Of a stretch of 64,000 nucleotides of DNA, positions 1 through 64,000 are shown piece after piece. The position numbers were made by a program, and so were the translations under genes. How positions within the stretch are numbered: position 1 is the stretch's first letter; every line of letters starts with the position of its first letter. Below the pieces are notes generated by a model. The model ran no database searches and had not been told where the DNA came from. It was given only the letters and a program-made list of their open reading frames with translations. Source of the DNA: Streptomyces sclerotialus (GTDB taxonomy: Bacteria > Actinomycetota > Actinomycetes > Streptomycetales > Streptomycetaceae); NCBI RefSeq assembly GCF_040907265.1, contig NZ_JBFOHP010000002.1, positions 7,068,001 to 7,132,000 of the forward strand, read 5' to 3'.

Positions 1-3000
1 TCACCCGCTACCCCATGGGCGTGCTCTTCCCCCGCCCGACGGACGCCGAGGCCGACCTTCGTCTCAAGGAGGACGCCGCAGAAGAAGAGGGCCTGGACGA
101 GGAGCCTGTGACCGGGGCGGACAGTCTCGACGAGTCCGGGTCGGCCGCCGAGCGCCCCAACGCCGGTGACCGACGCCCGTCCTCTGTCGGCCTGACCTTC
201 GCGGTCGACCTCGCCGTGTGTCGGGAGATCGTGGTCTCGGCGCGCGCCGCCGTGTACGAGCCGGAGGACGCCGAGGGGCGCAAGATCTCCGCCCGCCGCA
301 GCGAGGCCCGCACCACCTCCGACCAGCGAGAACGCTGGCGTCGGGTGGAATTGGACCTGCCGGACACCACGGTCGACGTGACGTACCCGGGTCGCGGTGC
401 CTCACGCGATCTGATCGACGGCACTGCCCGGCTGGAAGTGCACGTGCGTCGTCCGTCGCCGGAGACCGGTACGGTCACCGTCACGGTCACCTTGGTCAAC
501 GTCCAGAAGGTGGGTGAGCGGGAACTCCAGGACGCATTCGCCCTGTTCCAGACCGGGCTGACGGTCCGCGCCGCCAACGCGTCGAGCGCGTTCGTGGAGC
601 GTCCCGGCGCCTTGTCCGCAGTGGACTCCGAGCTGGAGACCAGCCGGCTGCTGCACCGGCATGCCCCCACGTTCGCCGCAGGACACGGCTGCGCGGCGGT
701 GTGGGACTGGACCCCGCCCCCCGTCGGCATCACCGACATAGAGCGTGCGGGCGTGGCGGAGGTACGCACCGAGTTCATGCCCACGCACGAGGTGCTGCTC
801 ACCGACTCCAACCCGGAGATCGACGACCGTGCCCTCACCATGTCGGGCCTCGCCGAAGGCTCCGACAGCGAAGTGATCGCCGCCCTGGAAGGGCTGGCCA
901 CAGGCTACGAGCGGTGGATCGAACGGAAGCGGGACGAAGCCGCCGCGCTCGCCGGTACCTCGTACGAGAAGGCCGCGTTCGTTCAGGTCGACTCCTGCGT
1001 GGAGGCCCTGGACCGGATCCGGGAGGGCATCGCGCTGCTCCGTGACAAGCCTGACCTGATGCAGGCGTTCCGCCTGGCCAACCAGGCGATGGCGACCCAG
1101 CGTGCCCGGAGCGCCTGGGTCAAGGGCGGTCGGGTCGGCGAGCCGGACCTGGCCTCCGCGCGCTGGCGTCCGTTCCAGATCGCCTTCGTGTTGCTGTGCC
1201 TGGCCGGGGTGGACGACCCGGAACACCGTGACCGGGGGGTGTCGGACCTGTTGTGGTTCCCCACCGGTGGTGGCAAGACCGAGGCGTACCTGGGCTTGAT
1301 CGCGCTGACCACTTTCCTGCGTCGGATGCGGCTCGGTGGGGCGGGCGGCGGTGTCACCGTCCTGATGCGGTACACGCTGCGCCTGCTCACCCTGCAGCAG
1401 TTCGAGCGTGCCGCGATCCTGATCTGCGCCATGGAGCGGATGCGCCGGCAGAACCCCGCCGAGCTGGGGCACGAGGAGATCTCCCTCGGTATGTGGGTGG
1501 GTCGGTCCGCCACCCCGAACACCTTGGAGGTCGCCTCCAGGCAGCTCCGTGCGGCCCGCTCCGGCAAGGTGCTCCAGAAGGAGAACCCGGTCCAGCTGCA
1601 CGCCTGCCCGTGGTGCGGGACCGCCCTCGACGCCCATCACTACACGGTCGACGAGCAGGCCGTCCGGATGGATGTGCGCTGCCCCGGCACGGGCTGCGCG
1701 TTCTCCGACGGACTGCCCGTGCACCTGGTCGACGAGACCGTGTACCGCGCCCGGCCCACCCTGGTGATCGCCACCGTCGACAAGTTCGCCTCGATGCCGT
1801 GGCGTGCGCAGACCGCCGCCCTCTTCAACCGGGACCGTCAGGACGCCACTCCGCCCCCGGAACTGATCGTGCAGGACGAGCTGCACCTGATCTCCGGCCC
1901 GCTGGGCACCTTGACCGGCCTGTACGAGACGGCTGTCGACCTGCTCGCCGACCGACCCAAGGTGATCGCCTCGACCGCGACCATCCGCCGCGCCGCCGAC
2001 CAGGGCAAGGCACTGTTCTCCCGCGAGGTGCGCCAGTTCCCGCCCGCAGGCCTGGACTCACGCGACTCCTGGTTCGCCGTGGAGACCCCGGCCCGTGACA
2101 AGGCCTCCCGCCGCTACGTGGGCCTGCTCGCCCCCGGCACCAGCCAGTCCACCCTGTTGATCCGCACCTACGCCACCCTGCTCCACCAGGCGATGCGGGC
2201 CGACACCACCCAGGAGGTGCGCGACGCGTACTGGACGCTGGTCGGGTATTTCAACAGCCTGCGCCTGCTGTCGGCCGCGGAACTCCAGGTGCACGACGAC
2301 GTCGTGGCCCATCTGGACCATCTGGCCGCCCGCGACGATTGTGAGCCCCGCTCCGTCGGCAACTACTCCGAGCTGACCAGCCGGGTCGACGCCAGCGACA
2401 TCCCGGCCCGTCTGAAGCAGATCGAGCGGCGGCTGCCGGGCGGCGACGTGGTGGACGTGCTCCTGGCCACGAACATGATCGCCGTTGGCGTGGACGTGGA
2501 CCGGTTGGGTCTGATGGCCGTCATGGGTCAGCCGCAGACCACTGCCGAGTACATCCAGGCGACCAGCCGCGTGGGCCGTGCTCACCCCGGCCTGGTGGCG
2601 GTGATGCTCAACGCGAGCCGCTCCCGTGACCGTTCACACTACGAGAACTTCCAGCACTTCCACTCCGCTCTCTACCGTGAGGTCGAGTCCACCTCGGTGA
2701 CCCCGTTCTCGGCCCGTGCCCGGGACCGAGGCCTGCATGCGGTGATCGTCGCCCTGGCGCGCATCCTGATTCCCGCTGCTCGCGCCGACGAGGCCGCGGG
2801 AAACATCGACCTCTTCAAGGACGAGCTGAGGGAACGCATCCGCCCGAAGATCCTCGAACGGGTCGAGAAGGTCTCTCCGGTGGAGACCGCCGCCAAGGAG
2901 GTCTCCCACGTGGCCGCAGCCTTCGACGAGTTCGTCGACTGGTGGTACGAGGAGGCCGAGGCGCACGGCGGCCTGTACTACGAACCGAAGCGCGGACGCA

Positions 3001-3122
3001 GTGCTCCCTCTCTGCTCAAGCCCTACAACGACGCCCTGGAGGACGTCGAGGCGTGGGAGACCCTGTGGTCCCTCCGCGACGTCGACGCCGAGTCCGCCCT
3101 GTTCATGGAGGCATCCCGATGA
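1..3122 (+). CDS. drmA: DISARM-type helicase DrmA (5' end outside window)
   Basis: Large superfamily 2 helicase-like protein of the DISARM anti-phage system. Visible helicase signatures, numbered from the ATG at 15: Walker A PTGGGKT near residue 418, a DELH box near 621, a STAT motif soon after, and a C-terminal QATSRVGR arginine-finger motif. A CPWC...RCPGTGC zinc-ribbon-like stretch sits between the helicase halves. The frame stays open upstream of the first ATG (T-R-Y-P precedes it), and 1035 residues is short for DrmA, so the true N-terminus probably lies before the window. The stop overlaps the drmB start as ATGA, showing translational coupling. Family assignment rests on motif order plus the DUF1998 partner. 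Which DISARM class this is cannot be settled here, because the upstream genes are not visible. Confidence 0.85.
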   Translation, partial: TRYPMGVLFPRPTDAEADLRLKEDAAEEEGLDEEPVTGADSLDESGSAAERPNAGDRRPSSVGLTFAVDLAVCREIVVSARAAVYEPEDAEGRKISARRSEARTTSDQRERWRRVELDLPDTTVDVTYPGRGASRDLIDGTARLEVHVRRPSPETGTVTVTVTLVNVQKVGERELQDAFALFQTGLTVRAANASSAFVERPGALSAVDSELETSRLLHRHAPTFAAGHGCAAVWDWTPPPVGITDIERAGVAEVRTEFMPTHEVLLTDSNPEIDDRALTMSGLAEGSDSEVIAALEGLATGYERWIERKRDEAAALAGTSYEKAAFVQVDSCVEALDRIREGIALLRDKPDLMQAFRLANQAMATQRARSAWVKGGRVGEPDLASARWRPFQIAFVLLCLAGVDDPEHRDRGVSDLLWFPTGGGKTEAYLGLIALTTFLRRMRLGGAGGGVTVLMRYTLRLLTLQQFERAAILICAMERMRRQNPAELGHEEISLGMWVGRSATPNTLEVASRQLRAARSGKVLQKENPVQLHACPWCGTALDAHHYTVDEQAVRMDVRCPGTGCAFSDGLPVHLVDETVYRARPTLVIATVDKFASMPWRAQTAALFNRDRQDATPPPELIVQDELHLISGPLGTLTGLYETAVDLLADRPKVIASTATIRRAADQGKALFSREVRQFPPAGLDSRDSWFAVETPARDKASRRYVGLLAPGTSQSTLLIRTYATLLHQAMRADTTQEVRDAYWTLVGYFNSLRLLSAAELQVHDDVVAHLDHLAARDDCEPRSVGNYSELTSRVDASDIPARLKQIERRLPGGDVVDVLLATNMIAVGVDVDRLGLMAVMGQPQTTAEYIQATSRVGRAHPGLVAVMLNASRSRDRSHYENFQHFHSALYREVESTSVTPFSARARDRGLHAVIVALARILIPAARADEAAGNIDLFKDELRERIRPKILERVEKVSPVETAAKEVSHVAAAFDEFVDWWYEEAEAHGGLYYEPKRGRSAPSLLKPYNDALEDVEAWETLWSLRDVDAESALFMEASR

Positions 3123-4985
3123 CCCCGCCCCCTCCCCGCCGCCGGCGCGGCAGCGGCGGATCCGCCGCACCGGCCCGCACCCTGCCCCGCCGCGGTGCGG
3201 TCCGCCGCGCCCAGGCCATCACCACGTACGGTGTGGGTTCGTTGATCGCTGTGGAGCAGGAGTCGTTCATCGTCTCCGGCATCGACGACGCCGAGGGGCA
3301 GTGGCCCCGCGACGAAGCCCCGGTGATCCACGAGCCGCGCCTCGCCCGGGTGTTGGGCGTGCGCCGGTTCCGTCTGCCGCCCGCCTCCGCCGAGGACAGC
3401 CGTGACGGCATCCGGGTGCGTCGCTTCCCGCTGTGGCACCACTGCCCCGAATGCCACGCGCTGGACCACGTGCGGAGGTTCAACTCCCCGCCTGGACGCA
3501 ACGAGTGCGCCGAGTGCTCCGAAACCCTGGTGCCCTCCCGATTCGTGGTGGCTTGCGAGGACGGGCACATCGCCGACTTCCCGTACTGGAAGTGGCTGCA
3601 CAGGGGGCGACGCGGCGACGGCGAGGCCGGTTTCTGCGGCGGCCGGATGAGTCTGCGTTCCTCGGGACGTACCTCCTCGCTCCGGTCGGTGGTGCTCTCC
3701 TGCTCCTGCGGAGTGCCGGAGGTGTCCATGGAGGGTTCCTTCCGGCGCGGTGCCCTCAAGGACCTGAACATCCGCTGCGAGGGCAAGCGCCCCTGGCTGA
3801 AGGACGCCCCCCGACCTCCTCTGCTCCCAGCCGCCCCGGACCCTGCAGCGTGGTTCTTCCTCGGTGTGGCAGCCGGTGCTCCGCTCGGCCCTGTCCATCC
3901 CGCCGTGGAGCGACACCCGGGTGCACGCTCTGGAGAAGCATTGGGACAAGCTCCGTTCGTGCTCCACCCTCGCCGAGATCGAGATCCACCTGAAGTACAT
4001 CTTCGAGGGCTCACCGTGTCCGGTGAGCCCTGAGCAGGTGATGGAACTGCTTGCCGCGATGGAGGCCGAGGAGCTCACCGGAGAGGACGGGCCCGTTCTC
4101 GACCAGGAACAGCGTTACCGCGCCCTGCGCGACCTGGAGTACGAGCGGCTGTGCGCGGGCAACCCGGAGGACTCCGGCCACCACACCGAGCAGTTCGTCT
4201 GCGAGCCCCCGACCGACGACGGGAAGCCGTTGTCCGGCCTGGGACTGGTCACCCCGATGCTGGTGAAGAAGCTCCGCGAGGTCCGCGCTCTCAAGGCCTT
4301 CACCCGGGTCATCGACCCCGAGACCTCCTCCGAGGGCCATGAGGCGGATCTTTCCCTCGTCCCTACGGACTGGCTGCCCGCCATGGAGGTCCATGGCGAA
4401 GGAGTCTTCCTCCGGCTCGACGAGGACAGGGTCGACGCCTGGGCCGAACTGCCCGCCGTTGCCGCTCGCGTGGAACGCATCCGTCACCGGCACCAGCGGG
4501 TCCTCGCCGAGCGGGCCGCCGACCCGACCCGAGTCCCGTCCTCTCCCGCCACCCCGCGCATGGCCCTGCTGCACACCTTCGCGCACGTGATGATCAATGA
4601 GTGGAGCCTGGACTCCGGTTACCCGGCCGCCTCGCTCCGTGAGCGGATCTACTCGGGTGACGAGATGGCCGGCGTGCTGATCTACACGGCCACCAGTGAC
4701 TCGGCCGGCAGCCTCGGCGGCCTGGTCACCCAGGGAGAAAGCGTCCGCCTCGCCCAGGCCGTGCGCTCGGCCGTCCACCGCGCCGAGTGGTGCTCCGCCG
4801 ACCCGCTCTGCGTCGAGACCGACAGCTCCGGCGCGGGCGGCACCAACCTGGCCGCCTGCCACGCCTGCGTGATGCTCCCGGAGACCAGCTGTGAGCACAA
4901 CAACGGCCTGCTCGACCGGGCCCTTCTCGTCGGCACCCCGGAGGATCCGTCGATCGGTTTCTTCTCCCACCTGCTCACCCGGTGA
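3119..4985 (+). pseudogene. drmB: DrmB (DUF1998) interrupted by a +1 frameshift
   Basis: DrmB-family DUF1998 protein, the usual partner of DrmA. The first part starts at ATG 3119 and carries the N-terminal motif AITTYGVGSLI and Cys pairs (HCPEC, NECAEC) followed by a CEDGHIADFPY segment. The frame is lost at a run of six C (3807-3812) and reading continues to an unrelated stop at 4033. The rest of the family protein, with a C-terminal CxxC-rich end (ACHACVMLPETSCEHNN), continues one frame over to 4985. Removing one C gives a continuous protein of about 621 residues with plausible sequence across the join (DAPDLLCSQPPRTLQRG). This is either a true frameshift mutation or a homopolymer sequencing error. 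The downstream half could start alone at GTG 3864, but that position has no ribosome site. Confidence 0.85.
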
Positions 4986-5000
4986 GCACCGGGCAGCGAC

Positions 5001-5031
5001 GCCGGGGCGGCAGACAGCGCCCCGCCCCGGC
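5001..5031. terminator. Hairpin after drmB
   Basis: Perfect 10-bp inverted repeat (GCCGGGGCGG / CCGCCCCGGC) with an 11-nt loop, 15 bases after the drmB stop and between two convergent genes. There is no clear U-tract, as is common in actinomycetes. Confidence 0.6.
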
Positions 5032-5165
5032 TCTCGGCACCGGAGCAGCGGAGCGACTCGGACGGCGATACGTGACCTGAGCTCCGGTCCGAGTGCGAGG
5101 TCGCGTGCGGTGCCTTCGGTCGTGGCCCACCATCGGTTCACGGAGGGAACCCGCCTTGCGGGCGT

Positions 5166-6158
5166 TCATGCCCGGTGGCCCAGGGCGGCCCGGATCGCGC
5201 ATCCGAGGGCCCGGCCCACCGGGGGTGGCGAGGCGTGGCCCACCTGCCGATAGCGGGCTGTCTTACGGCCGGCGAAGGACCAGTCCGCAGGAAAGCCCTG
5301 CAGCCTTGCCGCTTGCTCGACGGTGAGCGCCACCATGCCCTTGACGCCGAGCGAGAGGTCCCAAGGGAACTCAGGGCCGGGGAGCTCATCGGCGACGGTG
5401 CCGCCGTTCACACGCATACGGGCCCAGGAACGCTTCGACCCGGTCGGCCCCAGATCGGCCCCGCCGCGATTCCAGGAACCGCCGACCAGTGTCGGGGCGG
5501 GCTGGTCGGCCTGCGCGGCCCAGGCGTCCGCGTACGGCCAGCCGCGTGCGGCCATGGAGGAACGTAGCGCCGCGCCCACGGTGATCGGCGGCTTGGTGTC
5601 GGGCACGGGGGCGACGAAGTTCTCGATGAGATCTCCCTTGAAAGCCACCAGGACCCCTTGTTTGCGGTCCTGGGGCACACCGTGGTCCATGGCGTTGAGG
5701 ACGAACCAACGATGCCGATAGCCGAGGTGCTCGAGCTCGGTGGTGACGTAGGCGCGGATCGGTTCGTACGCGGGCTTGGAGACCAGGTCGGGGACGTTCT
5801 CGATGAGCAGGGCGCGGGGCTGTACGCCGTGCATGAGCATGATCGTCGCTTCGAGTACTCGAATCTCCTCGGCGCTGTCCTCGCGTGCCACCGCGGCGCT
5901 CGCCTTGACCCTGGGTAAGCCGGCAGCCAGGAGATCCACGTCATATGTCTCCTGGTGGTCCACCGGGTCGAAGTCCAGGAGGTCGGTTTCGACGACATTC
6001 CACTTCGGACGGTTCAGACGCAGCGTCTCGCAAGCCGCGGCCCGGTTGTCCAGGAGCAGAACAGGATCGAATCCGGCCTGTTCGAGGCCGAGCGCGAGGC
6101 CGCCTGCGCCGGCACACACGGCAAGGGAGCTGAGGTTTCCGAGGCGAGACTCTTCCAT
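5166..6158 (-). CDS. DNA cytosine-5 methyltransferase homologue lacking the motif IV Cys
   Basis: 330-residue homologue of C5-cytosine DNA methyltransferases. It shows an AdoMet motif I (CAGAGGLALGLEQAGF, residues 15-30), motif VI (IENVPDLV, near 119-126), motif VIII-like PQDRKQG, and a C-terminal ARLQGFP block followed by a QVGHASPPPVGRALG end. At motif IV, where the family has PC with the catalytic cysteine, this protein reads GLPRVKAS, with Arg83 in the Cys position. Convergent to drmA-drmB, so it may be the DISARM modification component (DrmMII is a 5mC enzyme) or a derivative. Without the Cys, normal catalysis is not expected. It may be non-catalytic or use an unconventional nucleophile. 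The start is taken at ATG 6158 and has only a weak ribosome site. Confidence 0.75.
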   Translation of the reverse strand: MEESRLGNLSSLAVCAGAGGLALGLEQAGFDPVLLLDNRAAACETLRLNRPKWNVVETDLLDFDPVDHQETYDVDLLAAGLPRVKASAAVAREDSAEEIRVLEATIMLMHGVQPRALLIENVPDLVSKPAYEPIRAYVTTELEHLGYRHRWFVLNAMDHGVPQDRKQGVLVAFKGDLIENFVAPVPDTKPPITVGAALRSSMAARGWPYADAWAAQADQPAPTLVGGSWNRGGADLGPTGSKRSWARMRVNGGTVADELPGPEFPWDLSLGVKGMVALTVEQAARLQGFPADWSFAGRKTARYRQVGHASPPPVGRALGCAIRAALGHRA

Positions 6159-6395
6159 GACTACCGTTCATGCTCTTCGGAAAATATGACCGGACGGGTT
6201 GAGAGAGGCTACCCCGCCCGTCCCTGGTGTCATGCGGCTGCGGAACGGAGAGGGGCGGAGTCCTGAGCGTCCATGATCGCAACACGGTCGGTTCCGCGGC
6301 CGTTCCCGTCGAGGCGACCGAACCGACGCCTGGCTTCCGGGCATCAGGGGTACGAGGGCAGCGGGAACGGGACGGATGAATCGCAGGAGGCCAGG

Positions 6396-7247
6396 ATGAC
6401 GGTGGAGTCAGGGGACGGGGCCCGCGCGGCGGGGGGCGCGGTGGTGGGGACGGTCCGTGTCAATGGTGTCGACGTGCGGTACCGGGCGGCCGGGAGCGGG
6501 GCCGCTGTGGTGTTGGTGCACGGGCTGGGGGAGGACCTCGGGGCGTGGGAGCGGCAGCAGGAGGAGGTCGGGGGGTGGCGGACGTACGCGTACGACCTGC
6601 GCGGGCACGGGGGGAGTGGGCTGGGGGCGGCCGAGGGGAGTCTCGGGCAGCTGCGGGACGACCTGCTGGGGTTTCTGCGGGAGGTGACGGGGCCCGCGGT
6701 GTGCGTGGGGTTCTCGCTGGGCGGCACGGTCGTGCTGGCCGCTGCGGCCGCGGCTCCCGAGCTGGTCACCGGGGCCGTGGTGTTCGGTACGTCCACGGTG
6801 GTGGGGAAGGCCGCGGTGGAGTTCTACGAGGAGCGGATCGCGCTGGTGCGCGGCGGTGACCGGCAGCGGCTGGCGGCGGCGATGCGGGCGGACACGGTGG
6901 CCGCGCTGTACGGCACGGACGGTGATGCGGAAGCGGTGACCGCGCGGCGGATGGCGGCGATCGGGGACGGTCGCGGGTACGCCAACGCGGCCGCCGCGAT
7001 GGCCGGGCTGCGGGAGCGTCCGCTCACCCCGGAACTGGCTGCCGTCAGGTGCCCTGTGGTGGTGGTCGGGGCCGCGCAGGACACCTTCTGTCCGCGCAGG
7101 GCCGCCGACATCATGCTCGACGGGCTGAAGGGCGCGGAGTGCGAGGTGACGTACGAGGAGATCCCGGGTGCGGGGCATCTGATGAACGTCGAGCGGCCGG
7201 CGGCGGTCACGGCCCGGCTGACGGCCGCGCTGGAGCGGGTGGGGTAG
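6396..7247 (+). CDS. Alpha/beta hydrolase
   Basis: 283-residue single-domain alpha/beta hydrolase. It shows an oxyanion-hole HGLGEDLGAWE segment, a nucleophile elbow GFSLGG, an acid-containing AAQDTFCPRRAA segment and a catalytic-His GAGHLMNVERP segment near the C-terminus. Overall it resembles 3-oxoadipate enol-lactonase (PcaD)-like esterases, but the substrate cannot be read from sequence. The start is ATG 6396, preceded by a strong CAGGAGG at about 6384-6390. The frame is open further upstream, but no other start has a ribosome site. Divergent from the methyltransferase. Appears monocistronic. Confidence 0.85.
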   Translation: MTVESGDGARAAGGAVVGTVRVNGVDVRYRAAGSGAAVVLVHGLGEDLGAWERQQEEVGGWRTYAYDLRGHGGSGLGAAEGSLGQLRDDLLGFLREVTGPAVCVGFSLGGTVVLAAAAAAPELVTGAVVFGTSTVVGKAAVEFYEERIALVRGGDRQRLAAAMRADTVAALYGTDGDAEAVTARRMAAIGDGRGYANAAAAMAGLRERPLTPELAAVRCPVVVVGAAQDTFCPRRAADIMLDGLKGAECEVTYEEIPGAGHLMNVERPAAVTARLTAALERVG

Positions 7248-7296
7248 GCAGGGACGGACAGCAGGCGCCTGGCCGTGCTCGTTCGTACTCCGTCCC

Positions 7297-7406
7297 GGGA
7301 GGATTCCGTCTCGGGAGGATTCCGTCTCGGGAGGATTCCGTCTCGGGAGGATTCCGTCTCGGGAGGATTCCGTCCCGGAGGACTACGCCCCGGAGGACTA
7401 CGCCCC
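7297..7406. repeat. Tandem 16-bp repeat array
   Basis: Five head-to-tail copies of the 16-mer GGGAGGATTCCGTCTC (last copy ending CCC), spanning 7297-7376. Two 15-bp degenerate copies (GGAGGACTACGCCCC) follow, to 7406. The array lies in the 3' gap between two convergent genes and is not a multiple of three, so it is non-coding. It may be a minisatellite prone to copy-number change. Confidence 0.9.
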
Positions 7407-7453
7407 GGGAGCCGAGGGGCGGCTTCCGGGGCGAGGTGGTACCGAAAGGCGGG

Positions 7454-8245
7454 TCACGAGATCTTCGGCAGGTCCCCGCTGGTCGTCGACAGGTCGATCA
7501 CGGAGAAGCCGGCGCCCTGCTGGTCGGAGACGGCGGCGAAGCGGCCGAAGGGCGTGTCGTGCGGGCCGAAGTGCTTCTGGCCGCCGAGCTTGACGACCTT
7601 GGCGACCGCGTCGTCGCAGTTCTCCACCGCGAAGTACGGGTTGATGTGCGACGGCAGCTCGGGCGGGAAGTCCTCGGTCATCTTCATCCGGCCGATGACG
7701 GTCTCGCCGCCCAGGTCGTAGACCTTGAAGTCGATCGCGTCGTCCTCCATCCGCTTCACGTCGTACGAGAAGAGGGCGGGGAAGAACTGGTCCGCCTTCT
7801 CGGGCTCTCGGGTGGTGATCTCGGCCCAGCAGTACGAGCCGGGCTCGCCCTGCTTCTCGAAGCCCTGGTGGGTGCCGGGCTGCCAGAGGCCGAAGGTGAC
7901 GCCGCCGGGGTCGGCGGCGATCGTCATGTGCCCGAAGTCCCCGACGGCCATGGGGTCCATGACGGTCCGGCCGCCGAGCTCGCGGATCTTCGCCGTGCCG
8001 GCCTGGATGTCGGACGAGGCGAAGAACAGGAACCACCCGGTCGGCCAGTCCTCCTGGCCGGGCATCCGGGGCGCGAGGCCGGCGACCGCCTTGCCGTCGG
8101 AGAAGGCCTGGGTGTAGTTGCCGTACTCCTCCGCGCTCTCGCCGAAGGTCCATCCCAGTACTTCGCCGTAGAAGGTCTTCGCCGCTTCCAGGTCGGGGAA
8201 CGAAGCGTCGAGCCAGATGGGCGTGCCCTCAGGTTCAGCGGCCAT
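7454..8245 (-). CDS. VOC-family protein with two glyoxalase-like domains
   Basis: 263-residue protein made of two vicinal-oxygen-chelate (glyoxalase/bleomycin resistance) modules. The first covers roughly residues 8-125 (WLDASFPDLEAAKTFYGEVLGW... ADPGGVTFGLWQPG). The second covers roughly 135-260 (CWAEITTREPEKADQFFPALF... SDQQGAGFSVIDLS). Tandem VOC proteins of this kind are common in Streptomyces, with unknown substrates. ATG start at 8245, preceded by an AGGAAGG-type ribosome site. Confidence 0.85.
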   Translation of the reverse strand: MAAEPEGTPIWLDASFPDLEAAKTFYGEVLGWTFGESAEEYGNYTQAFSDGKAVAGLAPRMPGQEDWPTGWFLFFASSDIQAGTAKIRELGGRTVMDPMAVGDFGHMTIAADPGGVTFGLWQPGTHQGFEKQGEPGSYCWAEITTREPEKADQFFPALFSYDVKRMEDDAIDFKVYDLGGETVIGRMKMTEDFPPELPSHINPYFAVENCDDAVAKVVKLGGQKHFGPHDTPFGRFAAVSDQQGAGFSVIDLSTTSGDLPKIS

Positions 8246-8412
8246 GGCTGCCTTCCTCTGCCGGTATCAGTGAGGATGCCTCTAGGGAGGACTTGTCGGG
8301 CTTGACACGTTAGCCACTGATCTTGGTTCCCGCCCGGCAAGTATTCGAACATATGGTCAATTCTTGAGGGTGGGGAAAAGGGGGCGGGGAAGGGCTGTCC
8401 GGGGGTGGTGCC

Positions 8413-9273
8413 TCAGCCCAGTTCCAGGCTCGTCACGCCGAAGATCCGGGAGGTGGCCACGGGGCGTACGGGGCCGGTGTACATGCGGGCCGTGTCGAAG
8501 GACGGGGTGAGGCCGAGGCTCTTGGCCAGTGCCACCGCCTCCGGGTTGGTCTCGGGGACGTCGACGGCGAAGGGGGCGCCGTCGAGGTCGGCGGTGAGCG
8601 CGTCGAGCAGGGCGCGGGCGTCCTCGGTGGTGTCGGCGAAGAGCGGGCCGACGCGGTGGGCGTCGCGGCCCGGGCGGATCACGCCGTAACCGGTCACCCG
8701 GCCGTCCGGCACGCGGGCGAACGCGCGATGGCCGTCGCAGCTGAGCCAGTGGCGCAGGAACCGTGCGCGGTCGGCGGGGTAGCAGGCGCTGTCGTACGCG
8801 GCGATCGCGTCGGGGCCGACGGTCGCGGCCGGGACGACGTGGTCGGGGGTCGGGCGGTCGCCGGAGGGGGCGGTGCCGCCGAACCGGCTGGTGCGGTAGG
8901 CGAGTTCGAAGCCGGAGCGGCGGTAGTTGTCCTGCTGGGCCGGTACGCCGTCCAGGCCGACGGTGCGGTCGCCGGCGTGGGCGAGCGCGGCCTTCCAGGT
9001 GGCGAGGCCGTGGCCGCGGCCGCGCTGGTCGGGGCGGACGAGGTAGAAGCCCAGGAAGGCGTAGGTGGGGCTGTAGTTGACGACCGAGATGGCGGAGACC
9101 GGCTCGCCGTCGATCCGGCCGAGGAAGAAGCCGTCGGGGTCCTGGGCGAAGAAGCAGGAGGCGTCGGAGAGGCCCGGGTTCCATCCTTCGGCCGCCGCCC
9201 ACTCGCTGACGACGGTCCAGTCCTCCGGCGTTGCTCGCGTGACGATGAGCTGGTCAGGGGCATGCTGAGGCAT
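8413..9273 (-). CDS. GNAT-family N-acetyltransferase
   Basis: 286-residue GNAT protein. The N-terminal domain (about residues 10-135) contains the acetyl-CoA pyrophosphate loop RPDQRGRGHGLATWKAAL. A second C-terminal domain (about 150-285) has a GYGVIRPG strand and an ALLDALTADLDG segment, like two-domain YitH-type GNATs. The start is the ATG at 9273, with GGAAAGGA upstream. An in-frame ATG at 9435 is open but would add 54 Arg-rich residues with no ribosome site. The acceptor substrate is unknown. Confidence 0.8.
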   Translation of the reverse strand: MPQHAPDQLIVTRATPEDWTVVSEWAAAEGWNPGLSDASCFFAQDPDGFFLGRIDGEPVSAISVVNYSPTYAFLGFYLVRPDQRGRGHGLATWKAALAHAGDRTVGLDGVPAQQDNYRRSGFELAYRTSRFGGTAPSGDRPTPDHVVPAATVGPDAIAAYDSACYPADRARFLRHWLSCDGHRAFARVPDGRVTGYGVIRPGRDAHRVGPLFADTTEDARALLDALTADLDGAPFAVDVPETNPEAVALAKSLGLTPSFDTARMYTGPVRPVATSRIFGVTSLELG

Positions 9274-9688
9274 TGCGGTGTCCTTTCCGGCGGGAACGGG
9301 CCGCGCCGCGGGGGCGGCCCGGCGCGGGGCCATCCTTCCCGATCGGCGCGCGGCTATCCAGCGGCCGAACCGGTCGCCGCGAGGCCCGCGTGCGGGCCCC
9401 TGTGTGCGGCGAACGATGACGGAAGGGAAGGTCAAGTAGGGGAACGAGTAGGGAAAAGAAAGGGAAAGAGGGGGTCAAGTGCCTGGATCGTACGGATTGT
9501 GACGTGCGGACGGCGGATCCGGGCGTTAGCATGGGTAATTGGTTGTCTGGGGCAACCAATTCCGCGGGCGGGGGATCACTTGTGCCGGGCGCGGCGTCAT
9601 CTGCGGGACCGGCCCTGGGCGCCACCGACCGACGGAGTACCACCACCGGGACGCGGGGACGAGCGTGCCGGTGTCAGGAGGACGATTC
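9274..9688. other. Divergent intergenic region, 415 bp
   Basis: Holds the promoters of the GNAT gene (leftward) and the acyl-CoA ligase (rightward). A purine-rich tract (9421-9475) lies near the middle. A possible -10 element, TAGCAT, lies at 9527-9532, just before the operator-like dyad at 9537-9561. I see no gene or RNA here. Confidence 0.6.
9537..9561. promoter_or_regulatory. AT-rich operator-like dyad upstream of the acyl-CoA ligase
   Basis: Perfect 9-bp arms AATTGGTTG / CAACCAATT separated by 7 bp, 128 bp before the ligase start and immediately downstream of a possible -10. It stands out strongly in this GC-rich DNA. The form suggests a repressor site of TetR or GntR type. The cognate regulator is not identifiable. 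Confidence 0.65.
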
Positions 9689-11317
9689 ATGCCTGCCGAG
9701 GCAGCCGCATCCCAGACCACCCCCACAACCCCCCGCGAAGACCAGGGAAGTTCGCCGGAGCCTGCCTTCCGTACGTACGTCGAGGACAACCTCGACGCGC
9801 TCGCGGCCGACCCCGGCCGTGAACTCCTCGTGCACGGCGACCGGCGGCTGACCGCGGGTCAGTTCTGTGACCTCGTACACCGCATGGCGCACGCCATGGC
9901 GGCACAGGGCGTCGAGCGCGGCACCACCGTCACGCTGCTCAGCGGCAACCTCCCCGAGGCCATCGCCGCGCGCTACGCCGCCAACCTGGTGGGCTGCCGC
10001 GTCAACCACCTCTACAACAAGCTGTCGGCGGACGTGCAGGCCAACATCGTGCGGGACGTCGAGACCCGGGCGCTGATCGTCGACCCGCGGCTGACCGACC
10101 GCGCCGCCGAGCTGACCGAGCGCGCGCCCGTGCCGACCGTACTCACCCTCGGCGAGGCCAAGCGGGAGATCGGCCAGGACGTGCTGGCGCTCGCCGCCGA
10201 GCAGACCGCCGAACCGTTCGTGAGCCCCGCGCAGCCGGACGACATCTGCACCATCCGGCACACCGGCGGCACCACCGGCCACCCCAAGGGCATCGTCACC
10301 ACGTTCCGGCAGCTCAACCGCATGCGCCGGATGATGCCCGAGCAGACCGAGCAGGACTACACGCCCAAGCAGCTGGTGTGCACCACCATCGCGCACGCCG
10401 CCGGCATGCTGGCCGACGTGATGTTCCTCAACGGCGGCACCGTCGTGCTGCACGACGACTTCGACGCCGCCGAGGCCCTCGCCACCATCGAGCGCGAGCG
10501 CATCACCCACCTCTTCCTGCTGCCGCCGCTGGTCTACCAGCTGATGGACCACCCGGACTCCGAGCGCCGCGACCTCTCCAGCCTGCGCGCCCTGACCTAC
10601 GGCGGCTGCCAGTCCTCGCCCGCCCGGATCGCGGACGCGGTACGCCGCTTCGGCAAGGTGCTCGTGCAGTTCTACGGCCAGAACGAGGCCGGCGGCATCA
10701 GCGTGCTGCCCGCCGAGGAGCACGACCCGGACAACCTGGAGCGGCTGCGCTCGGCCGGGAAGATCCTGCCCGGCGTCGAGGTGGCCATCCGCGACACCGA
10801 CGGCAACGACCTGCCGACGGGCGAGCTGGGCGAGATCTGCGTCCGCTCGGCCGGCACGATGACCGGTTACTGGAAGCAGCCCGAGCTGACCGCCGAGGTG
10901 CTGCGGGACGGCTGGCTGCACACCGGTGACGTGGGCTTCGTCGACGCCGACGACTACATCACCGTCGTCGACCGGATCAAGGACATGATCGTGGTCGTCG
11001 GCGGCCACGTCTACACCACCGAGCTGGAGGACCTGCTCAACTCGCAGCCGAAGGTGCAGCAGAGCGCGGTCTTCGGCGTCCGTGACGCGGACAACATGGA
11101 GCAGGTGTACGCCGCGGTCGTGGCGGCGCCGGACAGCCGGCTGGAGGCCGAGGAGCTGCGCGCCTGGGTGCGCGAGGCGCGCGGTGCCATGTACGAACCG
11201 GCTCACATCAGCTTCGTCGACGCGCTGCCGCTGACGGACGCGGGCAAGCCGGACAAGAAGCTGCTCCGGCAGCTGGCCGAGCAGGAGCGCGACGCCGCGC
11301 AGGCCGGCGCGAGCTGA
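9689..11317 (+). CDS. AMP-forming acyl-CoA synthetase/ligase
   Basis: 542-residue ANL-superfamily enzyme that activates a carboxylic acid through an acyl-adenylate to its CoA thioester. Visible motifs: P-loop A3 HTGGTTGHPKG (about residue 190), A5-like YGQNEAGG, A7 GWLHTGDVG, A8 DRIKDMIVVVGGHVYTTELED and a C-terminal Lys in LPLTDAGKPDKK. It resembles medium or long fatty acid and aromatic acid ligases; the substrate is not determined. Start ATG 9689 with CAGGAGG 9675-9681; the frame is open upstream but has no ribosome site. A dyad operator precedes it. Convergent with lutC, with a shared terminator. Confidence 0.88.
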   Translation: MPAEAAASQTTPTTPREDQGSSPEPAFRTYVEDNLDALAADPGRELLVHGDRRLTAGQFCDLVHRMAHAMAAQGVERGTTVTLLSGNLPEAIAARYAANLVGCRVNHLYNKLSADVQANIVRDVETRALIVDPRLTDRAAELTERAPVPTVLTLGEAKREIGQDVLALAAEQTAEPFVSPAQPDDICTIRHTGGTTGHPKGIVTTFRQLNRMRRMMPEQTEQDYTPKQLVCTTIAHAAGMLADVMFLNGGTVVLHDDFDAAEALATIERERITHLFLLPPLVYQLMDHPDSERRDLSSLRALTYGGCQSSPARIADAVRRFGKVLVQFYGQNEAGGISVLPAEEHDPDNLERLRSAGKILPGVEVAIRDTDGNDLPTGELGEICVRSAGTMTGYWKQPELTAEVLRDGWLHTGDVGFVDADDYITVVDRIKDMIVVVGGHVYTTELEDLLNSQPKVQQSAVFGVRDADNMEQVYAAVVAAPDSRLEAEELRAWVREARGAMYEPAHISFVDALPLTDAGKPDKKLLRQLAEQERDAAQAGAS

Positions 11318-11331
11318 GCACGGCGCCCGCG

Positions 11332-11373
11332 CCGGTGCTCCCGTACGCGAACCTGCCCGTACGGGGGCACCGG
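11332..11373. terminator. Bidirectional terminator hairpin
   Basis: CCGGTGCTCCCGTACG / CGTACGGGGGCACCGG forms a 16-bp stem with one G-T wobble and a 10-nt loop. It lies between the convergent acyl-CoA ligase and lutC genes. Confidence 0.8.
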
Positions 11374-11384
11374 GCGGCCCTGCC

Positions 11385-11885
11385 TCATGCGTCCGGGTAC
11401 ACCGCCACCCGTACCGCCCGCGGCCCGTGCATGCCCTGGATCATCGCCGACTCGATGTCCCCGGAGCGGCTGGGGCCGGTGACCAGCTGGAGGCCGGACG
11501 GCATGGGGTCGAGCCGGCCGAGCGCCGCGATCAGCGCCGCGTAGTCGGCGTGCAGGCGCGACAGCGGTACGACCGCGAGATGGGTGCCGGGCAGTACGGC
11601 CGTGCCGCGCGGGCGTCCCGGCGCCGGGCCGAGCGCGAGGGTGCCGGTGTCCGCCGCGGCTCCGAGCACCCCGGTGACGCCGACCTCGGCGTCCCACGGG
11701 TCCCGCGGCCGCTCCCCGGCGACCGCCAGGCCCGTCAGGTCCGGGTGGTCGTCGACGAGCGCCGGGCGGTCGCCCGCCCAGTCCCGGACCAGCGACAGCG
11801 CCTCCTCGCGCGAGGCGGCGAGCTCCGCCAGCCCGCCGGCCTCCGCCAGCCGGTCCCGGAACAGCTCCGCCAGCTCCTGGTTCAT
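11385..11885 (-). CDS. lutC: LutC-like LUD-domain protein
   Basis: 166-residue LUD-domain (DUF162) protein, the smallest subunit of the LutABC-type L-lactate oxidation complex. It carries the family ADTGTLALG motif and the C-terminal GPSRSGDIESAMIQGMHGP signature. The start ATG 11885 overlaps the lutB stop (ATGA), and it is the last gene of lutA-lutB-lutC. The complex oxidises lactate or a related 2-hydroxyacid at the membrane/cytosol and passes electrons through Fe-S clusters. Confidence 0.88.
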   Translation of the reverse strand: MNQELAELFRDRLAEAGGLAELAASREEALSLVRDWAGDRPALVDDHPDLTGLAVAGERPRDPWDAEVGVTGVLGAAADTGTLALGPAPGRPRGTAVLPGTHLAVVPLSRLHADYAALIAALGRLDPMPSGLQLVTGPSRSGDIESAMIQGMHGPRAVRVAVYPDA

Positions 11886-13420
11886 CCCTGCCTCCTGTCG
11901 CGGTCCCGGCTCTCCTCCTGACGCCGGAACCACCTGCGGAAGGCGCCCGCCTCGCGCAGGGGCGGCAGGGCACGCCCCCTCGCCCAGCCCCGGCCGGGTC
12001 CCGGCAGCCGGGCCAGGACGCCGTCCGGGAGCAGCCGGCCCGCGAGCCGGGCCCCGGCCATCGTGGCGCGGAAGCCGGTCTCCGTACGCCAGGCCAGCGC
12101 CCAGGCGCGCCAGCCGGCGCGGGCCGTCCGGGCGGCGGGCTGCCGGCGTTCGTGCGCGGCGCGCAGGTTCACCAGCAGGTCGGGAATGGGGATCTTGACG
12201 GGGCAGGCGTCGTAGCAGGCGCCGCAGAGGGAGGAGAGGAACGGCAGGTCGGAGTCCTGGTTCGGCCGCTCGCCGAGCAGTGGGCTGAGGACGGCGCCGA
12301 TCGGGCCGCCATACACCGCGCTGTAGGGGTGGCCGCCGCCCACCGTCCGGTACACCGGGCAGGAGATCTGGCAGTTGCCGCAGCGGATGCAGGCGAGGAC
12401 CTCTTCCTGGGGCGTACCGAGCGCCTTCGTGCGGCCGTTGTCGAGGATGACGAGGTGCAGCTGCTCGGGGCCGTCGGTCTCGCCCTCCCGGCGCGGCCCG
12501 TTGAGGAGCGTCTGGTAGACGGAGACGCGTTGTTTGGTGGCCGCGTCGCACAGCAGCGGGATCAGGACGCCGAGGTCGGCGAAGCGCGGGATCACCTTCT
12601 CGACGGTCATCACGGCGACGTGGACGCGTGGTTGCGAGGTCACCATGTCGGCGTTGCCCTCGTTGGTGACGAGGGCGAGGGTGCCGGTGTCGGCGGCGGC
12701 GAAGTTGACGCCGCTGATGCCCATGTCGGCGGCCTTGAAGTCGGCGCGCAGCCGGGTACGCGCGAACGACGCCAGGTCCTCCGGCTCGCCTGACACCTCG
12801 TCACCGGCGAGCTGCCCGAACAGATCCGCCACGTCCTGCCGGGACTTGTGCAGCGCGGGTCCGACGATGTGGCTGGGCCGTTCGTCGGCCAGCTGGACGA
12901 TGTACTCGCCCAGGTCCGTCTCGACCACTTCGATGCCCTGTGCGGTGAGGTGGGCGTTGAGATGGATCTCCTCGGTGGCCATCGACTTGGACTTCACCGC
13001 GAGGCGTACGCCGTTCTCGCGGGCGATCCGCTCGATGACGGCGCGTGCTTCGGCGGGGGTGGCGGCCCGGTGCACGACGCCGCCGTTCCGCTCGACGTTC
13101 CCGGTCAGCTGCGCGAGGTACTTCTCCAGGTCGGGAAGGGTCTCCCGGCGGATCGCCGCGCCCTGTTCGCGGAGCCGCGCCACCTCCGGGGTCCAGGTGC
13201 CGACGTGCCGTTCCTCGTTCAGTGCCGCGAGGCGGTCGTGGGTGGGGCGGGCCGTGCGGACGGTGAGCGCGTCCCGGGTGATCAGGGGCAGCGGGCGCCG
13301 GTGCGGCGGGATGTCGCCGGCCGCCCACTCGGGCCGGTCGGGGTGGAGGCGCTCGCGGCCGGCGAGGGCGGAGGAGCGCTGCCCGGCCGTGCGGGTGCCG
13401 TCCCGGCGGTGCTCGCTCAT
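11882..13420 (-). CDS. lutB: LutB-like LUD/iron-sulfur protein
   Basis: 512-residue lactate-utilisation iron-sulfur subunit. The N-terminal LUD domain includes KSKSMATEEIHLN (about 143-155) and AADTGTLALVTNEGN (about 242-256). Two 4Fe-4S motifs follow: CIRCGNCQISC (344-354) and CGACYDAC (399-406) followed by PVKIPIP. The C-terminal 90 residues are basic and poorly conserved, as in other actinobacterial LutB. It overlaps lutA by 4 bp and lutC by 4 bp, so the three are co-translated. Role: electron transfer during 2-hydroxyacid (L-lactate) oxidation. Confidence 0.92.
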   Translation of the reverse strand: MSEHRRDGTRTAGQRSSALAGRERLHPDRPEWAAGDIPPHRRPLPLITRDALTVRTARPTHDRLAALNEERHVGTWTPEVARLREQGAAIRRETLPDLEKYLAQLTGNVERNGGVVHRAATPAEARAVIERIARENGVRLAVKSKSMATEEIHLNAHLTAQGIEVVETDLGEYIVQLADERPSHIVGPALHKSRQDVADLFGQLAGDEVSGEPEDLASFARTRLRADFKAADMGISGVNFAAADTGTLALVTNEGNADMVTSQPRVHVAVMTVEKVIPRFADLGVLIPLLCDAATKQRVSVYQTLLNGPRREGETDGPEQLHLVILDNGRTKALGTPQEEVLACIRCGNCQISCPVYRTVGGGHPYSAVYGGPIGAVLSPLLGERPNQDSDLPFLSSLCGACYDACPVKIPIPDLLVNLRAAHERRQPAARTARAGWRAWALAWRTETGFRATMAGARLAGRLLPDGVLARLPGPGRGWARGRALPPLREAGAFRRWFRRQEESRDRDRRQG

Positions 13421-14184
13421 GCGGGCACCTCCGCCGGGACGAGCGCGTCGCGTACCAGCTCGGCGAGGTGGCGGGTGCGGACCGGCGGCCCGGCCTGCCG
13501 CGCCCGGCCGCCGAGATGGAGCAGGCAGCCGGGGTCGGCGGCGACCAGCCAGTCGGCGCCGCCGGCCGCTGCCGTACCGAGCTTGGTGTCGGCCATCGCC
13601 ACCGACACGTCGGGGAACTTCGCGGCGAAGGTGCCGCCGAAGCCGCAGCAGGTGTCGCAGCCCGCCATCTCGCGCACCTCCAGACCCTCGATTCTGCCGA
13701 GGAGTTGGCGTGGCGTGCGGCGCTCGCCGAGCGTGCGGGCCATATGGCAGGAGTCGTGGTACGTGACCGAGCCGCGCAGCCGGAGCCGCAGTCCGCTGCC
13801 GTACGCCATGACGAACTGGCTGAACTCATAGGTGCGTTCGACGAGCGCGCGGTGCTCCGGGGCGGGCGCACGGAGCCGGCCGAGGTGGTGGTGGAGGTAG
13901 GCGGCGCAGGAGCCGGAAGGGGTGACCACCGCGTCGTACGGTGCGAAGATCCGCAGCCAGCGGTCGAGCAGTGTCCCGGCCTCCGCCGGGTGCCCGGAAT
14001 TCAGTGCGGGCTGGCCGCAGCAGGTCTGGCCGCGCGGCAGCTCCACCGTGACGCCCATCGCCGCCAGGACCTCCACCGTGGCGCGTGCCGGGCCGCCCGC
14101 GGCCAGATCGGCCATGCACGAGGTGAACAGCGCGACCCGCGCCGGGCGGGGCGGCGCTCCCGCGTCCGTTTCCACGTCCCTCAT
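13417..14184 (-). CDS. lutA: LutA-like CCG-domain protein
   Basis: 255-residue protein with two cysteine-rich CCG domains, as in LutA/GlcF/heterodisulfide reductase subunit B. Visible motifs: TCCGQPALNSG, SCHMARTLGERRTP and CDTCCGFGGTFAAKFP. First gene of lutABC. The start is ATG 14184 with GGAGGAG six bases upstream; a longer form from 14226 would skip this ribosome site. It follows the iclR-type gene on the same strand by about 60 bp, so the regulator and lut genes could share a transcript. Confidence 0.9.
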   Translation of the reverse strand: MRDVETDAGAPPRPARVALFTSCMADLAAGGPARATVEVLAAMGVTVELPRGQTCCGQPALNSGHPAEAGTLLDRWLRIFAPYDAVVTPSGSCAAYLHHHLGRLRAPAPEHRALVERTYEFSQFVMAYGSGLRLRLRGSVTYHDSCHMARTLGERRTPRQLLGRIEGLEVREMAGCDTCCGFGGTFAAKFPDVSVAMADTKLGTAAAGGADWLVAADPGCLLHLGGRARQAGPPVRTRHLAELVRDALVPAEVPA

Positions 14185-14244
14185 CCGACTCCTCCAGCTG
14201 TGTCCGCTTCCGTCGTACGACTCCACCGGGCCGGTCCCGGGCGG

Positions 14245-15045
14245 TCAGGCCATCACCGACTCCACCCGCCGCGCCGTGTCCCGTACCGCGTCCGCCAGCG
14301 CCAGCACCTCGTCGTGGCCGATGACGAAGGTGACGGTGGAGACGCTGACCGCGCCGACCGTGCGGCCGTCCGGGGTGTGGACGGGCGCGGCGAGGCAGCG
14401 CACGTTGGGTTCGTTCTCCTCGTCGTCCAGGGCGTAGCCCCGTTCCCGTACACCGGCGAGTTCGGCGGCGAGCGCGTCGAGGGTGGTGAGGGTGCGCTCC
14501 GTACGCCGCTCCAGGCCGGTGCGGGCCACCAGCTCGGCCAGCGCTTCCGCGTCGAGACCGGCGAGGATGCACTTGCCGATGGCGGTGGAGTGCAGGGGCT
14601 GCTGCATCCCGACGCGGGAGAGCATCGCGAACGGCTGCACGCCCTCGACCTTGTGGGTGTAGACCACCCGGTCGCCGCTGCGTAGACCCATGTGGAGGGT
14701 CTGGCCGATCTGCGCCTGGAGCTCGACGAGGACCGCCTCGACCGTGGTGTGCCGGCGGCCCTGGCTCACCGCGGCGCCGACACCGCTGGCGGTCGGGCCG
14801 ATGCCGTACCTCCCGCCGGGGTACGCCACCGCCCAGCCCTCGGCGACCAGGGTGCCCAGCAGCCGGTGGGCCGTGGGCTTGGAGACGGCCGCCTCCGCCG
14901 CCAGCTCGGCCAGCCGGAGGGGCTCCTGCGCGTGGCAGAGCACCTCGATGAGCCGCAGCACCTTGCGGGGCCCCGCGCCGTCGTTGGGCTTACCGGAACG
15001 CGTCCTCGCAGAACTTGCCGACGTCCGTGCAGAACTCGTTGACAC
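14245..15045 (-). CDS. IclR-family transcriptional regulator
   Basis: 266-residue IclR protein. The N-terminal winged HTH (about residues 28-90, KVLRLIEVLCHAQEPLRLAELAAEA) is followed by an effector-binding domain ending near 262 (AVSVSTVTFVIGHDEVLALAD). GTG start at 15045, with no strong ribosome site. Placed before lutABC and divergent from an MFS carrier, it probably controls both in response to the imported acid. A 17-bp imperfect palindrome in the shared promoter region is a likely binding site. Confidence 0.88.
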   Translation of the reverse strand: MSTSSARTSASSARTRSGKPNDGAGPRKVLRLIEVLCHAQEPLRLAELAAEAAVSKPTAHRLLGTLVAEGWAVAYPGGRYGIGPTASGVGAAVSQGRRHTTVEAVLVELQAQIGQTLHMGLRSGDRVVYTHKVEGVQPFAMLSRVGMQQPLHSTAIGKCILAGLDAEALAELVARTGLERRTERTLTTLDALAAELAGVRERGYALDDEENEPNVRCLAAPVHTPDGRTVGAVSVSTVTFVIGHDEVLALADAVRDTARRVESVMA

Positions 15046-15096
15046 GTCTTCGAGGCTAGGGCTAGCTTCCCCCGATATTCCACCCCCCTGAACGAC

Positions 15097-15113
15097 GTTT
15101 CGCCAGGCGGAAC
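15097..15113. promoter_or_regulatory. IclR-type operator candidate
   Basis: GTTTCGCCAGGCGGAAC is a 17-bp palindrome with one mismatched pair around a central A. It is located 52 bp from the iclR start and 45 bp from the MFS start. GTT...AAC arms are typical of IclR-family sites. Binding is inferred from position. Confidence 0.6.
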
Positions 15114-15157
15114 GGGCGGAACGCCCTGGACCATTCGTGCCGACGTCAGGAGAATCC

Positions 15158-16603
15158 GTGCCGACTCAGGCGGAGATACGGCAGTTGTCCGACCGCGCAG
15201 CACAGCACGTCCTCAGCAAACAGGGCACCGACACGGGGCGGCGTACCGGCTGGCTGATGATCTCGACCATCCTGATCGAGGCCTGGGACCTCTACGCGAT
15301 CTCGTTCCTGCTGCTGTTCGTCAAGAACGACCTGCATCCCAGCGCCGCCATGCTCGGACTCGCCTCCGGCGCCGTGCAGTTGGGGGCGCTGATCGGCGCG
15401 CTGGGCGGTGGCTGGGTCGCCGACCGGATCGGCCGGCGCAAGGTCTTCATCATCACCATGGCCCTGTTCGTGGTGCTCGCGCTGAGCCAGTCCTTCGTGA
15501 CCAGCATGTGGCAGCTGGTCCTGGTCCGGTTCCTGCTCGGCATCCCGCTGGGCAGCGACATCTCCACCGGCTACGCGTACATCATGGAGACCATGCCCAA
15601 GGGCAAGCGGGAGGTGATGGGGAACCGCTGGCAGGGCATGTTCGGGCTCGGTGAGATCGCCGCCATCGCCGTGATCACCGTGATGTACCTCAGCGGCATG
15701 GACCACGGCCTGCTGTGGCGGATCGGCCTCGGCCTCGGCGCGCTGCCCGCGCTCGCGCTGCTCATCGGGCGGCTGGACGTGCCGGACACCGCGCTGTGGC
15801 TGGTGCAGCGCGGCAAGTTCAAGCAGGCCAAGGCCGTCGCGAAGAAGATGTTCAACGACGACCTGGACATGCTGCCGGACGAGGACTACGTCATCGAGCG
15901 GCCGCGCACCCGCGACTTCCTGTCGAGCATCTGGCAGGACCCGGTACGCCGCAAGGCCAGCGTCTTCGCCTGGATCTCCAACGCCATGCAGGGCGCGGAG
16001 TTCGCCGCCTTCGCCTTCTACCTGCCGGTCATCCTCGTCCTCACCGGGGTGTCCGGCATCGGCGCCACCAACTTCGTGACCGGCGCGATCTACATCATCG
16101 CCACCGTCAGCGGCTTCGTGGCGCCGATGGTGACACCGAAGCTGGGCCATCGCGGCGTGGCACGCTGGGGCTTCGGCACGGCCTTCGTCTCGCTCCTGCT
16201 CGCCGCGCTCTTCCTGCAGCTGGAGTGGCACGTCCTGGTGCCGCTGGCCGCCGCCGGCCTGATGTGGGGCCACTACTGGGACGCCTCGAACGGCATGACG
16301 ATCGCCTCGATGGTCGCACCGAGCCGCTACAAGGCCACCGCCTCCGGCTTCGGTTACATCTTCGTCAAGCTCGCCGCCTTCGTGACCATCTTCTTCTTCC
16401 CGATCCTCTTCACCGAGCTGGGCGTGCCGCTGGCGACGGTCATCGTCTCGCTGCTCTCGCTGACCGGGTACCTCGCCGCCACCTACATCCTCCCCGAGGT
16501 CTACGGCTACGTGGAGCAGGAGGAGAGCCCCGCCGGACCGGCCGGCGGCCCATCGGCCCCCGGACGTACGGCACTTCGGGATTCCGGCGAGCCCGCCGCG
16601 TGA
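15158..16603 (+). CDS. MFS metabolite transporter
   Basis: About 482 residues with 12 predicted membrane segments. The MFS loop 2-3 motif GGGWVADRIGRRKVF lies near residue 90, a central DTALWLVQRGKFKQAK linker follows TM6, and a hydrophilic C-tail is present. It resembles sugar/metabolite:proton symporters that carry small organic acids. GTG start at 15158 with TCAGGAG upstream. Divergent from iclR-lutABC, so it is a candidate uptake carrier for the acid oxidised by LutABC. This is inference from context only. Confidence 0.85.
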   Translation: MPTQAEIRQLSDRAAQHVLSKQGTDTGRRTGWLMISTILIEAWDLYAISFLLLFVKNDLHPSAAMLGLASGAVQLGALIGALGGGWVADRIGRRKVFIITMALFVVLALSQSFVTSMWQLVLVRFLLGIPLGSDISTGYAYIMETMPKGKREVMGNRWQGMFGLGEIAAIAVITVMYLSGMDHGLLWRIGLGLGALPALALLIGRLDVPDTALWLVQRGKFKQAKAVAKKMFNDDLDMLPDEDYVIERPRTRDFLSSIWQDPVRRKASVFAWISNAMQGAEFAAFAFYLPVILVLTGVSGIGATNFVTGAIYIIATVSGFVAPMVTPKLGHRGVARWGFGTAFVSLLLAALFLQLEWHVLVPLAAAGLMWGHYWDASNGMTIASMVAPSRYKATASGFGYIFVKLAAFVTIFFFPILFTELGVPLATVIVSLLSLTGYLAATYILPEVYGYVEQEESPAGPAGGPSAPGRTALRDSGEPAA

Positions 16604-16929
16604 CGGCGGCGCGCACGACGGCGGACGTGCCCGGCAACGGGAAGGTGCACAACAGATGAACGTTCGGGTCCGGCGCTCAGGGTGCTGAGCGATCTCCGCA
16701 CCGCGGGTGCCGGACACCGGGAATTCGATGGACGAATCGGCCGCACAGGCCGCCAGTTCATGCCGATGCGCCCGAATATGCACAGGTCAGTGCCCTGGGG
16801 TCGGGTGAGCGGCAGTGCGAGGCGCATGTAATCGTGGGCACAGGGACGGTCCTGGTCACCGTCACCCCCCTCTCCTGCGACCCCCTCACAGGGGTCTTGT
16901 TGACATGCACCGCGAAGAAAGGTGATGGC
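16604..16929. other. Intergenic region, 326 bp
   Basis: Lies between the MFS carrier and the YceI gene. The only structured item is a possible 10-codon ORF, ATG 16656 to TGA 16688 (MNVRVRRSGC), with a distant GGGAAGG upstream. A TTGACA hexamer occurs at 16898-16903 but without a matching -10. No RNA gene is seen. Confidence 0.4.
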
Positions 16930-17841
16930 ATGCCCATCGCACTGCTCCGGAGGAAGCGGGCCGCCCGTGGCCCGCGCGGAGCCGGACTCCTGCATCCCGT
17001 CCCCCCGGGTGCGGGAGCCTTCAACTGTGAGGTGCTCGACCCCCTCGGGGAGCCGCTGCCCCAGGCCGAGGTCGTCGTGACCTCGGCCCACGGCGGGCAG
17101 GTGGTGGCGAAGCTGACGACGGACCCGTACGGTCTGTTCTTCGTGACGCTGCCCGTCGGCCGGTACAGCGTCCTGGTCTCCGCCGACGGGCTGCAGCCGA
17201 ACCGGCAGACCATCGACGTCAGGGAAGGCGAGACCCTGCCGCTGTCCACGATCCGGCTGGAGTCCTCCGCGCCGCCCGAGCTGCCCCAGCCCGGCACATG
17301 GCTCTTCGACCCGCCGCACACCGCGATCCGCTTCATCGCCAAGCACGTCGGCATGGCCAACGTGCACGGCCGGTTCACCCGCTTCCAGGGCGGCATCCGG
17401 GTCGCCCCGGACATGGCCGACTCGCGCATCGAGGTACGCATCGAGGCGGCGAGCATCAACACCGGCAACAACACCCGGGACAACCACCTGCGCTCGGCGG
17501 ACTTCCTGGACGTCGAGAACTACCCGTACCTGCACTTCGCCTCCACCCGCTTCGTGCACAAGGGCGGCCAGAAGTGGATCGTGCAGGGCGTCCTGGAGAT
17601 GCACGGCGTCAGCCGCACCGTCAACCTGGACACCAACTACCTGGGCGCCGTCAACGGCGGCTACGGCGAGGAACTGCGCTGCGCCGCCCTGGCCAAGACC
17701 GAGCTGCACCGTGAGGACTACACCCTCAACTGGCGCAACATGCTCGCCCGCGGCATCGCCATCGTCGGCCCCACGGTGAAGCTGGAACTCGACATGCAGG
17801 CCATGTACCGCTGCGAGGACACCCCGACCCCGCCGGACTAG
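16930..17841 (+). CDS. YceI-family protein with N-terminal carboxypeptidase-regulatory-like domain
   Basis: 303-residue fusion. Residues about 30-105 form a CarboxypepD_reg-like beta-sandwich (FNCEVLDPLGEPLPQAEVVV... GRYSVLVSADGLQPNRQTI). Residues about 120-300 form a YceI lipocalin-like domain (GTWLFDPPHTAIRFIAKHVG... NNTRDNHLRSADFLDVENYP... MLARGIAIVGPTVKLELD). YceI folds bind isoprenoid-type lipids. No clear signal peptide. Start ATG 16930 with GAAAGG upstream. Ends at a strong hairpin. Confidence 0.85.
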   Translation: MPIALLRRKRAARGPRGAGLLHPVPPGAGAFNCEVLDPLGEPLPQAEVVVTSAHGGQVVAKLTTDPYGLFFVTLPVGRYSVLVSADGLQPNRQTIDVREGETLPLSTIRLESSAPPELPQPGTWLFDPPHTAIRFIAKHVGMANVHGRFTRFQGGIRVAPDMADSRIEVRIEAASINTGNNTRDNHLRSADFLDVENYPYLHFASTRFVHKGGQKWIVQGVLEMHGVSRTVNLDTNYLGAVNGGYGEELRCAALAKTELHREDYTLNWRNMLARGIAIVGPTVKLELDMQAMYRCEDTPTPPD

Positions 17842-17852
17842 GCCTGTCCTGG

Positions 17853-17894
17853 CCCCGCTGCCGCAGCTGCCCCGCCGGGACTGCGGCAGCGGGG
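17853..17894. terminator. Terminator hairpin after the YceI gene
   Basis: Perfect 14-bp stem CCCCGCTGCCGCAG / CTGCGGCAGCGGGG with a 14-nt loop, starting 11 bases after the stop codon. Confidence 0.8.
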
Positions 17895-17951
17895 GCCGGT
17901 GGAACCACCCGGAGCCCGAGCGGACATCATGACCGGCAAGGGGGTGGTGTC

Positions 17952-18875
17952 GTGCGGCAACAGGTGCACGGGGCGCGGCCGGGCGGCGGGCGCGACACAG
18001 CGGGGAAGTGGCCGGCGGTGCTGGTCGCGGCGGTGGTGCTGTACCTGGCGTGCGTACTGGCCCTGGAAGCCGCTGGGCTGTGGGAGGTGACGCAGGAGTC
18101 GGTGGAGCGGCCCGACAGCCTCCTGTGGTTGCCGATACTGGCGCCTGTAGGGGCACTGTGCGGCGCACCGGTCTTCTTCGCAGCCGTGGGAGCGTTCGTC
18201 CTGCCGACGCTCGCGCTGGCCCGCCGGGCGGGGCGGGACTGGTGGTGGGTACCGGTCGTCGCGGCCCTCGTGGCGCTGGTGGCCGCGCTCGCGACGGCCG
18301 CTCTCGGCGCGGGCCGTGCCACCGTCCTGTGGCTGTGGCCGCTGCTGTGGGTGTCGGTCGGCGGAGCGGCGCTGCTCGCCCGGTGTGTCACGCTGCGCAC
18401 CCCCTCCGGAGCGCGTCCGGGTCTGCTGGTTTCCAAGGTGGCCGGTTGCGGGGTCCTGGCCGTCGTGGTCGTCCACGCGCTGGGCGCGGCGGCGGTACGG
18501 ACCGGGTCGATCGACGCCTACCGCCCACCGCGTCTGTCGCCGGCCCACATGACCGGCGCGTGGAGCGACGGCCGCGGCGGTACGCTCCGGCTCGCCGGTG
18601 ACGGCACGGCAGCCGCCGACCGCTTGCTGTCCGAGGACTTCGATCACGCATTCGGTGACGTGCGCTGTGACGGCTCGGGCACCTGGACTCACGAGCCGGC
18701 CGACGACCCCTGGGACCAGACCGTCACGATCGACATCGGCGGCTGTTCGGGCTCGGAGTGGCGCATCAGCGGCACGCGGGCCCGGCCGAAGCTGGCCTAC
18801 CAGTACGGGGACCCGGACAAGCCGCGGTGGTACACGCTGACCCGGACGCGGGGTGCCGCGGGCGCGGGCGGGTAG
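17952..18875 (+). CDS. Hypothetical membrane protein
   Basis: 307-residue protein of unknown family. Four hydrophobic segments lie at about residues 20-42, 58-85, 96-118 and 124-142, and a fifth near 160-180. A hydrophilic C-terminal domain of about 120 residues follows (MTGAWSDGRGGTLRLAGDGTA... WYTLTR), resembling small extracytoplasmic beta-rich modules found in Streptomyces membrane proteins. GTG start 17952 with a weak GGGTGG upstream. It lies 56 bp before larA on the same strand, but nothing links it to lactate metabolism. Confidence 0.65.
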   Translation: MRQQVHGARPGGGRDTAGKWPAVLVAAVVLYLACVLALEAAGLWEVTQESVERPDSLLWLPILAPVGALCGAPVFFAAVGAFVLPTLALARRAGRDWWWVPVVAALVALVAALATAALGAGRATVLWLWPLLWVSVGGAALLARCVTLRTPSGARPGLLVSKVAGCGVLAVVVVHALGAAAVRTGSIDAYRPPRLSPAHMTGAWSDGRGGTLRLAGDGTAAADRLLSEDFDHAFGDVRCDGSGTWTHEPADDPWDQTVTIDIGGCSGSEWRISGTRARPKLAYQYGDPDKPRWYTLTRTRGAAGAGG

Positions 18876-18931
18876 CGGAATCGGATGCGGGCCCCTTGCG
18901 GGCCGGGGGTGGGCTCGGAGATCGTTCCGGC

Positions 18932-20245
18932 ATGAGGGTGAACGGGTATCCGGAGGACGGGGCGCGGGGTGAGGGGACGGCGTCCGGCGCCGCCCGCATC
19001 GGAGGGGCCGGTACGGTGCTCACCGATGCGCAGGTGACGGAGTTCGTCTCCGGGCAGCTGGCCGGGGCCGACGTGGACGGGCGCAGTGTCTGTGTCGTCG
19101 TGCCCGACGGGACGCGCAGCTGTCCGCTGCCGCTGCTGCTGTCCGCCGTGCACGGTGCGCTCGCCGGGCGGGTGAGCCGGCTGACCGTACTGATCGCGCT
19201 CGGCACCCACGCCGCCATGGACGAGCCGCGGCTGGCCCGGCACCTGGGCTACCCGGAGGGCGAGCTCGCGGCGCGGTACCCGGGCATGACCGTGCGGAAC
19301 CACGAGTGGTGGGACCCGGACACCTTCGTCTCGCTCGGCACGATCTCCGCCGACCGGGTCGGCGAGCTGTCCGGCGGGCTGCTGCACCATGCCGTGGACG
19401 TCCGCCTGAACCGCGCCGTCGTCGACCACGACGTCACCCTCGTGCTCGGTCCCGTCTTCCCGCACGAGGTCGTCGGCTTCTCCGGCGGCAACAAATACTT
19501 CTTCCCCGGTGTCGCGGGCGCGGACATCATCGACCTCTCGCACTGGCTGGGCGCCCTGATCAGCAGTGCGGAGATCATCGGCACCCGCGGCAGCACGCCC
19601 GTACGCGCACTCATCGACGAGGCCGCGGCCCTCATCCCCGGCCGCCGCCTCGCCCTCTGCGTCGTCGCGCAGTCGGGGACGGACGCGCTGCACTCCGTCG
19701 CGTACGGCACACCGGAGGACGCCTGGGCCGCGGCGGCCGAGGTGTCCGCCGAGACCCATGTGCGCTACCTGGACGCGCCCGTGCGGCGCGTCCTGTCGGT
19801 CATGCCGGAGAAGTACGAGGACATCTGGACCGCCGCCAAGGGCTTCTACAAGCTGGAACCGGTGGTCGCGGACGGCGGCGAGGTCATCCTCTACGCGCCG
19901 CACATCACGCAGCTCTCCGCGATGCACCCGGAGATCGCCGATATCGGATACCACTGCCGGGACTACTTCACCAAGCAGTGGGACCGGTTCCGGCACCTGC
20001 ACTGGGGCGTGCTGGCCCACTCCACGCACCTGCGCGGCGCGGGCACGTACGACGCGGAGACCGGCGAGGAGCGCTGCCGGGTCACGGTCACGCTCGCCAC
20101 CGGCATCCCGGAGGACGTCGTACGCGCCGCGAACCTCGACCACCTCGACCCGGCCGGCATCGACCCCGCCGCCTTCGCCGCGGACCCGGACACCCTGGTC
20201 GTGCCGCACGCGGGCGAGATCCTGCACCGGCTGCGCACGAAATGA
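18932..20245 (+). CDS. larA: LarA-type nickel-pincer racemase
   Basis: 437-residue homologue of lactate racemase LarA, which uses the nickel pincer nucleotide (NPN) to racemise 2-hydroxyacids. Positions matching the known active site are present: His93 (GTHAAM), His178 (PHEVVGFSGG), Lys188 (GGNKYFFPG, the Lys that binds NPN covalently) and His204 (LSHW). Start ATG 18932. It is followed after 10 bp by larE and then larB, the cofactor-synthesis genes, so a functional NPN enzyme is likely. The LarA family also includes racemases or epimerases of other hydroxyacids, so lactate is the default substrate but not proven. Confidence 0.9.
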   Translation: MRVNGYPEDGARGEGTASGAARIGGAGTVLTDAQVTEFVSGQLAGADVDGRSVCVVVPDGTRSCPLPLLLSAVHGALAGRVSRLTVLIALGTHAAMDEPRLARHLGYPEGELAARYPGMTVRNHEWWDPDTFVSLGTISADRVGELSGGLLHHAVDVRLNRAVVDHDVTLVLGPVFPHEVVGFSGGNKYFFPGVAGADIIDLSHWLGALISSAEIIGTRGSTPVRALIDEAAALIPGRRLALCVVAQSGTDALHSVAYGTPEDAWAAAAEVSAETHVRYLDAPVRRVLSVMPEKYEDIWTAAKGFYKLEPVVADGGEVILYAPHITQLSAMHPEIADIGYHCRDYFTKQWDRFRHLHWGVLAHSTHLRGAGTYDAETGEERCRVTVTLATGIPEDVVRAANLDHLDPAGIDPAAFAADPDTLVVPHAGEILHRLRTK

Positions 20246-20255
20246 GGAGCCGCAC

Positions 20256-21131
20256 ATGACATCCGACCGGCTTCCGCAGCTCACGGGCGCCGACGCCGAA
20301 GCGGCCGACGCGGTGGCCGCGCTGCTGCGCGGCACCGCGCCCCTGGGCATCGCCTTCTCCGGCGGCGTCGACTCCTCGCTGCTGCTGGCCCTCGCCGTAC
20401 GGGCGCTCGGCGCCGGACAGGTCCTCGCGGTCCTCGGCGTTTCGCCCAGCCTCGCCGCCGACGAACGCGCCGGGGCCCACCGGGTGGCCGCCCACATCGG
20501 CGCCCGGGTCGTCGAAGTCGCCACGTACGAAGGGGAGTCGGCGGCCTACCGCGCCAACGGGCCGGACCGCTGCTTCCACTGCAAGGACGAGCTGTTCACC
20601 AGGATCTCGGACGAGGTCGCCGCCGAGCACGGCCTCGTGGCCGTCGCGTACGGGGAGAACGCGGACGACGCCCGCCGCCCGGACCGGCCCGGCAGCCGCG
20701 CCGCCACCGAACACCGCGTGCTGCGGCCGCTCGCCGACGCGGGCCTGGACAAGGCCGCCGTACGCCGCCTCGCCCGCGCCCTCCGGCTGCCCTGTGCCGA
20801 CAAGCCGGCCGCGCCCTGCCTGGCCTCCCGCATCCCGCACTTCGACGAGGTCTCGCCCGCCAAGCTCGGCCAGGTCGAACGGGCCGAGAAGGCGCTGCGG
20901 GGGCTGGGCTTCAGCGACTGCCGGGTGCGGCACCACGGGGAGGTGGCACGCGTCGAACTGCCGGTCGCGGAGATCGCCCGCGCCGCCTCCGGCGAGCTGC
21001 GTGAGGCGGTGCTGAGCGCCGTGCGCGCGGCCGGCTTCCGCATGGTCGCGGTCGATCTGGCGGGCATCCAGTCGGGCGCGTTCACCCTGCCCCTGGTCGG
21101 CGTGACGGAGGGCCATGACCACCATGCGTGA
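20256..21131 (+). CDS. larE: LarE, ATP-dependent sacrificial sulfur transferase
   Basis: 291-residue PP-loop ATP pyrophosphatase that donates sulfur to the pyridinium ring during NPN cofactor synthesis. PP-loop SGGVDSS at residues 35-41. Cys188 in PCLASRIP corresponds to the sacrificial Cys of Lactobacillus LarE. Also CFHC at 106-109. Start ATG 20256, preceded by GAGGAG. Overlaps the larB start region. Confidence 0.92.
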   Translation: MTSDRLPQLTGADAEAADAVAALLRGTAPLGIAFSGGVDSSLLLALAVRALGAGQVLAVLGVSPSLAADERAGAHRVAAHIGARVVEVATYEGESAAYRANGPDRCFHCKDELFTRISDEVAAEHGLVAVAYGENADDARRPDRPGSRAATEHRVLRPLADAGLDKAAVRRLARALRLPCADKPAAPCLASRIPHFDEVSPAKLGQVERAEKALRGLGFSDCRVRHHGEVARVELPVAEIARAASGELREAVLSAVRAAGFRMVAVDLAGIQSGAFTLPLVGVTEGHDHHA

Positions 21132-21852
21132 GGGCACACCGGACCCCGCTGACGCCATGCTCGCCGGCCTCGCCGAGCTGGACCACGACCGCGCCGCGCG
21201 GCGCGGGTACCCCGAGGCCGTCTACTGCGAGGGCAAGACGGCGGCCCAGGTCGGTGCCATCGCCGCCGCGGTACGCGAGCGGTACGCCGAGCCCGGGGAC
21301 GCGGCATCCCGCGTTCCGGCCACCCTCTTCACCCGGGCGGACGACGGACACGCCAAGGCGGTGCTGGCCGAACTCCCCGACGCACGCCACGACACGGAGG
21401 CCCGCCTGCTCGCCTGGCCGCCGGCGCCGCCGCCCGCGACCGGCGGCAAGGTGACCGTGGTCTGCGCCGGCACCTCCGACCTGCCCGTGGCCCGGGAAGC
21501 CCTGCTCACCGCCGGCTACCTCGGCCGGGAGACCGAGTTCGTCGCGGACGTGGGCGTCGCCGGGCTGCACCGCGTCCTCGGCAAGCTCGACCTGCTGCGC
21601 TCCGCGCGGGCCGTGGTCGTCGTCGCGGGCATGGACGGCGCGCTGCCCAGCGTCGTGGCCGGGCTGGTCGCGGCGCCGGTCGTCGCCGTGCCGACCTCCG
21701 TCGGGTACGGCGCCGCCTTCGGCGGCCTCGCCCCGCTGCTGGCCATGCTCAACGCCTGCGCTCCGGGCGTCGCGGTGGTCAACATCGACAACGGCTACGG
21801 CGCGGGCCACCTGGCGGCCCAGATCGCCGCCCCGTTCCCGGCCGGGCCCTGA
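21115..21852 (+). CDS. larB: LarB, pyridinium-3,5-biscarboxylic acid mononucleotide synthase
   Basis: 242-245 residues. LarB carboxylates and hydrolyses nicotinic acid adenine dinucleotide, the first step of NPN synthesis. The C-terminal half is a PurE-like AIR-carboxylase fold with CAGTSDLPVAREA, VVVVAGMDGALPSVVAGL and TSVGYGAAFGG. The start may be ATG 21115 (2 bp after GGAGGG) or ATG 21124, which is better spaced. Either overlaps larE, giving coupled translation. Confidence 0.9.
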   Translation: MTTMREGTPDPADAMLAGLAELDHDRAARRGYPEAVYCEGKTAAQVGAIAAAVRERYAEPGDAASRVPATLFTRADDGHAKAVLAELPDARHDTEARLLAWPPAPPPATGGKVTVVCAGTSDLPVAREALLTAGYLGRETEFVADVGVAGLHRVLGKLDLLRSARAVVVVAGMDGALPSVVAGLVAAPVVAVPTSVGYGAAFGGLAPLLAMLNACAPGVAVVNIDNGYGAGHLAAQIAAPFPAGP

Positions 21853-21859
21853 CGACTCC

Positions 21860-22171
21860 CTACGCCGACCGGGCAGGGCTCCGGCCTGGGCGGGTACCGC
21901 CGGGTACGCACTCCCGCAGCCGGGCCCGCGCAGCCTCACATCCGGGATCTGCGTACGTCGACCTCACAGCCGGCGCGAACGGGTCGAAGCCGTGCTCGGC
22001 CGGCCGGCGAACCCCCAGCAGGCTTCGCAACGACCACCACGCGCGGATCACGCCGAGGCCGGCGTCGGTGCGCGCCTGATCGGCGTCCGCCTTCAGGAAC
22101 ACGTCGCCGACGCGCGGGGCCGGGCGTGCGAAGCGGGCGACGACGACCTCGGCCTCATCCATGGCGACCAC
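21860..22171 (-). pseudogene. Internally deleted aminoglycoside-phosphotransferase-like remnant
   Basis: About 100 codons. The first 36 residues (EAEVVVARFARPAPRVGDVFLKADADQ...) resemble the N-terminal lobe of actinobacterial aminoglycoside/choline kinase-type phosphotransferases. The following part (VIRAWWSLRSLLGVRR...EHGFDPFAP) resembles their extreme C-terminus. The ATP/Mg catalytic core between them (HGD, IDxxD) is missing. I read this as a decayed gene with a large in-frame internal deletion. It sits between convergent larB and larC. ATG at 22162 or GTG at 22171. The family link is from memory of such proteins and should be tested by search. Confidence 0.45.
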
Positions 22172-22175
22172 TTCC

Positions 22176-22205
22176 GTCAGGAGTCCTGTTGTGTCAGGAG
22201 TCCTG
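22176..22205. repeat. Direct repeat of a CAGGAGTCCTG dyad
   Basis: GTCAGGAGTCCTG occurs at 22176-22188 and again at 22193-22205, spaced by 17 bp. Each copy contains the palindrome CAGGA-G-TCCTG. The second copy includes the larC stop codon. Possibly a duplication or a regulatory/terminating element. Confidence 0.6.
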
Positions 22206-23435
22206 AGAGGCCCCCGCGGGCAGCGCGGCGTCCGGTACCAGGCCGGCCGCCACCGCCGCCGCGACCGCGGCGTCCAGGACCGTGCCCGCGGGCAGCCCCC
22301 GTTCGGCGGCCAGCGCGGCCACGTCGTCGAACTCGGGGGTGGCCCGTACGATCACCCCGCCGCGGTGCGCGACCTTGACCGGCACCTCGCCGCCGCCCGC
22401 CACGGGGACGCGCACCCACGTACGCTGGAGCGCGGTCTTGCGTACGGCCGACTCGCGTACCCCGATCGTGGTCGTCTCGCGGAAGATCAGGTCGCGCAGC
22501 GCGTCGGCCCGCTGCCGCGGTGCCAGCACGCGCAGGGTGTGCGCGGGGCGGCCCTTCTTCATCACGATGGGCACCAGCCAGGCGTCCGAGGCCCCGGCCG
22601 CCAGGAGCGAGGCGAGCACGCCGGGCCACAGCCGCGGGTCCAGGTCGTCGACGTTGGCCTCCAGGACGACGGCGGAGGTCTCCTGGTCGGTGCCGGACGC
22701 GGCCGCCGCCGGGGCTCCGAGCACCACCCGTACGACGTTCGGGCGTCCCGGGGTGTCCCGCGTGCCCGCGCCGACGCCGGTCGCCTCGGCCCGCAGCCGC
22801 GGCAGGTCGCCGCACTCCGTGGCCAGCGCGGTCACCAGTGCCATGCCGGTCGGCGTGGCCAGTTCGCCCGTGCCGCCGCCCACCACCTCCCAGCCCGCGG
22901 CCAGTTCGAGCACGGCGGGCACCGGCACCGGCAGGTCACCGTGTGCCGTACGCACCCGGCCGGAGCCGAGCGCGACCGCGCTCGCGGTGACCCGGGCGAT
23001 CCCCAGGTCGTGCAGGGCGGCGCAGACCCCGACCACGTCCGCTATCGAGTCCCACGCGCCGACCTCGTGGAAGTGCACGTCCTCGACGGACACGCCGTGC
23101 ACCCGGGCCTCCGCGGCCGCGAGCCGGCCGAAGACCGCCAGGGCACGGTCGCCCACGGGCCCCGGCAGCCCGGCCTCCTCGATCCGGCCTCTGATGGCGC
23201 GCCAGGTGCGGTGCGGGTGGTCCTCGGCCAGCGGTTCGACGTCGACCTTCGTGGCCCGCAGCCCGGCGCGGGTGACGGACGCCTGCGCCAGCCGTACGGC
23301 GCCGGGGATCACCGCGTCGACCGCCTGCTGCGCGGCCGCCGGCGAGGCCCCGGCGTCGACCAGCGCGCCGAGCAGCATGTCCCCGGCGACGCCCGAGGTG
23401 ACGTCGAGCCAGGCGTCCCGGTACGGGGCGGTCAT
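22194..23435 (-). CDS. larC: LarC, nickel insertase for pincer cofactor
   Basis: 413-residue CTP-dependent nickel insertase that completes NPN synthesis. The N-terminal DVTSGVAGDMLLGAL motif and HFHEVGAWDSIADVVG are characteristic, and METAL-binding-like ANVDDLDPRLWPGVL opens the C-terminal domain. It is a single uninterrupted frame, unlike Lactobacillus larC, which needs a programmed frameshift to join LarC1 and LarC2. ATG start 23435. It faces larA-larE-larB across the phosphotransferase remnant, so it has its own promoter. A 21-bp repeat array lies upstream. Confidence 0.9.
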   Translation of the reverse strand: MTAPYRDAWLDVTSGVAGDMLLGALVDAGASPAAAQQAVDAVIPGAVRLAQASVTRAGLRATKVDVEPLAEDHPHRTWRAIRGRIEEAGLPGPVGDRALAVFGRLAAAEARVHGVSVEDVHFHEVGAWDSIADVVGVCAALHDLGIARVTASAVALGSGRVRTAHGDLPVPVPAVLELAAGWEVVGGGTGELATPTGMALVTALATECGDLPRLRAEATGVGAGTRDTPGRPNVVRVVLGAPAAAASGTDQETSAVVLEANVDDLDPRLWPGVLASLLAAGASDAWLVPIVMKKGRPAHTLRVLAPRQRADALRDLIFRETTTIGVRESAVRKTALQRTWVRVPVAGGGEVPVKVAHRGGVIVRATPEFDDVAALAAERGLPAGTVLDAAVAAAVAAGLVPDAALPAGASQDS

Positions 23436-23540
23436 GCGGTCATCTCCTGGCGGCCGGGCGGGCGGAGGTACGGCGGAGCGGACATACCACCGATCCTATG
23501 GACCCGGTCCGTCCCGTGCGACCAGGTCTTTCCCTCCGGA

Positions 23541-23597
23541 CCCTGACGGGGTGCCGCCGGGCCCTGACGGGGTGCCGCCGGACCCTGACGGGGTGCC
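23541..23597. repeat. 21-bp tandem repeat upstream of larC
   Basis: Three copies of CCCTGACGGGGTGCCGCCGG(G/A), the last one diverging at its end. Located between the asparaginase stop (23617) and the larC start (23435), both on the minus strand. No frame on either strand suggests a gene. Confidence 0.85.
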
Positions 23598-23616
23598 CGC
23601 ACCGGCTCCGGCGGGA

Positions 23617-24780
23617 TCAGGTGTTCGGCGGCGTCTCGTCGGCGAAGATCTTGGTGAAGACGGTGCCGTCCTCGGTGAGGTAGGCGTGCAACATGCCCTC
23701 GCTGCTGTGCGGCGCGTCGAAGGTCCCCTTGCGGTCCAGTGCGATCACCCCGCCGTCGCCGCCCAGCTTCGGCAGCCGTTCGACGAGTACCTCGTACGCC
23801 GCCGCTGCCACGTCCTTGCCGCCGAACTCCATGAGGTTCGAGATCGTGGCGGTCGCGGCGCCGCGCAGGAAGACCTCCCCGGCACCGGTGGCGCTGGCCG
23901 CGACGGTGGCGTTCTTCGCGTACGTACCGGCGCCGATCACGGGGGAGTCGCCGATCCGGCCCGGCAGCTTGTTCGTGAGACCGCCGGTGGAGGTGGCCGC
24001 GGCCAGATCGCGCTTCCGGTCGCGGGCGACCGCGCCCACGGTGCCCTTCGCCTGCTCGTCCGCGAGGGCCGCGGCGGCGGAGCGGGCACCGGTGGTCTTC
24101 TTCTTGGCCGCCAGCAGGGCGTCCCAGCGGGCCTGGGTCCAGTAGTAGTCCTGCGTCACCGTCTCCAGGCCGCTGCGGGCCGCGAAGTCGTCGGCGCCCT
24201 CCCCGGACAACAGGACGTGCGGCGACTTCTCCATGACCAGGCGGGCCGCCGAAACGGGATTGCGGACGCTGCGCACCCCGGCGACCGCGCCCGCCGCCAG
24301 GTCCGAGCCGCGCATGACCGACGCGTCCAGCTCGTGCCCGGCGTCCGCGGTGAAGACGGCGCCCTTGCCCGCGTTGAAGAGCGGGTCGTCCTCCAGGGAG
24401 CGGACCGCGGCCTCGACGGCCGAGACGCTGTCACCGCCCCGGTCCAGCACCCTCTGCCCGGCCCGCACCGCGTCCGCGAGTCCGTCCCGGTACGCCTTCT
24501 CCCGCTCGGGCGAGGTCTCGTCGCGCCGCAGGGCGGTCCCCGCGCCGCCGTGCACGGCGAGCACCACATGGCGGGCGTCGGGCCGCGCCTTGCCCTGCGG
24601 CGCTCCGGCCGCCGTCAGCCGTCCGGCGGCGGGCGCGTCCGGCGCGCCGTCCGCCGCGGGACCGCCGCCGGCCCCGTACGGTACGGCGGTCAGCAGCGCG
24701 GCGGCCACCGCGGCCGCGGCCAGTACGGGCAGTGTCCAGGGACGGGAAGCGAGCCTTCTGGGACGTGGACGGGAACGCAT
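23617..24780 (-). CDS. Isoaspartyl peptidase/L-asparaginase (Ntn hydrolase), exported
   Basis: 387-residue plant-type asparaginase/isoaspartyl dipeptidase. The N-terminal basic segment and hydrophobic core (about residues 14-35) suggest a signal peptide or anchor. The catalytic domain starts at VVLAVHGGAGTALRRDE. It contains NAGKGAVFTADAGHELDASVM and the autoprocessing site KGTVGAVARD, in which the Thr becomes the N-terminal nucleophile after self-cleavage. Start ATG 24780 with GAGGAGG upstream; longer frames to 24894 lack a ribosome site. Confidence 0.9.
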   Translation of the reverse strand: MRSRPRPRRLASRPWTLPVLAAAAVAAALLTAVPYGAGGGPAADGAPDAPAAGRLTAAGAPQGKARPDARHVVLAVHGGAGTALRRDETSPEREKAYRDGLADAVRAGQRVLDRGGDSVSAVEAAVRSLEDDPLFNAGKGAVFTADAGHELDASVMRGSDLAAGAVAGVRSVRNPVSAARLVMEKSPHVLLSGEGADDFAARSGLETVTQDYYWTQARWDALLAAKKKTTGARSAAAALADEQAKGTVGAVARDRKRDLAAATSTGGLTNKLPGRIGDSPVIGAGTYAKNATVAASATGAGEVFLRGAATATISNLMEFGGKDVAAAAYEVLVERLPKLGGDGGVIALDRKGTFDAPHSSEGMLHAYLTEDGTVFTKIFADETPPNT

Positions 24781-25023
24781 GCATCCTCCTCGCCGTTCGG
24801 TGCGCGGGACCACGGACGGACCACCAAGCGGATGCACCGTACAGGCGGATGTGCCGTGTGCGCACCAGGGCGAAAGGGGCCGACAAAAGTCCAAGTCCCG
24901 ACCGGCGAGGCGGCATTGACGTCCGTTCCCGCATGTCGGAGGCTTGCGAGCGGTTCAGGCACCGGCTCCGTCCCCCCATGGGGCGGCCGCGCTCCCGCAG
25001 TCCGCCACACCCCCGGAGGCCAC

Positions 25024-27039
25024 GTGACCGTCCTCGCCAGATCGCTCACCGGCTCGCTCGCCGCGCTGCTCGCCGCCGCCGCACTGGGCGCCGCGCCACC
25101 GTCCGCCGCGGCACCGTCCGCCGCGCCACCGTCCGGCGCGGCACCGTCCGCCGCGGCACCGTCCGGCGCGGCACCGGAGCCCGCGCACGAGCGGCCGCTG
25201 CCGGTCATCTCGCCGACCCCGCAGCACATGAGCCGGGTCTCGTCCGACGTGCGGCTCGGCGGCCGCGTCGAGGTCGTCGTCGGCAAGGACACCGACGCGG
25301 CGGCGCGGCGGCTGCTCACCGAGACGCTGCGCGCGCACGGCGTCCGTGACATCGATGTCAGCACCCGTGCCACGCGCCACGCCCCGCTCACCGTGCTGCT
25401 CGGCCCGGCCGCACGCCCGGACCTCGCGGCGGCGCTGCGCGGTACCGACGTACCGGACCACGCCGAGGGCTACGCCCTGCGCGTCACCGGCGACCGCTCC
25501 CGGCAGGCCACCGTCGCACTGGGCGGCACCGACGCGGCGGGCCAGTACTACGCGGTACAGACCCTGCGCGGTCTGATCACCGAGGGCCGGATCGCCGGGG
25601 CCGCCGTCTCCGACTTCCCGGCCATGCCGCTGCGCGGTTCCATCGAGGGCTTCTACGGCTCCCCGTGGACGCACCAGGAGCGCCTGGACCAGATGGACTT
25701 CCTCGGCGAGGTCAAGTCCAACACCTACGTCTACGCGCCGAAGGACGACCCGTACCACCGCGAGAAGTGGCGCGACCCCTACCCCGCCGACAAGCTCGCC
25801 GAGCTGAGGGAGCTGGTGAAGCGCGCCACGGCGCACCACGTCCGCTTCACCTTCGCCGTCTCGCCCGGCAACTCCATCTGCTACTCCGACCCGGCCGACG
25901 TCAAGGCCCTCACCGCCAAGCTGGAGTCGCTGTACGGCATCGGGGTCCGCTCCTTCTCCGTCCCGCTGGACGACATCAGCTACACCAAGTGGAACTGCGC
26001 GGGGGACGAGAAGAAGTTCGGTGCGCCGGGCCGCGGCCCCGCCGCCGAGGCACAGGTCGGCCTGCTCAACACCGTCCGGCGTGACTTCATCGCCACCCAC
26101 GAGGGCACCCACCCGCTCCAGATGGTCCCCACCGAGTACGGCGACCTCACCGACACCGCGTACAAGCAGAAGCTGCGCTCGGCGCTCGACGAGGACGTCG
26201 AGGTGATGTGGACCGGCACCGAGGTCGTGCCCTCGGAGATCACGAACGATCAGGCCGCCCAGGCCGCCGAGCTGTTCGGCCGCAAGGTCTTCGTCTGGGA
26301 CAACTATCCCGTCAACGACTTCGACAAGACCGCGGGCCGGCTGCTGCTCGCCCCGTACGACAAGCGCGAGCCGGGCCTCTCCGACCACCTCAGCGGCATC
26401 GTCTCCAACCCGATGAACCAGGAGGCGGCCAGCAAGCTCGCGGTCTTCACCATCGCCGACTTCGCCTGGAACGACCGCGGTTACGACGTACGGCGCTCGG
26501 CCCGGCAGTCCGCACTGCACCTCGCGGGCGGCGACCCGAGGACCGCCGACGCCGTGCAGACCTTCGTCGACCTCAACCACCTGGCGCCCGGCTCCACGCC
26601 GACGCCGTGGCAGCCGCAGGCCCCGGTGCTCAGCGCCCGGCTGGCGGCGTTCTGGAAGACGTACGACGGCGACCCGGAGGCGGCGGTCGCGAAGCTGCGC
26701 CCGACGGCCGACGGCATCGCCCGCGCACCGCGCGTGATCCGGGAGGGCGTGCCCGACAAGCTGTTCCTGCACGACGCCGACCGGTGGCTGGACGCCACCG
26801 CGCTGTGGGGCTCGGCCATGCGGCACGGCCTCGCCGCGCTGACCGCCGTCGAGGACGGTGACGAGGCCCGGGCCGCGAAGGAACGTGCCGCCATGGACCG
26901 CGACGCGGTCGCCGCCGGGAAGATCACCTCTGATCCCGAGGAGACCCGCCCGCACGGCACGGTCAAGGTCGGTGACCCGTTCATCGGCGACTTCCTCGCC
27001 GAGGTGCGGAAGATCCAGGACGCCGCGGCGGGGGACTGA
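25024..27039 (+). CDS. Secreted GH84 beta-N-acetylhexosaminidase
   Basis: 671-residue secreted glycosidase (NAGidase/hyaluronidase type). It has a signal peptide to about residue 25, then an Ala/Pro/Ser-rich linker encoded by a 15-bp repeat (25093-25167). A GH20b-like N-terminal domain covers about 55-190, and the GH84 barrel starts at PLRGSIEGFYGSPWTHQER. The paired catalytic Asp residues are in PLDDISYTKWN. A helical C-terminal region follows. It removes terminal beta-GlcNAc from glycans or peptidoglycan-derived material. GTG start 25024 with GGAGG upstream; the frame is open far upstream but only as non-coding extension. Confidence 0.9.
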   Translation: MTVLARSLTGSLAALLAAAALGAAPPSAAAPSAAPPSGAAPSAAAPSGAAPEPAHERPLPVISPTPQHMSRVSSDVRLGGRVEVVVGKDTDAAARRLLTETLRAHGVRDIDVSTRATRHAPLTVLLGPAARPDLAAALRGTDVPDHAEGYALRVTGDRSRQATVALGGTDAAGQYYAVQTLRGLITEGRIAGAAVSDFPAMPLRGSIEGFYGSPWTHQERLDQMDFLGEVKSNTYVYAPKDDPYHREKWRDPYPADKLAELRELVKRATAHHVRFTFAVSPGNSICYSDPADVKALTAKLESLYGIGVRSFSVPLDDISYTKWNCAGDEKKFGAPGRGPAAEAQVGLLNTVRRDFIATHEGTHPLQMVPTEYGDLTDTAYKQKLRSALDEDVEVMWTGTEVVPSEITNDQAAQAAELFGRKVFVWDNYPVNDFDKTAGRLLLAPYDKREPGLSDHLSGIVSNPMNQEAASKLAVFTIADFAWNDRGYDVRRSARQSALHLAGGDPRTADAVQTFVDLNHLAPGSTPTPWQPQAPVLSARLAAFWKTYDGDPEAAVAKLRPTADGIARAPRVIREGVPDKLFLHDADRWLDATALWGSAMRHGLAALTAVEDGDEARAAKERAAMDRDAVAAGKITSDPEETRPHGTVKVGDPFIGDFLAEVRKIQDAAAGD

Positions 27040-27044
27040 GCGAC

Positions 27045-27083
27045 GGGCGGGGGCCGCTCCCGCCGGGAACGGCCCCCGCGCCC
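27045..27083. terminator. Bidirectional terminator hairpin
   Basis: Core stem CGGGGGCCG (27048-27056) / CGGCCCCCG (27070-27078) extended by GGG/CCC with a small bulge, between convergent GH84 and substrate-binding protein genes. Confidence 0.75.
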
Positions 27084-27086
27084 GCC

Positions 27087-28118
27087 CTACTTCAGGTACT
27101 CGTTCGTGTAGGTCTTCCTCAGGTCCACGTCCGCCTTGGCGATCTCCGGCGTGAAGGCGGCGAGCACCTTGTGCACCGCCTCGGCGCCGTCGGCGCGGAT
27201 CCGGCCGTCCTTGGCGTAGGCGTCCTTCGCCTGCGCGATGGCCTTCTCGTAGACCGCCGGGTCGTCACCCGCGTACTGGCGCGGCATCTTCGCCGCGATC
27301 TCCTCGGCGGAGTGGGTGTCGATGTACTTCAGCGCCTTCAGAATCGCCTTCGCGAGCTTGCGTGCCTGGTCGGGGTGGTCCTCCAGCCAGTCGCGGTCGG
27401 AGTAGAGGACGGCGGCGGGGTAGGTCGACACCCCGAAGTCCTCCTCGACGCCCTTCTCGGTGCGGGTGTCGGTGAGGATCTTCACCTTCTTCTCGCCCAC
27501 CCGCTTCTGGAGCTGGGACACGCCCGGGTCGAGCATGACGGCCGCGTCGACCCGGCCCTGCTCCATGGCCGCGACCGCCGTGGAGTCGCCCCCGATGCCC
27601 TGCACGCTGGCTGCGTCGGCCTTCATGCCGTGGTCGGTGAGCAGCTTCTTCAGGAAGAAGTCCGTGGAGGAACCGGGCGCGGTCACACCGACCTTGGCGC
27701 CCTCGAGGTCCTTCACCGAGTCGATCTTCTTGCTCGCCTTGGGGGAGACGGCCAGCACCAGCGAGGGGTAGCGCAGCATGTTGACGAACGACACCACGTC
27801 CCGGTGCTTGGCCTGCATCTGGATCGTGTGGTCGTAGTAGCCGCTCACCACGTCCACACTGCCGCCCTGCATCGCCTGCAGCGCCTTCGACCCGCCCTGG
27901 AGGTCCTCCAGCCGGACCTGGACGCCCGCCTCCTTGTAGTAGCCCAGCTGCTGGGCGAGCGTGGTGGGCAGGTAGACCAGCAGCGGCTGGCCGCCGACCC
28001 CGATGCGTACGGCTTCGCCCCCGCCGGCGGACGAACAGCCGGAGGCGGCGGCGAGCGTGGCGAGGCAGGCCGCCGCGGCCACGACGGTCCGCAGCGGTCG
28101 CCTGAAGTGGTGCGCCAT
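27087..28118 (-). CDS. ABC transporter substrate-binding lipoprotein (SsuA/TauA/NMT1 type)
   Basis: 343-residue periplasmic-type binding protein attached as a lipoprotein (lipobox LAAASGCSS near residue 27). Family features are RIGVGGQPLLVYLPTTLAQQLGYYKEAGV at the start, GSVDVVSGYYDH, and GVTAPGSSTDFFLKKLL. Such proteins bind sulfonates, nitrate, taurine or pyrimidine precursors; no monooxygenase gene is nearby to decide. Start ATG 28118 after CAGGAGAG. It is the third gene of an ATPase-permease-SBP operon. Confidence 0.88.
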   Translation of the reverse strand: MAHHFRRPLRTVVAAAACLATLAAASGCSSAGGGEAVRIGVGGQPLLVYLPTTLAQQLGYYKEAGVQVRLEDLQGGSKALQAMQGGSVDVVSGYYDHTIQMQAKHRDVVSFVNMLRYPSLVLAVSPKASKKIDSVKDLEGAKVGVTAPGSSTDFFLKKLLTDHGMKADAASVQGIGGDSTAVAAMEQGRVDAAVMLDPGVSQLQKRVGEKKVKILTDTRTEKGVEEDFGVSTYPAAVLYSDRDWLEDHPDQARKLAKAILKALKYIDTHSAEEIAAKMPRQYAGDDPAVYEKAIAQAKDAYAKDGRIRADGAEAVHKVLAAFTPEIAKADVDLRKTYTNEYLK

Positions 28119-28146
28119 GGAACTCTCCTGGAGGTGTGGAAGGGGA

Positions 28147-29025
28147 TCAGCCGTGGCCGCGCTCGCGCGCCGGCTGCCAGCGCAGCAGCCGGCGTTCGAC
28201 GCGGTTGACGAGCAGGTCGATGACGACGACCACGGCGGAGAGCACGACCATCCCGGCGAACACACCGGTGGTGTCGAACGTCCCCTCCGCCTGCGCGATG
28301 AGATAGCCCATGCCTTCGGACGCGCCGAGGTACTCGCCGACCACCGCGCCGACGATCGCGAAGCCGACGCTGGTGTGCAGGCTGGAGAAGATCCACGACA
28401 TCGCGCTGGGCAGCAGCACGTGCCGGATCAGCCGGCCCTCCTTCGCGCCGAGCATCCGGGCGTTGTCGACCAGTACCCGGTCCACTTCCCGTACGCCCTG
28501 ATAGGTGTTGAAGAAGACGATGAAGAACACCAGCGTCACGCCGAAGGCGACCTTCGACCAGATGCCGAGCCCGAACCACAACAGGAAGATCGGCGCCAGC
28601 ACGACCCGCGGCAGCGCGTTGAGCACCTTGATGTACGGATCGAGCACGGCGGCCAGCGTCCGGGCGCGGGCCAGCAGGAAGCCGATGCCCAGGCCCAGCA
28701 CACCGCCGATGACCAGCGCGAGCGCCGCCTCCAGGAGGGTGGTCAGCAGATGCCCGTAGATCTCGCCACCGCCCAGCCAGCGGCCGATGCGGTCCGCGAC
28801 GGCGGCCGGGGAGCTGAAGAAGAACGGGTCGACGACGCCGGTACGGGCGCCCAGCTCCCAGCCGGCCACGAGCACCACGGCGAGGCCGAGTTGCGCGGCG
28901 AGCACGGCGGGCCGGGACGGGCCGCTGCGGCGGCGGCGCGGGGGCCCGGCGGGACGTGGCGGTGCGGCGTCAGCCGGCGTCTTGGACAGCTCCGGCGCCC
29001 GCGGTCCCGTGGGAAGCGCGCTCAT
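28147..29025 (-). CDS. ABC transporter permease (SsuC/TauC type)
   Basis: 292 residues. A Pro/Arg-rich cytoplasmic N-terminus of about 40 residues precedes six hydrophobic segments. The binding-protein-dependent transport (EAA loop) region includes ARMLGAKEGRLIRHVLLPSAM, which contacts the ATPase. The start overlaps the ATPase 3' end by 56 bp, an unusually long overlap that ties the two genes together. ATG 29025 with GAGGACC upstream. Confidence 0.88.
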   Translation of the reverse strand: MSALPTGPRAPELSKTPADAAPPRPAGPPRRRRSGPSRPAVLAAQLGLAVVLVAGWELGARTGVVDPFFFSSPAAVADRIGRWLGGGEIYGHLLTTLLEAALALVIGGVLGLGIGFLLARARTLAAVLDPYIKVLNALPRVVLAPIFLLWFGLGIWSKVAFGVTLVFFIVFFNTYQGVREVDRVLVDNARMLGAKEGRLIRHVLLPSAMSWIFSSLHTSVGFAIVGAVVGEYLGASEGMGYLIAQAEGTFDTTGVFAGMVVLSAVVVVIDLLVNRVERRLLRWQPARERGHG

Positions 29026-29821
29026 AGGTCCTCATCACCTCGTTCCTCAAATCCGCCCAGATCGCGCCGTACAGCTCGGTGAAGCGCGGCGTGGTCCTGA
29101 TGTCGAGCAGGTCGCGCGGGCGCGGCAGGTCGACGGGGTACCGGCCGACGATGCCGCTGCCGGGCCCCGCGGACAGCAGCACCACCTCGTCCGACAGCGA
29201 CACCGCCTCCTCCAGGTCGTGGGTGACGAAGAGGACCGTCTTGCCGCTGTCGGTCCACAGCGACAGCAGCTCGTTCTCCATGACCTGCCGGGTCTGCACG
29301 TCCAGCGCGCCGAACGGCTCGTCCATCAGCAGGATGTCCGGGTCACCGATCCAGGTCTGGGCGACGGCGGTGCGCTTGCGCATGCCGCCGGAGAGCTGGT
29401 GCGGGTAGGCGTTCTCGAAGCCGGCCAGGCCGACCCGTACGACCCACTCGCGGGCCCGCGCCAGCCGTTCGGCCTTGTCCACGCCGGCCAGTTCGAGGCC
29501 GAACGCCACGTTCTGCACGACGGTCTTCCAGGGCAGCAGGGCGTCCTGCTGGAACATGTAACCGGCTCTGCGGTTCAGGCCGTGCAGCGGTGCGCCGCCG
29601 ATGAGCACCTGCCCGGCGGACGGCTCGCGCAGCCCGGCGACGGCGTTGAGCACCGTGGACTTGCCGCATCCGGTGGGCCCGACCACCGAGACGAACCGCC
29701 CCGGCGGCACCGTCAGATCCACCTCCCGTACGGCCGTGTAGTCGCCCTCCGCGCCCTGGTACGTCATCGTGACGCCGCGCAGCTCGACGGCCGCGCTGTC
29801 GTCCCCGTCAGCCACGGGCAC
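28970..29821 (-). CDS. ABC transporter ATP-binding protein (SsuB/TauB type)
   Basis: 283-residue ATPase. Walker A GPTGCGKST (about residue 49), Q-loop FQQDALLPWK, signature LSGGMRKR, Walker B ILLMDEPFGALD and H-loop VTHDLEEA are all intact. First gene of the importer operon. The final 18 codons overlap the permease gene. A 20-bp dyad (29864-29883) lies 43 bp upstream and may be the operator. Confidence 0.9.
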   Translation of the reverse strand: MPVADGDDSAAVELRGVTMTYQGAEGDYTAVREVDLTVPPGRFVSVVGPTGCGKSTVLNAVAGLREPSAGQVLIGGAPLHGLNRRAGYMFQQDALLPWKTVVQNVAFGLELAGVDKAERLARAREWVVRVGLAGFENAYPHQLSGGMRKRTAVAQTWIGDPDILLMDEPFGALDVQTRQVMENELLSLWTDSGKTVLFVTHDLEEAVSLSDEVVLLSAGPGSGIVGRYPVDLPRPRDLLDIRTTPRFTELYGAIWADLRNEVMRTYERASHGTAGAGAVQDAG

Positions 29822-29863
29822 CCTCCGTTCAGCGGCCCCTGACGATCACTCGCTGAGCATGAT

Positions 29864-29883
29864 CGATCACCGCACCGTGATCG
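29864..29883. promoter_or_regulatory. Operator-like dyad before the ABC importer operon
   Basis: CGATCAC-N6-GTGATCG with perfect 7-bp arms, 43 bp upstream of the ATPase start. A further GATCAC half-site lies at 29844-29849. Confidence 0.5.
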
Positions 29884-29950
29884 CGCAACGGTCCCGCAGG
29901 ACGAAAGTTGGCCGGGGCACGTATGGCACGGTCCGTGGGCGGGGCGGGTG

Positions 29951-30838
29951 TCACCAGCGCATCGCGGTGAAGTCGACCGGACGAGGCGTCAACAGCCGGG
30001 CACGCGCCGCCAGTTCATGCAGCCGCTCCGCCATCCGGTCCGCCGGGAGGTGCTTGCGGTCGCCGTGGCCGGGCAGCAGCCACTCGAAGCGCAGCTTCCC
30101 CGCGGTGCGCGCGAGGGAGGCGGCCAGTTCCTCGATGGAGTACCAGGTGACGCTCTCCGCCACCTCGATGTCGCCCGTCGTACGGGACCAGTAGAAGCTG
30201 TCCCCGCTGAAGCAGTACCGCTCGTCGGCGACGTAGAGCACGCTGCCCCGCGTGTGGCCGGGGAGCGGGTGGACGACCAGTCCCGGGACGATCTCCACGC
30301 TCTCCGTACCGCGCAGCACCTGGTCGGCGTCGGGCGCGGCGTCCAGGTCGCCTTCGTGGATCCAGAGGCGGGCCGCGAAGTGGTCCGCGTACCGGCGGCC
30401 GTGCGCCGCGTGGTCCCGGTGGGTGAGCAGGACGTCGGTGACCGGACCGAGGGCCGCGTACTTCGCGGCGAGGGCCCGGCTCCAGCGGGGGGTGTCCACG
30501 AGCACGAGGTTCCCCGCCGGACGCCGGAGCAGGTAGGAGTTGGCGCCGGCGGTGTGCGGCGAGTTGTGCCCGCAGAGCCAGACGGTGTCGTCGAGGGCGA
30601 GCGGGAAGGGGTCGAGCGCCGGGTCCAGGCGTCCGGAGGCGGGGCGGACGGAGCGGGTCGGGCAGGCGAAGGCGGCGGCGTGCACCGCCCGGTCCTCCGC
30701 CGCGTTCCTGGGCTGGGCCACCACCTCGGACCGCCCGTCGACCCGGGCGATCAGGCCGGGCGCCAGCTGCCTGGCGACGTCGCAGTCGGTGCAGCGGTCG
30801 TCCACGTACCAGTCGTCCACGTACCAGTCGTTGTCCAT
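29951..30838 (-). CDS. MBL-fold hydrolase with N-terminal ferredoxin-like segment
   Basis: 295 residues. The N-terminus (about residues 12-75) has Cys residues in CTDC and FACPTRS, like single-cluster ferredoxin segments fused to metallo-beta-lactamase-fold proteins in Streptomyces. The MBL domain follows, with LLTHRDHAAHG (degenerate HxHxDH), HPLPGHTRGS, FSGDSFYW and LLPGHGD metal ligands. A 15-bp duplication at the 5' end repeats WYVDD. The start ATG 30838 has only a weak ribosome site; a start inside the duplication is possible. Substrate unknown. Confidence 0.75.
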   Translation of the reverse strand: MDNDWYVDDWYVDDRCTDCDVARQLAPGLIARVDGRSEVVAQPRNAAEDRAVHAAAFACPTRSVRPASGRLDPALDPFPLALDDTVWLCGHNSPHTAGANSYLLRRPAGNLVLVDTPRWSRALAAKYAALGPVTDVLLTHRDHAAHGRRYADHFAARLWIHEGDLDAAPDADQVLRGTESVEIVPGLVVHPLPGHTRGSVLYVADERYCFSGDSFYWSRTTGDIEVAESVTWYSIEELAASLARTAGKLRFEWLLPGHGDRKHLPADRMAERLHELAARARLLTPRPVDFTAMRW

Positions 30839-30957
30839 GGCGCCAGTACAGCGGCCGTGCGGGGGAAGCGGAAGCCCCACCGGGTCTTGTTCTTGCTGGT
30901 CACGGGCTCTCTCAGGGCACTGCCATATTGTCCGGTGCATGACAGGGAGACAGGCCG

Positions 30958-31009
30958 CGGCCGCGGCGCACCGGGCAGTCAGGGCGTGATCGTCGGTGCG
31001 CCGCGGCCG
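30958..31009. terminator. Terminator hairpin after the 3-hydroxyacyl-CoA dehydrogenase gene
   Basis: Perfect 14-bp arms CGGCCGCGGCGCAC (30958-30971) / GTGCGCCGCGGCCG (30996-31009), loop 24 nt, 14 bases after the minus-strand stop at 31023. Confidence 0.7.
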
Positions 31010-31022
31010 GTCTGCGGCAGGC

Positions 31023-32567
31023 TCAGCCGGCCTGCGGGAAGGGGCTGTTGCCCGGGTCGGTGAGGGACATGCCCAGCTGGGCGCGTTCGGTGAGCCAGCG
31101 GGTGGGGCGGTAGCGCGGGTCGCCCGTCGTGCGGTGCAGGGCCTGCTGGAGGGCGAGCAGGCGGGGCGCGCCGACGGTGTCGCCCCAGGCGAGCGGGCCG
31201 TGCGGATAGCCCAGGCCGGTGGTGACGGCGAGGTCGATGTCGGCCGGCGTCGCGAGCCCGCGCTCCGCGAGGGACGCGGCGACCGAGACGACCGAGGCGA
31301 GCAGCCGCTGCGCGACGGAGCCCGCCGTGTCCCGTACGACGCTGACGGCGTACGGTTCCGCCTCCTCGCTCCCGGCGGCCGCGAGGACGGCACGGGCGTC
31401 GGCCGCCACCTCCGGGTCGGTGGCCGGTGTGGCCGCCAGCACCCGGCGGCGGGTGGGCAGCGACAACGGGTCGACGCCGAGCGTACGGGCCGGCGGCAGG
31501 CCCAGCCCCGCGACCGCTTCGGCGACCGTGGTGCCCCAGGTCGCGACCAGGACGAGCGAGTCGTCGCCCGGGCGTTCGCCGTCGTCGAGCACCGCGCCGG
31601 ACGCGGTGAGCGCCGTACGCAGCGCCTCCGTACCGGGGCCGGTGCCGGCCACCCGGACGGGCCGCCCGGCGTCGCCGGTGACGGGCGGTTCGGGGACGGC
31701 GGCCGGTGCCGGGTCGCCGGGGCCGTACGCGTACCAGCCGCGGCCCGTCTTGCGGCCGTGCAGCCCGGCGGTCACCCGGCCCGGGGTGAGGAAGGACGGG
31801 CGGAGCCGGTCGGAGTGGCGGAAGCCGTGCCAGATGGTGTCGATGACCGCGGCCGTCACGTCGAGCCCGGTGAGGTCCATCAGCTCGAACGGCCCCATCT
31901 TCAGGCCGAGGACGTCGCGCGCGATGCGGTCGATGCCCGGCGCGTCGGCGACGGTCTCCTCCAGCAGCGCCAGCGCCTCGGTGACCAGGCCGCGCCCGGC
32001 GTGGTTGACGAGGAAGCCGGGGGTGTCGGCCACGACGACGGCGCGGTGCCCGGTGGCCCGTACCAGCTCGGTGAGGAGCGGCGGGATGTCCGGCCGGGTC
32101 GCCGCGCCCGGTACCACCTCCACGATCTTCATCAGTGGCACCGGGTTGAAGAAGTGCAGGCCCGCCAGGCGCGACGGGTCGGCCAGTGTGGCCGCGATCG
32201 CGGTGACCGACAGGGAGGAGGTGTTGGTCGCGAAGACCGTGGAAGCGGGCAGCGCCTCGGCCAGCTTCCCGAACACCTCGGCCTTGGTGTCCAGGTCCTC
32301 CCGCGCCGCCTCGATGACCAGCTCGACGTCGTCGCCGGGCGCCCAGGGGGAGTCCAGCGGCACGATGCGGGCCAGCGCGTCCGCCGCTTCCCCTTCGGTC
32401 ATCCGGCCCTTGGCGGCGGCCCGGTCGAGCATGCCCCGCACGAAGTCGCCGGCCTCCGCGACCGCCTCCGTACGGATGTCGGCCAGCTCGACGGTGTGGC
32501 CGGCGGTCGCGGCCCACTGGGCGATGCCGCGGCCCATGACGCCGGCGCCGACGATCCTGATACGCAC
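31023..32567 (-). CDS. 3-hydroxyacyl-CoA dehydrogenase (PaaH/DcaH-like, duplicated C-domain)
   Basis: 514-residue NAD-dependent 3-hydroxyacyl-CoA dehydrogenase. The Rossmann domain starts RIVGAGVMGRGIAQWAA. The catalytic His region is GLHFFNPVPLMKIVEV, and Asn lies in DTPGFLVNHAGRG. A first 3HCDH C-terminal domain is followed by a second copy near residues 400-505 (VVSVAASLAERGLATPADIDLAV... GPLAWGD). This layout and length match 3-hydroxyadipyl-CoA dehydrogenases. GTG start 32567 behind GAGGGAG. Located next to a CoA-transferase pair and a thiolase, it fits oxidation of 3-hydroxyadipyl-CoA to 3-oxoadipyl-CoA. Confidence 0.85.
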   Translation of the reverse strand: MRIRIVGAGVMGRGIAQWAATAGHTVELADIRTEAVAEAGDFVRGMLDRAAAKGRMTEGEAADALARIVPLDSPWAPGDDVELVIEAAREDLDTKAEVFGKLAEALPASTVFATNTSSLSVTAIAATLADPSRLAGLHFFNPVPLMKIVEVVPGAATRPDIPPLLTELVRATGHRAVVVADTPGFLVNHAGRGLVTEALALLEETVADAPGIDRIARDVLGLKMGPFELMDLTGLDVTAAVIDTIWHGFRHSDRLRPSFLTPGRVTAGLHGRKTGRGWYAYGPGDPAPAAVPEPPVTGDAGRPVRVAGTGPGTEALRTALTASGAVLDDGERPGDDSLVLVATWGTTVAEAVAGLGLPPARTLGVDPLSLPTRRRVLAATPATDPEVAADARAVLAAAGSEEAEPYAVSVVRDTAGSVAQRLLASVVSVAASLAERGLATPADIDLAVTTGLGYPHGPLAWGDTVGAPRLLALQQALHRTTGDPRYRPTRWLTERAQLGMSLTDPGNSPFPQAG

Positions 32568-32590
32568 GTCAGATACTCCCTCGGTTTTTT

Positions 32591-32633
32591 GGCAGGGCCC
32601 CTGCCTCTTCCGCGCCTTGGCAGGGCCCCTCCC
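32591..32633. repeat. Duplicated GGCAGGGCCCCTGCC element
   Basis: GGCAGGGCCCCTGCC (7-bp arms around one base) at 32591-32605, and an imperfect copy ending TCCC at 32619-32633, 28 bp apart. Both lie just upstream of the GTG start of the minus-strand dehydrogenase. Could be paired operators or a small duplication. Confidence 0.55.
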
Positions 32634-32772
32634 TCTCCCCACGAGATGAGTCCCGCGCCCCGCGAGGAGAGCCCCGTGATCGAGACCCCCTCCCCCGCCT
32701 CCACCACACTCCTCGTGAAGCTACCCCCACCCACTGACAATCCGGCGAGGCCCCGGGCGACGTCCACTGCGG

Positions 32773-33555
32773 TCAGCGCAGATACACGCGGTCCGGATCG
32801 ACATCCTCGCGCAGCAGGCGCAGTTCGTCGTCGCTCGGCGGCCGGACGGTCTCCACGGTGTCGGCGACCGCGAGGTCCCAGCCGGTGTTCTCGCGTACCT
32901 GGCCGACCGTGACGCCCGGGTGCACGGCCACCAGCGTCAGCTCCTCGCCGACGCCCGCGCGCGCCATGATGCCCAGCTCGGTGATGACCCGGGTGACGCC
33001 CGTACCGAGCGGGCGCACCCCTTCCTCGCGGGCGCGGTCGGGCCCCGGCGTGGTACAGAAGTCCAGCTCTTCCGTGAACGAGCGCGGGTCGTGGCGGCGC
33101 ATCACCACGAACACCTCACGGGAGTTGGCCATCACCTCTATCGCGCCGCCGGAGCCGGGCAGCCGTACCTTCGGGGCTTCCCAGTCGCCGATGACGGAGG
33201 TGTTGAGGTTGCCCCACTTGTCGATCTGCGCGGCGCCGAGGAAGCCGACGTCGATGTGGCCGCCCTGGAGGACGTACCCGAAGAGCGCGGGCATCGACAG
33301 GACCGCCTCGGCCCCGGTGATCAGTACCGCGTCGGCGATGGTCTCGGGCAGGTGCGAGGGGTGCGCGCCGCACACCCCGGACTCGTACACGATCTCCAGC
33401 TGCGGGGCGACCGTGAGGTGCGCGAGCGAGGCGGCCAGCGTGGGCAGCCCGATCCCGGCGAACACCGTCCGCCGGGCCGCCAGTTCGCGCGAGGCGACGA
33501 CGGCGAGCAGTTCGGAAGAGGTCACGCCGGGGGTGGTGGTCAGGTCCGTGCTCAC
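32773..33555 (-). CDS. pcaJ: 3-oxoacid/3-oxoadipate CoA-transferase subunit B
   Basis: 260-residue beta subunit of a class I CoA-transferase. The family has a catalytic Glu in the segment represented here by IVYESGVCGAHP (Glu followed by SG), and GSGGAIEVMANS is the glycine loop. Overlaps the alpha subunit gene by 4 bp. It transfers CoA from succinyl-CoA to a 3-oxoacid or dicarboxylate. Closest in look to CatJ/PcaJ/DcaJ. The exact acid is inferred from neighbours. Confidence 0.8.
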   Translation of the reverse strand: MSTDLTTTPGVTSSELLAVVASRELAARRTVFAGIGLPTLAASLAHLTVAPQLEIVYESGVCGAHPSHLPETIADAVLITGAEAVLSMPALFGYVLQGGHIDVGFLGAAQIDKWGNLNTSVIGDWEAPKVRLPGSGGAIEVMANSREVFVVMRRHDPRSFTEELDFCTTPGPDRAREEGVRPLGTGVTRVITELGIMARAGVGEELTLVAVHPGVTVGQVRENTGWDLAVADTVETVRPPSDDELRLLREDVDPDRVYLR

Positions 33556-34481
33556 AGTCGCCTCCCGTAGTTGACCGGCAGGCTCATCGCCTCACCGACG
33601 GCGAGCGAGTCCCAGAACTCCTCGCCCAGCTTGCTGACGTACTCCGCGTGGTCCGCGGTGCCGTACACCCACTCCTTCAGCCACTCCTGGAGCCGGTCAC
33701 GGTCCTTGCTGATGCCGGACCAGGCACGGTAGAAGGCGTTGTCCCGGTCGTAGTAGCCCTGTGCGAAGGACGGGTGGGCGCCGCGCGGGCAGGCCACCAC
33801 CGCGTCCACGGCGTGCGAGGGGATCACCGTCCGGTTGGGGTCGGAGCGGACGACCTCGTCCTCGACGATCTCCTCGACGACCACGACCGCCTTGTCCGCG
33901 GCGTACACCGCCTCCGCCTGAACGCCCGTCAGGCCCCAGATCTGGGTGTTGCCGCTGCGGTCGGCGCGCTGCGCGTGGATGATCGTCACGTCCGGGTTGA
34001 CGGGCGGGACGACGTACACCTGCTCGGGCTCGCCGTCCGGACCCGGGTAGGGCGAAGTGACCTTGCGCAGGCCCTCGTTGACCGTGGGCAGGTCGCTGCC
34101 GCCGTACGAGCGCAGCGGGTAGAAGGGCAGCCGCTGGGCGCCCGCGAGGTAGCGGCAGATCATGCCGTAGTGGCTGTACTCCTCGAAGACCAGCGGCGCG
34201 GGGTCGGCCTTCTCCACCCGGCGGCGCAGCTCACCGAGCGAACCGGCCGAGGAGTTGCCGACGAAGGAGGAGACCAGCCGGGTGACGCAGCCGGCGGCGA
34301 GCATCTGGTCCACGACGATGTCCGCGGTCATCCGGACGACGGTGAGGTCCCGGCGGCCCTGCCGGATGATCTCGTGCCCGGCGGCGGTGGGAATGAGGTG
34401 CGTGAAGCCTTCGAGAGAGACGGTGTCACCGTCATGGACGAAGGAGGAGATGGCCTCCCGCATCGTCATGGTCTTGTCCAC
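33552..34481 (-). CDS. pcaI: 3-oxoacid/3-oxoadipate CoA-transferase subunit A
   Basis: 309-residue alpha subunit, CatI/PcaI-like. Typical segments are DGDTVSLEGFTHLIPTAAGHEIIRQ, RMTADIVVDQMLAAGC and DVTIIHAQRADRSGN. GTG start 34481 after GAGGAGC; an upstream ATG at 34520 lacks a ribosome site. Divergent from a LysR gene, which is the probable regulator. Confidence 0.85.
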   Translation of the reverse strand: MDKTMTMREAISSFVHDGDTVSLEGFTHLIPTAAGHEIIRQGRRDLTVVRMTADIVVDQMLAAGCVTRLVSSFVGNSSAGSLGELRRRVEKADPAPLVFEEYSHYGMICRYLAGAQRLPFYPLRSYGGSDLPTVNEGLRKVTSPYPGPDGEPEQVYVVPPVNPDVTIIHAQRADRSGNTQIWGLTGVQAEAVYAADKAVVVVEEIVEDEVVRSDPNRTVIPSHAVDAVVACPRGAHPSFAQGYYDRDNAFYRAWSGISKDRDRLQEWLKEWVYGTADHAEYVSKLGEEFWDSLAVGEAMSLPVNYGRRL

Positions 34482-34619
34482 GGTGCTCCTCGGCGTGCGG
34501 GGTGTGGATCGGTCCCACATACCGTTTCACCGGCCATTGATTCCCGTCCAATACCGAATTAAGGTCAGACTGATACCAGTGAAGAAATAGTCGATGCGCG
34601 GAGACGGACGGGGGCGGTC
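34482..34619. promoter_or_regulatory. Divergent promoter region between pcaI and the lysR gene
   Basis: 138 bp, distinctly AT-richer than its surroundings in 34535-34590. It contains the dyad ACC-GAATTAA-GGT (34553-34565) and the near-palindrome ACTGATACCAGT (34569-34580), either of which could be a LysR binding half. No sigma-type promoter is unambiguous. Confidence 0.5.
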
Positions 34620-35534
34620 ATGGAACTGCGGCATCTCACCGCCTTCGTCGCGGTGGCGGAGGAGCTGCACTTCGGGCGTGCCGCCAAGCGCCTCCAGATG
34701 GCGCAGCCGCCGCTCAGCCAGCAGATCCGCCAGCTGGAGAAGGAGCTGGGCGTCCAGCTCTTCGAGCGCAACACCCGCTCGGTCCGGCTGACCAGCGCGG
34801 GCCAGTCCTTCCTCGATCCGGTACGCACGGTCCTGGCCGACCTGGACACCGCCACCCGCGCCGCGAAGGCCGCCGGGCGGGGTGAGTACGGCCGGGTGAC
34901 CATCGGCTTCGCGGGTGCCTCCACGCACGAGACGCTGCCGCTGCTCACCCGCGCGGTGCGGGCCGCACACCCGGCGCTGGAGCTGGTGATGAAGGGGCAG
35001 ACGTACGCCAACGTCGCGCTCGCCGGGGTCGCGGACGGCTCGCTCGACCTCGGCTTCGTACGGCTCCCCGTCACCCAGCCCGGCGTCGCGACGCGGGTGA
35101 TCGACGAGGAGGAACTGGTCTGCGCGCTGCCCTCGGATCATCCGCTGGCCCGCCGCCGGCGCATCCCCATCGCCGCGCTGGCCGAGGAGCCGTTCGTCAG
35201 CTTCCCCGCCAACGCCGGGTCCACGGTGCGGGACGCCACGGTCCGGGCGTGCGAGGACGCCGGGTTCAACCCGCGGGTGGTGCAGGAGGCGCCCGACTCG
35301 TACACGATCCTGGCGCTGGTCGCCGCGGGCGTGGGTGTCACCCTCACCGTGACCTCCTGCCAGCACATCCAGCAGACGGGGCTGGTCTACCGGCCGCTCG
35401 CGGGCCCGCCGATCCGGCTCCAGGCCGCGCTGGCCTGGCGTCCGGACAACCCCTCGGCGGCGCTGCGTACCGTCCTCGCGGTGGCCGAGGAGGCGCTGCC
35501 CACGCCTGAAGGCAAGGCTCCGGTTCGCTCCTGA
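34620..35534 (+). CDS. LysR-family transcriptional regulator
   Basis: 304 residues. N-terminal winged HTH with the standard MELRHLTAFVAVAEELHFGRAAKRL and QPPLSQQIRQLEKELGVQLFERN. The effector domain from about residue 90 (VTIGFAGASTHETLPLL) contains the typical PGVATRVIDEEELVCALPSDHPLA. Divergent from pcaI, it probably activates the CoA-transferase and/or thiolase genes on both sides in response to an aromatic or dicarboxylic intermediate. Confidence 0.88.
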   Translation: MELRHLTAFVAVAEELHFGRAAKRLQMAQPPLSQQIRQLEKELGVQLFERNTRSVRLTSAGQSFLDPVRTVLADLDTATRAAKAAGRGEYGRVTIGFAGASTHETLPLLTRAVRAAHPALELVMKGQTYANVALAGVADGSLDLGFVRLPVTQPGVATRVIDEEELVCALPSDHPLARRRRIPIAALAEEPFVSFPANAGSTVRDATVRACEDAGFNPRVVQEAPDSYTILALVAAGVGVTLTVTSCQHIQQTGLVYRPLAGPPIRLQAALAWRPDNPSAALRTVLAVAEEALPTPEGKAPVRS

Positions 35535-35662
35535 CCTGCGGTGATGACTGATTGATAAAGCCGGCGTCCGAATCCTGGCCGAATTGGATATTGGACCGGC
35601 TCAGTGCTCGGGTGGAAAAGTCACCGGGAAGCGTCCCTCAGGGCACCAGGAAAGGCCGTGGC

Positions 35663-36883
35663 ATGTCCGACCCCACCGAAATCGTCCTCTGCGAACCGCT
35701 GCGCACCCCGATCGGCAAGTTCGGCGGCGCGCTGGCCGGGCAGCGCCCCGCCGCCCTGGCCGCGCTGCTGATCACCGAGATCGTCCGGCGTACCGGTGTC
35801 GCACCCGAGAAGGTCGACGAGGTGATCCTCGGTCACGCCTGGCCCACCTCCGACGCGCCGGCCATCGGCCGGGTGGCAGCCCTGGACGCCGGCCTGCCCG
35901 ACACCGTCACCGGCGTGCAGGTCGACCGCCGCTGCGGCTCCGGTCTGCAGGCGGTGCTGGACGCGGCGATGCAGATCAAGGCCGGTTTCAGCGATGTCGT
36001 GATCGCCGGCGGCGTGGACGTGATGAGCGCGGCGCCGTACTACACCCACGAGGGCCGCTGGGGCATCAAGGGCCCGAACCTCACGCTGCACGACTCCCTG
36101 ACCCGCGGCCGGGTCACCGCGGGCGGCGCGCACCACCCGATCCCCGGCGGCATGATCGAGACCGCGGAGAACCTGCGCCGCCGGTACGGGATCAGCCGCG
36201 AAGCCCAGGACGCGCTGGCGCTCCGCTCCCAGCAGCGGGCCGGGCGCGCCATCGAGGCGGGCCTCTTCGACGACGAGATCGTGCCGGTCGCCGTGCGCGG
36301 CCGCAAGGGTGAGACCGTGGTGGCCGCCGACGAGCACCCGCGTCCCGACACCACCGCCGAGCAGCTCGCCGAGCTCAAGCCGATCATGGGCAAGCAGGAC
36401 CCCGAGGCCACCGTCACCGCGGGCAACGCCAGCGGCCAGAACGACGCCGCCGCTGCCTGCCTGGTCACCAGTGCCGCCACCGCCGAGCGGCTCGGCCTCA
36501 CCCCGATCGTGCGGCTGGTCTCCTTCGCGCGGACCGGCTGCGCCCCGGAGACCATGGGCCTCGGCCCGGTCGGCGCCACCCGCTCGGCCCTGGAGAAGGC
36601 GGGCCTGAAGCTCGCCGAGATGGACCTGATCGAGCTGAACGAGGCGTTCGCCGCGCAGGTGCTGGCCTGCACCAAGGAGCTGGGCCTCGGCGAGGCCGAC
36701 CACGAGCGGCTGAACGTCAACGGCTCCGGCGTCTCCCTCGGCCACCCCGTCGGCGCCACCGGCGCCCGCATCCTGGCCACCCTCGCCCGCGAGATGAAGC
36801 GCCGCGAGGCCCGCTACGGCCTGGAGACCATGTGCATCGGCGGCGGCCAGGGACTCGCGGCCGTCTTCGAGCGGATCGCCTGA
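35663..36883 (+). CDS. pcaF: Thiolase (3-oxoadipyl-CoA/acetyl-CoA acyltransferase type)
   Basis: 406-residue thiolase. The acyl-binding Cys lies in DRRCGSGLQAV. The active-site His is in GHPVGATGAR, the second Cys in MCIGGGQGLA, and NEAFAAQ is also intact. It cleaves a 3-oxoacyl-CoA with CoA, for 3-oxoadipyl-CoA giving acetyl-CoA and succinyl-CoA. Start ATG 35663 behind AGGAAAGG; the upstream frame extension to 35552 has no ribosome site. A strong terminator follows. Confidence 0.85.
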   Translation: MSDPTEIVLCEPLRTPIGKFGGALAGQRPAALAALLITEIVRRTGVAPEKVDEVILGHAWPTSDAPAIGRVAALDAGLPDTVTGVQVDRRCGSGLQAVLDAAMQIKAGFSDVVIAGGVDVMSAAPYYTHEGRWGIKGPNLTLHDSLTRGRVTAGGAHHPIPGGMIETAENLRRRYGISREAQDALALRSQQRAGRAIEAGLFDDEIVPVAVRGRKGETVVAADEHPRPDTTAEQLAELKPIMGKQDPEATVTAGNASGQNDAAAACLVTSAATAERLGLTPIVRLVSFARTGCAPETMGLGPVGATRSALEKAGLKLAEMDLIELNEAFAAQVLACTKELGLGEADHERLNVNGSGVSLGHPVGATGARILATLAREMKRREARYGLETMCIGGGQGLAAVFERIA

Positions 36884-36930
36884 CACCGCGTACACGGAAC
36901 ACACCAGCAGACGCGCACCACCCGTACCAC

Positions 36931-36966
36931 CCAGGGGCGCCGCTCGGGACGACGCGGCGCCCCTGG
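36931..36966. terminator. Terminator hairpin after the thiolase
   Basis: Perfect 13-bp stem CCAGGGGCGCCGC / GCGGCGCCCCTGG with a 10-nt loop, 47 bases after the thiolase stop and 39 before the transporter start. Confidence 0.8.
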
Positions 36967-37005
36967 TGTCCCCTTCCCCTGCTCAAAGACGCCCAGGGAG
37001 TCCGT

Positions 37006-38349
37006 ATGAGTGCGCCCACCGCACGCGACCGCACCAGAGCCGCCAACCGCGCCGGGATCGGCGCCTTCATCGGCTCCACCATCGAGTGGTTCGACTTCTA
37101 CATCTACGGCACCGCATCGGCCCTCGTCTTCGACAAGGTCTTCTTCCCCGAACTCGGCGGTGCCCTCGGCACATTGGTCGCCTTCGCGACCTTCTGGGTC
37201 GGCTTCCTCGCCCGCCCGCTCGGCGGGATCGTCTTCGGGCACTACGGCGACCGGCTCGGCCGTAAGAAGACCCTCGTCATCACCCTGCTCATGATGGGCG
37301 TGTCCACCACGGCCATCGGGCTGCTGCCCGGCTACGCCTCCATCGGCGTCGCGGCGCCGGTCCTGCTCGTCTGCATACGGATGATCCAGGGCATCGGCCT
37401 GGGTGGCGAGTGGGGCGGCTCCGTCCTGATCGCCTCCGAGTCGGCGCCCAAGGGCAAGTCGGTGCTGTACGGGGCGTTCGCGCAGCAGGGCTCGCCCGTC
37501 GGCAACACCCTCAGCACGCTGAGCTTCCTCGCCATCAGCCGGCTGCCCGACGACGCCTTCATCTCCTGGGGCTGGCGGGTGCCGTTCCTCGCCTCCGCGC
37601 TGCTGGTCATGGTCGGCCTCTTCGTCCGCCTCAAGGTCGCGGAGTCCCCGGCGATGGCGAAGCTGATCGAGAAGAAGGAGGTCGCGAAGCTGCCGCTGAC
37701 CGAGGTGCTGCGCAGCCACCCGATGCTGATCGTCCTCGGCATCGGCGCCTGCACCATCGGCCTGTCGGCGACGTACTTCAAGTCCACCTTCGCGCTGTCC
37801 TGGGCGACCAGCGCCCTGGACTTCGACCGCAGCTCCTTCCTCACGATCATCCTGGTCGCCAACATCACCCAGATCGTCGTGCAGCCCTTCGGCGCGGTCC
37901 TCGCCACGAAGATGAAGAGCTGGTCGCGGGCGGTCTGCGTGATGCTGATCCCCGAACTGTTCCTGATGCCGGTGATGTTCCTCCTGATCGGCACCGAGAA
38001 CTACGGCCTGGCCATGTTCGGTGTCGCGGTCGCCACCATCCCGCACTGCCTGTACTACGCGGCGCTGGCCGGCATGCTCGCCAGCCGCTTCCCGGCCCAC
38101 CTGCGGTACACCGGCATCTCGCTCTGCTACCAGCTGTGCGGCACGCTGCTGGGCGGCACCACCCCGATCATCGGCCAGTCCCTGCTCAACTGGACCGGCT
38201 CGATCACCGCGGTCATCGTCTACGCGGTCTTCCAGGTCGCCCTGACCATGGGCTGCATGCTGCTGCTCCTGCGCCGCCCGAACCACGACGAGACGGCCGC
38301 CGACGGCACGCACGGGGCCCCGGCCACGGCTCCGCTGCCCGCGCGGTGA
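37006..38349 (+). CDS. MHS-family MFS transporter
   Basis: 447 residues, 12 membrane segments. It belongs to the metabolite:H+ symporter group (shikimate, citrate, alpha-ketoglutarate, dicarboxylate and aromatic acid carriers). Group markers are GSTIEWFDFYIYGTASALVF at the first segment, FGHYGDRLGRKKTLV in loop 2-3 and QGIGLGGEWGGSVLIASE in TM4-5. Start ATG 37006 behind CAGGGAG. Position beside a beta-ketoadipate-type module suggests it imports the aromatic or dicarboxylic acid consumed there. Confidence 0.87.
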   Translation: MSAPTARDRTRAANRAGIGAFIGSTIEWFDFYIYGTASALVFDKVFFPELGGALGTLVAFATFWVGFLARPLGGIVFGHYGDRLGRKKTLVITLLMMGVSTTAIGLLPGYASIGVAAPVLLVCIRMIQGIGLGGEWGGSVLIASESAPKGKSVLYGAFAQQGSPVGNTLSTLSFLAISRLPDDAFISWGWRVPFLASALLVMVGLFVRLKVAESPAMAKLIEKKEVAKLPLTEVLRSHPMLIVLGIGACTIGLSATYFKSTFALSWATSALDFDRSSFLTIILVANITQIVVQPFGAVLATKMKSWSRAVCVMLIPELFLMPVMFLLIGTENYGLAMFGVAVATIPHCLYYAALAGMLASRFPAHLRYTGISLCYQLCGTLLGGTTPIIGQSLLNWTGSITAVIVYAVFQVALTMGCMLLLLRRPNHDETAADGTHGAPATAPLPAR

Positions 38350-38411
38350 CCCGGCCGGGCCCGGATGACATGCTCGTCGGTGTCCGTCCGACGCCGGCAG
38401 AAAGGTCCGCC

Positions 38412-39248
38412 GTGCCCGCCGCCGAGTCCTTCGTCCGCCTCCGTGGCCGCCGCTTCGCCTACCTGGACCCCGGCGGCCCGGGGCCGGTCCTGCTCGCGCT
38501 GCACGGCCACTTCGGCCGCGGCCGGATCTTCGCGCCGCTCGCCGCCGCGCTGGCCGGCCGGTACCGCGTCGTCGCCCTGGACCAGCGCGGCCACGGCCTC
38601 TCGGACAACGGCGGCGTACTCGCCCCTGAGGAGTACGTCGAGGACGCGGCGGCCTTCCTGCGCGCCATGGACTGCGGCCCCGCCGCCGTGCTCGGGCACT
38701 CCATGGGCGGCGCCGTCGCCTTCTCGCTCGCCGCGCGCCACCCCGGCCTCGTCGCCGCGCTCGTCGTGGCGGACATGACCGTGCGCAACCACGAACCCGA
38801 GACGCACCCCGTCCTGGACGTGTCGGCCTGGCCGCGCCGTACCGCCTCGCGCGCGGCTCTGCGCGCCGCCATCGAAGCGCGGGGCATCCCGGACGCCTCC
38901 TCCTTCATGGACAGCGCCGCGGAGTTCGAGGACGGCTGGGGGCTGCTCTTCGACACCGACGCCATGATGGCCTCGCAACGCGCCTTCACCGGCGACCTCT
39001 CCGCCTCGTGGACCGCCTCCCGGCAGCCGGCCCTGCTGCTCAGGGCGGAGCGGAGCTTCCTGCTGACCCGTGCCACCGCGGAGTGGATGGCCGGCGCCCG
39101 GCCGCACACGGAGCTCGCCGAACTCCCGGGCTGCGGGCACTGGCTCTACGCGGACGACCCCGCAGGATTCGCGCGGGAGACCGGCCGGTTCCTCGATACC
39201 GTCCGCGCCGGGGGAGCGTTCCCCACCACGGGCTCAACCACGAGTTGA
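38412..39248 (+). CDS. Alpha/beta hydrolase, enol-lactonase-like
   Basis: 278-residue alpha/beta hydrolase with LLALHGHFGRG (oxyanion hole), VALDQRGHGLSDN, nucleophile GHSMGGA and catalytic-His GCGHWLYADDP. It resembles PcaD-type enol-lactonases and MhpC-like C-C hydrolases. Being 62 bp behind an MHS carrier in a CoA-transferase/thiolase module makes an enol-lactonase role plausible but unproven. GTG start 38412 after AGAAAGG; ATG around 38369 is the alternative. Confidence 0.78.
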   Translation: MPAAESFVRLRGRRFAYLDPGGPGPVLLALHGHFGRGRIFAPLAAALAGRYRVVALDQRGHGLSDNGGVLAPEEYVEDAAAFLRAMDCGPAAVLGHSMGGAVAFSLAARHPGLVAALVVADMTVRNHEPETHPVLDVSAWPRRTASRAALRAAIEARGIPDASSFMDSAAEFEDGWGLLFDTDAMMASQRAFTGDLSASWTASRQPALLLRAERSFLLTRATAEWMAGARPHTELAELPGCGHWLYADDPAGFARETGRFLDTVRAGGAFPTTGSTTS

Positions 39249-39416
39249 TACGACCGGTTCCCCAGAGATGATCACTGTCCGTAGGTGGACTGGTGCGTGT
39301 CGTTCCGGTCGTGAAAGGATGAGCGAAGCGGAGAGACGCGCGACTCAACTGTCCGTTGCGTATGCGCGTTGCTCGACCGTGGCTGGGACCAGGGCGGACA
39401 GGGGTGGGACACCGAC

Positions 39417-39908
39417 ATGGCGCGAGGAGGCGACGGTACGCCGAAGAGTGGGCACAGCCCGCTCGCCGAGCGGCTGAACCATCTTTTCGCGCACATGCAC
39501 CCGCCCGGCGCGCCGTACACCAACGCCTACGTCGCCGAGGAGATCAGCGAGGGCGCCGAGTACGGGGACGTCACGCTCTCCGAGCAGTACCTCTCCATGC
39601 TCCGCACGGGCAGACGCACCAACCCCAGCCACGAAGTCCTGCGCGCGCTCGCCAAGTTCTTCGCGGTGCCGGTCGGCTATCTGGTCGGGGACCTCTCCCA
39701 GCCGCAGGCCGACCGGGTGGAGGAGGAGCTGCGCTTCCTCGCGGCCATGCGCGACCAGCGGGTGCGGACCATCGCGCTGCGCTCGGTCGGCCTGCCGCCC
39801 GAGGTGCAGGACAGCCTCACGACGATCATCTCCCAGTTCCGGCAGCAGATGGACCTGCCGCCGGACCCGCCGGCGACCAGCGGTGAGGAACCGCATGCCG
39901 GCCACTGA
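39417..39908 (+). CDS. EspR-like XRE-family regulator
   Basis: 163 residues. The HTH region covers about residues 15-85 (LAERLNHLFAHMHPPGAPYTN... SEQYLSMLRTGRRTNPSHEVLRALAKFF). A helical dimer region follows (ELRFLAAMRDQRVRTIALRS). Order and wording match the EspR nucleoid-associated regulators of mycobacteria, which bind DNA as dimers. First gene of an overlapping three-gene set with an HExxH protein and a membrane protein. ATG 39417 has no strong ribosome site. Confidence 0.82.
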   Translation: MARGGDGTPKSGHSPLAERLNHLFAHMHPPGAPYTNAYVAEEISEGAEYGDVTLSEQYLSMLRTGRRTNPSHEVLRALAKFFAVPVGYLVGDLSQPQADRVEEELRFLAAMRDQRVRTIALRSVGLPPEVQDSLTTIISQFRQQMDLPPDPPATSGEEPHAGH

Positions 39909-40575
39909 CGAACAGCTCTTCGTCGCCTGGCGGCGGACGGGAACCGAGGACGGTACGGCCATGCGGGTACGGCGGATACGCCGGAGGTGCAAGCAGCTCG
40001 TCCAGGAGCTGGCGCTGCCCGCCGCGACCGACCTGCCCGGCCTGTGCGAGGTCGTGGCACGGCGCGTGGGACGCCCCGTGCACATCGCACCGATGAGCCT
40101 GGGCGGTGTGGTCTCCGGCATGACGGCGGGCACCGACGACGGCTGGTGGGTCTTCTACGAGCGGCAGACCTCGCCCTGGCACCAGACGCACATCGTCCTC
40201 CACGAACTCAGCCACCTCCTCCTCGGCCACGAGCAGGACCCCACGGTCACCGAGAACGCACTGAAGGTCTGGACGCCCTCGATGGACGTCGCCACCGCGG
40301 CGCGGCGGATGGGCCTGACCGCCCGCTTCGCGCGCCACCACTGCTACGACGACGCCACCGAGCGCGAGACCGAGGTCCTCGGCACGCTCCTCATGGCGCA
40401 CCTGGTGCCCGCCACCGCCAAGGACGACCCGCCGCTCAGCGGCGACGCGGCCGAGATCGCCGCCGCGCTGGGCCCGGCGCTCAAGCACATCCGCCGCGAG
40501 CTGGACGGCGTCCCGGCCGGCGGAGCGGAGGCCCCGCCGGCCGGCTCCGAGGACGGAGGGCCGCCGCGTGTTTGA
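39895..40575 (+). CDS. ImmA/IrrE-like HExxH protein
   Basis: 226 residues. A zinc-peptidase-like motif HIVLHELSHLLLGH lies near residues 101-114, in the place it has in ImmA/IrrE (DUF955)-type proteins. A C-terminal helical part with LLMAHLVPATAK follows. It overlaps the EspR-like gene by 14 bp and the membrane protein gene by 8 bp. In ImmA-type systems the peptidase inactivates a partner XRE repressor; whether this one cleaves its neighbour is unknown. ATG 39895 with GAGGA upstream; GTG 39883 is possible. Confidence 0.75.
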   Translation: MPATDEQLFVAWRRTGTEDGTAMRVRRIRRRCKQLVQELALPAATDLPGLCEVVARRVGRPVHIAPMSLGGVVSGMTAGTDDGWWVFYERQTSPWHQTHIVLHELSHLLLGHEQDPTVTENALKVWTPSMDVATAARRMGLTARFARHHCYDDATERETEVLGTLLMAHLVPATAKDDPPLSGDAAEIAAALGPALKHIRRELDGVPAGGAEAPPAGSEDGGPPRV

Positions 40576-41782
40576 CGTGGTCTACCTCTGCTTCGCGGCC
40601 GTCGCCTGGGCGCTCGCGGGCTACAAGTTCCGCGCCTGGCTGCGCGACCGGCACAACGCCGACCTGGGCCTGACCTCCCTGATGACCGCGGGCGTCGCCA
40701 CGGTGTTCCTCTTCTCGGCCCCGAGCCTGTACCGCGCCTTCGACCGGCTCACCGGCGTCGCCAACCTCGCCATGGTCTTCCTGTACTCCTCCGTCGTGGT
40801 CTTCGCGGCCGGCGCCCTGGTGCTGCTGCTCCGCTGGACCGGCGGCGAGGACGAGACGGGCCGCCGCCGGGCCCGCTCCCGTACGCGTACGGTCCTCGCC
40901 CTCGTCGTGGTGGCGTGGGCGGTGGCCGTCACCGGCTTCGCCGTCGGCCGCCCGGACGCCGTGGAGCATCCGCGCGACTTCAGCACCGCGTACACCGACG
41001 CGCCCGGCGTCATGCTCTTCCTGATGCTGTACCTGGCGATCTTCGGCGCCAGTCTGGCCGGACTCGGCACGCTCTGCCCGCGCTACGCCGCCAAGGTCGG
41101 CCCCTCCTGGCTGGCCCGCGGCCTGCGCGTGCTGGCCGCCGGCTGCTGGCTGGGCCTGCTGTACTGCGCCTGCAAGCTCGTCGGCTTCGCGCTCTCCTGG
41201 GCCGGCAGCCCGGCGCTCTGGCTCTCCAACGGCGTGGCCCCGCTGAGCGCTTCGGTCGCCGCGATCCTCGTCCTCGTCGGGTTCGCGCTGCCCGCCGCCG
41301 GGCCCCGCGCCTCCGCCTGGCGCCGGCTGCGCCGCCTCTCGCCCCTGTGGCGTGAAGCCACCGCCCAGGCCCCGGAGGTGACGATGGAGGGCACGCGGCC
41401 CGGCGGCTGGCCCTTCGCCGACCTGGAGTGGCGGGCCAACCGCCAGATGGCCGAAATCCGCGACGTACAGCGCGGCATCCGCCGGTACGTCGAGGCCGAC
41501 GCCGTCGACTTCGCCCGCGAGCGGGCCCGCGCGGTGGGCATCGAGGCGGCGCAACTGGCCGCGGTGGCCGAGGCGGTGGCGCTCCGCCGGGGCATGGACA
41601 ACCGGCAGGCCGGCCGGCTCCCGGAGCCGTACGCCGAATCCGTCGTCGTCACCACGGACATGGCACCGGCCGCCGAGTACGAACACCTGGCACTGGTCGC
41701 GGACGTCTACCGCTCGTCCCTGGCCGACACCGTCCTCGCCGAGCTGCGGCAGCGCAGCAGCGTGCGGGAGCGCGGAGCCTGA
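40568..41782 (+). CDS. MAB_1171c-like multi-pass membrane protein
   Basis: 404 residues. Seven hydrophobic segments lie in the first 245 residues (starting FDVVYLCFAAVAWALAGYKF). A cytoplasmic domain of about 150 residues rich in Arg and Glu follows (FADLEWRANRQMAEIRDVQRGIRRY). The family is often annotated as a putative transporter, but no transport motif is visible. GTG start 40568 overlaps the HExxH gene by 8 bp, so the products are likely made together. A strong terminator follows. Confidence 0.75.
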   Translation: MFDVVYLCFAAVAWALAGYKFRAWLRDRHNADLGLTSLMTAGVATVFLFSAPSLYRAFDRLTGVANLAMVFLYSSVVVFAAGALVLLLRWTGGEDETGRRRARSRTRTVLALVVVAWAVAVTGFAVGRPDAVEHPRDFSTAYTDAPGVMLFLMLYLAIFGASLAGLGTLCPRYAAKVGPSWLARGLRVLAAGCWLGLLYCACKLVGFALSWAGSPALWLSNGVAPLSASVAAILVLVGFALPAAGPRASAWRRLRRLSPLWREATAQAPEVTMEGTRPGGWPFADLEWRANRQMAEIRDVQRGIRRYVEADAVDFARERARAVGIEAAQLAAVAEAVALRRGMDNRQAGRLPEPYAESVVVTTDMAPAAEYEHLALVADVYRSSLADTVLAELRQRSSVRERGA

Positions 41783-41840
41783 CGCCGCGGCGGCGCACCA
41801 CAGACGAGGTGGCTCGGTACGGGGGTCCGAACCGCCTACG

Positions 41841-41882
41841 GCACAGGGCGGCACGGGGCATTGCCCCGGAGCCGCCCTGTGC
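41841..41882. terminator. Strong terminator after the EspR-like operon
   Basis: 12-bp outer stem GCACAGGGCGGC / GCCGCCCTGTGC and 6-bp inner stem CGGGGC / GCCCCG with an ATT loop, separated by a small internal loop. Confidence 0.85.
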
Positions 41883-41972
41883 TCTTGCCGTCGCCGGATA
41901 CGGCTCCCGCCCCGGACCCGGGTCCCGCCCCGGATACGGATGGCCGGCCGCCACCCCATAAGGTCGGGATCC

Positions 41973-43199
41973 ATGCAGAACACCCCCACGCCCGACCGCC
42001 CGGACCCCCTCGACCCGACGACGCTGCTCGACGATCCGTACGCGGCCTACGAGCAGTTGCGCGAGGCCGGCCCGGTGCACCGGATCACCGGGCCCGACGG
42101 GCAGCCCGCCTGGCTCGTCACCCGCTACGCCGACGTCCGCGCCGCGCTGGCCGACCCCCGGCTCAGCCTGGACAAGCGCAACAGCTCGAACGGTTACCGG
42201 GGCTTCTCCCTGCCGCCGGCGCTGGACGCCAACCTGCTGAACATGGACCCGCCGGACCACACCCGCGTCCGCCGCCTGGTCGTCAAGGCCTTCACGCCCG
42301 GCCGTGTCGAGAAGCTGCGCGCCCCCGTGGCGAAGGTCGCGCACGGCCTGCTGGACGCCGTCGAGGCGAAGGGCGCCGCCGACCTCATCGCCGACTTCGC
42401 GGGACCGCTGCCGATCATCGTCATCTGCGATCTGCTGGGCGTGCCGGAGGGCGACCGGCACGACTTCCGCGCCTGGACCGACGCGCTCATCACGCCCGAC
42501 CCGTCCCGGCCCGAGGCGATGAAGGAGGCGATCGGCGCCATGCTGCGCTTCTTCACCGGGCTGATCGCCACCAAGCGTGCCGAGCCGGGCGACGACCTCC
42601 TCTCCGACCTGATCGCCGTGCGCGACGAGCCGGACGCCGACGGCGGTGTGGCGGGGGACCGGCTCAGCGAGGACGAACTGACCTCGCTCGCCTTCCTGAT
42701 CCTCTTCGCGGGCTACGAGAACACCGTCCATCTGATCGGCAACGCCGTCCTCGCGCTGCTCGACCACCCGGACGTGCTGGCGGAGTTGCGCGCCGATCCG
42801 GCCGGAATGCCCGCCGCCGTGGAGGAGTTCGCGCGGTACGACGGGCCGGCGCCGCTGGCGATCCGCCGCTTCCCGGTCGAGGACGTGGAGATCGGCGGCG
42901 TGCGGATTCCGGCCGGGGAGAGCGTGCTGCTCTCGCTGGCGTCCGCCAACCGTGACCCGGAACGGTTCCCCGACGCCGCGAAGCTCGACCCGCACCGCGA
43001 TATTTTCGGCCATCTCGCGCTGGGGCATGGCATCCATTACTGCCTCGGGGCCCCGCTCGCCCGGATGGAGACGCAAACCGCCCTCGACGCCTTGATTCAG
43101 CGGTTTCCCGGGCTCCGTCCCGCCGTGCCGAGGACGGAGTTGCGGTGGCGCCGGACCATCCGTGCGCGTGGCTTGATGTCGCTCCCCGTCGCCTGGTAA
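41973..43199 (+). CDS. Cytochrome P450
   Basis: 408-residue soluble actinobacterial class I P450. I-helix LFAGYENTV (AGxxT form, with the usual His-Glu replaced by Tyr-Glu-Asn), ExxR in EEFARY, and haem loop FGHLALGHGIHYCLGAPLARME with the Cys ligand. Such enzymes hydroxylate secondary metabolites or xenobiotics with electrons from a ferredoxin; no ferredoxin gene is adjacent. Start ATG 41973 with AAGG upstream. It follows the EspR-like operon beyond a terminator, so it is probably a separate transcript. Confidence 0.9.
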   Translation: MQNTPTPDRPDPLDPTTLLDDPYAAYEQLREAGPVHRITGPDGQPAWLVTRYADVRAALADPRLSLDKRNSSNGYRGFSLPPALDANLLNMDPPDHTRVRRLVVKAFTPGRVEKLRAPVAKVAHGLLDAVEAKGAADLIADFAGPLPIIVICDLLGVPEGDRHDFRAWTDALITPDPSRPEAMKEAIGAMLRFFTGLIATKRAEPGDDLLSDLIAVRDEPDADGGVAGDRLSEDELTSLAFLILFAGYENTVHLIGNAVLALLDHPDVLAELRADPAGMPAAVEEFARYDGPAPLAIRRFPVEDVEIGGVRIPAGESVLLSLASANRDPERFPDAAKLDPHRDIFGHLALGHGIHYCLGAPLARMETQTALDALIQRFPGLRPAVPRTELRWRRTIRARGLMSLPVAW

Positions 43200-43260
43200 C
43201 AGCGACTCGAACAGGCTTTTCCTGCATAACCGTTCCGGCATGCGGTAGAAAGGTTCTGAG

Positions 43261-43304
43261 CCCGCCCGGTGTGCATCCCCCGTCGCACCGGGCGGGTCTT
43301 CCTT
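43261..43304 (+). terminator. Intrinsic terminator after P450
   Basis: 11-bp perfect stem CCCGCCCGGTG / CACCGGGCGGG with a 14-nt loop, followed by a T-rich TCTTCCTT. Confidence 0.85.
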
Positions 43305-43371
43305 CGCGACGCGTGAGCCGTCTGGCGCATCAGGTACTGCGCGTGACCGCACCTTTCCCTAACGTAGCTGC

Positions 43372-44712
43372 ATGGGAACCGACGCTGTTTCGCACAGGAC
43401 CACCGGCACCCTGACGGCCATAGCCGTGGCGGGCGCCCTCACCGCTCTGCCCGCCCCCGCGCACGCCGCGCCGGCAGCACAGGGCAGGGCACTCCCCGAA
43501 CGTTCCGTCCCCGGTACGGCCACCCGTACGGCGGCCTGGCCCGGACCGGCCCGGGCGGGCACCTTCGCCGCCCGGCCCGCCGCACCGCCGCCCAGTGGCA
43601 TCAGCGCCAAGGCCTGGGCCGTCACCGACGCCGCGACCGGCCGGGTGCTGGCCTCGAAGGAGCCGCACCGCCAACTGGCCCCCGCGAGCACCCTGAAGAC
43701 GCTCTTCGCGCTCACCGTCCTGCCGAAGTTCCCCGCCGGGACGGTCCGCACGGTCACCGCCGAGGACCTCAAGGGCGTGGGCGAGGGCAGCAGTCTCGTC
43801 GGTATCAAGAAGGGGCAGCGCTACAAGGTCGCCGACCTGTGGCGCGGTGTCTTCCTTCGCTCGGGCAACGACGCGGTGCACGTCCTGGCGAACATGAACG
43901 GCGGCTGGCAGGCCACCGCCCAGGAGATGCAGGCCAAGGCCCGCGAGCTCGGTGCCCAGGACACGACCGTGAAGACGCCGGACGGGTACGACGCGGCGGG
44001 CCAGGTCTCCTCGGCGAGCGACCTCTCCCTCTTCGCCCGCAAGGGCCTGGAGAACGCCGACTTCGCGCGGTACTGCGGCACCGTACGGGCCACCTTCCCC
44101 GGCGGCTCCCGCGGTCCGTACGAGATCGTGAACACCAACCGGATGCTGGCCGGCTCGAAAGGTGTGCAGCGCTACCCCGGCATCATCGGCGTCAAGAACG
44201 GTTACACCAGCAAGGCCGGCAACACCCTGATCGCCGCGGCGAAACGGGACGGGCGCACCCTCGTGGTCACCGTCCTCGATCCCGTCAACAAGGAGAACGC
44301 GGTCTACAAGGAGGCCGCCGCACTGCTGGACTGGGGCTTCAAGGAACCCCGAGGCGCCGCAGAGCCGGGCGGAACCACCGAGCCGGGCGGAACCACAGAG
44401 CCTGGAGGCACCACCGATCCTGGAGGCGCCGCCGAGCCGGGCGGAGCCACCGATCCCGGAGGCACCACCGAGCCGGGCGGAGCCACCGATCCCGGAGGCG
44501 CCGCCGAACCGGGCGGAGCCACCAAGCCCGGCGGGGACACCGAGCCGGGCGGAGCCGCTCGGCCCGAGTGGGACGGCCAGCCCGAGTGGGACGCTCAACC
44601 CGAGTGGGGCGCTCAGCCAGGAGACGCTGCCCGGCCCGGAGACGTCCCTGAGCCCGGGGACGTACCGGAGCTCGGAGAGGTGTTCCAGCCCGAAGAGGTC
44701 GTCGTGCCCTGA
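43372..44712 (+). CDS. D-alanyl-D-alanine carboxypeptidase (S11) with repeat tail
   Basis: 446 residues, secreted (signal peptide to about residue 32). The S11 penicillin-binding-protein-type domain has SxxK as STLK (near residue 108), SxN as SGN (LRSGNDA) and, in place of KTG, KNG (GVKNGYTSKAG). This KNG variant is known in some actinobacterial members. It trims the terminal D-Ala of peptidoglycan stems. After residue about 328 comes an 11-unit hexapeptide repeat of the form (A/T)xEPGG, then PEWD and PGDVPE repeats. There is no membrane anchor at the end. ATG 43372. Confidence 0.87.
   Translation: MGTDAVSHRTTGTLTAIAVAGALTALPAPAHAAPAAQGRALPERSVPGTATRTAAWPGPARAGTFAARPAAPPPSGISAKAWAVTDAATGRVLASKEPHRQLAPASTLKTLFALTVLPKFPAGTVRTVTAEDLKGVGEGSSLVGIKKGQRYKVADLWRGVFLRSGNDAVHVLANMNGGWQATAQEMQAKARELGAQDTTVKTPDGYDAAGQVSSASDLSLFARKGLENADFARYCGTVRATFPGGSRGPYEIVNTNRMLAGSKGVQRYPGIIGVKNGYTSKAGNTLIAAAKRDGRTLVVTVLDPVNKENAVYKEAAALLDWGFKEPRGAAEPGGTTEPGGTTEPGGTTDPGGAAEPGGATDPGGTTEPGGATDPGGAAEPGGATKPGGDTEPGGAARPEWDGQPEWDAQPEWGAQPGDAARPGDVPEPGDVPELGEVFQPEEVVVP
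44356..44553 (+). repeat. In-frame 18-bp repeat encoding (A/T)x(E/D)PGG
   Basis: Eleven 18-bp units encoding hexapeptides such as AAEPGG, TTEPGG and ATDPGG at the C-terminus of the carboxypeptidase. Being in multiples of three, copy number can change without breaking the frame. Confidence 0.9.
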
Positions 44713-44725
44713 CGGGCTCCGCCGG

Positions 44726-44756
44726 GCCCGGGAGCCGGCTCGTACGGCTCCCGGGC
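44726..44756. terminator. Bidirectional terminator hairpin
   Basis: Perfect 12-bp stem GCCCGGGAGCCG (44726-44737) / CGGCTCCCGGGC (44745-44756), 7-nt loop, between the convergent carboxypeptidase and DUF309 genes. Confidence 0.85.
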
Positions 44757-44761
44757 GCCGG

Positions 44762-45433
44762 TCAGCGCTGCGGGGCGGCGCGCAGCCGGGGCGCGTGGGC
44801 GGCCGCCGGCACCGGTCCGCGCAGGGACGCGGACAGCGCACCGGCCCAGCGGGTCAGCCCGGCCACGTCGATGCCGTACGGAGCCGAGCCCGCGTACGGC
44901 TCGATGGCGGCGGCGCCGCGGGTCAGCAGCGCGGCGCCGCCCGTGACGTTGCCGCGCGCCGCGTGGGTGAGGCCGACCGCCAGCTGCGCGAGGCCGCGCC
45001 ACAGCTCGCGCTCCTCCGGCGGCCCGGACTTCCAGGCGTCCTCCAGCACTTCGTGCGCGTGGAAGGGCATCCCGTCGTCCAGCAGCCGCTGCGCCTCCGC
45101 CAGCGACTCCGCCGGCTCCCGTACGACGCCCTCCGGCTGCCGGGCGACGCCGGGGGAGCCGTACGGCAGCGGACGGCCCAGACCGTCCCGCGGCCGGGCG
45201 TTGCGCGCCCGCCCCTCGGCGTCCCGGTCCCGGCGCCGGGATGCGTCCGGCGCGCTCGGGGACGCGTCCGGCGCGCTCCGGGGCGCCGCGGCGCCGCCCG
45301 TCTCCTCCGCCGCGTCCGCCGCGCAGTGCGGGCAGGCGGCGGCCGGGTCCTCGCGGATCCGGCCGCACGCGTCGCAGACCCGGTCCAGCCAGCAGGCCGG
45401 GTCGCCGCCTTCGTCGTGGCCCTGTGCGCTCAT
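44762..45433 (-). CDS. DUF309 protein with N-terminal zinc-ribbon-like segment
   Basis: 223 residues. The N-terminal part has CDACGRIREDPAAACPHC (CxxC...CxxC), probably a zinc ribbon, then a low-complexity Arg/Asp/Pro linker. The DUF309 helical domain covers about residues 105-200 (AQRLLDDGMPFHAHEVLEDAWKS... WRGLAQLAVGLTHAARGN). DUF309 function is unknown. The start overlaps the DUF427 stop by one base (TGATG), so the two are co-translated. Confidence 0.82.
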   Translation of the reverse strand: MSAQGHDEGGDPACWLDRVCDACGRIREDPAAACPHCAADAAEETGGAAAPRSAPDASPSAPDASRRRDRDAEGRARNARPRDGLGRPLPYGSPGVARQPEGVVREPAESLAEAQRLLDDGMPFHAHEVLEDAWKSGPPEERELWRGLAQLAVGLTHAARGNVTGGAALLTRGAAAIEPYAGSAPYGIDVAGLTRWAGALSASLRGPVPAAAHAPRLRAAPQR

Positions 45434-45765
45434 CAGCCGTCGACGACCTCGGTCTCGTAGAAGCAGTAGTGGTCCTTGATGTCCGCCACGGCGTCCTTGG
45501 GCTCCGTGTACGCCCACACGGCGTCCTCGGGCCCGTCCGGCAGCGACCAGTAGGACGCGTCGCCCTTGAAGGGACAGTGGGTCCGGGTTCCGGAGGGGAC
45601 GAGGAGGTCGGTACGGACGTCCGCCGGCGGCAGGTAGTACCGGGCCGGGTAGCCGGTCTCGCGGAGCACCAGTGGCCGGGTGCTGTCGGCGAGCACCTGC
45701 CCGCCGTGCACCACGCGCACGTGGTCGGTGCTCCGCTCGACGGTGATGCGGTGGCCTGTGGTCAT
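45433..45765 (-). CDS. DUF427 domain protein
   Basis: 110 residues covering one DUF427 domain: VRVVHGGQVLADSTRPLVLRE, then TGYPARYYLPPADV, HCPFKGDASYW and a C-terminal KDHYCFYETEV. Widespread small single-domain proteins of unknown function. Co-translated with the DUF309 gene. ATG 45765 follows GGGAGGACC. Confidence 0.88.
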   Translation of the reverse strand: MTTGHRITVERSTDHVRVVHGGQVLADSTRPLVLRETGYPARYYLPPADVRTDLLVPSGTRTHCPFKGDASYWSLPDGPEDAVWAYTEPKDAVADIKDHYCFYETEVVDG

Positions 45766-45940
45766 GAGGGTCCTCCCGGGTGAGGAACGGTCCCTCCCAG
45801 GATGTCACCCGGTGCGCGGCGGTGCCGGTCCGGCCGGCGGCACGCCGCGGCGCCGCGAGTTTCGCCGGTCCGTACAACTCTTGTGCCGCATACGGAGTCT
45901 CCTGTCCGACAAACTTCCGTGGACAGCAGGAGAACTTCAC

Positions 45941-47308
45941 GTGCCCAGACGACTCCGTCTCGCGTCGGCCACCGCGGCCGCCGCGGCCCTCACCGCCGGC
46001 CCGGTCATAATGGCGGCGCCCCCCGCGGCTGCTGCCGCCGCCAAGTACGCCGATGACTTCAACGGCGACGGCTACCGGGACTACGCCTACCGGTGGTGGG
46101 GCTCGACCGACGGCGGCGCGGTCAAGGTGGTGTTCGGCACCGCGACCGGCCCCGGCACGAAGACCCAGATCATCGGCCAGGGCAGCAAGGGCGTGCCCGG
46201 CGCGGACGAGGCGGACGACGAGTTCGGCGAGGTCCGCGCCGCCGCGGACTTCGACCGGGACGGCTACGGCGACCTCGCGGTGGCGGCGCCCGGCGAGGAC
46301 GTCGACGGCAAGGAGAACCAGGGGGCCGTCACCATTCTGTGGGGCTCCCGCACCGGCCTGTCCGGCGGCACCTCCGTGGCGAACAAGGACCGGCAGAGCT
46401 GGAGCGCATTCGGGCGGGACCTCGCCACCGGGGACTTCGACGGCGACGGCAGGCCGGACCTGGCCGCGATCAGCGGCGGCAACACGTACGTCTACCGCGG
46501 CGCCGTCACCCGCGGCGGGAAGACGGGGGCGGTGACCGAGCACGACATCGAGGGGGCCGGGTTCACCGCGGACACGCTCACCGCCGGCAAGGTCACCAAG
46601 GACTCGGCCACCGACCTGGTGGTCACCGGGGCCACCGTGACCGCGAGCGGCACCGCGACGGACGCCTGGTTCATCCGGGGCGGCAGCACGCTCCAGCCGG
46701 GCCGCACGCTGCGGATCGACGCCCGCCACTGGGCCTCGGCCCCGTCCGGCGTGATCGCCGACTTCGACAAGGACGGCTACGGCGACATCGCCCTCGGCAA
46801 CCCGGAGGAGAGCGGGTACAAGGGCGCGGTGACCGTCTGGCGGGGCGGCTCCACCGGCCCGGGCACCACCTCCCAGCGCCTCACGCAGGCCACGTCCGGC
46901 GTGGCAGGCACCCCGGAGGCCGACGACTGGTTCGGCGACAGCCTCTCGGCCGCCGACGTCACCGGCGACGGCTGCGCGGACCTGGCCGTCGGCGTACGGG
47001 GCGAGGCGATCGGCACGGTCGGGTACGCCGGCGGCGTCCACCTCTTCAAGGGCGGCAAGGGCGGTCTGACCGGCACCGGCTCCCAGTGGTTCGACCGGGG
47101 GACCAGCGGCGTGCCCGGCGCCGTCCGCATGGACGACGGTTTCGGCGCCGACGTCCGGCTGCGCGACACCGACCGCGACGGTCACGCCGACCTCTTCGTC
47201 AGCGGTACGGAGGGGGCACTCCGGCTGCCGGGCACCGGCAGTGGCCTGACCACTGCCGGCGTCACCCGGCCGGCCGACAACGAGATCGTCGACGGCTTCC
47301 TCCAGTGA
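45941..47308 (+). CDS. Secreted FG-GAP repeat protein
   Basis: 455 residues. Signal peptide to about residue 32 (LRLASATAAAAALTAGPVIM...). The remainder is an integrin-alpha-like beta-propeller with calcium-binding loops DFNGDGYRD, DFDRDGYGD, DFDGDGRPD, DFDKDGYGD, DVTGDGCAD and DTDRDGHAD, each in an FG-GAP/VCBS unit. Extracellular, with a probable adhesion or ligand-binding role; no enzymatic domain is attached. GTG start 45941 with AGCAGGAG upstream. Confidence 0.87.
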   Translation: MPRRLRLASATAAAAALTAGPVIMAAPPAAAAAAKYADDFNGDGYRDYAYRWWGSTDGGAVKVVFGTATGPGTKTQIIGQGSKGVPGADEADDEFGEVRAAADFDRDGYGDLAVAAPGEDVDGKENQGAVTILWGSRTGLSGGTSVANKDRQSWSAFGRDLATGDFDGDGRPDLAAISGGNTYVYRGAVTRGGKTGAVTEHDIEGAGFTADTLTAGKVTKDSATDLVVTGATVTASGTATDAWFIRGGSTLQPGRTLRIDARHWASAPSGVIADFDKDGYGDIALGNPEESGYKGAVTVWRGGSTGPGTTSQRLTQATSGVAGTPEADDWFGDSLSAADVTGDGCADLAVGVRGEAIGTVGYAGGVHLFKGGKGGLTGTGSQWFDRGTSGVPGAVRMDDGFGADVRLRDTDRDGHADLFVSGTEGALRLPGTGSGLTTAGVTRPADNEIVDGFLQ

Positions 47309-47318
47309 GGCGAGGCTG

Positions 47319-47798
47319 CTAGACCTCCCGGATGCCCCGGCCCGCCCACTCCGGGGCGGGTGCGGTCAGGGCCGTGAGACGGTCGCGTACCGCGTCGGGC
47401 AGGGGTGCGGAGCGGCCGGTGGCCTGGTCGACGTGGAGGGCGAAGAGCTCCTCCGTGGCGACCGGGTCACCGGACGGGGTGCCGGATCCGTCGTCGGCGA
47501 ACATCTCGTGCAGGAAGCGGACCTTCTTGGTGTCCGCGCCCAGCACCGTGGTGCGGACGGTGAGGCCGGCGCCGCGGTCGACCTCGTGCAGGTAACGGAC
47601 GTGCGCCTCGACCGTGTAGAGGGAGCAGCCGCTCGCCTCCCGGTACTCCGGGCCGAGGCCGGTCTCCGCCATCAGCGCGTCCGTGGCGTACCCGAAGACG
47701 AGGACGTAGTACGCCTCGCTCAGGTGGCCGTTGTAGTCGATCCACTCGTCCTTGACGGTCTGCCGGAAGAGCGGCAGTGCCCCGGTGGCCGCCGTCAC
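47319..47798 (-). CDS. cdhB: Acyl-CoA thioesterase (betainyl-CoA type)
   Basis: 159-residue hotdog-fold thioesterase with DYNGHLSEAYYVLVF (the DxNxH active-site form of 4HBT thioesterases) and HVRYLHEVDRGAGLTV. GTG start 47798 overlaps the upstream dehydrogenase stop by 4 bp. In the carnitine pathway of Pseudomonas (cdhC-cdhA-cdhB) this enzyme releases glycine betaine from betainyl-CoA. The same three-gene set here supports that role. Confidence 0.78.
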   Translation of the reverse strand: MTAATGALPLFRQTVKDEWIDYNGHLSEAYYVLVFGYATDALMAETGLGPEYREASGCSLYTVEAHVRYLHEVDRGAGLTVRTTVLGADTKKVRFLHEMFADDGSGTPSGDPVATEELFALHVDQATGRSAPLPDAVRDRLTALTAPAPEWAGRGIREV

Positions 47799-48757
47799 TT
47801 GGCGCCGCCGAGCCGGCCGGTGGCGCGCAGGACGTTGATGACGCCCTGGTCGCGCTCGGCCACCAGGTCCGCGTACGTCCGGTCGCCCGCCTCCGCCTCG
47901 CAGCCGTCCACCATCGCGTCGCGCAGCTCGCGGGTCAGCTCGGGGGCCTCCAGGCGGGTCCACGGGGACTTCAGGGACGGGCCGAAGTGGTCGAGCATGT
48001 GGCCCATGCCGCCCTCGCCGCCGGCCAGCGCGAACGTCAGCAGCGGGCCCATGAACGCCCAGCGCAGGCCCGGGCCTTCGGTGATCGAGTCGTCGATGTC
48101 CTGGACCGAGGCCTCGCCGTTGGCGACCATGTGCAGCGCCTCGCGCCACAGGGCCTCCTGGAGGCGGTTGGCGATGAAGCCGGGCAGCTCCCGGTCCATG
48201 GTGATCACGGACTTGCCCGCCACGTCGTAGAAGCGGGAGGCCCACTCGACGGCGGCGCGGTCGGTCTTCTCGCCGCCGACGACCTCGACGAGCGGGATCA
48301 GGTACGGCGGGTTGAAGGGGTGCCCGACGACGAGGCGGCCGTTGTCGGCGGCGTCGGAGTGCATGTCGGACATCGGGTAGCCGGAGGTGGAGGAGGCGAT
48401 GACGACGCCGTCGCGGGTGGCGGCGGTCAGCTCGGCCAGCAGCGAGCGCTTCAGCTCCAGCTTCTCCGGGGCGCTCTCCTGCACGAAGTCGGCGTCGGCG
48501 ACGGCCTCGGCGAGGGTGGGCGCGACGGTGAGGCGGTCCTGCGAGGCGCCCTCGGCGAGGCCTATCTGCTCCAGGGCCGGCCAGGCGGCGGCGACCAGGC
48601 GGCGCAGCTTCTCCTCGGCGTCGTCGGCGGGGTCCCAGGCGGTCACGTCGTAACCGCGGGCGAGGAAGTGGGCGACCCAGCCGCCGCCGATCACGCCGGC
48701 GCCGATGCAGGCGACCTTGCGTACGTCTTCGGGGGCGAGGGGAGGGGTGGCGGTCAT
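47795..48757 (-). CDS. cdhA: L-carnitine dehydrogenase-like 3-hydroxyacyl-CoA dehydrogenase family protein
   Basis: 320-residue NAD-binding dehydrogenase. Rossmann motif CIGAGVIGGGWVAHFLARGYDV, catalytic region GHPFNPPYLIPLVEVVGGE, and Asn in GFIANRLQEALWREALHMV. Length and sequence match L-carnitine 3-dehydrogenase, which oxidises carnitine to 3-dehydrocarnitine, rather than a CoA-substrate enzyme. Second gene of the operon. ATG 48757 behind a GGAG site. Confidence 0.8.
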   Translation of the reverse strand: MTATPPLAPEDVRKVACIGAGVIGGGWVAHFLARGYDVTAWDPADDAEEKLRRLVAAAWPALEQIGLAEGASQDRLTVAPTLAEAVADADFVQESAPEKLELKRSLLAELTAATRDGVVIASSTSGYPMSDMHSDAADNGRLVVGHPFNPPYLIPLVEVVGGEKTDRAAVEWASRFYDVAGKSVITMDRELPGFIANRLQEALWREALHMVANGEASVQDIDDSITEGPGLRWAFMGPLLTFALAGGEGGMGHMLDHFGPSLKSPWTRLEAPELTRELRDAMVDGCEAEAGDRTYADLVAERDQGVINVLRATGRLGGAK

Positions 48758-48785
48758 GCGGGGCTCCAAGGAGGTGGGACGTACG

Positions 48786-49673
48786 TCAGGCGCGGGGCTT
48801 CAGGCCCAGGCGGGCGCGGGCCTGGTCGGGGGTGGCGACCTTGGCGCCGAGCGACTCGGTGATGGTCACGGCGCGCTCGACGAGCTGGCCGTTGGTGGCC
48901 TTCACACCCTTGGCGAGGTACAGGTTGTCCTCCAGGCCGACGCGGACGTTGCCGCCGAGCAGGATGGACTGGGCGACCCACGGCATCTGCATGCGGCCGA
49001 GCGCGAAGCTGGCCCACTGCGCGCCCTCGGGCAGCATGTTGACCATCGACTGCAGCACGCCCGGGTCGGCCGGGGCGCCCCACGGGATGCCCATGCACAG
49101 CTGGAAGATGGTCGGGTCGTCCAGCAGGCCCTCGGCCAGCAGCTGCTTGGCGAACCACAGCTGGCCGGTGTCGAAGATCTCCAGCTCGGGGCGGACGCCC
49201 AGCTCCTGGACGCGCTTGGCGCCCTTGCGCAGCATCTCGGGGGTGGAGATGTAGAGGTTGTCGCCGAAGTTCAGCGAGCCGCAGTCCAGGGTGCAGATGT
49301 CGGGGAGCAGGTCCTCGACGTGCGGCAGCCGGTCCAGGCCGCCGACCAGGTCGGTGCCGGGCTGCGCGCCCTTCTCCAGCGGCTGGTCGGCGTCGAGCAC
49401 CAGGTCGCCGCCCATGCCGGCGGTGAGGTTGATGACGACGTCGGTGCCGGTCTCCTTGATGCGCTCGACGACCTCGGCGTACAGCTTCGGGTCGCGCGAG
49501 GGGTCGCCGGTCTCGGGGTCGCGGACGTGGATGTGCACCACGGCGGCGCCCGCGTCCGCCGCCTCCACGGCGGATCCGGCGATCTGCTCGGGCGTCACGG
49601 GGACGTGCGGGGAGCGGCGTACGGTGTCGCCCGCGCCGGTCAGCGCACAGGTGATGATGACCTCGTCGTTCAT
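48786..49673 (-). CDS. cdhC: BKACE-family beta-keto acid cleavage enzyme (dehydrocarnitine cleavage)
   Basis: 295-residue DUF849/BKACE protein. The Zn site is visible as [10 protein letters not shown] near residue 48 plus the family segments [12 protein letters not shown] and [19 protein letters not shown] enzymes condense a beta-keto acid with acetyl-CoA. In carnitine catabolism dehydrocarnitine plus acetyl-CoA gives betainyl-CoA and acetoacetate. First gene of cdhC-cdhA-cdhB. An operator array lies 30-50 bp upstream. Confidence 0.82.
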
Positions 49674-49702
49674 GACGGGAGTCCCTTCTGCGGGTGGTGT
49701 GG

Positions 49703-49723
49703 TGACGTACCGTCAGGTGACGG
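49703..49723. promoter_or_regulatory. TGACG/CGTCA operator array upstream of cdhC
   Basis: TGACG-TAC-CGTCA-GG-TGACGG, giving two overlapping palindromes (TGACG-N3-CGTCA at 49703-49715 and CCGTCA-GG-TGACGG at 49710-49723). It lies between the regulator gene and cdhC, 30 bp from the cdhC start. Likely bound by the regulator encoded next to it. Confidence 0.6.
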
Positions 49724-49810
49724 CGGAGGGGAAGGGAGGGGTGCGCGGGCAGGCGTCGGCCACGCCTGCCCGCGCACGATCGGGGGCGGACGGTCGTCCG
49801 GGGGAGCGCC

Positions 49811-50677
49811 TTACGAGGCGGTCAGCTCGTCCTCCACGAAGGCGGTCAGCGCGGCGTGCATGCTGTCGGGGGTGGTGCTGCCGGGGGCCGTGGCCAGTAC
49901 CTGGGTGGCCAGGCCGTCGATCAGCGCGGTCAGCCGCAGCGCGGTGAACTCCACGTCGACGGGGCGGAAGACGCCCTGCTCGACGCCGCGCCGCACGACG
50001 TCGGCGACGGTGGTCCGCCACTGCCGGTAGTAGTGGTCGTGCAGCCGGCCGACCTCGGTGGAGCGGGCCGCCTGGGCCCACATGTCCAGCCAGACCAGCC
50101 ACTGCCGGCGCTGCTGCTCGGTGCGCGGCGTCTGCAGGGCGATGAGGTGCAGCATCTCCTCGCGCGCGTCGGCGGCCCCGGCCAGTCCCTGGGCGCGGCG
50201 CGCGGTGTCCTCGTCCATGCACCAGCGGACGGCGGCCTCCAGGAGGTCGTCCCGGCCGGGGAAGTGGTAGTGGATCGCGGCCGTGCTCGTCCCGCAGGCC
50301 GCGGCGATGTCGGCGACCCGTACGGAGTGGAAGCCGTGCTCGGCGATCAGCCGGACCGTCTCGCGGACGATCTGCAGCGGCCGGCCGCCCTCGGGGAGCG
50401 CGGCGGGCGCCGCGTCGTCCGCCGGCGGCGCGGGCGTCCCGGCCCGGGAGCCCAGCAGCCAGCCCGCGTCCACCCCGCCGATCTCGGCGATCCGGACGAT
50501 CTCGGCGACGGTGAAGCGGCGGGTCCCGCCGAGGGAGCGGGAGAGCTTCGAGGGGTCCATCACGATCCGCCGGGCGAACTCACGGCGGCTGCATCCGATG
50601 CCGTCGATCACCTTCTTGACGCGGTCCGTGAGGTCGCCGTTCTCGTCGGCGAGCCGGGTGCCGGGGTCTTCCTGCAT
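49811..50677 (-). CDS. XRE-TetR double-HTH fusion regulator
   Basis: 288 residues. The N-terminal XRE-type HTH lies at about residues 14-75 (RVKKVIDGIGCSRREFARRI, DPSKLSRSLGG, VAEIVRIAEIGGVDAGWLLG). An Ala/Pro linker follows, then a complete TetR HTH at about 100-150 (IVRETVRLIAEHGFHSVRVADIAAACGTSTAAIHYHF) and a BetI-like C-terminal ligand domain. Placed upstream of the carnitine operon on the same strand, it likely senses carnitine, betaine or a CoA intermediate. ATG 50677. Confidence 0.82.
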   Translation of the reverse strand: MQEDPGTRLADENGDLTDRVKKVIDGIGCSRREFARRIVMDPSKLSRSLGGTRRFTVAEIVRIAEIGGVDAGWLLGSRAGTPAPPADDAAPAALPEGGRPLQIVRETVRLIAEHGFHSVRVADIAAACGTSTAAIHYHFPGRDDLLEAAVRWCMDEDTARRAQGLAGAADAREEMLHLIALQTPRTEQQRRQWLVWLDMWAQAARSTEVGRLHDHYYRQWRTTVADVVRRGVEQGVFRPVDVEFTALRLTALIDGLATQVLATAPGSTTPDSMHAALTAFVEDELTAS

Positions 50678-50833
50678 GGTTCGGGACCGTAGCAGTGTGA
50701 TGAGGTCAGCGCAACGCTCGATGCGCTCGTTTCCGTGAAAAACCCTGGTTTCCTGCGGAGAAGGGCTTGTGATGAGGGCTGACTGATGAGCAAGTCAGAC
50801 CCCTTGTCCGGAGGGCGCGGCCAGGAGTACGGA

Positions 50834-50850
50834 CACCCCCCCTAGGGGTG
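50834..50850. promoter_or_regulatory. C-rich/G-rich palindrome overlapping a ribosome site
   Basis: CACCCC-N5-GGGGTG with a perfect CCCCTAGGGG core (50839-50848). The right arm provides the only Shine-Dalgarno-like AGGGG for the downstream ATG at 50854. It resembles the general form of CsoR-type metal-sensor operators, but no metal gene is near. Confidence 0.4.
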
Positions 50851-50853
50851 GAA

Positions 50854-52959
50854 ATGTGGCAAAGTGACGACATGGCCGATCGGGGCGCGCAGCCCCCTGC
50901 CGTGTCGCTGCCGGAGGAGTGGCCCGCCCCGCCGGACCTGATCCTGGCGCTCAACGGAATGGGGGGCTTCGACTGGGACCTGAAGCGCGGCCGGCTGCAC
51001 ATGGACGCCGCCGCGCTGCGGGTCTTCGACCTGCGCCCCGACGAGTACGACGGCATCCCCACCACACTGTCCCGCCGGGTCCCGCCCGCCGAGGCCGCCC
51101 GCCTGGACTCCCTGGTCGCCCAGGCCATCAAGGACGGCAGCGAGTCGTACGGCGCGTACTTCCGCGTCCGGCGCCGCAGCGGCGCGCTGCGCTGGCTCCA
51201 CACCCACGGCACGATCTACCGGGACGACACCGGACGGCCGCACCGCATCATCGGCATCGTCCGCGACGCCCGCCAGGAGCTGGAGCTCTCCCGCACCGCG
51301 AGCCCGGCCACCTCCGGCGACCGGCGCCGCCGACGGCACCACTCCGTCGTGGAGCGCACCACGGCGGCGCTGGCCCACGCCAGGAGCGTCGGGGACGTCA
51401 TCGCCGTCCTCGGCGACAGCCAGGGGCTCAGCCGGCTCGGTGCGGAGAACGTCATCCTGGGGCTGGTGGAGGCCGGCCGCATCCAGCTCGTCTCCGAGGG
51501 GCAGGCCGGCAGCTTCGTGCCGGAGCACCGGTTCACCCGAGTGGCGGACGAGTTCCCGATGAGCGAGGTCGTGCGCACCCTCACGCCGCGCTTCGTCCGC
51601 TCCCGGGCGGAGTTCGCCGCCTGCTACCCGCGGCTCTGGCCGCACGTCCAGCCGCTGGACATCGGCTCCGCCGCCTACCTCCCGCTGATCGCGCAGGCCC
51701 GCCCCATCGGTGTGATCGGCCTCTTCTACCGCGAGGAGAGCGAGTTCAGCGCGCATGAGCGCAGCATCCTCGTGGCGCTCGGCAGCAGCATCGCGCAGAG
51801 CCTGGCCCGGGCGATGCTCTTCGACCAGGAACACGACCTCGCCGAGGCGCTCCAGAAGGCCATGCTGCCGCGCCGCATCCCCGGCATCCCCGGCGCCCAG
51901 ATCGCGGTGCGCTACCGCTCGGCGCGGCTGGGCCGGGACATCGGCGGCGACTGGTACGACGTGATCCCGCTGCCCGGTGGCCCCTCCTCCGAAGGCCGGG
52001 TCGCCGTCGTCATCGGCGACGTCCAGGGCCACGACACCCAGGCCGCCACCCTCATGGGCCAGCTGCGCATCGTGCTGCGCGCGTACGCCGCCGAGGGCCA
52101 CGCGCCCGCCACCGTCATGGCCCGGGCCTCCGCCTTCCTGCACGAACTGGACCCCGAACGCTTCGCCACCTGCACCTACGCCGACATCGACCTGACCACC
52201 GGCGCCCTGCAGATCGTCCGAGCGGGCCACGTCGACCCGCTGCTCCGGCACGCCGAGGGACTCTGCCGCCAACTCCCCGTGGTCGGCGGGCTGCCGCTCG
52301 GCCTGTCCGCCCAGTTCGGGCAGTTGGACTACCCCGTCACCACGGTGCACCTCGCCGCCGGCGAGACGCTGGTGCTGTGCACCGACGGGCTGGTCGAGCG
52401 GCCCGGCGCCGACCTCGACGACGGGATGGCCCGGCTGGCCCGGGCGGTGCGCACCGGACCGCAGGACGTCCAGCAACTCGCCGACCTGCTGTGCACGCTC
52501 TCCCTCAGCGGCGACGGCGAGGACGACATGGCGCTGCTGCTGCTCCGCCGCAGCGGCACGCCCCCGGCGCGCCACCGCGGTACGGTCCGCCGGCACATCG
52601 CCCCCGGTGACCCCGCGGCGCTGGTCGCGGCGCGGCACATGATCCGGGACGCGGTACGGGCCTGGGGCGCCCGGGAGCGTGCGGCGGAGATCGAGCTGGC
52701 CGCCGACGAGCTGATCACCAACGCGCTGCTGCACACCGACGGCGCCGCCATGGTGACCCTCACCCTGCCCGGGACCGCCGAGCGGCGGCTGCGCCTGGAG
52801 GTCGCCGACCGCTCCAGCACGCTGCCGCGCCGCCGCCGGCCGGGCGAGGGGGGCATCTCCGGGCGCGGTCTGCTGCTGGTCGAACGGCTCGCGGACGTCT
52901 GGGGGGTGACCCCGCGCGGTAACGGCAAGAGCGTGTGGTGCGAGTTCCAGTGCCCGTGA
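50854..52959 (+). CDS. PAS-GAF-PP2C-HATPase regulatory protein
   Basis: About 701 residues. Order: PAS (about 25-140), GAF (about 165-325), PP2C/SpoIIE phosphatase (about 340-560) with GGDWYDV, GDVQGHD, LCTDGLVERPG and DDMALLLL metal-site motifs, and a C-terminal RsbW/SpoIIAB-type kinase domain (about 580-700) with N-box ELITNALLHTD and G-box GRGLLLVERLAD. Such fusions both dephosphorylate and phosphorylate anti-sigma antagonists in Streptomyces stress and development. No sigma or antagonist gene is adjacent. The start could be GTG 50848, ATG 50854 or ATG 50872; 50854 has AGGGG at the right distance. Paralogous to the gene at 57070-59214. Confidence 0.88.
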   Translation: MWQSDDMADRGAQPPAVSLPEEWPAPPDLILALNGMGGFDWDLKRGRLHMDAAALRVFDLRPDEYDGIPTTLSRRVPPAEAARLDSLVAQAIKDGSESYGAYFRVRRRSGALRWLHTHGTIYRDDTGRPHRIIGIVRDARQELELSRTASPATSGDRRRRRHHSVVERTTAALAHARSVGDVIAVLGDSQGLSRLGAENVILGLVEAGRIQLVSEGQAGSFVPEHRFTRVADEFPMSEVVRTLTPRFVRSRAEFAACYPRLWPHVQPLDIGSAAYLPLIAQARPIGVIGLFYREESEFSAHERSILVALGSSIAQSLARAMLFDQEHDLAEALQKAMLPRRIPGIPGAQIAVRYRSARLGRDIGGDWYDVIPLPGGPSSEGRVAVVIGDVQGHDTQAATLMGQLRIVLRAYAAEGHAPATVMARASAFLHELDPERFATCTYADIDLTTGALQIVRAGHVDPLLRHAEGLCRQLPVVGGLPLGLSAQFGQLDYPVTTVHLAAGETLVLCTDGLVERPGADLDDGMARLARAVRTGPQDVQQLADLLCTLSLSGDGEDDMALLLLRRSGTPPARHRGTVRRHIAPGDPAALVAARHMIRDAVRAWGARERAAEIELAADELITNALLHTDGAAMVTLTLPGTAERRLRLEVADRSSTLPRRRRPGEGGISGRGLLLVERLADVWGVTPRGNGKSVWCEFQCP

Positions 52960-53086
52960 GGCCGGTCCGGCGAGCCGCGGGCGGAGTCGTCAGCAGGGCC
53001 GCACGAATGGCTGCCGTCTACAGGCTGTAAGGCGTGAAGGTGGCCCCCGCCACATACATGCCCTGTCCCGCGTGCTTTACTGCCGC

Positions 53087-54361
53087 GTGCCCACTGAGAC
53101 CGCCCCCACCGGCCTGCGCTCGCGCATATTCGCCGACATCACACCGCTGCGTACCTCCGTCCACTACCGCCGGCTGTGGACCGGCAACACCGTCTCCTGG
53201 GTGGGTCAGCAGATGACCGCGCTCGCGGTCTCGCTCCAGGTCTACGACCTCACCCACTCGACGTTCTCCGTCGGCCTGGTCGGCCTCTGCTCGCTCGTCC
53301 CGCTGGTCGTCTTCGGGCTGTACGGCGGCGCCGTCGCCGACACCGTCGACCGCCGCACCCTGGGCCTGGCCAGCGCCCTCGGCGCCACCGCGATGTCCGT
53401 CGTGCTGGCCGCCGCCGCGCTCCTCCACGTCCGGCAGGTCTGGCTGCTGTACGTCGTCGTCGCACTCCAGGCCGTCTGTTTCGCGATGAACTCACCGGCC
53501 CGCGCGTCGATGATCCCGCGCCTGCTGCCCATCGAGCAGCTGCCGGCCGCCAACGCGCTGAACTCCCTCACCAGCAATCTCGGCCTGATGGGCGGCCCGA
53601 TGCTGGGCGGCGTCATCGTCGGCCTGTGGGGCTACCAGGCCGCCTACCTCATCGACGTCGTCGCCTTCTCCGCCTCCCTGTACGCGATGTGGCGGCTGCC
53701 CTCGATGCGACCCGACCATGAGGCAGGGCCGGACGGTGCCCGGCCGAAGCGGGCCTCCGTCCTGGACGGCCTGCGCTTCCTCGCCACCCGCCCCAACCTG
53801 CGGATGACCTTCTTCGCGGATATGGCGGCCATGGTGCTGGCCCAGCCGCGCGCCCTCTTCCCGGCCGTCGCCGCCCTGTGGTTCGGCGGCGACGCCAAGA
53901 CCGTCGGACTGCTGGTCGCCGCGCCCGCCGTCGGCGCCGTACTGGGCGGCCTGTTCTCCGGCTGGCTGGGCGCGATCCGCCGGCACGGCCTGGCGATCCT
54001 GCTCGCCGTCGCCGCCTGGGGCGCGGCCGTCGCCGTCTTCGGCCTCACCCGCAACCTCTGGCTCGGCCTGCTCTTCCTCGCCGTCGCGGGCTGCGCGGAC
54101 ACCGTCTCGATGGTCTTCCGCTCCACGATGCTCCAGGCCGCCACCCCCGACCGGATGCGCGGCCGGCTCCAGGGCGTCTTCATCGTCGTGGTCGCGGGCG
54201 GGCCGCGGCTCGGCGACTTCCTCGCCGGGTCGGCCGCCGACCTCGCCACCCCGGCCGCCGCGGTGGTCGGCGGCGGCCTGGCCTGCGTCCTGGTGGTGGC
54301 GCTCCTCGGCCTGGGCCGCCCCGCCTTCGCCCGCTACGACGCCCGGGACCCGCAGCCCTGA
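53087..54361 (+). CDS. MFS exporter, EntS-like
   Basis: 424 residues, 10-12 membrane segments. MFS_3 (enterobactin-exporter type) features are LWTGNTVSWVGQQMTALAVSLQVYDLT, GAVADTVDRRTLG and AVCFAMNSPARASMIPRLL. In the C-half, MVFRSTMLQAATPDRMRGRLQG is typical of this family. The start at GTG 53087 is the best fit to the domain start, but no ribosome site is evident; GTG 53072 is possible. Substrate unknown. Convergent with the L,D-transpeptidase gene, 16 bp apart. Confidence 0.8.
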   Translation: MPTETAPTGLRSRIFADITPLRTSVHYRRLWTGNTVSWVGQQMTALAVSLQVYDLTHSTFSVGLVGLCSLVPLVVFGLYGGAVADTVDRRTLGLASALGATAMSVVLAAAALLHVRQVWLLYVVVALQAVCFAMNSPARASMIPRLLPIEQLPAANALNSLTSNLGLMGGPMLGGVIVGLWGYQAAYLIDVVAFSASLYAMWRLPSMRPDHEAGPDGARPKRASVLDGLRFLATRPNLRMTFFADMAAMVLAQPRALFPAVAALWFGGDAKTVGLLVAAPAVGAVLGGLFSGWLGAIRRHGLAILLAVAAWGAAVAVFGLTRNLWLGLLFLAVAGCADTVSMVFRSTMLQAATPDRMRGRLQGVFIVVVAGGPRLGDFLAGSAADLATPAAAVVGGGLACVLVVALLGLGRPAFARYDARDPQP

Positions 54362-54377
54362 GCCGCCGCGCGGCCGC

Positions 54378-55121
54378 TCAGTAACGCGTGATCGCCGTGT
54401 CCCCGGACCGCGTCCCGATCGCGATGTGCGGCCGCTTGTCCGGGTCCGCCCAGGCCAGGATGCGGGCCATCGCGCCGGCCGGTACGGACACACAGCCCGC
54501 CGTCGCGCCCTTGCCGTTGACGTGCAGGAAGATCCCGGCGCCCCGGCCGCGCACCGGCTTGTCGTAGTTGAACCCGATGACCAGCGCCCGGTCGTACTGC
54601 TTCGGGTAGGCGGCCAGCCGCTCCGACTCCTTCGCCGCGCAGTCGGCGGGCAGCGGCTCGGCCCAGCGGTTGTACGCCGTGGAGGCGTTGTCCTCGCACC
54701 ACCAGGAGTCGCCGTGCACCCGGCGGTAGGTGACCTCCGTACCGGGCGGAGCAGCGCTGATCCCGAAGCCGTACGGCAGGTCGTACAGCCCCGTGGGCGT
54801 GGTGTTCGTGCCCTGCTTCCGGGTGCTGCCCTCGGTCACGCCCTTCGCGCCGAAGCGGGCCGGTGCCGAGCCCGCCCGCTTCCAGTGACCGTGCCGCTTC
54901 TCCCACCAGACCAGCCGCCCGTGCGTGGCGGACGTCCTCGGCGCCACCGCCGTGATCAGCTGACTGCCGCCGCCGGTGTCCGCCATCCGGGCGGGCAGCG
55001 GACCACCGGTACGGTCCGCCGCCGGGGGCCCGGGCGCCGCCGTGGCCGGTCCCGAGCCGGCCGTCGCGGCCAGCGCGAGCGCGGCCGCACCGGCCGCCAG
55101 TGCCAGGAACGAAGGCTTCAT
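54378..55121 (-). CDS. Secreted L,D-transpeptidase (YkuD-fold) family protein
   Basis: 247 residues. Signal peptide to about residue 29. The catalytic region is HVNGKGATAGCVSVP, with the nucleophile Cys preceded by the conserved His and Gly. Upstream TPTGLYDLPYGFG and ALVIGFNYDK are typical of YkuD-like proteins that form or edit 3-3 peptidoglycan crosslinks. The short form without other domains resembles Streptomyces ErfK/YbiS-like proteins. ATG 55121. Confidence 0.85.
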   Translation of the reverse strand: MKPSFLALAAGAAALALAATAGSGPATAAPGPPAADRTGGPLPARMADTGGGSQLITAVAPRTSATHGRLVWWEKRHGHWKRAGSAPARFGAKGVTEGSTRKQGTNTTPTGLYDLPYGFGISAAPPGTEVTYRRVHGDSWWCEDNASTAYNRWAEPLPADCAAKESERLAAYPKQYDRALVIGFNYDKPVRGRGAGIFLHVNGKGATAGCVSVPAGAMARILAWADPDKRPHIAIGTRSGDTAITRY

Positions 55122-55315
55122 GACGGCACTGTAGGGCGCCGCGGCGCCGCCCGCGCCCCCGCGAACGGGACGCGTTCCGCGCGCGGGACCCGGCCGATTC
55201 CGCCGCGCGCCGGAGCGATAGCCGGGCCAGACTCGGGTACGGGGGCCAGGAGAACCACCGCCGCGGGCGGAACACCCGCGGCACGCACCGCACCGTGAGA
55301 TCCAGGAGGTCTTCC

Positions 55316-55522
55316 GTGGAACGGCAGCCGCACCCCGCGCGCGCTCACGACCCCGGCGGCCCGACACCGCCCAATCCGGGCCCCGGCCCGGTGCCGGACC
55401 CCGTACCGGGCCCACCCGACCCCGTACCGCCCACCCCCGAACCGTCACCGGTCCCGCGCCCGCCGGGCCCGGACCCCGACCCGGTACCGGAACCGTCGCC
55501 GCAGCCGAGCCCGCTCGGCTGA
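55316..55522 (+). CDS. Small proline-rich protein
   Basis: 68 residues, about half Pro. The pattern is of PxPxP with Gly, Asp, Val and Glu (PGPGPVPDPVPGPPDP... PSPQPSPLG). GTG start 55316 with an excellent CAGGAGG (55303-55309) six bases upstream, so it is likely translated despite its low complexity. No signal peptide, membrane segment or charged patch is seen beyond the N-terminal RQPHPARAHD. Function unknown. Divergent from the L,D-transpeptidase gene. Confidence 0.6.
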   Translation: MERQPHPARAHDPGGPTPPNPGPGPVPDPVPGPPDPVPPTPEPSPVPRPPGPDPDPVPEPSPQPSPLG

Positions 55523-55626
55523 CCCGGGATTGACCCGGCCCGAACGGGCACCCGTGCGTACGGCCCCGCGGCCGTACGCACGCCGTGAGGCGGCCGCCCG
55601 CACGACCAGAAGGAGAGGTGCTTCCC

Positions 55627-57024
55627 ATGGCCATCGCCACGGTGAACCCGGCCACCGGCGAGACCCTCAAGACGTTCGACGCGCTGAACGAAGGCGAGAT
55701 CGAGGACCGCCTGGTCCGCGCTGACCAGGCCTGGCAGGAGTACCGCACCACCGGCTTCGACCGGCGCGCCAACCTGCTGCGCAAGGCGGCGGACCTGCTG
55801 GAGGCCGACGCCGACGACATCGCCCGCACCATGACCACCGAGATGGGCAAGCCGCTGGCGCAGGCCCGCGCGGAGGCCGCCAAGTGCGTGAAGACCATGC
55901 GCTGGTACGCCGACCACGCCGAGGCGCTGCTCGCCGACGAGCACCCGCGGGCCGCCGACATCAAGGACTCCGGCGCGGCCCGCGCCTACGTGCGCTACCG
56001 CCCGCTGGGCCCGGTGCTCGCGGTGATGCCGTGGAACTTCCCGCTCTGGCAGGTGATCCGCTTCGCCGCGCCCGCGCTGATGGCGGGCAACGTCGGCCTG
56101 CTCAAGCACGCCTCGAACGTCCCGCAGACGGCGCTCTACCTCGAGGACCTCTTCCGCCGCGCCGGCTTCCCCGAGGGCGCCTTCCAGACGCTGCTCATCG
56201 GGTCCGGCTCGGTCGAGATGATCCTGCGCGACCCCCGGGTGGCCGCCGCGACGCTCACCGGCAGCGAGCCCGCGGGCCGCTCGGTGGCGTCCATCGCCGG
56301 TGACGAGATCAAGAAGACGGTGCTCGAACTGGGCGGCAGCGACCCGTACCTCGTGCTGCCCTCGGCCGACCTGGAGAAGGCGGCGGCCACCGCCGTCACC
56401 GCCCGGGTGCAGAACAACGGCCAGTCCTGCATCGCCGCCAAGCGCTTCATCGTCCACACCGACGTCTACGACGAGTTCGCCTCCCGCTTCGCCGAGAAGA
56501 TGGCCGCGCTGCGGGTCGGCGACCCGATGGCGGACGGGACCGATGTGGGCCCGCTCTCCAGCGAGCAGGGCCGCGCCGACCTGGAGCAGCTGGTCGACGA
56601 CGCCACCATGCACGGTGCCACCGTGCTGTGCGGCGGCGGCCGGCCCAAGGGCCTGGACCAGGGCTGGTTCTACGCGCCGACCGTGCTCGCCGACGTCACC
56701 AAGGAGATGAAGATCTACTACGAGGAGGCGTTCGGCCCGGTCGCCACGCTCTTCCGCGTCGACAGCCTGGACGAGGCGATCGAGACCGCCAACGACACCT
56801 CCTTCGGCCTCAGTTCCAACGCCTGGACCGAGGACGCGGCCGAGCAGGAGCGGCTGGTGCGGGACATCCGGGCCGGCGGCGTGTTCTTCAACGGGATGAC
56901 CGCCTCCCACCCGGGCATGCCGTTCGGCGGCACCAAGCGTTCCGGGTACGGCCGGGAGCTGGGCGACCACGGCATCCGCGAGTTCTGCAACATCACCACG
57001 GTCTGGTACGGCGCCAAGGGCTGA
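55627..57024 (+). CDS. NAD(P)-dependent succinate-semialdehyde dehydrogenase family protein
   Basis: 465-residue aldehyde dehydrogenase. NAD(P) site GSEPAGRSVASIAGDEIKK, general base Glu in LELGGSDPYLVLPSADLE, catalytic Cys in NNGQSCIAAKRFIVH, and C-terminal NGMTASHPGMPFGGTKRSGYGRELG. These forms match GabD1-like succinate-semialdehyde dehydrogenases. ATG 55627 after GGAGAGG. No GABA transaminase gene is nearby, so the physiological aldehyde is inferred from family only. Confidence 0.88.
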   Translation: MAIATVNPATGETLKTFDALNEGEIEDRLVRADQAWQEYRTTGFDRRANLLRKAADLLEADADDIARTMTTEMGKPLAQARAEAAKCVKTMRWYADHAEALLADEHPRAADIKDSGAARAYVRYRPLGPVLAVMPWNFPLWQVIRFAAPALMAGNVGLLKHASNVPQTALYLEDLFRRAGFPEGAFQTLLIGSGSVEMILRDPRVAAATLTGSEPAGRSVASIAGDEIKKTVLELGGSDPYLVLPSADLEKAAATAVTARVQNNGQSCIAAKRFIVHTDVYDEFASRFAEKMAALRVGDPMADGTDVGPLSSEQGRADLEQLVDDATMHGATVLCGGGRPKGLDQGWFYAPTVLADVTKEMKIYYEEAFGPVATLFRVDSLDEAIETANDTSFGLSSNAWTEDAAEQERLVRDIRAGGVFFNGMTASHPGMPFGGTKRSGYGRELGDHGIREFCNITTVWYGAKG

Positions 57025-57069
57025 GCGCCCATGACCGCCACCTCACGGGCGCCCGGGACCGGGCACGGT

Positions 57070-59214
57070 TCACGGACCTCCGGGGCCGGGCACGGTGAAC
57101 TCGCACCACAGTGCCTTGCCCGCGCCCCGGGCCTCCGCGCCCCACCGGTCCGACAGCGCCTCCACCAGCAGCAGCCCCCGGCCGGTCGTCGCCGTCTCGC
57201 CGGGGCTGCGCCGTCGCGGCCAGTGGCTGGACCGGTCCTCGACCTCCAGCCGCACCCGGTCCGGCGGGCCGCAGCGCAGCTCCAGGGAGACCAGCGCCCC
57301 GCTGTCGGTGTGCCGCAGCGCGTTGGTGATCAGCTCGGTGGCCACCAGCTCCACGTCGCCCGCCACCGCGCCGGCCCGCCACTGGTCCAGCATCCGCCGC
57401 AGTTCGGTGCGGACCTCGGCGGGGCCCGCCGGGTCGGCCTGGTGGACGTGGAGCCGGATGCGCGGTGTGGCCGGGCCGCCCGGCTCGGCCGGCCGGCGCA
57501 GCAGCAACAGGGCCATGTCGTCCGGAGAGCCCGGCTGCTCCCACAGCAGGTCCGAGAGGTGGTCGGCCAGCGCGTCCAGCTCGCCGGGCCCGTCCTGTAC
57601 GGCGCTGGTCAGCGCTTCGAGCCCGGCGAGGATGTCCGAGCCCGGCTGCTCCACCAGCCCGTCGGTGCACAGCAGCAGCGTGGAGCCCGGCTCCAGGAAC
57701 AGCTGCGTCTCCGGATAGTGGTCCTCGCCGAGTACGGTCGCCAGTCCCAGCGGCAGGCCGCCGTGCACGGTCGGCCAGTGCACGTGCCGCTCCGCGTCCG
57801 CGAGCAGCGGCTCCAGATGCCCGGCCCGTGCCACGTGCAGCACCCCCGAGGCCAGGTCCGCCTGGATGTACGTACAGGTCGCGAAGCGGTCGGTCTCCAG
57901 CTCGGCCAGGAACCGGGAGGCCCGCCCCAGTACCGTCTGTGGCGGATGCCCCTCACCGGCGAAGGCGCGCAGCGCGATCCGCAGTTGGCCCATCACGGCC
58001 GCCGCGTGCGTGTCGTGGCCCTGCACGTCGCCGATCACCACACCGGTACGGCCCTGCGGCAGCGGCACGACGTCGTACCAGTCGCCGCCGACGTCCCGCC
58101 CGGTGCGCGCCGCGTGGTACCGGACCGCGACGTCGCCCCCGGTGACGGCGGGGATCCGGCGCGGCAGCATCGAGGCCTGCAGCCCGGTCGCGATCTCCCG
58201 TTCCTGGTCGAAGAGGGTGGCCCGCTGGAGGGACTGCGCGATGACGCCGGCCAGCGCCAGCGCCAGGTTGCGGTCCTCCGCCGTGTAGACCTTCGCCTCG
58301 GTGTTGATCAGCCCGAGCGCGCCGATCACCTTGTCCTGCGCGACCAGCGGCAGGAAGGCCGCGCTGCGGATGCTGATGTGCCGCAGGTACGGGCGGAGCC
58401 GGGGGTAGCGCAGCAGCAGCTCCTCGTGGGAGGAGACGTAGGACGGCTGGCGGGTGACGACCGCGTCGGAGAGCGGCAGCGTCCGGTCCAGCGGCATGTG
58501 CAGCAGTTCCGGCACCTCGTCCAGCGGCGGCGTGGCCGCGATGACGTCGAAGACGCCGTGCTCGACCAGGCCGAGGACGAGGGCGTCGGCGCCCAGCCGC
58601 AGCGGACCGCCGTGCGCGGTGAGCACCTCGGTGACGTCCGCGACCGACAGCGCCCGCGACAGCGCGGTGGTCGTCCACTGCACCAGCCGGGTCTGCCGCT
58701 CGCGCTCCTCGTCGGAGATGTTCAGCAGCGCGGAGTCGGTCAGCTCGGCGGTGGCCTCGCGGACGATCCCGGCCATCCGGTACGGGCGGCCGCCGCCGTC
58801 ACGCAGGATGCGGCCCTGGGCGTGCGTCCATCGGGGCGTGCCGTCCCGGCAGCGGATGCGGAAGTACGCGCCGCAGGCCTCCCGGCCCTGCTGGATCGCC
58901 TGGACGACGGCGGTGTCCAGCCGGTAGCCCTCCTCCTGCGGTACCCGGGGGAGCAGCGACAGCCGCGTCCCGTCGAACTCCTCCGGACGCAGGTCGAAGA
59001 CGGCCAGGCCGCCCGGGTCCAGGTCGAAGGCCCCGTTGTCCAGGTTCCAGTCGAAGGACCCCATCCGGTTGAGCGCGAGCAGGTCGGGCAGGGCGATCCC
59101 CGGCCGGCGGGGCCGGTCCTTCCCGGGCCGGCCGAGGAGGCTGTGGCGGGTCCGGCGCGGCTCGCGTGCGCCGTCGGGCCCCGCCCGCTCCGCCCCGTCC
59201 CAGCTCTGCTCCAT
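57070..59214 (-). CDS. PAS-GAF-PP2C-HATPase regulatory protein (paralogue)
   Basis: 714 residues with the same order as the protein at 50854: PAS near residues 45-160 (LLALNRMGSFDWNLDNGAF), GAF near 180-335, PP2C with GGDWYDV, GDVQGHD, LCTDGLVEQPG and DDMALLLL, then an RsbW-type ATPase with ELITNALRHTDSGA and GRGLLLVEALSD. Key metal and ATP-binding positions appear intact in both proteins. It is convergent with the dehydrogenase and divergent from the USP gene. ATG 59214. The partner antagonist is not in the window. Confidence 0.88.
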   Translation of the reverse strand: MEQSWDGAERAGPDGAREPRRTRHSLLGRPGKDRPRRPGIALPDLLALNRMGSFDWNLDNGAFDLDPGGLAVFDLRPEEFDGTRLSLLPRVPQEEGYRLDTAVVQAIQQGREACGAYFRIRCRDGTPRWTHAQGRILRDGGGRPYRMAGIVREATAELTDSALLNISDEERERQTRLVQWTTTALSRALSVADVTEVLTAHGGPLRLGADALVLGLVEHGVFDVIAATPPLDEVPELLHMPLDRTLPLSDAVVTRQPSYVSSHEELLLRYPRLRPYLRHISIRSAAFLPLVAQDKVIGALGLINTEAKVYTAEDRNLALALAGVIAQSLQRATLFDQEREIATGLQASMLPRRIPAVTGGDVAVRYHAARTGRDVGGDWYDVVPLPQGRTGVVIGDVQGHDTHAAAVMGQLRIALRAFAGEGHPPQTVLGRASRFLAELETDRFATCTYIQADLASGVLHVARAGHLEPLLADAERHVHWPTVHGGLPLGLATVLGEDHYPETQLFLEPGSTLLLCTDGLVEQPGSDILAGLEALTSAVQDGPGELDALADHLSDLLWEQPGSPDDMALLLLRRPAEPGGPATPRIRLHVHQADPAGPAEVRTELRRMLDQWRAGAVAGDVELVATELITNALRHTDSGALVSLELRCGPPDRVRLEVEDRSSHWPRRRSPGETATTGRGLLLVEALSDRWGAEARGAGKALWCEFTVPGPGGP

Positions 59215-59384
59215 AACGGGATCTTAAGGTCATATCGGGTGAGTATGGGAACTGGGGACGGTGGGGTGTCCCGGTCCGTACGCGGTGCCGTGCCCCCTCG
59301 TGCGCGGGCTCCGCCGCCCGCCGCACGGCCCAGGACACCAGGGCGCCGGAGACGCGGTGCCCGCACCGACGGATCGAGGAGACC

Positions 59385-60272
59385 GTGAACAGCACGCTTC
59401 CCGTCATCGCCGGCGTCGACGGCTCGGTGAACAGCCTCCGGGCGCTGGACTGGGCGGCCGGTGCGGCCCGGCTCGCCGGAGCCACGCTGCACGTGGTGCA
59501 CGTCTGGCCGGTGACCCCCATGCCCCGCGCGCTGGGCGACGCCCGCCCGCAACCGGTGCCCGACCCCGCCGACCCGGTGCTGCAGGAGGTCCAGGAGCGC
59601 TTCGCCGGCCGCGGCGACGTCCCGGAGACGCGCTACCTCTCCACGCACGGCGCGTCCACCTCGACACTGATCCGGCTGAGCGCACAGGCCGGACTGCTGG
59701 TCCTCGGCTCGCGCGGCCGCGGCGGCTTCACCAGCCTGCTGCTCGGCTCGGCGGGCCGGGCCGCCGCCATGCGGGCCGCCTGCCCGGTCGTGGTCGTGCC
59801 CGACGAGCGGCGTGCGGAGCCGGGCGCCGGGGCGCAGCAGCGGGTGGTGCTCGGCCTGCATCCCGAGGAGACCTCCGAGGAGGCGGTGGAGTTCGCCTTC
59901 GCCGAGGCCGAGCGCCGGGCCGCCGTGCTGCGCGTGGTCACCGCGTACCCGAACCCGTACCCCCTGCTCGTCGACCCGGACGACCTGCCGCCCGGCCACC
60001 GGACCTCGGGCGAGCTGGAGGCCCACGCCGGCGCCCGGCAGGAGGAGCGGCTGCGTCCCTTCGCCGAGCGCCACTACCCCAAGGTGACCGTCGACCCGGT
60101 CCTCGCGCAGGGCGACGTGGCCGGCCGCCTGGTCGCCGCCTCCCGCGCCGCTGACCTGGTCGTGGTCGGCCGGCACCGCCGCCGGCTGCGCGACGGCGGC
60201 CTGATGGGCTCCGTCGCCAACGCGGTACTGCTGCACGGGCACTGCCCGACGGCGGTGATCCCGGTACGGTGA
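59385..60272 (+). CDS. Tandem universal stress protein
   Basis: 295 residues with two UspA domains. Domain 1 (about 7-140) has VIAGVDGSVNSLRALDWAA and the ATP-binding GSRGRGGFTSLLLGS. Domain 2 (about 152-293) has VVLGLHPEETSEEAVEFAF and VGRHRRRLRDGGLMGSVAN, a weaker form of the GxxG signature. GTG start 59385 after GAGGAGA. Upstream spacing of 170 bp carries no evident dyad. Confidence 0.88.
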   Translation: MNSTLPVIAGVDGSVNSLRALDWAAGAARLAGATLHVVHVWPVTPMPRALGDARPQPVPDPADPVLQEVQERFAGRGDVPETRYLSTHGASTSTLIRLSAQAGLLVLGSRGRGGFTSLLLGSAGRAAAMRAACPVVVVPDERRAEPGAGAQQRVVLGLHPEETSEEAVEFAFAEAERRAAVLRVVTAYPNPYPLLVDPDDLPPGHRTSGELEAHAGARQEERLRPFAERHYPKVTVDPVLAQGDVAGRLVAASRAADLVVVGRHRRRLRDGGLMGSVANAVLLHGHCPTAVIPVR

Positions 60273-61466
60273 TCAGCCCACGGCCACCGGCGCGGCGCTC
60301 CGCGTACGGTGCGCGAGCTTCGCCGTACGCGTGGGCACGTCCACCGTGTACGCGTCGATGGTCAGCCCCTTCGCGGAGACCTTCAGCACCATGAACCCGT
60401 GGCTGGAGAAGTCCTGCCACTCCGCCGGCACGTCGAAGTGCGCCTTGCCGTCCCCCGTCTTCGAGGCCGCGCCGCAGACGACCTGGCGGGTGCCCCCGGT
60501 GCGCGCCGAGGGTTCCAGGATCTGGAGCGTGTGGTCGTGGCCCGACAGGATCAGGTCGGCGCGGCCGCACACCACCTCTTCGTACAGCTCCTTGAGGTGG
60601 ATGCCGCTCGTGTAGTGGCCGAGGGTGAAGCCGTCGTAGGAGCCGGCGCTGCCGTGCTTGCCGTTGTTGAGGTACGGGTGGTGGCCGAGCACGACCTTCC
60701 AGCGTGCCCGCGACGCCTTGAGCGCGCCCTCCAGCCAGGCCCGCTGCTCGCGCATGTACGGGCCGTCCCAGTGGAAGTAGGGGTCGGTCTGGACGACGTA
60801 CGAGGAGACCGGGGTGGTGTCCAGGGCGAAGAACTCCACGAGCGGATCGCCGCCCGCCGCGCCGTCGGCACCGGATCCGGCGGGCAGCGCCACGCTGTAG
60901 TAGCGGCTGGGCATGTACCAGCGCTTCGAGGTCGTCGCGTAGGCCACCTCACGGTCGCCGCGCGAGGGGTCGCCGCCACTGCCGGGTATCAGCCCCGAGC
61001 AGTCGTGGTTGCCCAGGATCATCAGCCACGGCACGTCCATGCCGGTGTTGGGCTTCTCGAACTTGTCCTGGAACTCGGAGTCGTGGGCCGACTCCGGCCC
61101 GTTCTCGTAGAGGTTGTCGCCCAGTCCGACGGCCAGCCCGATCCGCTCGGTGCGCATCAGGTCGCGGGCTGCCGCGGCCACCGCGTACTGGCCTTCCTCG
61201 CCGGTCCCGGCGTCGCCGGTCACCAGCACGGCGATCTCCCCGTCGCCGTCGGTCGCGGTGGGGAAGGGGTACTTCCCGTCCGCCGTCCGGTCCCGTGCCG
61301 TCGCGGTCCCGGCCGCGCCGTACGGGAGCACGGCGAGGGCGGCGCCCGCGACGGCGCCGCCGAGCAGGGTGCGGCGGTTCAGCAGGGGAGCGGTGCGGGT
61401 GTCGGCGGGGCTGGTCGGGTCCCCGCCGGGGACCGTGCCGCTCCGCAGCCACCGGTCCTCGGTCAT
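60273..61466 (-). CDS. Tat-exported metallophosphoesterase
   Basis: About 397 residues. Twin-arginine signal LNRRTLLGGAVAGAALAVLP in the first 50 residues. The purple-acid-phosphatase-like calcineurin fold shows the metal motifs GDAG, GLGDNLYENG, GNHDC, LGHHPYL and SGHDHTLQ. ATG 61466; ATG 61496 adds 10 residues and is also possible. Cell-surface or secreted phosphatase, typically scavenging organic phosphate. No Pho box is seen. Confidence 0.82.
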   Translation of the reverse strand: MTEDRWLRSGTVPGGDPTSPADTRTAPLLNRRTLLGGAVAGAALAVLPYGAAGTATARDRTADGKYPFPTATDGDGEIAVLVTGDAGTGEEGQYAVAAAARDLMRTERIGLAVGLGDNLYENGPESAHDSEFQDKFEKPNTGMDVPWLMILGNHDCSGLIPGSGGDPSRGDREVAYATTSKRWYMPSRYYSVALPAGSGADGAAGGDPLVEFFALDTTPVSSYVVQTDPYFHWDGPYMREQRAWLEGALKASRARWKVVLGHHPYLNNGKHGSAGSYDGFTLGHYTSGIHLKELYEEVVCGRADLILSGHDHTLQILEPSARTGGTRQVVCGAASKTGDGKAHFDVPAEWQDFSSHGFMVLKVSAKGLTIDAYTVDVPTRTAKLAHRTRSAAPVAVG

Positions 61467-61539
61467 GTCCGCCTGCGGCGGAATCAGCTCACACATGCAG
61501 GGAGTTGTCTCATGACCTACTGGTCAGTTGGTGAAGATG

Positions 61540-62088
61540 TCATGAACGTGACGTGGACGTACCGGGGTCGGCGGCGAGCCGCCGCAGCGTGCGTCCGCAG
61601 TGCCGCGCGTACGCCCGCTGGAAGACGGGCACCAGCGGCCCGGCCAGCCGGGTGTACCAACGCGCCGGCTTGCTGAAGGCGGTGACGGTGAACCAGACGG
61701 AGCCGTCGGACCGCAGCCGCACCACGAACGACTCCTCGCCGCACTCGGGGTGCCCGGTGAGCGAGCCGTACGCGAAGCCGATGTGATCGCTGTCGTACGC
61801 GCTCCACACCACCCGGCAGGGGGCGGTGATCCGCAGCGGGCCGACCCCGAGCCCGCTCTCGACCGGGACGCCGGGGTCGGCGTGTTCGGCGCCCGCCCGG
61901 ATGCGCACCCCGGCCGCACGGTGCATCCGGAAGGTGGTGACCGCCTCGCCCGCCCGCTCGAAGACGGCCCGGCCGTGCCCGATCGGCATCTCCTCGTGCA
62001 GGTGGTGGTACCCGGCGGGCAGCGGGGAGCGCGCGGTGGCGCCCTGCTCGGGGTAGGTGAGGACGGCGGGCTGCTCGGTGCGGTTCAT
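61540..62088 (-). CDS. DUF1990 protein
   Basis: 182 residues covering one DUF1990 domain: RAVFERAGEAVTTFRMHRAAGVRI, APCRVVWSAYDSDHIGFAYGSLTGHPECGEESFVV and FTVTAFSKPARWYTRLAGPLVPVFQR. START-like small proteins of unknown role. The start overlaps the YndJ-like stop (ATGA), so it is co-translated. ATG 62088 with GGAGG upstream. Confidence 0.88.
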   Translation of the reverse strand: MNRTEQPAVLTYPEQGATARSPLPAGYHHLHEEMPIGHGRAVFERAGEAVTTFRMHRAAGVRIRAGAEHADPGVPVESGLGVGPLRITAPCRVVWSAYDSDHIGFAYGSLTGHPECGEESFVVRLRSDGSVWFTVTAFSKPARWYTRLAGPLVPVFQRAYARHCGRTLRRLAADPGTSTSRS

Positions 62089-62936
62089 GCGGGCTCCTCC
62101 GTGAGGCTCGGGGCGGCGGTGGCCGGGGCGGCGGCGAGGCGGCGCCAGGCGAGCAGGGCGCACAGGGCGAAGCCCAGCGCGTTGCCCACGCCATGGGTCG
62201 CGGCCATCCAGGTCAGGGTCGGGTGGGGCAGGCCGGTCGCCTCGCCCAGCGCCCAGCTCAGCGCCAGGAGCATGGTCGCCACGAGCACCGCGGCGGACAC
62301 GGCGAACAGGGTGCGGGTGGTGCGGTCGGCCGCGGCGGCGCGCGCGCCGCGCAGGGTGGCCAGGCCCACCAGCCACAGCCCGCAGGTGAGGACCGCGGCG
62401 CCCGCGAACTCCACCCACTCGCCGGTGAAGTACCCGGCCAGTACCAGCAGCGTGCCGGCCGGGACGCCGAGCGCGGCGCACCGGGCGGCCGGACTGTCGG
62501 CGGCGCCGCAGGCCAGCCCCGCCACCAGCGCGGCGGCGAACCCCGCGAAGTGGAAGTGCGGCACGGTCAGCGACAGCATGCGCAGCGAGAAGCCGAACAG
62601 CTCGGTGCCGTGCCGCTCGGCGACCAGCGCCACGCCCGCGACCGCCGGGGTGGCCAGCGCGGTGAGCACGGCGACCTCGCGCGGCGCGAGCGACCGGGTG
62701 CGCAGCAGGCGCCGGGGCGCGAGCAGGGCGAGGGCGAGCGTGGCCGCGGCGTAACAGGCGGCGAGTGCGGTGGCGGCGGGACCGCGGGGCAGCCACATGC
62801 TCACCGCGCCGAGCGTAGCGGGCAGCCACCAGATGCCGCGCAGCCGCGCCGCGCCGGGCTCGCCGGTCAATGCGAGGCCCGTCGGTACCACCGCCAGCAT
62901 GCCCAGCGCGACGACGAGGCGGACGAGTACGTCCAT
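62085..62936 (-). CDS. YndJ-like multi-pass membrane protein
   Basis: 283 residues with about nine hydrophobic segments. It shows the YndJ signature LRMLSLTVPHFHFAGFAAAL (His residues in a membrane helix) and a late LTWMAATHGVGNALGFAL. YndJ and DUF1990 proteins are often encoded together in Bacillus and actinomycetes; function unknown. ATG 62936. Two perfect 14-bp palindromes lie upstream. Confidence 0.82.
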   Translation of the reverse strand: MDVLVRLVVALGMLAVVPTGLALTGEPGAARLRGIWWLPATLGAVSMWLPRGPAATALAACYAAATLALALLAPRRLLRTRSLAPREVAVLTALATPAVAGVALVAERHGTELFGFSLRMLSLTVPHFHFAGFAAALVAGLACGAADSPAARCAALGVPAGTLLVLAGYFTGEWVEFAGAAVLTCGLWLVGLATLRGARAAAADRTTRTLFAVSAAVLVATMLLALSWALGEATGLPHPTLTWMAATHGVGNALGFALCALLAWRRLAAAPATAAPSLTEEPA

Positions 62937-62950
62937 GCTTCCCCCTGTCC

Positions 62951-62964
62951 TTGAACGTGTTCAA
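62951..62964. promoter_or_regulatory. Palindromic operator, site 1
   Basis: TTGAACGTGTTCAA, perfect 6-bp arms around GT, 15 bp upstream of the YndJ-like start. Typical TetR-family operator form. Paired with a near-identical site 45 bp away. Confidence 0.8.
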
Positions 62965-62995
62965 ATAACGCTCACGGCAGACCGTACGCGGTGTC

Positions 62996-63009
62996 TTGAA
63001 CGCGTTCAA
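62996..63009. promoter_or_regulatory. Palindromic operator, site 2
   Basis: TTGAACGCGTTCAA, a fully palindromic 14-mer (CTTGAACGCGTTCAAG is 16 bp). It is 60 bp upstream of the YndJ-like start and about 34 bp after the enoyl-CoA hydratase stop. Confidence 0.8.
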
Positions 63010-63043
63010 GCCGGGTGGTGGGTGCGGCGCCCCGCGAGCCGGT

Positions 63044-63808
63044 TCAGGCCTCCTTCGCGCCGTGCCGCCCCGCGCCCGCGGCGAAGCGTGCGGCACCCTC
63101 GGCCGCCTGCGCCAACGACGCCTGCCCGTAACGGAATTCGGTGGCCATAGCGTCCGCTTCCGTACGCCCGGCCTGCTCCCGTGCCGAAGCCCGGTCGCCC
63201 CGCAGACAGCCCTGCGGGAAGCGGGCGATCTCCGCCGCCAGCGCCTCCGCCTCGGCCCTGGCCCGGCCCTTCGGCACCACCCGGTTCGCCAGCCCGATGT
63301 CCAGCGCTTCGGCGGCCGGCACCGGGCGGCCGGTGAGGATCATGTCCATCGCCCGGCTCTCGCCGATCAGCCGCGGCAGCCGGACCGTGCCGCCGTCGAT
63401 CAGCGGCACGCCCCAGCGGCGGCAGTAGACCCCGAAGACCGCGTCCTCCTCGGCGACCCGCAGGTCGCACCAGAGCGCCAGCTCCAGGCCGCCCGCCACC
63501 GCGTACCCGCTCACCGCCGCGATCACCGGCTTGGACAGCCGCAGCCGGGTCGGCCCCATCGGCCCGTCGCCGTCCGGGGACACACGATTGCCGCGCGGGG
63601 TGCCGACCGCCTTGAGGTCGGCGCCCGCGCAGAACGTGCCGCCCTCGCCCCACAGCACCGCCACCGACGCACCGTCGTCCCGGTCGAACTCCCGGAAGAC
63701 GTCGGCCAGCTGCCGCGCCGTACCGCCGTCGACCGCGTTCCGGGCCGCCGGCCGGGACAGCACGACCGTGGTGACCGGCCCCTGCCGCTCGGCCCGTACC
63801 GCACTCAT
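63044..63808 (-). CDS. Enoyl-CoA hydratase/isomerase family protein
   Basis: 254-residue crotonase-fold protein. Oxyanion hole 1 is GGTFCAGADLKAVG and hole 2 is AAVSGYAVAGGLELALWCDL. The usual catalytic Glu after FGxxEx is replaced in VFGVYCRRWGVPLIDGGTVRL, a form common in Streptomyces paralogues with uncertain activity. ATG 63808 overlaps the upstream acyl-CoA dehydrogenase stop by ATGA, so the two are co-translated. Confidence 0.85.
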   Translation of the reverse strand: MSAVRAERQGPVTTVVLSRPAARNAVDGGTARQLADVFREFDRDDGASVAVLWGEGGTFCAGADLKAVGTPRGNRVSPDGDGPMGPTRLRLSKPVIAAVSGYAVAGGLELALWCDLRVAEEDAVFGVYCRRWGVPLIDGGTVRLPRLIGESRAMDMILTGRPVPAAEALDIGLANRVVPKGRARAEAEALAAEIARFPQGCLRGDRASAREQAGRTEADAMATEFRYGQASLAQAAEGAARFAAGAGRHGAKEA

Positions 63809-64000
63809 CCGCGCGCCTCGTCCGGTGACTTGGTGCGCGTACGGGCCAGGATCGCGCCCAGGTCGGCGCCGGCCGGCAGGGTGCCGAAGGCGTTGCCCCA
63901 CTCACCGGCCAGCCGCGAGGCGCAGAAGGCGTCCGCCACCGCCGGGTGGCTGTACCGGACGAGCAGCGAGCCCTGGAGGACCAGTGCCAGCCGCTCCGCG
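63805..64000 (-). CDS. AidB-like acyl-CoA dehydrogenase, C-terminal end only
   Basis: Last 65 codons of a gene that continues beyond the right edge. The visible C-terminus (ALVLQGSLLVRYSHPAVADA, FCASRLAGEWGNAFGTLPAG) matches the end of AidB/DNA-alkylation-response-type acyl-CoA dehydrogenases. Stop at 63805-63807 overlaps the hydratase ATG. Confidence 0.75.
   Translation of the reverse strand, partial: AERLALVLQGSLLVRYSHPAVADAFCASRLAGEWGNAFGTLPAGADLGAILARTRTKSPDEARG

Follow-up and report, generated by a model that had tools for sequence, protein, structure and literature searches.

M1, a methyltransferase homologue lacking two catalytic residues

The stretch of Streptomyces sclerotialus DNA analysed here (64,000 nucleotides, called the window) begins within a defence island. 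As listed in Table 1, a drmA-like helicase gene and a drmB-like gene lie beside a gene that is convergent with drmB and encodes a C5-cytosine methyltransferase homologue, designated M1. It was found that the drmB frame changes near 3.8 kb in this genome, and a single open frame is present in 8/8 window-type islands of relatives; the break is either a real frameshift or an assembly error. After the island, genes at positions 11385-23435 resemble, by eye, genes for lactate utilisation (Lut) and for lactate racemase and its nickel cofactor (Lar).

Table 1. Coordinates of the island features and of the partner gene (window positions unless a locus is named)
Feature	Position	Strand	Basis
drmA-like helicase, 1087 aa	1..3122 (start at window -141)	+	PADLOC DrmA
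drmB-like gene in two frames; MZB/DUF1998 part 3864-4985	3119..4985	+	PADLOC DrmB
M1, C5-cytosine methyltransferase homologue without the catalytic Cys, 330 aa	5166..6158	-	ORF, homologues and model
M1 target-recognition region, residues ~205-262 (bounds estimated), the subfamily's most conserved stretch	5373..5546	-	Conservation
Gln167 codon, site of the second Arg in motif VIII (QxRxR)	5658..5660	-	Translation and DNMT1 alignment
Arg83 codon, site of the motif IV nucleophilic Cys (GLPRVKAS)	5910..5912	-	Translation and DNMT1 alignment
M2, PF00145 protein with GGPPCQ, EQV and QTRRR	L082:2988-4358 (L082 is G000:C2:7052001-7068000)	+	

M1 matches PF00145 with an E value of 7.7e-39. It has motif I (CAGAGG) and motif VI (ENV), and its motif VIII reads QDRKQ, in which the first Arg is kept and the second is replaced by Gln167. 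In a profile alignment of M1 with DNMT1, Arg83 shares a column with the nucleophilic Cys, as does position 167 with the second QxRxR Arg. Thus, of the residues that mark an active C5-methyltransferase, motif I and the motif VI Glu are present, and the motif IV Cys and the full pair of motif VIII Arg residues are absent. The first-pass annotation had described a methyltransferase homologue with Arg83 for the motif IV Cys, with motifs I and VI, and with a QDR-like motif VIII. The ORF, the PF00145 match and the alignment confirm this description, to which the loss of the second motif VIII Arg, not stated there, has to be added.

The predicted structure of M1 (37 sequences) has a mean pLDDT of 91.5. 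The loop of residues 81-100, which carries Arg83, has a pLDDT of 65-70, the lowest certainty except for the N-terminus. The top solved matches in Foldseek were MET1/DNMT1, M.HaeIII and M.HhaI, and the matches include, by title, M.HhaI R165 mutants and M.HaeIII C71S bound to DNA. M1 shares with active C5-cytosine methyltransferases the fold, the SAM motifs, the motif VI Glu and the target-recognition region, but differs from them in lacking the Cys and the second motif VIII Arg.

Coupled loss in an Arg-type subfamily

Is Arg83 a peculiarity of this gene? Among the best 120 of 5758 M1 homologues (E <= 0.001), the Cys column holds Arg in 119 and Gln in one, and none (0/120) has Arg at aligned position 167. 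Since the Arg is conserved in homologues, a chance occurrence, a local mutation or a sequencing error is ruled out; the relatives do not all have PC at this position, and the real subfamily that had been proposed does exist. The two losses go together. In an alignment of 102 methyltransferases (80 GTDB loci plus the window's genome; five rows gapped at the Cys column; five matches shorter than 150 residues left out), the second motif VIII Arg is kept in 54/54 Cys-type rows and is missing from 40/40 Arg-type and 3/3 Ser-type rows. In a separate draw, an M1-family gene (E <= 1e-60) was found in 59/199 genomes of the window's genus. Besides the window's own locus, there were 52 Arg-type loci without the second Arg and six Cys-type loci with it (58 in total), so that Arg-type M1 occurs in 53/199 sampled genus genomes with the window's genome counted. 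When homologues were listed around one Cys-type relative, the Cys and the second Arg were present in all of the best 120 of 8000; these 120 carry general names only, with no characterised relative among them.

These results indicate that M1 is very probably a conserved protein without cytosine C5 methylation activity. Its status as a pseudoenzyme is well supported, and the idea of a dead modification enzyme, very probably no writer of 5mC, is borne out.

The 91 Arg-type loci considered below correspond to 88 distinct ones, as M1 is identical in L006 and L103, in L014 and L119, and in L017 and L125. At L050 (7470-8500), M1 lies in two overlapping frames with an intact M2 adjoining; owing to this split, the locus was left unscored for the Cys-site residue in the genus and GTDB neighbourhood count.

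Regions of M1 kept under selection

In the Arg-type rows, motif I persists, the motif III Asp is found in 90/93 and the motif VI Glu in 91/93. The target-recognition region has a mean majority of 0.76, the highest of five M1 regions. The majority residues of the Arg-type rows and seven Cys-type rows are common at 67% of this region and at 72% of the C-terminal region. Arg83 is in all Arg-type rows by the definition of the group; Ala88 is found in 93/93 and Arg92 in 92/93. Because of this near invariance, the Arg83 loop looks rebuilt rather than eroded.

Pairwise dN/dS ratios were calculated by the Nei-Gojobori method for pairs with a dS of 0.1-1.2, the pairs not being independent. The median was 0.31 for M1, with 976/976 pairs below 0.64 (92 loci), and 0.46 for M2 (845 pairs, 68 loci). 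The SAM-binding motifs and the target-recognition region of M1 are thus kept under purifying selection.

An active methyltransferase accompanies M1

Following the island outside the window revealed a second methyltransferase gene, M2, whose end lies 11.6 kb before the window start. M1 is therefore not without a working partner, which had been missed when the module was read from the window alone. Neighbourhoods were counted at 43 of the 80 GTDB loci (L002-L041, L050, L056 and L059), the window and the 58 genus loci; the other 37 GTDB loci are Cys-type or more distant. M2 with its three catalytic motifs was found at 90/91 Arg-type loci. It directly follows M1 on the same strand at 80/91, the frames often overlapping, and lies within the stretch but on the opposite strand at two further loci, the window's included. 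At eight loci (L003, L004, L005, L007, L008, L013, L039 and L102), M2 is at the far end of the island, 16.5-17 kb off on the same contig, and M1 adjoins drmB in six of these islands and DUF6339 in two. The sole Arg-type locus without M2 (L151) is broken by a contig end, and every Arg-type locus with a complete neighbourhood has M2. The Ser-type loci have M2 in 3/3. The Cys-type M1 genes of the genus sample have M2 in 2/6 and a Vsr gene in the stretch in 6/6. Seen from the other side, M2-family loci number 53 in 50/199 genomes, 44 paired with M1 and nine unpaired.

The M2 genes at Arg-type loci were sorted by regular expression, one case by eye, into about 68 of an EQV family and about 14 of an ENV family, and the same M1 clade goes with both. 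The M1 and M2 distances correlate at 0.44 over 70 EQV pairs, a value without a control. At ten checked of the 37 remaining GTDB loci, no PPCQ methyltransferase lies directly downstream; one of the ten (L045) has such a gene on the other strand, and three (L047, L048 and L052) carry two Cys-type genes each.

Some other arrangements were observed. Two neighbouring Arg-type M1 genes lie at L028:9932-12053, and past them the opposite strand carries a single PPCQ methyltransferase gene. The genome of L005 has a second adjacent PF00145 pair away from the island (G003:C76:39909-41940). The window's genome has a third PF00145 match in two overlapping pieces of different frames (438 + 215 aa; G000:C2:1072104-1072665).

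The island and known defence systems

The first-pass annotation had placed M1 next to DISARM genes. DISARM typically comprises DrmA, DrmB, a DrmM methyltransferase and DrmC (PMC9142583). In a PADLOC scan of nine island proteins, which leaves out the drmB N-terminal piece and an 84-aa ORF, two scored as DISARM, namely DrmA (E 3e-248) and DrmB (E 2.7e-55, C-terminal piece), and DrmD matched weakly (15.3 bits); neither DrmC nor DrmE was among the matches listed for the nine (best 25 for M1, M2 and UvrD). The island shares DrmA and DrmB homologues with DISARM, but among the proteins scanned a GHKL-helicase, UvrD and paraMORC module stands in place of DrmC, DrmMI and DrmMII. The DrmA and DrmB matches and the convergence with drmB hold, whereas membership in DISARM is rejected on the proteins scanned. 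DrmA and DrmB are not the defining context of M1 either, as one or the other is present within the fetched stretch at 19/91 Arg-type loci.

M1 itself is not DrmMII (7.8e-26), as its best PADLOC match is DruM2|DruM (PDLC00029, 8.6e-87); M2 best matches MTase_II (9.8e-81), with DrmMII at 8.8e-19. No DruE, DruF or DruG of Druantia type II was matched among the scanned proteins beside the DruM-like M1. Matches to MzaB, MzaC and MzaD occur in relatives, whereas the island of the window has no match to Mza; its proteins match two parts only, PDC-M33A and PDC-M33C, of the PADLOC candidate system PDC-M33. DUF6339 is joined to M1 in one open frame at 12 loci, and no M1-M2 fusion was seen. The predicted fold of DUF6339 has a pLDDT of 91.4, and its model had no match in the PDB better than E 1.5. 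Next to a Cys-type M1-M2 pair, a 653-aa ORF (L154:11804-13765) resembles, by eye, a MORC/GHKL ATPase.

As far as the accessible portions of PMC2292703 and PMC8011034 describe them, MORC/paraMORC neighbourhoods contain GHKL, helicase, Vsr and cytosine methylase genes. A GHKL ATPase, helicases, Vsr and a cytosine methylase are thus common to these restriction-modification islands and the M1 islands, but the constant second, dead methyltransferase of the M1 islands is not mentioned in those portions, and neither paper yielded a mention of inactivation or cysteine. A survey of DrmA/DrmB-type helicases names ARMADA, BRIGADE and TALON, with PglX-type methylases, not an M1-M2 pair, in the part available (PMC12458937). 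The portion of PMC12839542 seen concerns BREX and has no bearing on M1, and that of the paper on ScmA of Caulobacter (PMC12907096) gave no assignment of M1 specificity. No paper describing the M1 subfamily was recognised in a search that mostly did not extend to subscription journals, so it may already be in print. The set of neighbouring genes varies on a known theme; the conserved dead methyltransferase among them is apparently new.

Origin of the loss

A tree of 114 rows was made with the catalytic columns masked; it is of a quick kind, with row L045_11993 on a very long branch. The Arg and Ser types group in a single clade that arises from within the Cys enzymes. Outermost are Cys enzymes that have no M2 directly downstream or are distant and unchecked. 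Next inward are three Cys enzymes with M2 (L041, L154 and L155), and innermost the Ser rows, from three Streptosporangiaceae loci, are sister to the 89 Arg rows (support 96). A 62-row tree agrees. Since Cys enzymes with M2 branch outside the Ser/Arg clade, the pairing with M2 seems to predate the catalytic loss. The Ser and Arg types may come from one loss or two. At the Streptosporangiaceae loci (L033, L038 and L040, around 9990-10960), M1 has Ser for the Cys and ETT for ENV and is paired with an active M2.

Possible roles of M1

As target recognition is kept while the chemistry is dead, M1 may read DNA. Loss of the Cys and the second Arg is predicted to leave it unable to form the covalent intermediate; it would still read the DNA sequence, M2 would write the methylation self-mark for the system, and M1 would act on the effector side. 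On this best explanation, which has about an even chance of being correct, the defence system is of the paraMORC kind with two methyltransferases, and M1 serves it as a sequence reader without catalysis. The effector side is favoured by M1 being fused to DUF6339, by its distance from M2 in window-type islands, and by its pairing with two M2 families. In M.HhaI, R165A raises DNA affinity fourfold and lowers the catalytic rate 10^5-fold (PMC4802922). Base flipping was also lost or impaired in studies of R165A and R202A (PMC4802922 for R165A), and thus methylation sensing by M1 at the level of the base is not assured. Two points may speak against a reader: M1 and M2 may differ in the sequence they recognise, and Arg in place of the Cys could hinder DNA binding.

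Does M1 instead help M2? M1 and M2 would then form a heterodimer, M1 giving DNA binding or stability and M2 the chemistry, with no part for M1 in restriction. DNMT3L and METTL14 are eukaryotic pseudo-methyltransferases, in which a dead enzyme is kept beside an active one. M1 resembles them in this, but it is bacterial, lies in a defence island and is joined to DUF6339, and its complex with M2 is putative. The tandem same-strand order of most loci, often with overlapping frames, favours a helper, and fits it as well as a reader or better; Arg-type M1 is never without M2 at complete loci, whereas M2 can be unpaired. Against this, a single M1 clade has partners from two M2 families, the two genes sit at either end of the island in the window and in eight relatives, the fusions join M1 to DUF6339 and not to M2, and the distance correlation is modest. 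I infer that M1 is a reader rather than a DNMT3L-like helper, the latter being possible but doubtful.

It is unlikely that M1 is a guard or antagonist, which would shield sites and thereby make the pattern left by M2 hemimethylated, or would tune island expression, without any reading for restriction. The pairs that hold a Cys-type sister (L041, L154 and L155) hint that one site had two enzymes and that one of them later lost its activity, but nothing supports this role directly, and the DUF6339 fusion points to the protein complex. The first-pass suggestion of a subfamily with other chemistry found no positive support. A different catalytic activity, with DNA or RNA as substrate, Arg83 as a participant and SAM still in use, would account for the kept SAM-binding motifs and Glu120 and for the rebuilt loop with its nearly invariant Arg83, Ala88 and Arg92. 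However, Arg does not act as a nucleophile, the loss extends to the second motif VIII Arg, which holds the target base, the Ser-type sister clade lacks the Arg, and no precedent was met in the literature searched, all of which makes it very improbable. Hardly credible is a decaying relic without function: catalysis is lacking and the L050 frame is in two pieces, but the Arg type is widespread in the genus, all dN/dS pairs are low and the new residues are near-invariant. A putative role of M1 in DNA binding or self-recognition is the leading idea from the sequences compared.

Many actinobacterial genes annotated as DNA cytosine methyltransferase, such as those in over a quarter of the sampled genus genomes, would methylate nothing. 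The M1-M2 set is a recurrent two-methyltransferase module, putatively of defence, whose parts annotation now scatters over DISARM, Druantia, Mza and type II methylase. It offers a bacterial counterpart of the eukaryotic pseudo-methyltransferases in which Cys-type sisters survive in the same gene pair, and the conversion of a writer into a reader or helper thus becomes testable. M1 is kept intact in many actinobacteria, nearly always with a working sister, which suggests that these bacteria may use it to read DNA, not to mark it, for defence.
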